The position numbers and the translations under genes are program-made. Of a stretch of DNA of 32,287 nt, positions 1 through 32,287 are shown one piece after another; position 1 is the first letter of the stretch; each line of letters opens with the position of its first letter. This DNA comes from a virus. Under the pieces are notes generated by a model. It was not told the origin of the DNA. It ran no database searches and worked only from the letters and a program-made list of their open reading frames with translations. The stretch covers positions 1 to 32,287 of IMG/VR virus record IMGVR_UViG_3300046516_001133. The stretch is one strand, 5' to 3'.

Positions 1-1
1 G

Positions 2-1057
2 CACTGGGCCGAGACGGCAGACTACGTCATCACGATGGAGACGAACTGTATCGTTGGGCTCAAGGATTTCTGCATCAACTCGAAGATTTCCAAGGCAACA
101 GAAGAGTGGAACATCGAGCCTCTTGATGAAGCCAAGCACACTTTCCGTCTGACCCATTCTGTCACGGCGACTGGTCAACGAGTGTTCGAGCCGGACGGAA
201 GCATCATTCAGGACTCCTGGAAGAACGCCAAGGACTACGTGCTCAACACCATCGGTCTGGGCATCAAGGCAGAGAGGATGTCGGCCCCAGGCGTGCTCGA
301 TGCCACGAATCTCGCGGCCTACAACTACCTCCGAGCCCAGCACACCAACGAGCTTGGTGGCTTCTTCGGCGTCACCGAGACGTGGCTATGCTACGACCCC
401 CAGGGCGAAGCTCCGGCCATCGATGACTGCACGGTCACGACACGAGTTTCCCAAGAGGGTAGGTCGAGCGTAAGCGTCGAGGGTAATATCACTGGCTTGC
501 AGGTGAGCAACAACACCACGTATGCCGTGACGTCCAGTCGCTACACGAACGCCTCGAGCAAGTGGGCGACCGTGATGTCTTCCCTGCTGACGAGGGCTCA
601 GACCGTGTCCGGTGTCACGCTGAATCCGACCGTGCTCAACACTCAGGTCGGTGCCAACGAGGTCAACGGCACCATCTCTTACCACCACGAATACGATGAC
701 CGCCCAACGGCCACTGTGCCCGGAGCGAAGTGGGAGAAGATTTCTGTCGTTGACCGTAATCCAGCAGACGTGTTCGCACGTATTCCCGTGCTCGGCCGAC
801 CTCTTGGGCCGGTGTTGCAGTCGATTCAGACCATCACCGAGTTTCGCCGCAACGTGACCATCGAGGTCCAGATGCCATGCAAGACGATGGTGTTCACGCC
901 GACCAAACCATCGACCGCCGCCCTGGTGTTGGGATACACGCCCATTGGTATTGGTAGTTCGGTATTCATTGAACAGGACGACGAGAACTGGCTTGATTAC
1001 GATGGCCGGTACTCTCGGAACACGACCTTCTGCTGCAACCGCGGCAAAGCGTTGTAG
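2..1057 (+). CDS. Virion structural protein, 5' end outside window
   Basis: The reading frame is open from the first bases of the window, so the methionine at position 35 is probably internal and the true start lies upstream. About 351 residues are visible. The segment around TATGQRVFEPDG followed by SWKNAKDYVLN resembles a segment I know from structural proteins of large myoviruses, where a Val/Thr-rich beta region is followed by a W-x-x-A-x-x-Y-V helix. The composition is rich in Thr, Val, Ser and Asn with little charge, as in virion components. The stop codon TAG forms part of the ribosome binding site of the next gene, so the two are translationally linked. The structural role follows from composition and from the neighbouring tail-like gene. 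The exact part (tail, baseplate or neck) is not resolved. Confidence 0.6.
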   Translation, partial: HWAETADYVITMETNCIVGLKDFCINSKISKATEEWNIEPLDEAKHTFRLTHSVTATGQRVFEPDGSIIQDSWKNAKDYVLNTIGLGIKAERMSAPGVLDATNLAAYNYLRAQHTNELGGFFGVTETWLCYDPQGEAPAIDDCTVTTRVSQEGRSSVSVEGNITGLQVSNNTTYAVTSSRYTNASSKWATVMSSLLTRAQTVSGVTLNPTVLNTQVGANEVNGTISYHHEYDDRPTATVPGAKWEKISVVDRNPADVFARIPVLGRPLGPVLQSIQTITEFRRNVTIEVQMPCKTMVFTPTKPSTAALVLGYTPIGIGSSVFIEQDDENWLDYDGRYSRNTTFCCNRGKAL

Positions 1058-1065
1058 GAGTACAC

Positions 1066-4000
1066 ATGTCTTTTACGCAAGCGACGTTTCTCGGTGCGTC
1101 CATTCGTGGATTCACTTCTTCTATTGGCTGGAACGTGGGACAGCCGAGCCAGCTATCGATTGCCCTCGTGGAAGATCCAGCTAATGGTGATCTCTTTGCA
1201 CCTGTACCTGTCGGTACGCCAATCTTCTTTACGGTCGGCTCATTCAACTTCTTCGGTCTCCTCCAGAAGCACGAAAGGCGTAATGACGTCAACGGCCTTC
1301 CTGTCTACGACGTAGTTTGCGTCGATCCAAGAGAGATTCTCGATGGAGCACAGGTAGTCATCGCCGGCTACAATGGTTCTGTGGGGTCCATCCCCAATCT
1401 CTTCAATGCCTACGGCTGGTGGGAAGACGCTGCCAACGGCGGCTTCGGTGGATCTCTCGCAAACGATGCTGGTATCCCCTGGACCAAGGTCCGCGATGCT
1501 GTTGTTGCCATGGCCAACCAGCCCTTCGTTGGTACTTACGGTGGTCCACTCAACTATCGCGGCGTCACCTACAGTCTTGATCTGTCCGAAGTGCCATCCC
1601 CGCCCATCTACTATCGTGTGGGTGGAAACAACGTCTCGCTGCTCGAGTTGATTGCTCAAGCTTGCGAGGATGGCGGGTGCGACTTTTTCGTGGAGCTTCG
1701 CGGCTTCACTATCCGTGTTCGCACGGTCAGTAGGGCAACCCAGCCTCCGCTTGGCACTATCACGGCGTTGGTCAACACCAACACGGGCAATGTTGTCCGT
1801 TCCTCTTCTGGTATCGAGGCACGCCACGAAGTCACTTCGTCTTTCCTGGTGGGCGGCGAGGTCACCACGCTCTACCAGTCGAACTCAGTCCAGGCCTTCT
1901 GGGGCTTCGATATCGTTGGCAACCCGATTGTTAGCGTGGATGGAACGTTTGACCTGAAAGACGCAGCCGGGAACATCAGTAGCTCTGTTGCCACGGAGTT
2001 CATGAACCTCAACGCACAGCCCGTTGCTGACATCATCGGCCAGACCGATTATCCGTGTTCTCTGCTTGAGATGCGAATGGCTAAGTGTAATCTCAACACT
2101 TGGTCGTCGTTCATGATCCATCAGCGAAAAAGTATGGCGGACAGAATTGGCCTAACCACTTTGACGACCATCAAGAACATGGGTGCCAATGGCAATGTTC
2201 GCAAACAGGACATGGTCAATGACGAACGCGGCAACGCTATTGCCCAAGCCAAGCTAGCCCTTATTTCTGACCTATTCGCCAAAGTCACGCGAATGTACGA
2301 GTACGTCAAGGGTTTCGCTGATGAAGCCATGGGCAGGCGATTCCTGGTGCCGTTGCCGTTCATCCTTCGCAACGTTGATCCAGAAACGCTTCGGGTCGAG
2401 AGTAGTTATGACGTGGCGGAAGGCGGCTTTCTTCCTGATGGCTCGGCTCCGCTCGGATTGTCCGATCTGAACCAGGACATCTTCAGGCTTCAGGATGGAC
2501 GTTTCCGGTGCTTCGTCGAGTTCGACAACATTCAGGGTGCTGACCTCTCTCACGTCAACCCACAGGGCACGGCCATCGAAGGCAACACGCTGTTCATGGA
2601 GGCACAGGTAGCTTCTCAGATCGTGTTCAATCCTGGTCCGTACGCGATAGTCGCCCTACAGTCTCCAGTTTTTGAGGAAGCGTCGGATTTCACTGGAGAC
2701 AAAAACCTACTGGCAGCCGCTCATCAGCTTGCACCAGCAGTCTTCCAGGATATGGTGCTCAAGTCTCAATATGGCAGCCTTGGCATTAGGGTTCAGCCGG
2801 CTCTTCGTTATCCCGATGCGGCGGCAATCCCGCTCAAGAGCAACATCCTTCAGTACGGCCCATGGTTCGCGGCTGGTGCGGCCGGCAAGGTGAAGTTCGA
2901 TCAAGACCCAACGTTAACCCCGTGGAACTACGGCGGATGGGACTTCATGAACCTGGCTGGTGCGGCTCGCGTCAACCAGGCCGTGACCAACATGACCATT
3001 TCCGAAGCCGGTCAAGTGGAACTGGCTGGGGCTCCAACTGTGTCTTTGGGAGACGTTCTTCAGACCAGTGGCCCGAACGTCACCAATATCGACGTGAGTT
3101 ATGGAACCCAGGGTGTCACGACCACGTATCGCTTCCAGACGTTTACACCTCGGTACGGCGTCTTCAACCGCAACCTTGGCGAACGACTCAAGCGAATGGG
3201 CCTTATCTCCCAGGGTCTGGGTCGATCTGTTCGTGCGGCGTTCAAGGAGCAGTCGCTCAAGCAGAACGCGGTTCTTGCTGCTAATAGGACTGCCAAGGCC
3301 TTCATGGAGAACGCCCCTAAGCAGGTGAAGAAGGAGTCTCCGTACGATGTGCTCGTGGGCTACAGTGAAGCTGACCCGAGCGGGATGACGAGAATCGGCC
3401 TGTCGGCGATGACGTACGAAGAGGCGATTCCACTGTCCAATGCTGACGACGATTCTGCTTTCCAGGCCACAGGCATGATGAGCTTCAGTGGTTTGCTGAG
3501 GCCGTTCTGTACGGCACCTGGCAACGGACTGTTAATGCCAAGCTATGCGACCCCATCGGTCACTGGGGCAATTGCGAACGTGGCCACCCTGGACCCGTGG
3601 AAGGGCTACAACGACGTCGAGGTTTACGCTTGGGGCAATACCTACCAGGGCCTGCACGCTCAGCGTCGTAACGCGACTGGGGCTAACGCTCGGCCATTGG
3701 CTCTGAGGGGACCGGTGGTCATTTCGGGATGGGGATTCGATTGGCAGGGGAACGCAGTGCCGGGGCCTGGCTCTGGAGCCGCCTGGGACGCCGATACGCT
3801 CACCCGATCCGATAAGTGGAGGGTTGGGCCGCTTGACCCCCTTTGGGACGCCTCACGGGGCGTGTGGACGTGCCATGGCACTGCCCGTGGGCAGACCCAG
3901 TCCGTCATTGCCGCCTCTGGTAGTGGTAGTCTGAAGCTGTACGACCCCAATGGGCTCACTAACGAGCTTCTGACCGTCTGGAATTGGTCCAGAGGCACCG

Positions 4001-4080
4001 GAATCTCTGGCAGCAAGGATGTGATTGCCAACTACGCTCCCCGCGAGAACAAGTGGTTCATCACGGCCGTGGACTGTTAG
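1066..4080 (+). CDS. Large virion structural protein, tail hub/baseplate-like
   Basis: A 1004-residue protein with strong Shine-Dalgarno TAGGAG at 1055-1060, five bases before the ATG and overlapping the previous stop. The N-terminal third contains a VDPREIL segment (about residue 84), a GGPLNYRGV region and a helix with LLELIAQACEDGGCDFFVEL (about 193-212). This order is familiar from large structural proteins of big myoviruses, where the last helix resembles the gpD/gp27-type hub domains of contractile tails. The C-terminal half has a KEQSLKQNAVLAANRTAKAF helix and Trp/Gly/Asn-rich beta sequence ending in WFITAVDC. No signal peptide or membrane segment is seen. The match is by pattern recognition. 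Tail or baseplate location is an inference, and structural nature is the safer statement. Confidence 0.65.
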   Translation: MSFTQATFLGASIRGFTSSIGWNVGQPSQLSIALVEDPANGDLFAPVPVGTPIFFTVGSFNFFGLLQKHERRNDVNGLPVYDVVCVDPREILDGAQVVIAGYNGSVGSIPNLFNAYGWWEDAANGGFGGSLANDAGIPWTKVRDAVVAMANQPFVGTYGGPLNYRGVTYSLDLSEVPSPPIYYRVGGNNVSLLELIAQACEDGGCDFFVELRGFTIRVRTVSRATQPPLGTITALVNTNTGNVVRSSSGIEARHEVTSSFLVGGEVTTLYQSNSVQAFWGFDIVGNPIVSVDGTFDLKDAAGNISSSVATEFMNLNAQPVADIIGQTDYPCSLLEMRMAKCNLNTWSSFMIHQRKSMADRIGLTTLTTIKNMGANGNVRKQDMVNDERGNAIAQAKLALISDLFAKVTRMYEYVKGFADEAMGRRFLVPLPFILRNVDPETLRVESSYDVAEGGFLPDGSAPLGLSDLNQDIFRLQDGRFRCFVEFDNIQGADLSHVNPQGTAIEGNTLFMEAQVASQIVFNPGPYAIVALQSPVFEEASDFTGDKNLLAAAHQLAPAVFQDMVLKSQYGSLGIRVQPALRYPDAAAIPLKSNILQYGPWFAAGAAGKVKFDQDPTLTPWNYGGWDFMNLAGAARVNQAVTNMTISEAGQVELAGAPTVSLGDVLQTSGPNVTNIDVSYGTQGVTTTYRFQTFTPRYGVFNRNLGERLKRMGLISQGLGRSVRAAFKEQSLKQNAVLAANRTAKAFMENAPKQVKKESPYDVLVGYSEADPSGMTRIGLSAMTYEEAIPLSNADDDSAFQATGMMSFSGLLRPFCTAPGNGLLMPSYATPSVTGAIANVATLDPWKGYNDVEVYAWGNTYQGLHAQRRNATGANARPLALRGPVVISGWGFDWQGNAVPGPGSGAAWDADTLTRSDKWRVGPLDPLWDASRGVWTCHGTARGQTQSVIAASGSGSLKLYDPNGLTNELLTVWNWSRGTGISGSKDVIANYAPRENKWFITAVDC

Positions 4081-4134
4081 TCCGGACATTCGGACATGTC
4101 CGGATGCAGTCGGACAAAGTTGCCGTCGGTCCGG
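4081..4134 (+). repeat. CGGACA repeats forming alternative hairpins
   Basis: Directly after the stop codon of the large structural gene, CGGACA occurs at 4083-4088, 4091-4096 and 4111-4116. Bases 4091-4102 are a perfect 12-base palindrome (CGGACATGTCCG). TCCGGACA (4081-4088) can also pair with TGTCCGGA (4097-4104), so two mutually exclusive folds exist. No T-run follows, so it does not look like a standard terminator. It may be an operator, a processing site or an mRNA stabiliser between two structural genes. Confidence 0.5.
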
Positions 4135-4178
4135 TGTATTTGTACTACGACAACTTCTCAATCTGACACGGAGCATCG

Positions 4179-4808
4179 ATGTCCGCTAATATCGCATTCC
4201 TGGGTGGCCTGAGCACGATCCAAGACCTTTCTGGTTCTGGCCTGGGCTTCTTCGGTGACTCCGGCTGGGGCAACTCCGTGCGAGTCGGGGCCTGGCAGGG
4301 TCACACCTACATCACTGATGGCAACGGCGTGAATCAAGGGCCTGAAGTCCCCAACACGAAGTACCTGAACGCGGCGTCCGGCATTCTCGGCCAGGTCGGC
4401 ACCGGTGTTGCTCTCACGGCGATTCCTAACGCCCAATGTCCGCTCAACATTCGTTTCAACTACGACACCGCGGTCAAGACCCAGAACGTCCAGCTTTACA
4501 TCTACGACCGCACCAGCACCAACAACCCGGCTTCCGGCGTCACCACGGCCATCGCAGAGGTCATCCACCCCAGCCTGACCCAGAGCAACAATGGATCGGG
4601 TGACACCGCGTGGCTGTTCCCAGGCGGGACCGGCGTCATCGTCTCGCTTGCTCCGAGCCCCGGTTGCAGCGGTCAGTTCGCCGGCAACGGCAACAACGGC
4701 AACTGGACGGACACGCAGCACGACTGGTACGTCGCCATGTCCGCGAGCCCGACGTCAATCGGAGCGAAGAGCCAGTACGGACTCTACGTAAGCTTGGAGT
4801 ATCTGTAA
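4179..4808 (+). CDS. Putative virion structural protein, 209 aa
   Basis: The protein is Gly/Asn/Thr/Ser-rich with very few charged residues and several Trp and Tyr, typical of a beta-structured virion decoration or fibre component. Recognisable segments are GDSGWGNSVRVGAW near residue 26 and a C-terminal KSQYGLYVSLEYL strand. There is no signal peptide or coiled coil. ACGGAG lies a few bases before the ATG. The gene follows the large structural gene after a 98-base gap holding the CGGACA hairpins, so its expression level may be set separately. Its stop overlaps the ATG of the next small gene by one base (TAATG). Structural role is inferred from composition and position. Confidence 0.55.
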   Translation: MSANIAFLGGLSTIQDLSGSGLGFFGDSGWGNSVRVGAWQGHTYITDGNGVNQGPEVPNTKYLNAASGILGQVGTGVALTAIPNAQCPLNIRFNYDTAVKTQNVQLYIYDRTSTNNPASGVTTAIAEVIHPSLTQSNNGSGDTAWLFPGGTGVIVSLAPSPGCSGQFAGNGNNGNWTDTQHDWYVAMSASPTSIGAKSQYGLYVSLEYL

Positions 4809-4948
4809 TGAAGTGCAAGAACTGCAAGGGAACCGGAAGAGTGCGTGCAGCAAATCCGGGCTCCTGTGACAGCCCTTACGAGACTTGTTCCGTTTGTAAT
4901 GGGACCGGTCAAGCACCTATCGCAACCAGCGACGACCATGTTCGGTAA
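4808..4948 (+). CDS. 46-residue DnaJ-type zinc-finger protein
   Basis: A small protein with two CxxCxGxG-type units: CKNCKGTG (residues 3-10) and CSVCNGTG (27-34). These are the repeats of the DnaJ/HSP40 cysteine-rich domain, and two such repeats make one zinc-binding site. The start ATG overlaps the previous stop by one base, so it is coupled to the structural gene. It is the last plus-strand gene before the convergent terminator. Zinc binding is well supported by the cysteine pattern. Function, perhaps assisting folding or binding nucleic acid, is unknown. Confidence 0.75.
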   Translation: MKCKNCKGTGRVRAANPGSCDSPYETCSVCNGTGQAPIATSDDHVR

Positions 4949-4977
4949 CTTTCAACGAAAGTTCCCTCGAAAGTTCC
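4947..4977. repeat. Short hairpin and repeated CGAAAGTTCC
   Basis: AACTTTC (4947-4953) and GAAAGTT (4957-4963) form a 7-bp stem with a three-base loop, overlapping the end of the zinc-finger gene. CGAAAGTTCC is present at 4956-4965 and again at 4968-4977. It sits immediately before the convergent terminator and may be an accessory or decayed terminator stem. Confidence 0.45.
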
Positions 4978-4981
4978 AACG

Positions 4982-5009
4982 AAAAAAGCCGGCGTGAGCC
5001 GGCTTCTTT
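4982..5009. terminator. Bidirectional rho-independent terminator
   Basis: AAGCCGGC (4986-4993), loop GTGA, GCCGGCTT (4998-5005) make a perfect 8-bp GC-rich stem. It is flanked by an A-run (4982-4987) on the left and a T-rich tract (5004-5009) on the right, so it can act in both directions. It lies between the plus-strand structural genes and the convergent minus-strand genes, where such a site is expected. Confidence 0.85.
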
Positions 5010-5203
5010 CATTGACGTTCTAGCGACGCCCTGAGAATTGCGACCATGTCCGGATCGCACAACAAGACCTCTCCGTCCTTCGACGCGACGGCTGATATGG
5101 ACATCTTTCCAAACGAGACCCCATCGCGTAAAATACGTGCCATCAGAACAGGAGCGTCTGGTGGCATGGTTCGCAATCGGTCGATTAGGTGTTGAACGGT
5201 CAT
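5009..5203 (-). CDS. Small conserved phage-type protein, 64 aa
   Basis: Starting at ATG 5203 the protein begins MTVQHLIDRLRTMPPDAPV. This resembles a widespread small family with an N-terminal helix, a P-x-D turn and a short beta region ending in a hydrophobic/acidic stretch. No function is known. There is no clear Shine-Dalgarno before this ATG. A TTG at 5254 in the same frame has GCAGGA upstream, but that start would place a transcription terminator (5212-5242) inside the coding sequence. The ATG is preferred because family members begin near MTV. The stop overlaps the edge of the convergent terminator. Confidence 0.55.
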   Translation of the reverse strand: MTVQHLIDRLRTMPPDAPVLMARILRDGVSFGKMSISAVASKDGEVLLCDPDMVAILRASLERQ

Positions 5204-5211
5204 GCACACAG

Positions 5212-5242
5212 GATAACAAAAACGGGTGGCGTGTGCCACCCG
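5212..5242 (-). terminator. Rho-independent terminator, minus strand
   Basis: On the minus strand an 8-bp stem (5242-5235 with 5230-5223; core GGGTGGC/GCCACCC, loop ACAC) is followed directly by TTTTTGTT. It lies 28 bases after the stop of the 5270-5635 gene. It ends about nine bases before the ATG of the following gene, so it could attenuate that gene. Confidence 0.85.
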
Positions 5243-5269
5243 ATTCTGTCCCAATGACTTCTTTCCTGC

Positions 5270-5635
5270 TTACTCCTCGCCGACCTCGGGTTCAACGTTG
5301 GACATGTGCTTCGTCCAGCCGTTGTGCTTGCCTGGCTTACCGGTCTTCCGACAGGGCTTGCCTTCTTCGGTGAGCTTCCGGATCGGGAACATCTGGCCCG
5401 GCTTGGCCTTCGAGTAGCCGAACACCAGCTTGGCCCGACAGTCGAGGCAATGAAGCTCGGGGAACTCGTTTCCCTTGACCTCACGGACGACGTACCGCAG
5501 ACGGTTCTTGCTGCACAGACCACACTTCTCTTCGCAGAAGATTTCCTGGGTCTGGGCGATGGCCTTGAACATGTCCTTGGGCGTGGCGGCTTCCACCTTG
5601 AACGTCGCACACGGGGTCTTCAACAATGCTTCCAC
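5270..5635 (-). CDS. Zinc-ribbon phage protein of unknown function, 121 aa
   Basis: Two Cys pairs, CGLC and CLDC, about 30 residues apart frame a zinc ribbon. They are embedded in a pattern I know from many phage proteins: CGLC-x-RYVVRE, then ELHCLDC, then FGYSK with MFPIRK. These proteins often sit near recombination or SSB genes, and here the next gene upstream may be an annealing protein. The GTG at 5635 is chosen because TAGGAG (5647-5642) lies six bases before it. The TTG at 5641 touches that site and is unlikely. A strong terminator follows the gene. No enzymatic motif is visible. Confidence 0.6.
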   Translation of the reverse strand: MEALLKTPCATFKVEAATPKDMFKAIAQTQEIFCEEKCGLCSKNRLRYVVREVKGNEFPELHCLDCRAKLVFGYSKAKPGQMFPIRKLTEEGKPCRKTGKPGKHNGWTKHMSNVEPEVGEE

Positions 5636-5696
5636 AAACAACTCCTACAGAAATCTGTCACCAAACACTCTCAAGCCACAGTGGCCTGAATAGCTC

Positions 5697-6521
5697 TTAC
5701 TGTCGCCACGTTCCGTCGTAGCCCTTCATGGCCTCAGTGACTTTCGTCTGGTCGTTCTGAAGACCGCTGAGGTATTCGACGATTTTGGCTCCGGTCGTCG
5801 AAGGCACTTCCTTGATGTCGTCGTACTTCTTCTTGCCGCTGTTCACGAGCTTCATGACATTCACGTTGTTTCGCTTGCAGAGAATGTCGATGAAGTTGAT
5901 CTGCGTTTTAGTAATGCACCCATCCACACCAGCGTCCTCCAGAGGCACCAGGGTCTTTTCCTCTTCCGCCACACGATTCAATAGCAGGGCCTTGCGGTAC
6001 GCTCGTGCCTCGGCTCGTGTAGCGGCAGTCGAGGAGGCAAACCGTGCGTACTCGCCTTCGCAGTTGCCGAAATAGACGTCGGCCACGTCGGTAACTTCCA
6101 TCTCGTACGCGGCCATTCCCGATTCGACCCGCGTGCAAAGGAAGATGAGTGTGTGTTCGACAACGGCCGGCTGAAGTCGGGTATCGCCGCCAGGTAGCAG
6201 GGAAGGGGCCTGCACGATCCGAGACCGGCTGGTGATGACAGGGCCGAGCACCTTACGGGCTACGCGACGAAGGCCCGCGACAAACGGGTTGCCATCGAGG
6301 CTGGTTTCGTTGTCAGCGAACTGGCTCATCACGAAATCCGACCACTCCGGATCGGTCATCTTGGGCTCGGGCTTCGCTTCCTCTTCTTCCTCCTCAGGCT
6401 CAACGGGCACGAGCTTCTTCTCCTGGGCGTCGAGGTCCGCGAGCGAAAGGATCGAGCTTTCGTCGTCGAGTTCGGCTTGGTTGAAGCCAAAGTCTTCGCC
6501 CGTTTCACTGTCTTGGGGCAT
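5697..6521 (-). CDS. Possible Rad52-like ssDNA annealing protein
   Basis: 274 residues. The N-terminal 70 residues are acidic and low-complexity, with a poly-Glu run near residue 43. The central part has an AYEMEVTDVADVYFGNCEG segment, then SSTAATRAEARAYRKALLL. A Ser-Thr-Ala-x-Thr-x-A-E-x-R-A-x-R-x-A-L helix of this kind is found in Rad52/Sak-type annealing proteins. The C-terminal region (ITKTQINFIDILCKRNNVNV) looks like the small Q-x-x-x-I module that ends several phage recombination proteins. GGAG lies eight bases before the ATG. Annealing function is an inference from these motifs. An alternative is an unrelated SSB-interacting factor. Confidence 0.45.
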   Translation of the reverse strand: MPQDSETGEDFGFNQAELDDESSILSLADLDAQEKKLVPVEPEEEEEEAKPEPKMTDPEWSDFVMSQFADNETSLDGNPFVAGLRRVARKVLGPVITSRSRIVQAPSLLPGGDTRLQPAVVEHTLIFLCTRVESGMAAYEMEVTDVADVYFGNCEGEYARFASSTAATRAEARAYRKALLLNRVAEEEKTLVPLEDAGVDGCITKTQINFIDILCKRNNVNVMKLVNSGKKKYDDIKEVPSTTGAKIVEYLSGLQNDQTKVTEAMKGYDGTWRQ

Positions 6522-6795
6522 CTGGCTTTCTCCTGCTTGCTGAGATTCGTTCTCTCACATCATCGGGACGTTGTTTACCCCGCGTGGGGTGGGGATGACG
6601 ACCTGACTCGAGAGCTTTCTTCTGGGCTTCGCATTTGTCCCGCACTTGGATCTTGTGGAACCGGAGAGCCCGGTTGACCAAGTTGGGATACGTGTGGTGC
6701 TCTTTCGAGATGTCGTAGGTGCTGCGGCCCTTGCGGTCGTACTCGGATTCGAGATACGTTTTGCCCGCGGCCGTAAAGAGGAAGTGTTCTTTCAG
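6505..6795 (-). CDS. NUMOD3-like DNA-binding protein, apparent CTG start
   Basis: An open frame of about 96 residues has a coherent protein pattern but no ATG, GTG or TTG near its 5' end. It reads KEHFLFTAAGKTYLESEYD, then a helix-turn-helix-like stretch (RSTYDISKEHHTYPNLVNRAL), then KCEAQKKALESGRHPHPTRGK and a REIS-type end. The HPTRGK...ERIS segment resembles NUMOD3 modules of homing endonucleases. CTG 6795 overlaps the upstream stop as CTGA, the same geometry as the ATGA junctions elsewhere in this operon. GGAG lies eight bases before it. A -1 frameshift from the upstream gene is the alternative. The 3' end overlaps the next gene by 17 bases. Confidence 0.55.
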   Translation of the reverse strand: MKEHFLFTAAGKTYLESEYDRKGRSTYDISKEHHTYPNLVNRALRFHKIQVRDKCEAQKKALESGRHPHPTRGKQRPDDVRERISASRRKPDAPRQ

Positions 6796-7241
6796 AGGAC
6801 ACGCTCCAAATCAAAATCTTCCAGGATGCCAACCTCGCGATTCCAGGCCTGTCCGATGGCCTTTGCGTGGTCTTGGCTCCTGGCCAACAGCGTGAGTTCA
6901 GGGTTGCCGTAGACGGCCTGCCAGGTGCGGTAGGGCGTCCGCGGACTGCGAAGCCATTCCAGATCCCACACGTAGAACAGTCGCTTCTTGGGCGACGGGA
7001 ACCGGAGGAGCTTCTCTGCGGTCGAGAACGTGGTGGCGACAACTGTGCCGTCGAAAGCGAAGGCTTCAGCTATCTGCATGACGGCGAAGTTCATCGCCAG
7101 GCAGTGCCGCTGGATGTTCTCGTAGAACCCGATGATGTCGATGTCGGGACGTGACATGACTAGCGAGTTCGCCGCCCGGATCATGTTGAAGTTAAGCTGA
7201 GACGGCCCCAGATCCTTAACTGCGATACCGAGCTTCACCAT
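6792..7241 (-). CDS. Putative glycosyltransferase-like protein, 149 aa
   Basis: The sequence FYVWDLEWLR (about residue 89) and the following hydrophobic strand with RSQDHAKAI and a VGILEDFD end look like the first half of a GT-B glycosyltransferase domain. A full GT-B enzyme would be twice as long. The ATG overlaps the stop of the upstream membrane protein by one base (TAATG). It lies beside the carbohydrate island, which fits a sugar-related role. It could work as a separate domain or be a remnant. No donor-binding C-terminal half is found nearby. Confidence 0.45.
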   Translation of the reverse strand: MVKLGIAVKDLGPSQLNFNMIRAANSLVMSRPDIDIIGFYENIQRHCLAMNFAVMQIAEAFAFDGTVVATTFSTAEKLLRFPSPKKRLFYVWDLEWLRSPRTPYRTWQAVYGNPELTLLARSQDHAKAIGQAWNREVGILEDFDLERVL

Positions 7242-7447
7242 TATTTAATACCCCACAGGTGGTAGTTTCTGATCGAAAGAATCGCGAAAACGAACCAGAG
7301 GAACGCGGCGTCAATTTCGTGTCGTTGAAGCGACAGGATGAGCCACAGGGCCTCTCCTGCTAAGGTCAGAGCGAACGCTTCCCTCTTCTGTCGGCCGATC
7401 AGAAGCGAGCCGAAGATAAGCAGGAGGTTAGCCAGCCAGCCGAGCAT
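7241..7447 (-). CDS. Small membrane protein, 68 aa
   Basis: Two or three hydrophobic segments (about residues 3-17, 26-40 and 46-60) are separated by short basic or polar turns such as GRQKRE. The pattern W-x-x-N-L-L-L-I-F-G-S-L-L resembles small PnuC/YgjV-like or holin-sized membrane proteins. No lysis partner is adjacent, so holin is not claimed. ATG 7447 overlaps the end of the upstream reductase gene by 20 bases, and its stop overlaps the next ATG (TAATG). It is one of several tiny membrane proteins in this operon. Confidence 0.6.
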   Translation of the reverse strand: MLGWLANLLLIFGSLLIGRQKREAFALTLAGEALWLILSLQRHEIDAAFLWFVFAILSIRNYHLWGIK

Positions 7448-8450
7448 GTTTGGTCTCCCGATAGTACTGCACGGTTTGACGAATACCCTCGTTGAGCGAC
7501 GTAAATTCCATCGGTGGTAACGCGAGGTTCATCCGAGCCGTGTCGAGGCGTTTTCGGTACTGCCCGTCCGGCTTGGAATTGTCGAAGGAGATTGTTCCCT
7601 CGAAGCCTGCTGCGTCTGCCACTAACGCGGCCAACCCCATGATGGACACTTCTTGCCCGGTGCCCAGGTTGAGCGGAAGCTCGCTGTCGTCGTAGTGCAG
7701 CATGGTTTCGATCAGGAGCTTTGCTGCATCGGTCACGTAGAGGAACTCCCTCATGGGGTTGCCGCTGCCCCACACGGAAACGGTGGGGGCCTTATCGTCG
7801 GCGGCGTCCACGAAGCGTTTGACCATGGCTCCCATTACCTTCGTCCGTTCCGGGTCGAAGGAGTCGCCTGGACCATAGAGGGTGGTTGGGCAAGCACAGA
7901 CGGCGTTCAAACCGTACTGTTTTCGGTAGAAGGCCGATGCTAGTTGCAGGTTGCGTTTGGCATAGCCGTGGCAGGCTACGCTGTCGTGAGGTGGGCCTTC
8001 AAGGAAGTCATACTCTGGACAGATTTCACGCGGCTCTTCGGTGCATGCTTCTTGTCCAGTTGGCCAGGCGTTGTCGTAGAACTTCTGAGTCATTGCTGGA
8101 TATGCACACGACGCCACCACACTGACGACCTTCTTGACCTTGTGCCGCCGACAGGCCTCCATGACGTTCAGTGCCATGATGGTATTGTCGGCAAAGATGC
8201 GGGCTGGCTCCTTGGCGTTGAACGCAATGCCGCCGTTGTAGCCGGCCAAGTGGAAGACGTAATCAAGCGGACCACTGTTGCTGAACACGTTGTCAATATG
8301 TTCTGGCACGAGGAGGTTGCAGCCGAATGACGGCAGGGTCGAATGACGGGCTTGGTACACGTCAATGTCTTCGTACTCACAAAGAGCACGGACCAGATGT
8401 TGCCCCAGAAAACCGTAGGCACCAGTGACAAACACGCGAGAGTGATTCAT
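7428..8450 (-). CDS. GDP-L-fucose synthase-like NAD(P)-dependent sugar reductase
   Basis: 340 residues in the extended SDR fold. The Rossmann motif is GAYGFLG (10-16). A GGIAFNAKEPARIFADN stretch and SSCIYP-like SCAYP (Ser114, Cys115) match the GDP-fucose synthase family, which epimerises and reduces GDP-4-keto-6-deoxy sugars. In that family the catalytic motif is YxxxK. Here the lysine (165) is preceded at -4 by His161, with a Tyr at 163, so the motif is altered. CPTTLYGPGD and the REFLYVTDAA substrate region are present. ATG 8450 overlaps the kinase stop as ATGA, so the two are coupled. It probably makes a deoxy-sugar nucleotide, but the exact substrate is not established. Confidence 0.75.
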   Translation of the reverse strand: MNHSRVFVTGAYGFLGQHLVRALCEYEDIDVYQARHSTLPSFGCNLLVPEHIDNVFSNSGPLDYVFHLAGYNGGIAFNAKEPARIFADNTIMALNVMEACRRHKVKKVVSVVASCAYPAMTQKFYDNAWPTGQEACTEEPREICPEYDFLEGPPHDSVACHGYAKRNLQLASAFYRKQYGLNAVCACPTTLYGPGDSFDPERTKVMGAMVKRFVDAADDKAPTVSVWGSGNPMREFLYVTDAAKLLIETMLHYDDSELPLNLGTGQEVSIMGLAALVADAAGFEGTISFDNSKPDGQYRKRLDTARMNLALPPMEFTSLNEGIRQTVQYYRETKHARLAG

Positions 8451-9451
8451 TGGTTCGTTTTGTCGCAATAGACGATGGATGACCCGTCAAGGTCGAAGCG
8501 GAAAGGAATATGAACCATACCCACGTTTTGCATGGCGTCAACGATTGCGGCACGCTTCTCGGGAGGGGCAACCAGAAGCATGCAACCGCCACCGCCAGCA
8601 CCAGTGATTTTGCCGCCCCAGGCTCCGGAGAGACGGGCCATGCAGTACCAATTGTCGATGGAAGGGCTGCTCACTCCTGGAAATGAGGACTTGATACGCC
8701 ACGCCTTGTCGATCAGTTGCCCTAGCAATTCCCACTGACAACGGTGGACGGCCTCAATGCCATCCTCGGCCAGACGAAGCATGGCCCACTGTTCCTGCTC
8801 ACGCTCGGCCAGGGTGGGCACATACTGCTTGGCAACGTCAGACGAAGTGCGGGCGACCCCCGTGAAGAACAGGAGCAGGTGTTGTTCCAACTCTTTGACC
8901 TTTTCGGGATTGAGGGGGATCGGGTAGATGGTCATGTCGCCATCTGGACGGAACCTGATGTATCGGAGCCCGCCGTAGGCCGCGAAGAGTTGGTCCTGGT
9001 TGCCCACCGACTCTGCCAGGCTGACCTGTTCGATGAAGGTGGCGTCGTTGGCTAGCTCAGCAGGAGAGGCATACCAGCCCTTCAATGACTTGAGGGCGTG
9101 GACGAGGCCGACGACGAAAGAAGAGGACGAGCCGGTCCCAGACCGACCGGGGATGTCGGATTGGTGGAAGATTTCCAGGCCCGGCCCGTCAGGCTTGTCC
9201 AGTCCAAGAAATGCGAGCACACCGCGGATGGCTCGGTGCTGGATCTCAGAGTTGTCCTTCACGGCTTCGATGGCCGAGTACACGACGCGGGTCTTGTAAT
9301 CGTGGTAGGGAGGGAGATAACGGGCACTGATGTGACAGTGCCGGTTAATCGCCCCGCCGACTACGAGACCGCCGTGTTTGCGACTCCAGGAGGGATAGTC
9401 AGTGCCCCCTCCAAGAAAGGAGACGCGGAATGGTGTGCGGCTGATAATCAT
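8447..9451 (-). CDS. GHMP-family sugar kinase, HddA-like
   Basis: 334 residues with the three GHMP kinase motifs: an N-terminal RTPFRVSFLGGGTDYP (5-20), the ATP loop PGRSGTGSSSS (101-111) and the C-terminal GAGGGG (284-289). The LGGGTDYP segment is characteristic of the branch containing D-glycero-D-manno-heptose-7-phosphate kinase and related fucose/mannose-type kinases. This type phosphorylates the anomeric carbon so that a nucleotidyltransferase can activate the sugar. The gene is coupled by ATGA to a fucose-synthase-like reductase. HddA and a fucose-synthase relative also occur together in GDP-6-deoxyheptose loci. No GmhA isomerase or clear HddC is visible, so the substrate is left open. 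The start has only a weak upstream ribosome site. Confidence 0.75.
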   Translation of the reverse strand: MIISRTPFRVSFLGGGTDYPSWSRKHGGLVVGGAINRHCHISARYLPPYHDYKTRVVYSAIEAVKDNSEIQHRAIRGVLAFLGLDKPDGPGLEIFHQSDIPGRSGTGSSSSFVVGLVHALKSLKGWYASPAELANDATFIEQVSLAESVGNQDQLFAAYGGLRYIRFRPDGDMTIYPIPLNPEKVKELEQHLLLFFTGVARTSSDVAKQYVPTLAEREQEQWAMLRLAEDGIEAVHRCQWELLGQLIDKAWRIKSSFPGVSSPSIDNWYCMARLSGAWGGKITGAGGGGCMLLVAPPEKRAAIVDAMQNVGMVHIPFRFDLDGSSIVYCDKTNQ

Positions 9452-9485
9452 GCCTAGTACTACACGCCGAGCGTGAGTTCTGGCA

Positions 9486-9638
9486 CTATCGCATCACGAG
9501 CCATGTCACGAAAACGCCGAGGCCGCAACTGGCCAGGAAGATGCCCCCGAAAAACGCGACTAGCTGCCACGCAGATGGTCCGCGGTAGGTCGCCATAGCC
9601 ACGAGTGCGTTGAAAAACGGGTCGTCAAAGTTCTTCAT
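9486..9638 (-). CDS. Tiny membrane protein, 50 aa
   Basis: A small frame starts at ATG 9638, overlapping the stop of the upstream epimerase as ATGA, with GAGG five bases before it. After a polar N-terminus (MKNFDDPFFN) it has one long hydrophobic segment (about residues 24-48, WQLVAFFGGIFLASCGLGV) and ends in VMR. One transmembrane helix is predicted. The overlap, ribosome site and hydrophobicity support a real gene. Function is unknown. Confidence 0.6.
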   Translation of the reverse strand: MKNFDDPFFNALVAMATYRGPSAWQLVAFFGGIFLASCGLGVFVTWLVMR

Positions 9639-10591
9639 ACGTTCCTCATGCAACGGGTGTGTTTCTCACTGAACAACGAGCAGACGTTCGACACTTCGGT
9701 GATGCCACGCTCGAGCGTGTGCTCAAACTCGAAGCCTTCCTTGCGGATCTTGTCACTGGAGACGAGGTAGTTCCGCCGATCCGGATCGTAGCCGGAGCCC
9801 ACCACGACCGCTTCCCTGCCGAGGCCCAACGTGGCAGCAATCTGGTAAGCGAGTTCGATCTTGGTGAGGTTGGCGTGTGGGTAACCTAGGTTGTAGACGC
9901 CGGCCAACTCGTGGTTGAAGACGGCGAAGCTGAAGGCCCGAGCCACATCCTTGACTCCGACGAAGTTTCGCTTGAAGTCCGGATCAAAGACCTCCAGCGT
10001 TCCGCCGCGGCAAAGCTTCTCGGTGAAGTCGTTCACCATCAGGTCGAACCGCATACGGGGACTACCACCGAACACCGTAGCTAAGCGGAACGCGACCGAG
10101 TTGGGGTGCTCGAGGACAACCTTCTCGGCGTCGCACTTGGAAATACCGTAGATGCTGATGGGGTTGAGCGGATCTTCCTCTGTGCAGAACTTAGTCCCAT
10201 CGGTCTCGCCGTAGCCCGAGTTGGTGTTCGGGTAGATGAGTCGTTGTTGTTTCGACATGTCATGGACCAACGAGGCTATCGCCCCGAAATTGACCTCGGT
10301 TGCCTGAACCGGGTCTCTCGAGCAGATCGGAGCACCAACCCAGGCCGCGAGCGGGATAACCACGTCTGCTTTCGAGACGAGGAAACGTAATTGCGTGGTG
10401 TGCCGAACGTCGCCCTGGTAGAAGTGGAAGTTCTTGTTGAAGAGAAGCGGCATGAGAGCCGCCTTTTGAAAATCTCCGAACATCAGGTTGTCTACGCCCA
10501 TGACGCGACAGCCCTGTCTCAGCAGGGAAGCACATAGGGTAGTGCCTATGTATCCGGCACACCCAGTAACGAGAACGTTGAAGTTGGTCAT
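9635..10591 (-). CDS. NAD-dependent sugar-nucleotide epimerase/dehydratase
   Basis: 318 residues, extended SDR. The Rossmann motif GCAGYIG is near residue 10, NTNSGYG carries the catalytic Ser and YGISK is an intact YxxxK motif. A DPDFKRNFVGVKDVA segment matches the substrate-binding region of nucleotide-sugar epimerases. It acts in the cytoplasm on an NDP-hexose or heptose. ATG 10591 comes one base after the upstream stop (TAACATG) with AGGTG before it. An in-frame upstream extension reads through the preceding gene and is rejected. It is one of three SDR enzymes here, implying a multi-step sugar conversion. Which epimer it forms cannot be read from sequence. Confidence 0.75.
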   Translation of the reverse strand: MTNFNVLVTGCAGYIGTTLCASLLRQGCRVMGVDNLMFGDFQKAALMPLLFNKNFHFYQGDVRHTTQLRFLVSKADVVIPLAAWVGAPICSRDPVQATEVNFGAIASLVHDMSKQQRLIYPNTNSGYGETDGTKFCTEEDPLNPISIYGISKCDAEKVVLEHPNSVAFRLATVFGGSPRMRFDLMVNDFTEKLCRGGTLEVFDPDFKRNFVGVKDVARAFSFAVFNHELAGVYNLGYPHANLTKIELAYQIAATLGLGREAVVVGSGYDPDRRNYLVSSDKIRKEGFEFEHTLERGITEVSNVCSLFSEKHTRCMRNV

Positions 10592-10592
10592 G

Positions 10593-10868
10593 TTAGCACC
10601 TGATCCTTGTGTCCTTACTGACGAGACCGGCAACTGTTTTGCTCAGGCCGTCAACATTGTCGTGAATCTTCTGAAGCTCTTCTTGATGTTTGGCGTCGCC
10701 GTAGGACGGATCAATCTCGTGTTTGAACACCAACGCCAGGTGTTGCTTGATGCACCGCACCTTTTCTCCGATGAGACCGTCGTTGGTCCGCACTTCATCC
10801 GGTTTCAGGCCGGCGTCGTGGACCTCGAAGAAGCCCTGTAGCCAATAACAGAACTCACGCGATGTCAT
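10593..10868 (-). CDS. Conserved phage-type protein, 91 aa
   Basis: The protein begins MTSREFCYWLQGFFEV, an opening I associate with many small tailed-phage proteins, followed by a LKPDEV turn and a C-terminal helix with HDNVDGLSKTVAGL. The pattern is an amphipathic helix followed by a coiled-coil-like tail. There are no catalytic motifs or membrane segments. It overlaps the upstream epimerase end by 14 bases, and the downstream epimerase starts one base after its stop. Its place between two sugar epimerases may be incidental. Confidence 0.55.
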   Translation of the reverse strand: MTSREFCYWLQGFFEVHDAGLKPDEVRTNDGLIGEKVRCIKQHLALVFKHEIDPSYGDAKHQEELQKIHDNVDGLSKTVAGLVSKDTRIRC

Positions 10869-11796
10869 GGTGTCCTCCTAGTTCCTTGATTGCCTGTGCC
10901 ACGGCTTCCCGAGACCTGGGGAACCGCTGCTTCCAACCTTCAACTCTCGCCCGCCAGCTGGCGACGCGAACTATCGGATTGTCGCCCTTCCAGGTGCCGG
11001 CCGAGCCGCTCCAGGTCAGTTCCTTGTTGATGCCGAGAATCTCCCTGGCCAACGTTGCTACGTCCAGGACCGACATCTCGTCTTCGCATGACAGGTTCAG
11101 CACGCGATAGCGTCTGTACCAGCCATCCAGTGCGGCCTGGACGAAGGCGTTCGCTGTGTCTTGGGCGTGGACGAAGGGCTTGATGGAGCCAGGTGAGTTT
11201 CCCAGAAGGTTCAGTGTGGGCTCAGGAGACACGAGCTTGCGGACCACGTCCTTAATGAGCCCGTGAGTGGCCCCAGATCCGACGTTGGCGACCAACCGAA
11301 GGCTGATACCATTGATCTTGCCCAACTCGACGTAGGCGTTAACAAGGGCCTCGCTGGCGACCTTCGTAGCTCCGTACACTGAGTTCGGGGCCAATCGGGT
11401 CATCTCATCTGCACATGTGGCGGCGTTGTTGCCGTAGACCGATGCTGATGAGGCCAGGACGAAGATGGTGCCCTCTTTGCAGCAGTGCAGGAGGTTGTGG
11501 GTGCCAAGGATGTTGTCCTGGGTCATGAGCGGACTGTCACATCTGATGGACGGGTTCCCGGCTAAGTGGAAGATGACGTCAGGAGTGAAGGCGTTGAACA
11601 GGTCACGGACACTGTTAAAGGAGGTCACGTCGCACTTGACGTTGCCAATCCAGAACCGTCCGTTCCCTATCTCCAGCACGGACTCCCCACACGAACGTGA
11701 GGCTGACACGATGCTGGTGATTTCCGGCGAAGCCACGAGGCGACGAATCAGGTGGCTACCGATGAAGCCAGACCCGCCAGTAACTAATGCTCGCAT
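10855..11796 (-). CDS. NAD-dependent epimerase/reductase
   Basis: 313 residues with Rossmann motif GGSGFIGSH (about 7-15), SSASVYG and an intact YGATK, all typical of UDP-glucose 4-epimerase and GDP-4-keto-6-deoxymannose reductase relatives. ATG 11796 is preceded by AAGCAGGAGAG, whose first bases form the TAA stop of the upstream gene (TAAGCAGGAG), so stop and ribosome site are fused. In-frame sequence upstream of this ATG is antisense-like and is not used. With the other two SDR genes it should act on the nucleotide-linked sugar before transfer. The substrate is undetermined. Confidence 0.75.
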   Translation of the reverse strand: MRALVTGGSGFIGSHLIRRLVASPEITSIVSASRSCGESVLEIGNGRFWIGNVKCDVTSFNSVRDLFNAFTPDVIFHLAGNPSIRCDSPLMTQDNILGTHNLLHCCKEGTIFVLASSASVYGNNAATCADEMTRLAPNSVYGATKVASEALVNAYVELGKINGISLRLVANVGSGATHGLIKDVVRKLVSPEPTLNLLGNSPGSIKPFVHAQDTANAFVQAALDGWYRRYRVLNLSCEDEMSVLDVATLAREILGINKELTWSGSAGTWKGDNPIVRVASWRARVEGWKQRFPRSREAVAQAIKELGGHHDIA

Positions 11797-11807
11797 GTCT
11801 CTCCTGC

Positions 11808-12668
11808 TTACTTGGTGTTGGAGACGACCTCGGTCACGCCGAGAGTTCCAGTCTTCCAGGGAGTCCTGTTGTGAAAGGTATTGTCCCAAGCGTGGTAGAC
11901 GGCGTGATTGATAGCCACTCCCTCATCCCACCTGGCCTGGGTGATGACGTTGGGTTTGGGGCTGTAGTAGCACGTCTTCCCGCCATGGAACTGGTGCAGG
12001 CTCACGCCCTCAGAAATGACTTGCTTGAACCCTGGCAGACACCGGGCTCGTCGGACGAAGTCAGAGTCTTCCGCTGAGATGCCGCCGAAGTACCGCTCGT
12101 CGTAGCCGTTCAGCTTCTCCCAGACCGCCCTGGTGGCGAGACAGATGTAGTTGGTGACGTCAGACCGGTAGGCCTTGCTTTGGAGAGGCCACCGCCGGCA
12201 CTCGCCAACTAGGCCTGGCGTCAGGTTCTGCCCGTAGGGGTCGAGGAGGTCCAGGTACTGCTGGGGAACGTCGTAGGTGGTGGACATCACCATGGCGTGC
12301 TCGCCATCACAATCGGCGATTAGCCGGTCGTAGACGTTGTCCCAAGCAATGACCTCATTCCCCTGTTGGAAGATCAGGTCGCCAGTGCTATGGCGGAAGG
12401 CAATGTTATTCGTTAGGCAAGGATTGTTGTGGAACTTCTCGATGCCAGTCTTGAACACGAACTCGCTGACGTCCACGCGGATGAACTTCCACGGGAAACG
12501 TGCAGAAAACGTGCGAAGTTCGCCAAGCACATCTTCGTGGGAGCCGTCGTCGGCTACCACGACTTCAAAAGGGCAAGTGGGTGGTCTCGTCGCAATGGAC
12601 CACAAGGCCCGGCGAAACAGTGGGAGCCTGTTGTGGCTGCTGATGATGATTGAGACTTTCTGGGTCAT
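11808..12668 (-). CDS. Family 2 glycosyltransferase
   Basis: 286 residues. The GT-A fold opening VSIIISSHNRLPLFRRAL and the nucleotide-binding ADDGS (about 38-42) are typical of GT2. The C-terminal half has NGYDERYFGGISAEDSDFVRR, matching the acceptor/catalytic (ED) region of galactosyltransferase-like GT2 enzymes. It transfers an activated sugar in the cytoplasm, and no membrane anchor is seen. ATG 12668 has AAGGA upstream. Its 5' end lies inside the 3' end of an HNH endonuclease gene (104-base overlap), suggesting the endonuclease was inserted at this start. The acceptor is unknown. Confidence 0.75.
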   Translation of the reverse strand: MTQKVSIIISSHNRLPLFRRALWSIATRPPTCPFEVVVADDGSHEDVLGELRTFSARFPWKFIRVDVSEFVFKTGIEKFHNNPCLTNNIAFRHSTGDLIFQQGNEVIAWDNVYDRLIADCDGEHAMVMSTTYDVPQQYLDLLDPYGQNLTPGLVGECRRWPLQSKAYRSDVTNYICLATRAVWEKLNGYDERYFGGISAEDSDFVRRARCLPGFKQVISEGVSLHQFHGGKTCYYSPKPNVITQARWDEGVAINHAVYHAWDNTFHNRTPWKTGTLGVTEVVSNTK

Positions 12669-13284
12669 TATAATTTCCTTCGCACAACTCGCCGTGCTTA
12701 CTGTTTTCTTCGCACCACTGATAGAACTGGTTCTTGTCAAGTCCAGTCTTGGAAAATAGGTATAGTGCAATCCGCAAGACCGTCGCCACGAACAACCCAT
12801 GTGAAAACGAGTTCTTCATGATTTGGACAATTTTGTGAATCCACTGGAAGTTGGTGGCGGCGTAGCCAACTGCCGACTCGATCCTGTCTGGAGAAGCGGT
12901 GTATCTTCCGGCCTGAACATCGTCTGGGCTTTTGGGAAACGCAAGAGTTAAACCCGTGTACGTGCATAGCCCATTTTGTTCACTAATCTGTAATGCCGCC
13001 TCTTCTGGTGTCAGATCAAATGGGATGTTCTTGTTTCTTGCCCTTGTAGTAAGTCTTGACCAGACAGTGTTGATGATTGGGCCTGCAATGGGGATATTGC
13101 CACCACGGATGGACTTTGCCTCATACACGCCGTACTTAATTCCCCTTTGCCTTATTATGTTTACAGAGCACTCTAGGCGTTTGGCCTGCTCCGCAATCGT
13201 GAGACCCTGGTTCTGAACAGACCTCAGGGCAGCTTCGTCGATATGAGAGAATCTGGTCCTGTTTTGCGAACGAGTCCCGAACAT
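12565..13284 (-). CDS. HNH-type endonuclease with N-terminal HTH (1 of 4)
   Basis: 239 residues. The N-terminal part (about 14-60) looks like a helix-turn-helix (GLTIAEQAKRLECSVNIIRQ). The nuclease-like core reads CTYTG then ASPDRIESAVGY and NFQWIHKIVQIMK, the same series of motifs as in the HNH proteins at 14324 and 16301. The ATG overlaps the upstream glycosyltransferase stop as TAATG. The last 34 or so residues are encoded within the downstream glycosyltransferase gene and show no conserved pattern, so the natural C-terminus may have been replaced by read-through. It is probably a free-standing homing endonuclease. Activity is inferred. Confidence 0.65.
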   Translation of the reverse strand: MFGTRSQNRTRFSHIDEAALRSVQNQGLTIAEQAKRLECSVNIIRQRGIKYGVYEAKSIRGGNIPIAGPIINTVWSRLTTRARNKNIPFDLTPEEAALQISEQNGLCTYTGLTLAFPKSPDDVQAGRYTASPDRIESAVGYAATNFQWIHKIVQIMKNSFSHGLFVATVLRIALYLFSKTGLDKNQFYQWCEENSKHGELCEGNYNDPESLNHHQQPQQAPTVSPGLVVHCDETTHLPF

Positions 13285-14327
13285 TACACGAGCCCCTTCA
13301 ACAACTCGCCTTTCACCTTCAATACGCGAGTTGATTCGGTTGGTAATCCAAGGTGGTCAAACATAAGTGTGACCCGATCAAAGTAAGTGTGGTCTAACAG
13401 TACCTTGCGACGCCCCGCGTCGATGAATCGCTGACGAAGTTCCGGGCATTCGACGAAGTGACGAATCATCCCTGCCATCTGGCTCGGGCTCTCAGCCATA
13501 GGGAGTTCCTCTTCAGTGAAGAGGTCACGAGCTTCAGGCACGTAGTCGGAGACGCAGAAGCCACCAGCTGCGAGCACCTTGAAGGGGCGTTCAATGACGT
13601 CCCATCCCAGGTCCGTGCTGTGGGGCTCAGACACGTTGGGGCACACGGTGGCCGACACGAAGAGGTCGCGAACATCGTGGTTCTCGATGCCGCCCAGGTA
13701 CTTCTCCGTGGGCCAGGGGGAGTTGCCGAAGACCTTCACATTGAGGCCGCTGTCGGGATGGCACAAAGGCAGGATGTAGTTGTTGAGGTTCCGGGCCTTG
13801 TAGGGCCAGTAACCGCCAACGAAAGCGACGTCACAGACGAGTTCCGGACGGACCTGGCCACCGAGGTAGTCGAACGTGTCCGCGGCATTCAGGATGCCCA
13901 CGGGCTCAATTCCGATGTCACGCCAGCCAGACATGGTGCCTTCGAGCCACTTGTCGTGAGCGTGGATGAAGACGAAGTCCGGCCTCCCGGTTTCCTTCTT
14001 GAGCTTCTCGACGAGTCGCTTTTCCTGCTCAGTGGCAACCACGAGCGAATACTTCTTCGGGTCCACGTCCTTGAGGTAAGGCCCCCACGCTGACGCGAAG
14101 AGGATGACCCTCATGTTCGGCCGAGACACGATGTTCTTGTACGTGGCACGATCCAGGTCGTACGTAGTCCCAATGAACAATTGTGGATCGGTGGCCGAGA
14201 ACGCATCGAATGCCGGAGTGCTTTGTTTCCAAAAGGTAAAGTTGTGTCCGCACGCTTTGAAAACACGCCCCCATCCAGTTCTCACGTAAGACGGGCCGGC
14301 ATCAGTATATATGCAAAGGACATTCAT
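13284..14327 (-). CDS. CgeB-like glycosyltransferase
   Basis: 347 residues from ATG 14327, which overlaps the upstream HNH stop as ATGA. The sequence has CDVAFVGGYWPYK, then NVKVFGNSPWP, then a C-terminal domain with RPFKVLAAGGFCVSDYVPEARDLF and a final helix with HTYFDRV. This order is characteristic of CgeB/Glyco_trans_1_2 GT-B proteins, which use the C-terminal domain to bind a nucleotide sugar. No Tat or Sec leader is present. The gene lies among other glycosyltransferases and probably adds one sugar in the same glycan. An in-frame N-terminal extension is rejected because it lies in the HNH gene. Confidence 0.75.
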   Translation of the reverse strand: MNVLCIYTDAGPSYVRTGWGRVFKACGHNFTFWKQSTPAFDAFSATDPQLFIGTTYDLDRATYKNIVSRPNMRVILFASAWGPYLKDVDPKKYSLVVATEQEKRLVEKLKKETGRPDFVFIHAHDKWLEGTMSGWRDIGIEPVGILNAADTFDYLGGQVRPELVCDVAFVGGYWPYKARNLNNYILPLCHPDSGLNVKVFGNSPWPTEKYLGGIENHDVRDLFVSATVCPNVSEPHSTDLGWDVIERPFKVLAAGGFCVSDYVPEARDLFTEEELPMAESPSQMAGMIRHFVECPELRQRFIDAGRRKVLLDHTYFDRVTLMFDHLGLPTESTRVLKVKGELLKGLV

Positions 14328-14908
14328 GATTGTTCTCTTTGATTGTGGAGGGTTACTTTGCAGCACCAAGAGATGAAGTCGTGGTCAAGTTGGTCAGACT
14401 TCATTTCGTTGATGACTTTGTGTACCCACTGGATGTTGCCGGATACATAGCCGAGGCTAGAATCCTTGCGATCCAACGACGCTGTCTGAAGGCCACGCTG
14501 CATGTCAGCAGCAATGGTCAGCGTTAGTGGCTCTCCTGAAAGAGCACACTTACCGCCTTGGAGTGTGAATTGATTCCAAGCCTCTTCCTGCGTTATCGTG
14601 AACGCGAGATTTCGGCGAGCAGCACCGTACTTGAGGCTGAACCAGTAAGAGCCGTTGATTTGCTCGAAGTGTCGTCCTGATTGTGCCCTTTTCACTTCAC
14701 CAAGTAGACAGCCACAGCTTTTAACTCCACGCTTCTTGTTGGTCAGTCGGCTTGTATAGGTAACAAACGGGTCGGAGTTGTTGCACTCACAAGAACATTC
14801 CCATTGGTACTCATGAGTGTCCTCCCTCACGCCGAGCATCTTACGGACTGTGAGTTTGCCGAAGTGTTTGCCGACCAGATCAACTTTCGGGCCTGTTGGC
14901 TTCCTCAT
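14324..14908 (-). CDS. HNH-type endonuclease (2 of 4)
   Basis: 194 residues. The N-terminal part has GKHFGKLTVRK, then a CSCECNN and SCGCLL pair of Cys clusters, a DNA-binding zinc module typical of this phage HNH group. The core reads GGKCALSGEPL, SLDRKDSSLGY and GNIQWVHKVINEMK. It closely parallels the proteins at 12565 and 16301, so the genes are paralogues. ATG 14908 comes three bases after the small membrane gene's stop, with TGGAAA before it. The stop overlaps the CgeB-like glycosyltransferase start as ATGA. It is probably a free-standing homing endonuclease inserted at that start. Activity is not shown. Confidence 0.7.
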   Translation of the reverse strand: MRKPTGPKVDLVGKHFGKLTVRKMLGVREDTHEYQWECSCECNNSDPFVTYTSRLTNKKRGVKSCGCLLGEVKRAQSGRHFEQINGSYWFSLKYGAARRNLAFTITQEEAWNQFTLQGGKCALSGEPLTLTIAADMQRGLQTASLDRKDSSLGYVSGNIQWVHKVINEMKSDQLDHDFISWCCKVTLHNQREQS

Positions 14909-14911
14909 TTG

Positions 14912-15052
14912 TTATTTCCATTGGGCGACGCACCAGTCGCCGTAGGATTTGAACATGTCCAAATAGCCGCAGAGACCAGCCAGCAATCCCATCCACACAA
15001 TCGGACTAATGAAGAACAGGACCATGAAAGGAAGTGTCTTGATCCGACTCAT
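14912..15052 (-). CDS. Tiny membrane protein, 46 aa
   Basis: ATG 15052 overlaps the stop of the upstream gene (ATGA). After a short basic N-terminus (MSRIKT) a single hydrophobic helix runs about residues 7-28 (FMVLFFISPIVWMGLLAGLCG), then a polar tail SYGDWCVAQWK. One transmembrane segment is clear. The next gene begins three bases after its stop. No family is recognised. It could be an anchor or superinfection-type membrane protein. Confidence 0.6.
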   Translation of the reverse strand: MSRIKTLPFMVLFFISPIVWMGLLAGLCGYLDMFKSYGDWCVAQWK

Positions 15053-15570
15053 GGATTCACCAGCGTTTCGATGGGGAGGAGCTTCTCTTCCGGAACGAAC
15101 CAGGCGTCAGGCCGACTTCGGTCGCCGCCGTCCCAAAGCTTGCCGGCCTTGAGAGCCTCGAAGGCCATCATCCAGCCCTTGACCTCGAAGCGACGACCGG
15201 CCTGGATCACGAGGACGAAGGGAACATCGCCGTACTTCTCGACGTCCTTACTGCGGACGATGAGCGAGTGGTGACTGCGGGGCTTGCTGCTGCTGCGGAC
15301 CTGGGTACGGTCACCGACATCGGGGCCTTTGGAGTGGTGGTCATCCTGTCCTGCTGACCATTCGCAGTTAAGCAGGAGAGACACGGCAAGCTCTGACTGT
15401 GCCCCGCCCGACTCCATCTCGGCGGTCGCATTACGCAGTCCATGTCCGTCTTTGATCCCACGCTTACGAAGCTTGTCGTGCAGCCTCTTGGCCACGCCCG
15501 CGGCGAAGTCCATCTGGCGTTGAGATAGCACCGCGATATGAGCAGTGCAGGTACGGATTGTGACACCCAT
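15049..15570 (-). CDS. Nuclease-fold-like phage protein, 173 aa
   Basis: From ATG 15570 with AGAGGATTTG before it. The pattern is a helix with GAQSELAVSLLLN, then a DVGDRTQVRSSS loop, then HHSLIVRSKDV, FVLVIQAGRRFEVKGWM. This arrangement (a conserved Glu, Asp-Val-Gly, a Q-V-R strand, then a hydrophobic strand and G-W) matches a family of phage proteins with a PD-(D/E)XK-like layout. The usual E-x-K is replaced by Q-V-R, so nuclease activity is doubtful. The stop overlaps the tiny membrane gene (ATGA). An upstream in-frame ATG at 15621 lacks a ribosome site. Function is unknown. Confidence 0.5.
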   Translation of the reverse strand: MGVTIRTCTAHIAVLSQRQMDFAAGVAKRLHDKLRKRGIKDGHGLRNATAEMESGGAQSELAVSLLLNCEWSAGQDDHHSKGPDVGDRTQVRSSSKPRSHHSLIVRSKDVEKYGDVPFVLVIQAGRRFEVKGWMMAFEALKAGKLWDGGDRSRPDAWFVPEEKLLPIETLVNP

Positions 15571-15587
15571 GTTAGCAAATCCTCTAG

Positions 15588-15607
15588 CTCGTCGTGCTGA
15601 CAACGAG
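15588..15607 (-). repeat. Small inverted repeat in 65-base gap
   Basis: In the gap between two minus-strand genes CTCGTCGT (15588-15595) and ACAACGAG (15600-15607) can form an 8-bp stem with one G-U pair and a four-base loop. No T-run follows on the minus strand, so it is not a normal terminator. It may fold near the ribosome site of the 15570 gene. Confidence 0.35.
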
Positions 15608-15635
15608 GAGGACTGTCCCATGGGTTTGCAGGGCG

Positions 15636-16316
15636 TCAATGGCTTGGAAGGAAAATCTTCTCGGCTTCTGCGATGTCGTTGGAAGTGTCGATTTCGACCA
15701 GCTGAAGCTTTTTGGTCTGGCAGGCCCAGAGTTCGCCTCCGCGGTCGATAACCTCGTTCAAGGCCTCGTATCCGAAGTGGCGGCGACGATGCTTTTCGGC
15801 GAGGGCCGCACAGAACAGGCTGCGTTCGTTCGGCTGGAGCAGTGCGACGTGGCACCACTTGACCGGGAGACCGAAGCTGAAGTGGGTGACCTTGTTGTCG
15901 AACATGGTGACGCCGACTTCTTCTTCCCGAACGCCCTGGCGTGAGTCGATCAGGACACCGGAGCGTCCAGAGCCCATTGCGGCCAGGGCTTCCAGGTTGA
16001 ACACCAAGTCACCGTAGACGACCAGGACGGGAACGGTAGGAGGGATTGTCCGGAGCCCGATGGATACGGAGTAAGCGACGTTGGTCGTTTCGTAGTAGGG
16101 GTTTAGGACGAGACGGACGTCCTTGGGAAGAACTTCTCGGAGACGATGAGCCTCGAAGCCGGCCACCACGGTGATTTTCACACGGGGGAACGCTTCGCGA
16201 ACGAGCCGGATCTGGCGTTCGATCAGGGTTTCACCCTGAAGGTTGATGAGTGCCTTCGGTCCGTAGCTCTTCATTCGACGACCGAGGCCGGCGGCGGGAA
16301 TCAGGACGTGGAGCAT
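15636..16316 (-). CDS. Sugar-phosphate nucleotidyltransferase
   Basis: 226 residues. The opening IPAAGLGRRMKSYGPKALI is the nucleotide-binding signature of NTP transferases (G-x-G-x-R and P-K-x-L). A VVYGDLVF segment holds the metal-binding Asp, and NPYYETTNVAYS is shared with LicC/HddC-like enzymes. It would couple a sugar-1-phosphate to a nucleotide and so supply the glycosyltransferases, probably using the product of the GHMP kinase. The base and sugar are undetermined. ATG 16316 has only a weak ribosome site and overlaps the end of an HNH gene by 16 bases, another sugar-gene start occupied by an endonuclease. Confidence 0.7.
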   Translation of the reverse strand: MLHVLIPAAGLGRRMKSYGPKALINLQGETLIERQIRLVREAFPRVKITVVAGFEAHRLREVLPKDVRLVLNPYYETTNVAYSVSIGLRTIPPTVPVLVVYGDLVFNLEALAAMGSGRSGVLIDSRQGVREEEVGVTMFDNKVTHFSFGLPVKWCHVALLQPNERSLFCAALAEKHRRRHFGYEALNEVIDRGGELWACQTKKLQLVEIDTSNDIAEAEKIFLPSH

Positions 16317-16939
16317 CTTTGTCGCTTTCTTTCACGAAGGATGCGTAGGCACCAACGAACCAGTTCGTCGTCGCTCATGTCTAGTCGCATGAGATTGACC
16401 CGCTTATGTACCCATCTGATGTTGCCTGGGATGTAGCCTTTGCTACTGTCGATGCGGTCAAGAGATGCCGTTTGAGTGCGTTTGCTTTGTTTGTTGCGAC
16501 GAGACAGGTGAAGGTGTCGGTCCATCCTAAGAGGGAGACCGGTGAGGGCACATTTGCCGCCCTGTTTAACGAATAGTTCCCAGGCATGCTCTATTGTGAC
16601 AGTGACCTCTAACTCGCGTGCCTTAGCGTTTCTCAGAACAACGTACCAATAAGTTCCAGATAGCTCGCCACAACCACGCCACCGTTGCTTATGGATCGTT
16701 TCGGTACGCTTGCATCCACAGCTTGTGGTGTTGTCGCTTGCTAGGTTTCCACGTTGAACAATACATATGTTGCCACAGTCACACTCACATCGCAGCAGGC
16801 TGAGTCGTTTTCCGCTGGGGCGTTGGTAATAGCCGCCGTGTCCAATGATTGTGAGGCGACCGAATCTTTTTCCAACCCACTTAGCTACGAACCTGGCTGT
16901 CGCTGATTCTCCTCTTGGCCTTCTCAAACGCTTTGGCAT
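16301..16939 (-). CDS. HNH-type endonuclease (3 of 4)
   Basis: 212 residues from ATG 16939. The N-terminal zinc module has GKRFGRLTIIG with CECDCGN and SCGCKR clusters. The core reads GGKCALTGLPL, SLDRIDSSKGY and GNIRWVHKRVNLM. It is paralogous to the 14324 protein. It overlaps the upstream glycosyltransferase 3' end by 59 bases and the downstream nucleotidyltransferase start by 16 bases, which suggests a compact intergenic insertion. An alternative GTG start at 16996 extends further into the upstream gene. Homing activity is inferred from the family. Confidence 0.65.
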   Translation of the reverse strand: MPKRLRRPRGESATARFVAKWVGKRFGRLTIIGHGGYYQRPSGKRLSLLRCECDCGNICIVQRGNLASDNTTSCGCKRTETIHKQRWRGCGELSGTYWYVVLRNAKARELEVTVTIEHAWELFVKQGGKCALTGLPLRMDRHLHLSRRNKQSKRTQTASLDRIDSSKGYIPGNIRWVHKRVNLMRLDMSDDELVRWCLRILRERKRQRCSTS

Positions 16940-17687
16940 AACACTTGTTCCATACTTCTTTTGAGACGGTGCTTGATGAACTGTGCTCGCCAACACGGAT
17001 GGTTACCAAAGATTCTGCTATGTGGGTCAACACAAACCGTTCCGAGATTCTGAGCCACAAATCATAGTCTTCTACCACTCTCATGGACTCATCGAACGTG
17101 CCACAATGGGCAAACGCTAGCTTGGAGATGACCGAGTCGCAGTTGACGATGCACTCCCTAACCAGTCGCTCACGGTTGAACGGTTCCTTCCACTGGCGAA
17201 GCCTGAGTCCTCCGCTGTTGACCGTGTCGTAGTCGGAATAGACCACGCCGACTATTTCCGGGACCTTCAGGAACTCCTGGATCGACCGGGAAATCTTCGT
17301 CGGTGCGTAGGTGTCGTCGGAGTCCAGGAACGCGAAGAAGTCGCTTGTGTGCCAGTGGGCTTCGATGCCGCGGTTGCGGGAGAAACTGGGACCGTGGCCG
17401 CGAGTGAACCTCAGCAGGAGAAGCTCGATGTCCGTATTCACAAGCTTGCCGATGACGATGTCTGGCTCTTCAACCATTCCCTTGGCCTTACCAGTCCGCG
17501 GCCGGTACAGACGCTTCACCACCGAGTCAGACGAGCCATCCTTGGACCCGTCATCTACCAGAACGATCCGTAGCTTGTCGTGCGGATAATCCTGGTACTT
17601 GATCGAGTCGATGGCGTCGTTAATCCACTGGACGTGGTTGTGACAAGGAATGACGACCGTCACCAGAGGCTTTACGCTTTCGGGCAT
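16881..17687 (-). CDS. Family 2 glycosyltransferase
   Basis: 268 residues. TVVIPCHNHVQWINDAI and VLVDDGSKDGS are the GT2 opening. FLDSDDTY holds the DxD metal-binding site (about residues 130-135), and VVEDYDLWLRI is the catalytic ED-region helix. These make it the most complete GT2 of the island. ATG 17687 is preceded by GAAGGAAG. It overlaps the upstream gene by 16 bases, and the HNH gene covers its last 59 bases. The final residues SDSQVRS look non-conserved, so the end may have been altered by the insertion. Donor and acceptor are not predictable. Confidence 0.8.
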   Translation of the reverse strand: MPESVKPLVTVVIPCHNHVQWINDAIDSIKYQDYPHDKLRIVLVDDGSKDGSSDSVVKRLYRPRTGKAKGMVEEPDIVIGKLVNTDIELLLLRFTRGHGPSFSRNRGIEAHWHTSDFFAFLDSDDTYAPTKISRSIQEFLKVPEIVGVVYSDYDTVNSGGLRLRQWKEPFNRERLVRECIVNCDSVISKLAFAHCGTFDESMRVVEDYDLWLRISERFVLTHIAESLVTIRVGEHSSSSTVSKEVWNKCYAKAFEKAKRRISDSQVRS

Positions 17688-18592
17688 ACTTCCTTCAGCG
17701 GCTTGAGCATGTGCGGGTTCTTGTGAACGAATGAAATCCATTGGATCTTCTCCGCAACGGTGTTCAGCGTCAGACAGTGAGAGTCGGCAGTAAGCTCTCC
17801 GATGGCCGGCACGTCAGTCTCGCCCTCGATGTTCACGACCGACTGTGCGTTGCCACAGATGAGCCCGTGCTTGTGCATGGGAATCGACATCGTCAGACCA
17901 TTGATGGTTCCCTCGGGCAGAACCATCATGAAGGTGCCCAGGTCGTCATTGACCGCCCGGTCGAGGTTGAGGATGAAGTCCTCCGGCAATTCGTAACCAG
18001 GAGTGGCAATGACGTAGAAGTGTCCCTTGCAACGATTGATGGCGATGTCCAGAGCCCGTTCCCTGCTGACTCGCTTGCCGTCCTTATCGCGGTCAACGAC
18101 GTCGGTAAGCTCCCAGTTGTAGGGCGTGTTGAAGTTGCCGAAGAAGCGGGACATGTAGGCGTGAAGTTTGCCTACCTTGTTCTCGTCCTGGTTGTTGACG
18201 AACACGATGTTCGTTGGCTTCAGGATCTGCGAACCGATGCTGCGATTCGTCTTCTCGAGGTCTTCGAGGCGAAGGCCAGCTTCCATCGGAATGACCACTT
18301 CAACGCGAAGCGTAATTTCGCGTCGGGCCATGGAGACCTGATCGGCCTCGGGAATGCTCCGAGCCCATTCGCTGCCGCGGTCACGGAAGGCATTGCACAT
18401 GCGACCGTTGACGATGTCGAAGTTGGCTTCGTCGTCGAATGCTTCGGCCAGGTTGTTGGTCGCCTGGTACTTCTCGCGTCGGCCAAACCGGCAGCCGGTC
18501 TGCGTGGGTTTACCTTCCTCGTCCGAGAACTCGGCAAAGACGCACTTCTTACAGGCCGTGTGAACTGGCTGAAGGACGGGAAGCTCTTCCAA
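17672..18592 (-). CDS. Cys-rich glycosyltransferase-like protein, 306 aa
   Basis: The N-terminal part has C-x-x-C (ACKKCVFAEF) and QTGC with CRFGRRE-type spacing, a pattern I know from large-phage proteins of unknown role. The middle part (VEVVIPMEAG then a run ending in GHFYVIATPGYELPEDF) has the GT-A layout, but the place of DxD reads ATPGYEL. It may therefore be a degenerate or metal-independent transferase. TTG 18592 is chosen because AAAGGGG lies six bases before it. The next methionine is about residue 65, after the Cys motif. It overlaps a tiny membrane gene upstream by 44 bases and a GT2 gene downstream by 16. Function is uncertain. Confidence 0.5.
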   Translation of the reverse strand: MEELPVLQPVHTACKKCVFAEFSDEEGKPTQTGCRFGRREKYQATNNLAEAFDDEANFDIVNGRMCNAFRDRGSEWARSIPEADQVSMARREITLRVEVVIPMEAGLRLEDLEKTNRSIGSQILKPTNIVFVNNQDENKVGKLHAYMSRFFGNFNTPYNWELTDVVDRDKDGKRVSRERALDIAINRCKGHFYVIATPGYELPEDFILNLDRAVNDDLGTFMMVLPEGTINGLTMSIPMHKHGLICGNAQSVVNIEGETDVPAIGELTADSHCLTLNTVAEKIQWISFVHKNPHMLKPLKEVCPKA

Positions 18593-18647
18593 GACGGACC
18601 CCTTTGATGTAGACGAACAGAAGAACGATGATGACGAAGTCGTTCAT
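18549..18647 (-). CDS. Tiny membrane protein, 32 aa
   Basis: ATG 18647 overlaps the methyltransferase-like stop as ATGA. It encodes MNDFVIIVLLFVYIKGVRLG and a short Ser/Arg-rich tail, so one hydrophobic helix is followed by a positive tail. The last 44 bases overlap the start of the next gene in another frame. The coupling geometry and hydrophobic N-terminus make it plausible, but at this size chance is possible. Confidence 0.4.
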   Translation of the reverse strand: MNDFVIIVLLFVYIKGVRLGRASRPSASSHGL

Positions 18648-19120
18648 GGTCGCTGACAGGTGATGACTGCTCGGTGGTCGTGGATGCGTTTCGTGAGCAG
18701 CTTGTAGCCCTTGTTGCCAAGAACGGCACAGAGTAGGCCGAGGGTGTAGCTTGCCTTGCGAATCTCCCAGGGCTCGCGTTGCTCGCCATGAATCAGCCGG
18801 TTGGCCTCATCAACAGTGATACTGTCGGACAGCACTGCTTTGGCAACCTCTTTGAAGTCCACCACGCTGACGGTCAGCTTGCCACCGTGGGCCAGCTTGG
18901 ACAGCCAGTGGTCAAGGATGGTGTCGGCCGCGGCAGCCGGTGCGAAGTCCAGAATGTCGTGAGCGACGATTTCCTGGGCCTCAGCGGCATCGACCGCATG
19001 GTCTAGTTGGAAGACCTCGCCCTTGATGCGGCTGTTGTCGCCGTCAGGAACGAACGGGTCGATGTTCACGTAGCCAGAACGAATGTCGCCTGCGTTGTTG
19101 AGCAGGAGATTGATCTTCAT
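18644..19120 (-). CDS. SAM-methyltransferase-like protein, 158 aa
   Basis: The protein opens MKINLLLNNAGDIRSGYVNIDPF and continues with ADTILDHWLSKLAHGGKLTVSVVDF. GYVNID plus the later GGKLTVSV strand matches predicted class I methyltransferase-like proteins that occur in sugar clusters, where an L-x-P-G-G-x-L strand follows the SAM domain. A typical GxGxG loop is missing, so the protein may be short, degenerate or only related. ATG 19120 has GGGGAG upstream and overlaps the stop of the next tiny membrane gene (ATGA). Its stop overlaps another tiny membrane gene. In-frame upstream sequence is not used. A glycan-methylating role is an inference from position. Confidence 0.45.
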   Translation of the reverse strand: MKINLLLNNAGDIRSGYVNIDPFVPDGDNSRIKGEVFQLDHAVDAAEAQEIVAHDILDFAPAAAADTILDHWLSKLAHGGKLTVSVVDFKEVAKAVLSDSITVDEANRLIHGEQREPWEIRKASYTLGLLCAVLGNKGYKLLTKRIHDHRAVITCQRP

Positions 19121-19302
19121 AGGACTCCCCAGGAATGAAGGAGAAGGACGACGAGAATCAGGATGGCTGTGCCAGCGGCAATGAGCCACCCATGGATGGG
19201 CGACACAATGTCGTACGGTGTCTCCGCTATGCCGACTTTTAGTGCGGTGCAGAGACCAAAGATGCCGATGAGCATGGCCAGCACGTACGACCAATGGATC
19301 AA
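19117..19302 (-). CDS. Two-helix membrane protein, 61 aa, TTG start
   Basis: Two transmembrane helices (about residues 5-22 and 38-58, the latter WLIAAGTAILILVVLLLHSW) are joined by a short polar loop (AETPYDIVSPIHG). TTG 19302 overlaps the glycosyltransferase stop as TTGA, and CAGGAG sits six bases before it. This gives good support for a non-ATG start with the same geometry as the ATGA junctions. The stop overlaps the methyltransferase-like ATG (ATGA). Holin-like size and topology are noted, but no lysis gene is nearby. Confidence 0.6.
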   Translation of the reverse strand: MIHWSYVLAMLIGIFGLCTALKVGIAETPYDIVSPIHGWLIAAGTAILILVVLLLHSWGVL

Positions 19303-20321
19303 GACTCGCTCCTGTAAATGACTTGGGCCGCTTCTTCGAGCACCCGGTTCCAGTTCTCCACGAACTTCCCCATAGAGAAGCGTTCGACGACCGTCTTGCG
19401 TGCGGCCTGGCCCAGCTTCCGGCAGAGTCCGGCATCTTCCAGCAGCATTCGGCAGTATCCGGCAAGCTCGGCCGGATCGTTGGAAAGGAAGCCGTTGACG
19501 CCGTTCTCGATGATTTCCAGAATCATGCAGTTAGCGGTGGATACTACTGCACAACCACACGACATAGCCTCGAGCAATGCGGTGGGCACCGGGGAAATCA
19601 ACGACGTGTTCACAAAGACTGTGGACTCGCGATAGCGGTTGACGAGTTCCGCCACGCTCCGGGCCGGCTCAGACAGTCCAGGGGTAGCTCCAACCACGAA
19701 GGTAGGCAGCCCGTTGGTGACTTGCTTCCACAGCTTGAAGCCACAGCACCAGTCCCGGTTCATCCAGTCGTTGACCACCGAGAGCAGGTGGCTCTTCTTG
19801 GTGACGACCGCGTCCAGCGGCTTGAATCGGTCCGTGTCGATGCCGTGGTGAACGACCTGGGCCTCGTCCGCTCCCCACCCCCAGGCTTCCCTGCTGAACT
19901 CAGAAATGAAAACGTTGATGTCGCCTCTCATCCCCTTGAGTTGTTCGACTTGGGCTGGCGACCAGGACGAATGCGGTAGCGTGTGCTCCAGGCTCACCAG
20001 GGGCAGGTGATGGACGCTGGCCACCTGTTTCGCCAGCTGGAACTGACCGAACTTGTTCTGGCTCAGCACCAGATCGAAGTCGAGTTCGGGTGGGATCTGC
20101 TTGTCGCCGCGGTCGGGGTTGAGAAGGACATGGTTCGCCGGAAGAGGAGCGTAGATCGGGTTCCAGTCCTTAACAGATGGTGTTCGTACCATGTAGAACA
20201 CAGCGTTGGTCTTGGCCAATCCCGACTGGTATCTTTCGTGCGTGGGAAAGGTCAGAACGTTTAGTGGTTCTCCAGGTTGTCTGGTGGCTGCCCTTACGAT
20301 GCTACCGATAGGTGATGGCAC
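19299..20321 (-). CDS. Family 4 glycosyltransferase
   Basis: 340 residues. GTG 20321 is preceded by AAAGGAG at a five-base spacing, a strong ribosome site. The GT-B layout is clear: VHHGIDTDRF (about residue 160) starts the donor-binding half and PVPTALLEAMSCGCAVV (about 243-260) is the GT4 signature. It probably adds one sugar of the glycan using a nucleotide donor. No membrane anchor is present. The start overlaps the end of an HNH-AP2 gene by 28 bases, the fourth sugar-gene start occupied by an endonuclease. Its stop overlaps the next gene as TTGA. Confidence 0.8.
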   Translation of the reverse strand: MPSPIGSIVRAATRQPGEPLNVLTFPTHERYQSGLAKTNAVFYMVRTPSVKDWNPIYAPLPANHVLLNPDRGDKQIPPELDFDLVLSQNKFGQFQLAKQVASVHHLPLVSLEHTLPHSSWSPAQVEQLKGMRGDINVFISEFSREAWGWGADEAQVVHHGIDTDRFKPLDAVVTKKSHLLSVVNDWMNRDWCCGFKLWKQVTNGLPTFVVGATPGLSEPARSVAELVNRYRESTVFVNTSLISPVPTALLEAMSCGCAVVSTANCMILEIIENGVNGFLSNDPAELAGYCRMLLEDAGLCRKLGQAARKTVVERFSMGKFVENWNRVLEEAAQVIYRSES

Positions 20322-20797
20322 AGGTTCTCCTTTGGGAAGTTCAGTTTGGCAAACTGGCCAAATAGCTCTAAGGCCTTAGTGTCGTAGGCCCTTGCTGCGA
20401 CAAGTTCGTCATCGAAAGTGCCTATATGCACTTGCTTGTAGTTCAAAACGATGGTCACACGCCAAAGCGACCGTCTTTTCTCCCACGAGACGCCCTTGTA
20501 ACAAGAAGAGCACCGTTCCCTTTTCTTCTGGTTGCAGGTGTTCTGTTGATTATTGCACAGCCTTAAATTCTTCCTTGTGCAATCGTGCCTGCATCCATTT
20601 CGATGGTCAACAAGTGGCACTCGTTTTGGCAGACCGAGCAAGTACCTATGTAGGTACACTTTGCGTTGGCAGCCGAAGTATCCATAGACGTAACGGGTCT
20701 TCTTGTTTATGTACCACTTGATCCCGAGAAGGCTCTCGTAATCATCGTCATCGACAAGTGCCATAACCGGAGAGTTCTCGAGCCGAAGCTGCCGCAC
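20294..20797 (-). CDS. HNH-AP2 homing-type endonuclease (4 of 4)
   Basis: 167 residues from GTG 20797, chosen because AAAGG lies eight bases before it and it comes one base after the upstream stop (TAAAGTG). A TTG at 20845 is an alternative. Order of domains: a VDDDDYESLLGIKWY opening, HRYLLGLP, the HNH core (VDHRNGCRHDCTRKNLRLCN), a CSSCYKGVSWEK stretch, then an AP2-like DNA-binding region (WRVTIVLNYKQVHIGTFDDE and AARAYD). This HNH plus AP2 layout is well known for phage homing endonucleases. It is a different family from the other three HNH genes, and its 3' end overlaps the GT4 start. Confidence 0.8.
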   Translation of the reverse strand: MRQLRLENSPVMALVDDDDYESLLGIKWYINKKTRYVYGYFGCQRKVYLHRYLLGLPKRVPLVDHRNGCRHDCTRKNLRLCNNQQNTCNQKKRERCSSCYKGVSWEKRRSLWRVTIVLNYKQVHIGTFDDELVAARAYDTKALELFGQFAKLNFPKENLCHHLSVAS

Positions 20798-20798
20798 T

Positions 20799-21209
20799 TT
20801 ACAGGCCTTTACTGTTCGCAATTGTTGTGTGGAAACATTTGTCAAAACCGCACGGCGGGAGCGTGTAGGGGCTCGACACCGGCAGTCCGAGTTCCAGACG
20901 AATCTCTTCGAGTCGTTTGCTGAAGACGTTCAGCCAGAAGTACAGTTCGCTACTGTAGACGTGAGGGTGATAGAAGAACTCAACTATTTCGCCCTCGTGT
21001 TGCCCCCAGATGCCGAGGTTCGGGGGATGCTCTTTACGAACAACCGAAATGTGGGCCGCGTACAATTGACGATTGGTCGGAACCCACTTTGGTATGAGCG
21101 AACGATAATAGCTCGTAAGCCCTTCATCGATTTCGACAATGAGCTTGAGGCCACCTTGAGGCCCCACGCAATAGCGGAGTGTACCCGAGGATGAATGGAG
21201 AACTTCCAC
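20799..21209 (-). CDS. 2H phosphoesterase-like protein
   Basis: 136 residues. Two H-x-[ST] motifs, HIS (53-55) and HTT (127-129), are the catalytic pair of 2H phosphoesterases, which process 2',3'-cyclic or 2'-5' RNA ends. Around them NRQLYAAHISVVRKE and GFDKCFHTTIAN match a phage branch of the family. The GTG start at 21209 has GGAG about 11 bases before it, a weak but usable spacing. It overlaps the neighbouring upstream frame by 226 bases. It lies one gene away from a P-loop kinase, suggesting RNA end repair. The substrate is not known. Confidence 0.65.
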   Translation of the reverse strand: MEVLHSSSGTLRYCVGPQGGLKLIVEIDEGLTSYYRSLIPKWVPTNRQLYAAHISVVRKEHPPNLGIWGQHEGEIVEFFYHPHVYSSELYFWLNVFSKRLEEIRLELGLPVSSPYTLPPCGFDKCFHTTIANSKGL

Positions 21210-21376
21210 TGTTTCTTTTGCTCCAGGTAGTCTTCCACTGCACCCAAGTACCGGTTGTATGTTTCGTTTCTAGACTCTGGTGGCCTGAGATTCTTTACGA
21301 ACTCGACGCCGTTGGCCGACTTGTCGCCGATCAGCGATTTGTGAAGTTGCAGCTTGTCAACGAATGGCTTTCCCAT
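20984..21376 (-). CDS. Hypothetical protein, 3' part doubtful
   Basis: ATG 21376 overlaps the kinase stop (TAATG) and has AGGGAG upstream, so initiation is well supported. The first 63 or so residues (MGKPFVDKLQLHKSLIG to KQWKFSIHP) look like coding sequence, with a GVEFVKNLRPP and NRYLGAVEDYLEQKK helix. The rest of the frame lies opposite the phase of the 2H phosphoesterase and shows no protein-like pattern. Either the two genes overlap by 226 bases, or a -1 shift near CAAAAG (about 21220) fuses the frames, or a base error is present. No family is recognised. Confidence 0.45.
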   Translation of the reverse strand: MGKPFVDKLQLHKSLIGDKSANGVEFVKNLRPPESRNETYNRYLGAVEDYLEQKKQWKFSIHPRVHSAIAWGLKVASSSLSKSMKGLRAIIVRSYQSGFRPIVNCTRPTFRLFVKSIPRTSASGGNTRAK

Positions 21377-21930
21377 TAGAGACTCCCTAGGCATGTGGCC
21401 ACATCTTGTTCCTTGCGTGCCTTGACCTTTTCACGAAGACTGGCGAACGTCGCGTCCCAGTTGGCTCTGAGAGTCAACATCTGTTCGGACATTCTCTGAA
21501 TCGGTCCCACAAGATACGACTTGCCGGTAGCAATGGCCCGACGCACGCACACGTCTCCCCAGACATCAATGAAGACTGGCGAAGCCTCAATATCGATCCT
21601 GAGATAGCGAAGCAGTGTTTCTTCGGTTGTGCAGGTCTCGTCGATGATAACATCGAATCCCCGGTTGAGAAGGGTTCGAGTCATCACATCCATGTGAGAA
21701 AAGACCAGGGGCTCCGACAGAGGAAGGTAAGCGTGGCCGTGTATGGCTTTACGCAAATCGTCCCCGGACACAATTGCCCGAGGACGAAAGGTTTGTCTAC
21801 TGCCATCAGGCCATTCATAGATGGGTGTTTCCTGCACCCAGAAGTCGCAATAGGTGGATTTTCCTGAACGCGGAAGTCCCACTGTGAAGAACAACTTCCC
21901 TATGGTTTCCTGTGGAACGTTTGACGACAC
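21376..21930 (-). CDS. P-loop kinase, polynucleotide/zeta-type
   Basis: 184 residues. The Walker A motif is GLPRSGKST (18-26). SGDDLRKAI and VIIDETC (the Walker B-like strand) fit the P-loop kinase branch that includes T4 Pnk, zeta-type and gluconate-kinase relatives. A basic lid region follows. GTG 21930 has AGAGG eight bases before it and lies 31 bases inside the PhoH gene. A 2H phosphoesterase follows one gene later, and this pair resembles the kinase and phosphodiesterase parts of RNA-repair enzymes such as tRNA ligase. The substrate could be RNA 5'-OH ends, a nucleoside or a sugar, and is not settled. Confidence 0.6.
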   Translation of the reverse strand: MSSNVPQETIGKLFFTVGLPRSGKSTYCDFWVQETPIYEWPDGSRQTFRPRAIVSGDDLRKAIHGHAYLPLSEPLVFSHMDVMTRTLLNRGFDVIIDETCTTEETLLRYLRIDIEASPVFIDVWGDVCVRRAIATGKSYLVGPIQRMSEQMLTLRANWDATFASLREKVKARKEQDVATCLGSL

Positions 21931-22865
21931 GATTTCATCCTCTTTGAGCCGTCTGCAATCGGCGAAAACTCGTCGCCGTCGTAGAGGTCGATAATGGCCT
22001 TACAGTGGTGGCACTCGATCTGTTCCACGTCCTCGCTGTCTTCGTACCAGAGCTTCGCGTGGCACGCGGGGCATGGCTCGTCGTACCAGACTTCCTCTTC
22101 GTTGGTCAGAATGACAGGTGGTGATACATCATCCGTGAGAGCTTCGTCCACCCACTGGATCAGGGGATGACGAACAATGTCCTCACGGCCCAGGACGATG
22201 ACGGAAATTGGCTTCTCTTTGAAGCCTTCCTTGGCCCTGAAGCGACGGATGACTTCGTAGAGCGGTACGCCCATGTGAGTGGGCAAGTCAGACTGGGTGT
22301 AGTCTCCGTTGACCACCACCCGGCTGTTCAGGGCGAATCGCGTCAGGAACATCCGAAGCTGCTTGAAGGTGGCGTTCTGGGCTTCGTCGAGGATGACGAA
22401 TGCACTCCTGAGCGAACGACCACGCATCTTTCCGAGGGGGATGATTTGCAGCTTGCCCTCGAACATCAGCTTCCGGATCTCGTCAGCAGAGAAGAAGTCG
22501 CCGAAGGCTTCCGTCATTGGAGCCATCATGTCGGCGACCTTTTCCATCATGTCGCCAGGCATCGCACCCATTTTCTCGTCGCATTCAACCAGTGGCCGCG
22601 TGATGATGATGCGGTCAACGCGGTTGCTGCGAAGCATCTCCGCAGCGATTCCACATGCCAGCCAAGTCTTGCCCGTTCCAGCCGGGCCAACGCAGACGGT
22701 GATAATCTGCGTCTCGAGCGAGTCTACGTATCGTTCTTGATTCTTCGTCTTACCCCTTGGCCGGGTTCGCCGCTCCTCCACCGATTGGTCTCGGAGGTCT
22801 TTCCAGTGCGGCTCCCCAGGTTCGTACGTGCTAGGAAGGTCCACCCACCGACGTTTGGTTCCCAT
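21900..22865 (-). CDS. phoH: PhoH-like ATPase with C-terminal zinc ribbon
   Basis: 321 residues. Walker A is GPAGTGKT (60-67), Walker B VILDEAQN (157-164), and TRPLVECDEKMGAMPGD and GDYTQSDLP are PhoH family features. The family consists of ATPases found widely in phages, proposed to act in RNA metabolism. The last 60 residues add a four-Cys ribbon (Cys265, 268, 285, 288), which I do not expect in typical PhoH and which may bind nucleic acid or a partner. ATG 22865 overlaps the GT4 end by 35 bases. Its neighbours, a P-loop kinase and a 2H phosphoesterase, fit an RNA-related role. Confidence 0.85.
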   Translation of the reverse strand: MGTKRRWVDLPSTYEPGEPHWKDLRDQSVEERRTRPRGKTKNQERYVDSLETQIITVCVGPAGTGKTWLACGIAAEMLRSNRVDRIIITRPLVECDEKMGAMPGDMMEKVADMMAPMTEAFGDFFSADEIRKLMFEGKLQIIPLGKMRGRSLRSAFVILDEAQNATFKQLRMFLTRFALNSRVVVNGDYTQSDLPTHMGVPLYEVIRRFRAKEGFKEKPISVIVLGREDIVRHPLIQWVDEALTDDVSPPVILTNEEEVWYDEPCPACHAKLWYEDSEDVEQIECHHCKAIIDLYDGDEFSPIADGSKRMKSCRQTFHRKP

Positions 22866-23967
22866 TGAGCAGTTCTCGCATTGTGCGGCCAACGGCCGCG
22901 TAAGAGAAATCGTAAGCCTTCTCGATCCCCTTGAAGGCCTTCTCAGCCTTCAGCTGCCCATCCTCGAACGCTTCCCTCATACACCTACGCAGATCGTAAA
23001 GATCGACGGAGGCCCAGGCTTCCTTACCCGTGTAAAGGTCATCGAACGTTTCAATCGCCGCGAAGGCCGGCTCCATGCGATGCTTCACAAGCCAGCCGGT
23101 CTCCGGAGTCACGTAGTCTTTGAACCCGCTCCAGTCTGTGACAATGGGCGTCTTACCCATCGCCATGGCGTCGAAGGCTGGAATGCACCAGGCTTCGCCG
23201 TGAGAGGGCATCACGAAGCAATCGCAGGCCGAATGAAGACGCATCAGGCCTTGTTCGGTCAGCCGATCCGTGACGAGAATCTCGTCCTTGTACGTGTGCA
23301 GCTTCAGGCCGCGTTTGACTTCGGAGCAGTAGTTGGTGAGGTACTGCTTCGTATCAGCAGGAGAGAGGCCAGGCCGAGTCGCCTTGATGACCAACTGAAC
23401 CGGCTCGTTCTCGTCGAACTCGGTGTGGAACGCCTTGAGCAACGCCGACAGGTTCTTGCGGCGGACCGCCTCACCGACGAAGTAGAAGAGGAAGTCGCCG
23501 TTCTTCTTGTAGGGTTTGAGGGCGTCCAGGGGCTCGTAGGAGCGTTGGAAGCGAGTAATGTCGGTCGCGTGTGGGACAATGCTCAGAGGCACCGTCACGC
23601 CGCTCGTGCGGGCCGCAGTGACCATCTGGGTATTGATGACCCAGGCCTCGTCCATGGAGTTGATCCGCTCGGCCCAGGCAGAGCCGCGGAAGTTCGAGGT
23701 CTCCGTGGCATAAAGGCCGATGTTGCGTACCCAGCCATTGAAGTCCATCTGGTGAGGCAGGACGTGTTGGATAACCACGTCGGTCCCACGAGAGGGCTTC
23801 GCTTCAAGCTCGAGGATACGCTTGGGGAGTTCGGGCTGGGTGTTGTTGAGCTTCAGGGGGCGGCAGACCACGTCTACGCCGGCCGCGTCAAGGGAGAGGA
23901 TGTAATCGCGAGCCGCGTTGCCCCAGCCTGTGCCGTCACGGTAGACGCCGATGTAGAGCACCTTCAT
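22831..23967 (-). CDS. Family 4 glycosyltransferase
   Basis: 378 residues. KVLYIGVYRDGTGWGNAAR is the GT-B opening. SIVPHATDITRF and FYFVGEAVRRKNLSALLKAF mark the donor domain, and PSHGEAWCIPAFDAMAMGK carries the E-x7-[E/D] type signature. ATG 23967 overlaps the small leader-bearing gene as ATGA, with GAAGG upstream. It probably acts on the same glycan as the other transferases. No membrane segment is present. Specificity is unknown. A long plus-strand frame over this gene (22828-24291) is judged to be antisense noise. Confidence 0.8.
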   Translation of the reverse strand: MKVLYIGVYRDGTGWGNAARDYILSLDAAGVDVVCRPLKLNNTQPELPKRILELEAKPSRGTDVVIQHVLPHQMDFNGWVRNIGLYATETSNFRGSAWAERINSMDEAWVINTQMVTAARTSGVTVPLSIVPHATDITRFQRSYEPLDALKPYKKNGDFLFYFVGEAVRRKNLSALLKAFHTEFDENEPVQLVIKATRPGLSPADTKQYLTNYCSEVKRGLKLHTYKDEILVTDRLTEQGLMRLHSACDCFVMPSHGEAWCIPAFDAMAMGKTPIVTDWSGFKDYVTPETGWLVKHRMEPAFAAIETFDDLYTGKEAWASVDLYDLRRCMREAFEDGQLKAEKAFKGIEKAYDFSYAAVGRTMRELLNGNQTSVGGPS

Positions 23968-24212
23968 GAGTTCACCTTCTTCAGCAAGCCAAGCGGATAC
24001 TTGGCCAGGAAGCTACGTGAAATCGTGAACTCGCCGGGCAACAGCATCGTCGGGACCACGTCGCGTAGTGACCCACTAGCATTTCGACGCATGACCGTCT
24101 TCGCCAGAGCGACGAGACGTTTCGTGTATGGCTGGGTCTCGGCCTTGACCGGCATAGCCCAGAGCCCCACGATGGCTGCTGCTGCACTCTTGAAGAACTG
24201 GCGTCGCTTCAT
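23964..24212 (-). CDS. Small Tat-leader-like exported protein, 82 aa
   Basis: The first residues are MKRRQFFKSAAAAIVGLWAM followed by PVKAETQP. The RRQFFK motif, a moderately hydrophobic Ala/Ile/Val stretch and an A-x-A site (VKA) fit a twin-arginine (Tat) or possibly lipid-free Sec leader, so the mature protein would have about 58 residues. The rest is basic (RLVALAKTVMRRN) with no Cys and no known domain. ATG 24212 overlaps the glycosyltransferase stop as ATGA, and the stop overlaps the next gene likewise. Export to the host periplasm is inferred. The protein is otherwise unknown. Confidence 0.55.
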   Translation of the reverse strand: MKRRQFFKSAAAAIVGLWAMPVKAETQPYTKRLVALAKTVMRRNASGSLRDVVPTMLLPGEFTISRSFLAKYPLGLLKKVNS

Positions 24213-25846
24213 TGTCCGACCCTCTTTCTTTCCCAGTGATTGCTCTGTTCGCAGAGCTTCAGGAGTTCTTCCAGGGCTTGTTCGCGGCTAAAGGTTTGGA
24301 ACCGCGGTTGCGAACCGATGACGGAGGCCTCATTGAAGTACACGCCACCCGTGTGGGGCAGCGTCGCATTCCAATTGAGGTCGCGTACCATCCGCATGGC
24401 CATGAAGGAGTTGAGGAGTTCGGGGCGTCCCGCCACATTGAGAATACCCCAGCGGACCAACTCCTCGTTCGACAGGCCCTCGGGGATCTGCCGGGCCGGC
24501 GTGTGGATTCTGCCAGGCTGTTCCCACCGGTCCTCGGCTTCCACCGAATCGAAGTAGTCCATCCACTTCTGGGCGGTCTTGTCCCAGGTGTAGTGGGTTT
24601 CCACCGCCTTGCGTGCCTCGTAGCCCATCCGAGAACGTACCGCCTCTGGCTTCAGCAGGAACTTCGTCAGTAGGTCAACGAAGGCCTGGGAGTCCGGCAG
24701 GGCACGGTAGCAGTGCGTCTCGGGCTCACGCCACAGCCGCTGCACAGGGATCGGTGTTCCCTTCAGCTTGCGAACGACGTCCGACATTGCCGAGTAGTCC
24801 ACTGCGAAGACGGGAATCCCGCACGCCGCCGCCTCGACCTGGGGCATCCCAAACCCCTCGGAGTTCGCGTACTGCACGTAGCAGTCAAAGAGCCCGAAGA
24901 TGTCACCGAGGACTTTCCTGCTTACGCCGATATGAGAGTTCGGGAACGTGGCTTCAGCATTCCCACACGAACGGCAGATCCCACGAGCGTCTTGGAAGAA
25001 GCTGGTGAAGACCGTCCCGCAGTCCTTGCAGAAGTAGGTGAAGAGGCAGTGAGCCCCAACGCCGGCTTCCCTGACCAGCCTGGGAATGTCCCAGCCGACG
25101 TCCGGCCAGGCGGTGTGCATGTAGAGGTAGGTCTTCCGTGCCAGTTCTGCCGGTGCGGTCTTGAGGAACAGAGCGAACGCCTCGATCAGATCCGGATAAA
25201 GCTTCCGTCGCTGATTCCGCATCATCGTGCCGACGATGTAGCAGTCGGGATCGACGCCCATCTCCTTACGGTGCTCGAACTTGCTCTTCTTGATCTGGTA
25301 GGTTTCCAGGTCGCCGCCAGGAGGGGCTGACCCACGAAACTTGACGCGGCTGTTGGTCTGATACTGGAGCAACCCGCCGGCCCAATCCGAGTAGGTGAAG
25401 ACCGCGTCCGCACCAAGATAGGTGGCAAGCCACTGTTCGTCCTGGGGCTCGGCGTCAACTGTGGGCATGACGGCCCACTTGAACCGAGAACGAAACGGCG
25501 AGCGTTCCTCGAACTCGAGCATCCACCAGTCACGGATGTCACAGACGATGTCCGGCTTGAACCGAAGGCAGGCTTCCTCGAATCGCCACTCTCCGAACTG
25601 GTTGACAGGGTTGGAGAAGTACTCCTTGGCCAACTCCTCGTTGTCAGGGTCAGGCATCGCGGTCATGTATCCCCACGGCAGATCAGCTGCCCTGGCGTCA
25701 TTGTGGGGACCATAGGACGCGAACTCAAACAGTTCGTATTTCCCGCTTGCGTGAAGTCGCTTCAGGAGTTCAAGGCCGTAGGTGCTGAAGCCGGTAGAGA
25801 GGTATGAGGCCTCGTTCACCAGCATGATTCGTTTCTTGCGGGTCAT
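24209..25846 (-). CDS. Large GT-B glycosyltransferase with inserted zinc ribbon
   Basis: 545 residues. KRIMLVNEASYLSTGFSTYG is the GT-B opening and NSEGFGMPQVEAAACGIP contains the GT4 E-x7-E signature (Glu330, Glu338). Between the two halves a four-Cys group (Cys273, 276, 291, 294; CKDC and CRSC) forms a zinc ribbon not found in standard GT4 enzymes. A C-terminal extension of about 110 residues ends in a helical tail. ATG 25846 follows closely after the SSB terminator, with a weak AGGG site. As the first glycosyltransferase after the terminator it may need its own promoter. Specificity is unknown. Confidence 0.75.
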   Translation of the reverse strand: MTRKKRIMLVNEASYLSTGFSTYGLELLKRLHASGKYELFEFASYGPHNDARAADLPWGYMTAMPDPDNEELAKEYFSNPVNQFGEWRFEEACLRFKPDIVCDIRDWWMLEFEERSPFRSRFKWAVMPTVDAEPQDEQWLATYLGADAVFTYSDWAGGLLQYQTNSRVKFRGSAPPGGDLETYQIKKSKFEHRKEMGVDPDCYIVGTMMRNQRRKLYPDLIEAFALFLKTAPAELARKTYLYMHTAWPDVGWDIPRLVREAGVGAHCLFTYFCKDCGTVFTSFFQDARGICRSCGNAEATFPNSHIGVSRKVLGDIFGLFDCYVQYANSEGFGMPQVEAAACGIPVFAVDYSAMSDVVRKLKGTPIPVQRLWREPETHCYRALPDSQAFVDLLTKFLLKPEAVRSRMGYEARKAVETHYTWDKTAQKWMDYFDSVEAEDRWEQPGRIHTPARQIPEGLSNEELVRWGILNVAGRPELLNSFMAMRMVRDLNWNATLPHTGGVYFNEASVIGSQPRFQTFSREQALEELLKLCEQSNHWERKRVGQ

Positions 25847-25857
25847 GGGAGCCCTGG

Positions 25858-25909
25858 AAGAAAAAGAAGCAGGGAGACACTGACTTCGACGCCAGTGCCT
25901 CTCCTGCTT
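25858..25909 (-). terminator. Rho-independent terminator after ssb
   Basis: On the minus strand AAGCAGGAGAGGCACTG (25909-25893) can pair with CAGTGTCTCCCTGCTT (25882-25867) in an imperfect stem of about 16 bp, followed by CTTTTTCTT. It starts about 24 bases after the SSB stop. It separates the replication cassette from the carbohydrate island. The first arm shares TAAGCAGGAGAG with the stop/ribosome-site junction at 11810. Confidence 0.85.
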
Positions 25910-25933
25910 AGGGGTGGTCGCTGCCGGACGGGA

Positions 25934-26350
25934 TCAGAACGGAATATCGCCATCGCCACCATCGGCGTCGGCCTGCGGTTCGCTCGTAGCTGGGGCTGCC
26001 GCCGCGGCTTCACGCTCCGGCTTGTTGCGATTGCTGCCGGGCACGAAGTCGAACTTGTCCACGCGGAACTTCAGCTTGGAACGCTTCTCGCCTTCCGGAG
26101 AGTCCCAGGTGTCGGTCTTTACCGAGCAGTGGACGATGATGGGGTCGCCCTTCTTGAAGTACTTCTCAACCATCTCCGCACCGGCATCCCAGCACTCCAT
26201 GTCGAGGAAGCTGGTTTCCTTCACCGTCTCCTTGCCGCGTTTGAACTTGCGGTTGACGGCGATGCCGAAGTTGCAGACCTTCTTGTCGTCACCGAACGTC
26301 TTGAGTTCCGGATCGCGGGTGAGGTTTCCCATGAAGTGACACGCATTCAT
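25934..26350 (-). CDS. ssb: Single-stranded DNA-binding protein
   Basis: 138 residues. The OB-fold opening MNACHFMGNLTRDPELK, the CNFGIAVNRKF strand and SFLDMECWDAGAEMVEKYFKKGD are SSB signatures. An Ala/Glu-rich linker leads to an acidic tail GDGDIPF, close to the bacterial SSB tip (DDDIPF) that recruits repair and replication proteins. It coats ssDNA during phage replication and recombination. ATG 26350 has GGAG and AGAAGAG upstream. It is the last gene of the replication block, and a strong terminator follows. A possible annealing protein lies 20 kb away at 5697. Confidence 0.9.
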   Translation of the reverse strand: MNACHFMGNLTRDPELKTFGDDKKVCNFGIAVNRKFKRGKETVKETSFLDMECWDAGAEMVEKYFKKGDPIIVHCSVKTDTWDSPEGEKRSKLKFRVDKFDFVPGSNRNKPEREAAAAAPATSEPQADADGGDGDIPF

Positions 26351-26402
26351 TCTGACTCTTCTCCAAACAAGTGATGTGAAACTGTACGCCGGATACTACT
26401 GC

Positions 26403-26436
26403 TTCCGTGGTGACTCCGGCCCACTACGCCACGGAA
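26403..26436 (-). repeat. Inverted repeat across polymerase C-half stop
   Basis: TTCCGTGG (26403-26410) and CCACGGAA (26429-26436) are a perfect 8-base inverted repeat with 18 bases between them. The stop codon of the polymerase C-half (26424-26426) lies in the loop. No T-run follows, so termination is not claimed. It could regulate the passage into ssb or be chance. Confidence 0.4.
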
Positions 26437-28124
26437 ATGTTTGCTTGCCATACCTTCTTGACTAGCAGGCCTGTCGAATCCTTCTTACCGGTGTCACGCT
26501 CGGCCTGCATGATGACCGTGTTGCCTTCTGTCAGGACGCTTGAGTATTCCTTCCAGGTCTCTGGGAAACAGATAACGTCGTCCACAGAGCAGGAAGCGTC
26601 CGCGATAGTAAGGAACGCCATCTTCGACCCAGGAGCCTTGCCCTTCTTCGTCTTGACCTCTCGGACCTGCTGCACTTCCACACCGAACATCAGGAAGCCG
26701 GTGCGACCAGCGAGGTATTCCTTACATGACACGTTCACCTGGCTGATGTCACAGGCGTCGATCTTTGAGCAGGAAATGGAGATGCCCAGAAGCTCCTCCT
26801 CAACCCACGCAATCCAATGCGGCGTGTCTTCCAGGCTGGCGGGCGGATGTTCCAGTAGGTAGACCTGACTGTTAACTGAGGACACGCGGTTCTTGTTCGA
26901 GCAGCCGCCGCCTTCCTTTTTCGGTCGTCCCACTCCCTTCATAGCTTCGATCAGGTCGCTAAACCCATCGCGGAACATCCCGGTGCCAGCGTGCGTCTCA
27001 CTAATCCATTCCCGTTCCTTATCCGTCAGGGACGACCAGGCCTTGAACTCAGCGACCATCCTTTGCCTGCTCATGGGGAGCCAACGCAATGCACCGACCT
27101 CAATCAGACTGACGATGACGTTGGACGGTAACCGAGACGCAACGCGAAGCAGGAAGTCAAACCAGGACCACTCTTTCAGTGCCTTCCCGATCTGCTGTTC
27201 TGCTTCTGCAACAACGTCGCGAAGCTTCTTGATCTGAGCCTCGCCGACGCCCTTAATGTCCGACAGCCCGAACTTCACCGTCTTGCGGTCGGTGTGGAAG
27301 AACCGCTCCAGGCTACGCAGATCCGGGGCCTCAACCACGATGTCGAATAGCCTGGCATCATTCACAAGCTCGAAACGCTCCTGTTGTGGACCGTCCTTGC
27401 TTCGCTTGTGACGAGCGTTGTAGAGCCAGCTGGTGAAGAACGCGACGGGGAAGTGGGCCTTGATGTAGGCACACTCGTAGCCCGTCATCCCATAGCACAT
27501 CGAGTGACTCTTGTTGAAGGAGTACCGTTGTGACTTCTCGATCCAACCGAAGATTTCCTCAGCTTGCTCCAGGGTCACCAGGCCCAGCCTGGCCGCACCT
27601 TCCGCGAAGAGCTTCTTGCACTTCGCCATCTCGACAGGGAGCTTCTTGCCGATGGCCTTACGAAGCTGGTCTGCCTCTTGCAGATTGAACCCAGCAATGG
27701 CTTGTGCGATAGCCATAGCTTGTTCCTGGTACACCAACACTCCGTACGTTGGGAACAGGATCGGCTCAAGAGCGGGATGATAGAAGCTGACCGCCTCCTC
27801 CCCGTTCTTACGAAGCACATAGTGCTTGGTCATGCTGACGCCATGTTCGTCCACGGCCTTGAGGCAGCCGGGACGGAGCAGGGCACCGAGGGCACTCATG
27901 TGCTCAGCAGCTTCCGGCTTGAGCTTCCTCGACCACGTCTTGCCAAGGTTGCTTTCAAGCTGGAACACACCCTTGGTTTCACCGCGGCCGAGCAAAGCCC
28001 AGGTAGCCGGACAATCCTGGGGAGCCTTCTCGACATCGAAGTCCAGAAGCGGGATGACGTCCTTGGGTGGATTGTCTTCCAGCACTGGCCACTCGCAACC
28101 ACACGGAAACCGGTACGTCTTCAT
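26424..28124 (-). CDS. dnaE: DNA polymerase III alpha, C-terminal half (fingers to OB)
   Basis: 566 residues, the second half of a bacterial-type replicative polymerase. GVFQLES near residue 53, a LLRPGCL region, YGVLVYQEQ and FNKSHSMCYG are the fingers signatures. IKGVGEAQIKKL is the helix-hairpin-helix, and the last 150 residues have the OB-like region. It lacks the PHP and palm parts, which are in the gene at 29815. A short added N-terminus (MKTYRFPCGCEWPV, CxC) precedes the homology. The ATG overlaps the exonuclease stop (ATGA). It must assemble with the N-half to be active. No intein residues are seen at its start. Confidence 0.85.
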   Translation of the reverse strand: MKTYRFPCGCEWPVLEDNPPKDVIPLLDFDVEKAPQDCPATWALLGRGETKGVFQLESNLGKTWSRKLKPEAAEHMSALGALLRPGCLKAVDEHGVSMTKHYVLRKNGEEAVSFYHPALEPILFPTYGVLVYQEQAMAIAQAIAGFNLQEADQLRKAIGKKLPVEMAKCKKLFAEGAARLGLVTLEQAEEIFGWIEKSQRYSFNKSHSMCYGMTGYECAYIKAHFPVAFFTSWLYNARHKRSKDGPQQERFELVNDARLFDIVVEAPDLRSLERFFHTDRKTVKFGLSDIKGVGEAQIKKLRDVVAEAEQQIGKALKEWSWFDFLLRVASRLPSNVIVSLIEVGALRWLPMSRQRMVAEFKAWSSLTDKEREWISETHAGTGMFRDGFSDLIEAMKGVGRPKKEGGGCSNKNRVSSVNSQVYLLEHPPASLEDTPHWIAWVEEELLGISISCSKIDACDISQVNVSCKEYLAGRTGFLMFGVEVQQVREVKTKKGKAPGSKMAFLTIADASCSVDDVICFPETWKEYSSVLTEGNTVIMQAERDTGKKDSTGLLVKKVWQANISVA

Positions 28125-28792
28125 GCCGCGGGTGTCCTTGCACAGCAGTTCTTGAACTTGATGAACTTGCCCTGGCCGTCCTTGCCAGGACGCATTCCGA
28201 GAGTTCGATAGAGACTCAGAAAGCGAACCATCAATTCGCCGGTTTGGCGAACGTCCACGAGAGCATCGTGGGCACCTTCCAATGAAAGGCCGAAGTACGC
28301 ACGAACGGTGTCGAGCTTCTCGTTGACAAGCTCTTCATTCCATCGGAACCATCTGAAGAGGTCGTCCTTCAGGTCGTAGTCGCGATAGGTGTTGAACAGA
28401 AGCGTCTTGTCCTTCTTCGGGCCGTGCTTCTTGTTCAGAACATTCACAAACGCTGAATCGAAATTGCGAATGTTGTAACCTGCCGCGATTGGTGCCCCGA
28501 AGGTGTTTCTCTTCAGGTTGAAGCGATTCACCCACTCGACGAACGAAAGCCACGCGGCCTTCTGGTCGGGAGCCTTGGCAAGCTCTTCACGAGTCTTGCC
28601 GTTCACCTTCAGAGCCCCGTCGTCCAGACGCTCCGGATGTTCCGGCTTCATCAGTGAGCAGAACTCGCCTTCCGGATACGGCTCCAGAGTTCGGCCGTTG
28701 TAGGCCTTGCCGGCAATCTGGATGGCTTCATGCCACCCAGCCTTGAGACCGCCCGTCTCAAAGTCATAAACAATGATGTCGAGAGTATTCAC
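28121..28792 (-). CDS. DnaQ-like 3'-5' exonuclease (DEDDh)
   Basis: 223 residues. Asp10 and Glu12 (DFETGG), Asp112 (GYNIRNFD), His175 and Asp180 (HDALVD) make the DEDDh active site of DnaQ/RNase T nucleases. It would act as proofreader for the adjacent polymerase or as a nuclease in DNA turnover. GTG 28792 has AGAGAA before it. It ends as ATGA over the polymerase C-half start. The Cys-Cys pair near the end is not a known feature. Proofreading is inferred from position. The polymerase N-half also keeps the metal-binding residues of a PHP nuclease. Confidence 0.85.
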   Translation of the reverse strand: MNTLDIIVYDFETGGLKAGWHEAIQIAGKAYNGRTLEPYPEGEFCSLMKPEHPERLDDGALKVNGKTREELAKAPDQKAAWLSFVEWVNRFNLKRNTFGAPIAAGYNIRNFDSAFVNVLNKKHGPKKDKTLLFNTYRDYDLKDDLFRWFRWNEELVNEKLDTVRAYFGLSLEGAHDALVDVRQTGELMVRFLSLYRTLGMRPGKDGQGKFIKFKNCCARTPAA

Positions 28793-28812
28793 TTCTCTGT
28801 TCCGCTCCTGGG

Positions 28813-29232
28813 TTATTTGCAGTCACACTGGTCGTCGCAGGCCAAGGTCGTGTCGGCCTCGGACTCCTGCACTTCGGCCTCAACGATGGAGACCGTGATG
28901 GTCTGGCTGCCGTCGTCGTTGTTCTTGAACTCGAGGCTAAGCTCGTTGTTCTTGACCGAGTCGATGAGGTCTTTGCTGAGCGTTACGCTCCCGCCTGCCG
29001 CGATGACGAGTTGCGAAATGTACTCGGTTGCCGCCGCAGTCTCTTCCTGAAGCTTCTCGTGCATCAGGCGAACCGCGGTGATGAGCGATTCGTTTTCCTT
29101 GCCCTGGTCTTCCGCGGTGTCGGCCAGCCACTCTACGTCCTCCTTGAGTCGCTGAGTCTCTTCCGTCTGGGTCGAGAGACCAAGCTTCTTGCGGGCCGCG
29201 GTGAACAGCGACTTAACTTTCTCCAGCACCAT
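28813..29232 (-). CDS. Coiled-coil protein of unknown function, 139 aa
   Basis: The first 80 residues are helical with heptad-like spacing (RLKEDVEWLADTAEDQ and later), and a beta-rich stretch (SLEFKNNDDGSQTITVSIV) follows. The end is acidic with a final DDQCDCK cysteine cluster. ATG 29232 has AAAGGAG seven bases before it and overlaps the UDG-like gene by 20 bases. It lies between the two polymerase halves, so it may bridge or tether replication proteins, but that is speculative. No family is recognised. Confidence 0.6.
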   Translation of the reverse strand: MVLEKVKSLFTAARKKLGLSTQTEETQRLKEDVEWLADTAEDQGKENESLITAVRLMHEKLQEETAAATEYISQLVIAAGGSVTLSKDLIDSVKNNELSLEFKNNDDGSQTITVSIVEAEVQESEADTTLACDDQCDCK

Positions 29233-29788
29233 CGGACTTCTCCTTTACCTGTTTGAAAAACTCAACCGCCTGTTTGTCGGCCTTGCTTCCATGCGACAGA
29301 ACCCAACGCGGGCTATACCATGGAGCGACCAACGCTGACATGAACGGAACGTCGTGGAACTGACCGACGACGTCTTGCATTCGGAACGACGACTTCAACT
29401 TCAGCAGGAGACGTGTAGGGATCGGTCCCAACGTCACCACGACCCTTGGTGCTACTGCCTGAAGCTCCTTCCAAAGCCACGTCTTGCAAGCATTGATGTT
29501 GCACTGGTAGACGGCCTTGGCTGGGATCGGGAGGCACTTGACTGCGAGCGTGAGATACACGTCCGCGAGCCCAGCTTCCCTCAGTAGCTTCTTCAGTAAC
29601 CTTCCTTCGCGGCCCTCGAAGGGCCTACCCATGAGGTCTTCCTCGGCACCCGGCGTTTCTCCAACAATGACAACGCGAGAGTGTGGGTCGCCCGAGGGGC
29701 AGACGACCTGACTTGCACTGGGGCATTGGGTGTTGGGACGAAGGGGACAACGAGAGCAACCGCTGATCTGTTCAACGAGGTCGAGCAT
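29213..29788 (-). CDS. Family 4 UDG-fold protein with altered motifs
   Basis: 191 residues. Cys11, Cys14, Cys85 and Cys101 match the four ligands of the [4Fe-4S] cluster of family 4 uracil-DNA glycosylases. Motif 1 is intact (GETPGAEED, 43-51, then GRPFEG). Motif 2, normally His-Pro-[SA], reads Ser159-Pro160-Arg (WYSPRWVL), and the Asn before the Val-Lys-Cys strand is replaced by Leu81. The protein may therefore bind uracil or damaged DNA without cutting it, or use another residue. ATG 29788 has AAAGGA upstream. Its place in the replication block, between polymerase halves, suggests a DNA-quality role. Confidence 0.75.
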   Translation of the reverse strand: MLDLVEQISGCSRCPLRPNTQCPSASQVVCPSGDPHSRVVIVGETPGAEEDLMGRPFEGREGRLLKKLLREAGLADVYLTLAVKCLPIPAKAVYQCNINACKTWLWKELQAVAPRVVVTLGPIPTRLLLKLKSSFRMQDVVGQFHDVPFMSALVAPWYSPRWVLSHGSKADKQAVEFFKQVKEKSDGAGES

Positions 29789-29814
29789 ACCATCCTTTGC
29801 CGGAAGTCAAGGGA

Positions 29815-31737
29815 CTAAAGCTTGCCGGTACGAATGACGCTTTCAGCACCCATGATGCAGTCAAGCGTGCGGAGTCCAAGGATGTCAAACTTAACCAGGC
29901 CGAGTTCCTCAGCGTCTCTCATATCCACGCCGACCATTAGCTGCTCGCTGCTTTTGTCCCAGACCATCGGAACAATGTCGGCCAGGGGCTCTGACGAGAT
30001 GATGACACCACTGGCGTGCTTGCTCATGTTCCGCTTCGTGCCTTCAAGGCGAATCGCCTGAGCAAACCGCGGCCCCATTGGACCGTCTAGCTCGCCGTCG
30101 TCCTTAAAGAAGGCCCACTGCTTGAGAGACTCGGGGTTGTTTTCAAGAGCCCACTGGATGATCGAGGCCTCGCCGGTCTCTTCCATCATTTCCTGTAGCT
30201 CGTCGGCAATCTCATGCTCATCGGGAATGAACTCAGTGATTTTGTTCATCTCTTCGTAGGAGCACTCTTCCCAGGCCCGTAGCACATCCTTGAGGGCACC
30301 ACGGCCCTGCATGCGGCTGAAGGTGGCCATCTGGCAGACCTTGTCGTAGCCGTACTTCTGGCGAATGTACTCGATCACCTTTTCGCGAATCGCGATGGGG
30401 AAGTCTGAGTCGATATCTGGCAGAGCCACACGCCCAGGGCTATTACGACCAGCGTTGTAGAACCGCTCGAATAGGAGGTCGTTGAGGATGGGATCGACGC
30501 GGGTGATGCCAGTTAAATACGCGAGAAAGCTTCCTCCGGCCGAACCGCGACCCTTGCCGGTCTTCGACTTGAGAACCTCCGTCGCGTAACGAATGATGTC
30601 TTGCTTAATGAGGAAGTAGCTGGAAAGACCAGCCTCGGTGATGACCGGGTATTCCTTGTCGTAGAGGCGGGCGTGGTACTCGGGCAGCTTCTTCGCCGAC
30701 ACCTTGCCGGCAACCTTCTTCGCCCAGCCTTGCTCGCACAGCTTCATGAGGTACTGGTCAGGAGTGAGCCCGTCAGGACAGCCGAACTGCGGCAGCATTG
30801 GCTTGCCACCGACGCTGTATGTCTCACAGCGTTTCGCTATCTCGACCGCCCCATCGAGTTCTTCCTGCTCATGGATGTCCTTCATCTCCTCAAGCGACGG
30901 AATGTGGTAGTTGTTCGAGCGGAAGAAGGCCCCGAGCCCAACTTCCTCTGCGGCGTCCAGCTTTCGCTGAACTTCCTTCATCGTGGTTTCCAACGAGGAG
31001 CACAGGAGAACACGTTGGTCGTTCGCGTCGTCTTTGCGACAGTAGTGGGAGTCAGCAGTCGCAACTCTAGGAATCCCAAGCAGTTTGGCACAGAAGCGAA
31101 GGATGCGGGCTACCACCAACGCAGCCGGAAGGTTAGCCTGGTCGATCAGTTGGATTTCGACCCAGAAGTTCTCTTTGCCGAAGATCCGTATGTACCGAGA
31201 CATCTCGGCAAGCACGGCCTCTTTCCAATCCTTGCGAACGAGAGACTTGGCTTCCTCGTACGACTTCGCGTCGTAGGCCAGCTTCGGTTCCAAAAAGCAA
31301 ACGTTCGCCAGGTCCGAGCCCATGTGTCCGCTGAAGACAATGAACTCGCCCTTGCCGAATGCCGCCAGACGCTCCAGGTTGAGCCGAGGCTTCTTGTATG
31401 AGAACTCGGGGCGGTAACTAGCAGAGGATGCCTGGATGAGATTCTTCCAGCCCCGTTGACTCTTGGCGAGCACACACAAGTGACTCATGGTGCCATTGGT
31501 CCGGTCACGGACCATTGCGTCCTGCTGGCAGATGTAGAACTCGCTGCCGAGGATGGCCTTCAGGCCCTTCTTGGTCATAGCCTTGAGGAAGGCGGGGCAG
31601 CCCGCGATAGAACCATGGTCCGTAAGGGCACAGCCCTCCAAACCAAGTTCCTTGATTCGGTCAGCAATCTGCTCTGGCTTTGACAGTCCATCCAGTAGGC
31701 TGAAGTGACTGTGAGTGTGAAGCGGGAACCAGGACAT
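29815..31737 (-). CDS. dnaE: DNA polymerase III alpha, N-terminal half (PHP and palm)
   Basis: 640 residues, the first half of a bacterial-type replicative polymerase. The PHP part has HTHSH (7-11), TDHG (Asp40, His41), Glu66, His86, His138 and Asp229/His231, the metal ligands of an active PHP nuclease. The palm has GRGSAGGS (397-403), the catalytic PDIDSDF (Asp441, Asp443) and the third Asp618 in KFDILGLRTL. It stops 22 residues later (GKL), before the fingers, which are encoded at 26424. ATG 31737 has AGGGG eight bases before it. The tandem structured element ends 23 bases upstream of this ATG. No intein signature occurs at the end. Confidence 0.9.
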   Translation of the reverse strand: MSWFPLHTHSHFSLLDGLSKPEQIADRIKELGLEGCALTDHGSIAGCPAFLKAMTKKGLKAILGSEFYICQQDAMVRDRTNGTMSHLCVLAKSQRGWKNLIQASSASYRPEFSYKKPRLNLERLAAFGKGEFIVFSGHMGSDLANVCFLEPKLAYDAKSYEEAKSLVRKDWKEAVLAEMSRYIRIFGKENFWVEIQLIDQANLPAALVVARILRFCAKLLGIPRVATADSHYCRKDDANDQRVLLCSSLETTMKEVQRKLDAAEEVGLGAFFRSNNYHIPSLEEMKDIHEQEELDGAVEIAKRCETYSVGGKPMLPQFGCPDGLTPDQYLMKLCEQGWAKKVAGKVSAKKLPEYHARLYDKEYPVITEAGLSSYFLIKQDIIRYATEVLKSKTGKGRGSAGGSFLAYLTGITRVDPILNDLLFERFYNAGRNSPGRVALPDIDSDFPIAIREKVIEYIRQKYGYDKVCQMATFSRMQGRGALKDVLRAWEECSYEEMNKITEFIPDEHEIADELQEMMEETGEASIIQWALENNPESLKQWAFFKDDGELDGPMGPRFAQAIRLEGTKRNMSKHASGVIISSEPLADIVPMVWDKSSEQLMVGVDMRDAEELGLVKFDILGLRTLDCIMGAESVIRTGKL

Positions 31738-31759
31738 TTCGCTTGCCCCTGAAAGATGT

Positions 31760-31817
31760 AGCTTAGCGAGAACAGGTACGCTTGCGGTGCAGCAAGAAGA
31801 TGAACGCTCGCTAAGCT
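31760..31817 (-). ncRNA. Structured element copy B, upstream of polymerase start
   Basis: A perfect 11-base inverted repeat (AGCTTAGCGAG, 31760-31770, and CTCGCTAAGCT, 31807-31817) encloses 36 bases that hold an inner CTTGC/GCAAG stem. It shares most of its interior with the element at 31828-31883, while the outer stems differ but still pair. It covers the stop of the upstream gene and ends 23 bases before the polymerase ATG. It may be a cis-acting RNA such as an operator or antiterminator. Confidence 0.6.
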
Positions 31818-32287
31818 GCTGTTTGTTGGTCGTGAGAAGAGGTATGCTCGCGGTTACCCGCAAGAACATTGTCGCTCACGACCTTGGCTTTGGTGTTCTG
31901 CCAGATGAATTTCATGACTTTGTCGGCCTTCTTCATCACGTCACGGTGAATCTGATGTTGTGCATCCGTAAGCTTTGCCCAACCACCCTTCCCAATCTTC
32001 ACGCCTTCTTTCTTGCAAAGGGCCTTGGTGATTGTTTTCGTGTACCAGTGATAGAACTCGGAACGCATCATGCGGCCGTAGCCATGAGCATAGTTGCCGA
32101 TCTGCCGACGAAACTCGCGGAAACCCCTACCCTCTTTTAGTACTTCGATAGCCACCAAGACAAACCGTCCCAGTTGCTTCCGATAGCTCTTGTCGCTGCC
32201 GATGAAATAGTCACGCATTTCTGCGGGGTACGTGCGGAGATACTGCTTGGCCAGGTTACCCGTCTTTTCACCGTCGTGGGCACGCCG
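31811..32287 (-). CDS. Unidentified protein, 5' end outside window
   Basis: The frame stays open to the window edge, so about 158 residues are visible and the ATG at 32218 may be internal (the sequence before it, KTGNLAKQYLRTYPAE, looks coding). It contains GYGRMMRSEFYHWYTKTI, a CKKEGVKIGKGGW stretch and a helix KADKVMKFIWQN, giving a basic, helical protein with no known family. Its last 25 or so residues (from KVVSDN) are encoded by the structured repeat and have no protein pattern, so the natural end may have been replaced. No function is proposed. Confidence 0.55.
   Translation of the reverse strand, partial: RRAHDGEKTGNLAKQYLRTYPAEMRDYFIGSDKSYRKQLGRFVLVAIEVLKEGRGFREFRRQIGNYAHGYGRMMRSEFYHWYTKTITKALCKKEGVKIGKGGWAKLTDAQHQIHRDVMKKADKVMKFIWQNTKAKVVSDNVLAGNREHTSSHDQQTAA
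31828..31883 (-). ncRNA. Structured element copy A, in 3' end of upstream gene
   Basis: A perfect 9-base inverted repeat (GGTCGTGAG, 31828-31836, and CTCACGACC, 31875-31883) encloses 38 bases. On the minus strand the inner stem CTTGCGG/CCGCGAG has one U-G pair and a GTAA (GNRA) loop. On the plus strand that pair would be a C-A mismatch, which favours an RNA transcribed with the operon. The interior is similar to copy B. It is also coding sequence for the end of the upstream protein. Confidence 0.6.

What the first reader, a model, noticed from the sequence alone, without database searches (positions are those of the whole stretch)
31760..31883. Tandem homologous stem-loops with compensating stem changes before the polymerase gene
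Two neighbouring elements (31760-31817 and 31828-31883) have interiors that align over about 36 bases (shared GAGAA-x-AGGTA-x-GCT-x-GCGGT and GCAAGAA). Their outer stems have different sequences but each pairs perfectly (11 and 9 bp), which is covariation. An inner-stem pair is U-G on the minus-strand RNA but C-A on the plus strand, so the RNA probably comes from the operon strand, and copy A has a GNRA loop. The pair ends 23 bases before the polymerase N-half start. A translational operator like that of T4 gene 43, a put-type antiterminator or an autonomous RNA are possible. I recognise no known class.
Basis: partly seen in the sequence, partly recalled or inferred. Interest (0 to 1): 0.85.

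Follow-up and report, generated by a model that had tools for sequence, protein, structure and literature searches.

The report
Orphan twin RNA hairpins before phage polymerase
Just before its DNA polymerase gene this phage carries two neighbouring, related hairpins whose stems changed sequence but still pair, so their shape looks preserved; no relative was found in any database searched, and what they do is a guess (most likely control of the polymerase messenger RNA).

Summary
The two stem-loops are real, at the stated coordinates. Each has a perfect outer stem (11 and 9 bp), a 10 x 10 nt unpaired internal loop and an inner hairpin. The interiors are similar. All four differences in the innermost 9 outer pairs are compensated on both sides (naive chance about 1e-4). 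That supports a conserved fold, but it rests on one pair of sister copies; the shuffle control cannot decide with two sequences (63 of 500 shuffles do as well).

No homologue was found: not elsewhere in the window, not upstream of dnaE in 37 related viral loci, not in 14 related records, not in Rfam, phages, plasmids, E. coli genomes, or pattern scans of IMG/VR and GTDB genomes.

One correction: the GNRA loop is in the 31828-31883 copy, not in 31760-31817. Copy B lies inside the end of the upstream open frame. The hairpins do not cover the dnaE ribosome site. Best guess: a protein-bound intercistronic mRNA element; function untested.

The parts
31760..31817 (-). Hairpin A: outer stem 31760-31770/31807-31817 (11 bp), internal loops 31771-31780 and 31797-31806 (10 + 10 nt), inner stem 31781-31785/31792-31796 (5 bp), hexaloop
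31828..31883 (-). Hairpin B: outer stem 31828-31836/31875-31883 (9 bp), internal loops 31837-31846 and 31865-31874 (10 + 10 nt), inner stem 31847-31853/31858-31864 (7 bp with one U-G on minus), GUAA loop on minus
31735..31759 (-). Leader and start codon of the dnaE N-half: AGGGG Shine-Dalgarno-like stretch and ATG at 31735-31737, 22 nt after hairpin A
   Evidence: start MSWFPLH is shared with L002
29815..31737 (-). DNA polymerase III alpha, N-terminal half (PHP and NTPase domains)
   Evidence: Pfam PF02811, PF07733
31811..32287 (-). Upstream open frame (158 aa to the contig end, no family); codon signal runs to about 31868, so hairpin B lies in its C-terminal tail and its TAG stop lies in the outer stem of hairpin A

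Best explanation
The pair is a tandem cis-acting RNA element on the minus-strand operon transcript, between the upstream gene and dnaE. Each hairpin presents the same largely unpaired 10 x 10 nt internal loop (5' CGNNNAUNUU / 5' CRUACCUSUU), closed by conserved GAG/CUC and CUUGC/GCRAG flanks; the distal stem only has to pair. The most likely mechanism is recognition of the two internal loops by a protein, phage-encoded or host, that controls dnaE translation or the stability of the mRNA. Shown: the two predicted folds, the compensated stem differences, their position, and (by computation) that the hairpins themselves do not hide the dnaE ribosome site. Inferred: that RNA rather than DNA is the active form, that a protein binds, and that dnaE is the target.
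For: Two related copies with compensated outer-stem changes while the loop-proximal sequence is kept; strong folding; all clear genes from about 5 kb to the end of the window run on the minus strand, so a minus RNA is expected to cross the site; U-G pair and GNRA loop on that strand; 22 nt before the dnaE start; no terminator-like site. The internal loops are not complementary in either copy, so palindrome-perfecting mutation alone would not explain perfect outer stems beside kept, unpaired loops.
Against: Only two sister copies exist and the shuffle control cannot decide with two sequences. No homologue upstream of dnaE in 37 relatives, including the two nearest at 65-69% identity. The ribosome site is as open with as without the hairpins (0.40 against 0.37). 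Plus-strand folding is nearly as good. Copy B lies in an open frame with coding signal, so translating ribosomes would open it.
Confidence: 0.4

Rival explanations
1. Intercistronic mRNA processing or stability site: a double-strand-specific RNase (RNase III type) cuts the hairpins or they block exonucleases, separating the upstream message from the dnaE message.
For: Long perfect stems, position between two genes, tandem copies, no T run; the ribosome site is left open.
Against: Such sites need no conserved 10 x 10 internal loop; here loop-proximal sequence is kept better than the distal stem.
Confidence: 0.2
2. DNA-level element: a small palindromic insertion, or a hairpin read on single-stranded DNA (primase, replication or recombination signal), duplicated in tandem.
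For: Inverted repeats fold nearly equally on both strands; copy B lies inside an open frame; the dnaE-proximal spot in relative L002 holds an ORF of a putative mobile-endonuclease family that also has copies in this window; replication genes surround it.
Against: No further copy in the window, in 14 related records, or in the collections scanned, unlike dispersed palindromic elements; no target-site duplication seen by eye; the U-G pair fits RNA better.
Confidence: 0.22
3. Autonomous functional RNA: a ligand-binding or self-cleaving RNA of a new class, in two domains.
For: Conserved unpaired internal loop in compact tandem domains, no Rfam match even at permissive threshold.
Against: No phylogenetic spread at all; no expression platform seen; the internal loop differs at 6 of 20 positions between the copies.
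Confidence: 0.08
4. No present function: a local duplication of one palindrome, kept paired by template-switch mutation.
For: No homologues anywhere; two copies 10 nt apart; the 4 compensated changes could stem from few mutational events.
Against: Template-switch repair would tend to make the internal loops complementary too, which they are not; several separate compensations would be needed.
Confidence: 0.1

Closest known systems
T4/RB69 gene 43 translational operator
   Same: RNA hairpin a short way upstream of a phage DNA polymerase start codon
   Different: The T4 hairpin operator is 18 bases with a UAAC loop and the operator continues into the ribosome site (PMC3014915); here two 56-58 nt hairpins with 10 x 10 internal loops, and a DnaE-type, not family B, polymerase
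HK022 put RNA
   Same: About 70-nt structured phage RNA with two stem-loops and sequence-similar paralogues (putL, putR)
   Different: put lies downstream of early promoters and its two different stems form one V-shaped unit (PMC9378689); here two homologous hairpins stand side by side between two genes, and no sigma-70-like promoter was found nearby
T7-type RNase III processing hairpins (from my own knowledge)
   Same: About 60-nt hairpins with an internal loop between phage genes
   Different: No conserved large 10 x 10 loop is needed there; cleavage was not testable
Palindromic repeats such as REP elements and Rickettsia palindromic elements (from my own knowledge)
   Same: Short palindromes, one of them inside an open frame
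   Different: Those are dispersed in many copies; here only two copies, side by side

Membership tests
T4 gene 43-type operator | short hairpin with UAAC/CAAC-type loop | tested here: not met
   loops are UGCACC and GUAA; 58- and 56-nt hairpins (PMC3014915)
T4 gene 43-type operator | binds the polymerase and represses its translation | not testable with these tools
   needs binding and reporter assays
HK022 put RNA | lies downstream of an early promoter | tested here: inconclusive
   no sigma-70-like promoter within 31400-32287; the contig ends 400 bp upstream
HK022 put RNA | suppresses terminators through the RNA polymerase zinc-binding domain | not testable with these tools
   needs a transcription assay
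Any Rfam 15 family | covariance-model score at or above the gathering score | tested here: not met
   no match in the window; only chance matches at permissive threshold
Intrinsic terminator | G+C-rich hairpin followed by a T run | tested here: not met
   none found at 31400-32287
Dispersed palindromic element (REP, MITE, RPE) | many dispersed copies | tested here: not met
   only the two tandem copies; none in 14 related records

The most novel reading that the evidence does not exclude
A new class of small structured phage RNA, a hairpin with a conserved 10 x 10 nt internal loop used in tandem, that controls a DnaE-type phage polymerase.
Probability: 0.2. Interest if true: 0.65.

Novelty: new variant of a known kind. 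Interest (0 to 1): 0.36.

Why it matters
Control of DnaE-type polymerases in phages is, to my knowledge, little studied compared with T4 gene 43. If the pair is a protein-bound operator, it would give a compact RNA-protein module and a way to test feedback control in these phages. As it stands it is an orphan element known from one contig.

Tried and rejected
The first pattern had one N too many and is void; it was corrected. The first covariance model R1 had a shifted structure and was not used; R2 is correct. A GTDB genome pattern scan gave 5 chance-like matches without good outer stems. blastn against phages, plasmids and E. coli genomes: nothing beyond chance. Upstream open frame: no relatives in phages or IMG/VR or in the fetched loci, and no family. 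A pseudoknot between CCUG of hairpin A and CAGG of the dnaE leader would have only 4 bp and is not kept in B, so it was dropped. A C-G to G-C change at position 3 of the two loop strands was considered as an extra pair; with 2 x 4 changed positions one such coincidence is expected by chance. Searches by bacterial phylum with R2 were not possible.

Full report
Observation. Reading the sequence and folding it confirm two hairpins at 31760-31817 (A) and 31828-31883 (B). Both have a perfect outer stem (11 and 9 bp), two unpaired strands of exactly 10 nt each, and an inner hairpin (5 and 7 bp). No shuffle of 200 folded as well on either strand. The 11-bp stem is the longest perfect inverted repeat with a loop up to 60 nt in the window. 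With thresholds that copy A meets, the shape occurs once in the window and 0.1 times on average in shuffles. The shared interior pattern occurs twice in the window and nowhere else in it.

Covariation. In the innermost nine outer pairs, four differ between the copies, and all four differ on both sides and stay paired. If four changes on one arm and four on the other were placed independently, the naive chance is 1/126 x 1/81, about 1e-4. In the gapped alignment there are three double changes and a paired 2-bp deletion, and sliding the partners destroys the pairing. The shuffle control has no power with two sequences (63 of 500 do as well). This is good evidence for a fold kept since the duplication, but it comes from one comparison.

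Strand. The inner stem of B has a U-G on the minus strand that would be C-A on the plus strand, and B has a GUAA (GNRA) loop only on the minus strand. All clear genes from about 5 kb to the contig end lie on the minus strand, so minus-strand transcripts are expected. A folds slightly better on the plus strand, so the strand is likely, not settled.

Context. Downstream is the N-terminal half of a DnaE-type polymerase (PHP and NTPase domains), start ATG at 31735-31737, 22 nt after hairpin A. Its ribosome-site stretch has about the same computed openness with or without the hairpins (0.40 and 0.37), so simple occlusion is not the mechanism. Upstream is an open frame of 158 aa without family. Its codon signal continues to about 31868, so hairpin B overlaps its C-terminal end, and its stop lies in the stem of hairpin A. 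No terminator-like or sigma-70-like site was found at 31400-32287.

Relatives. Thirty-seven viral loci encoding DnaE relatives were fetched. The covariance model R2 finds the element in none of them, nor in 14 of the whole records, while it scores 77-79 bits on the window copies (these built the model). The two nearest relatives, L003 (69%) and L002 (65%), differ at this place: L002 has, just upstream of dnaE, an ORF of a putative mobile-endonuclease family also present in this window (no Pfam match), and L003 has about 280 nt without a clear gene. Rfam has no match. Pattern scans of IMG/VR and of GTDB genomes, and blastn against phages, plasmids and E. coli genomes, gave only chance-level matches.

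Mechanism. The anatomy, with sequence kept next to and in the internal loop and only pairing kept in the distal stem, is what one expects of a protein- or ligand-binding hairpin. Two copies in tandem just before dnaE suggest a cis-acting element of this mRNA, most likely protein-bound and acting on dnaE expression (confidence 0.4). Processing by an RNase, a DNA-level palindrome, an autonomous RNA, or an idle duplication remain possible. No tool here can test function.

Comparison. The T4/RB69 gene 43 operator is an 18/16-base hairpin with a UAAC loop (PMC3014915), and the HK022 put RNA is a two-stem unit near early promoters (PMC9378689). Neither form is matched, so it is not filed under either; working like one of them is not excluded.

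Verdict. A real, well-described orphan element; interesting as a lead, with unknown function and no phylogenetic support yet.

Noticed in passing
window 26424-31737: The DnaE-type polymerase is split into two separate genes (PHP + NTPase half, fingers + HHH half) with a uracil-DNA-glycosylase-like and an exonuclease-like gene between them; the split polymerase is also present in relatives L002 and L003.
   Followed up: partly
window 12565-13284, 14324-14908, 16301-16996; L002 4100-4852: A family of related ORFs (motif ASLDR-DS--GY--GN--WVHK--N-MK), probably mobile endonucleases, among glycosyltransferase-like genes; one sits upstream of dnaE in L002, near the place of the hairpins (no Pfam or NCBIfam match).
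   Followed up: partly
L003 4740-4835: Non-coding stretch upstream of dnaE with a tRNA-Arg(UCU)-like cloverleaf with a poor D arm, seen by eye; ARAGORN and Rfam do not report it.
   Followed up: partly
L002 11018-11091: tRNA with a four-base anticodon call (ctgt), i.e. an unusual anticodon loop.
   Followed up: no
window 4081-4104: Perfect 9-bp inverted repeat TCCGGACAT-TCGGAC-ATGTCCGGA directly after the stop of the large ORF 1066-4080.
   Followed up: no
window 20294-20845: ORF with weak AP2 and HNH_3 domain matches, both below Pfam's curated cut-offs; the make-up of a homing endonuclease.
   Followed up: no
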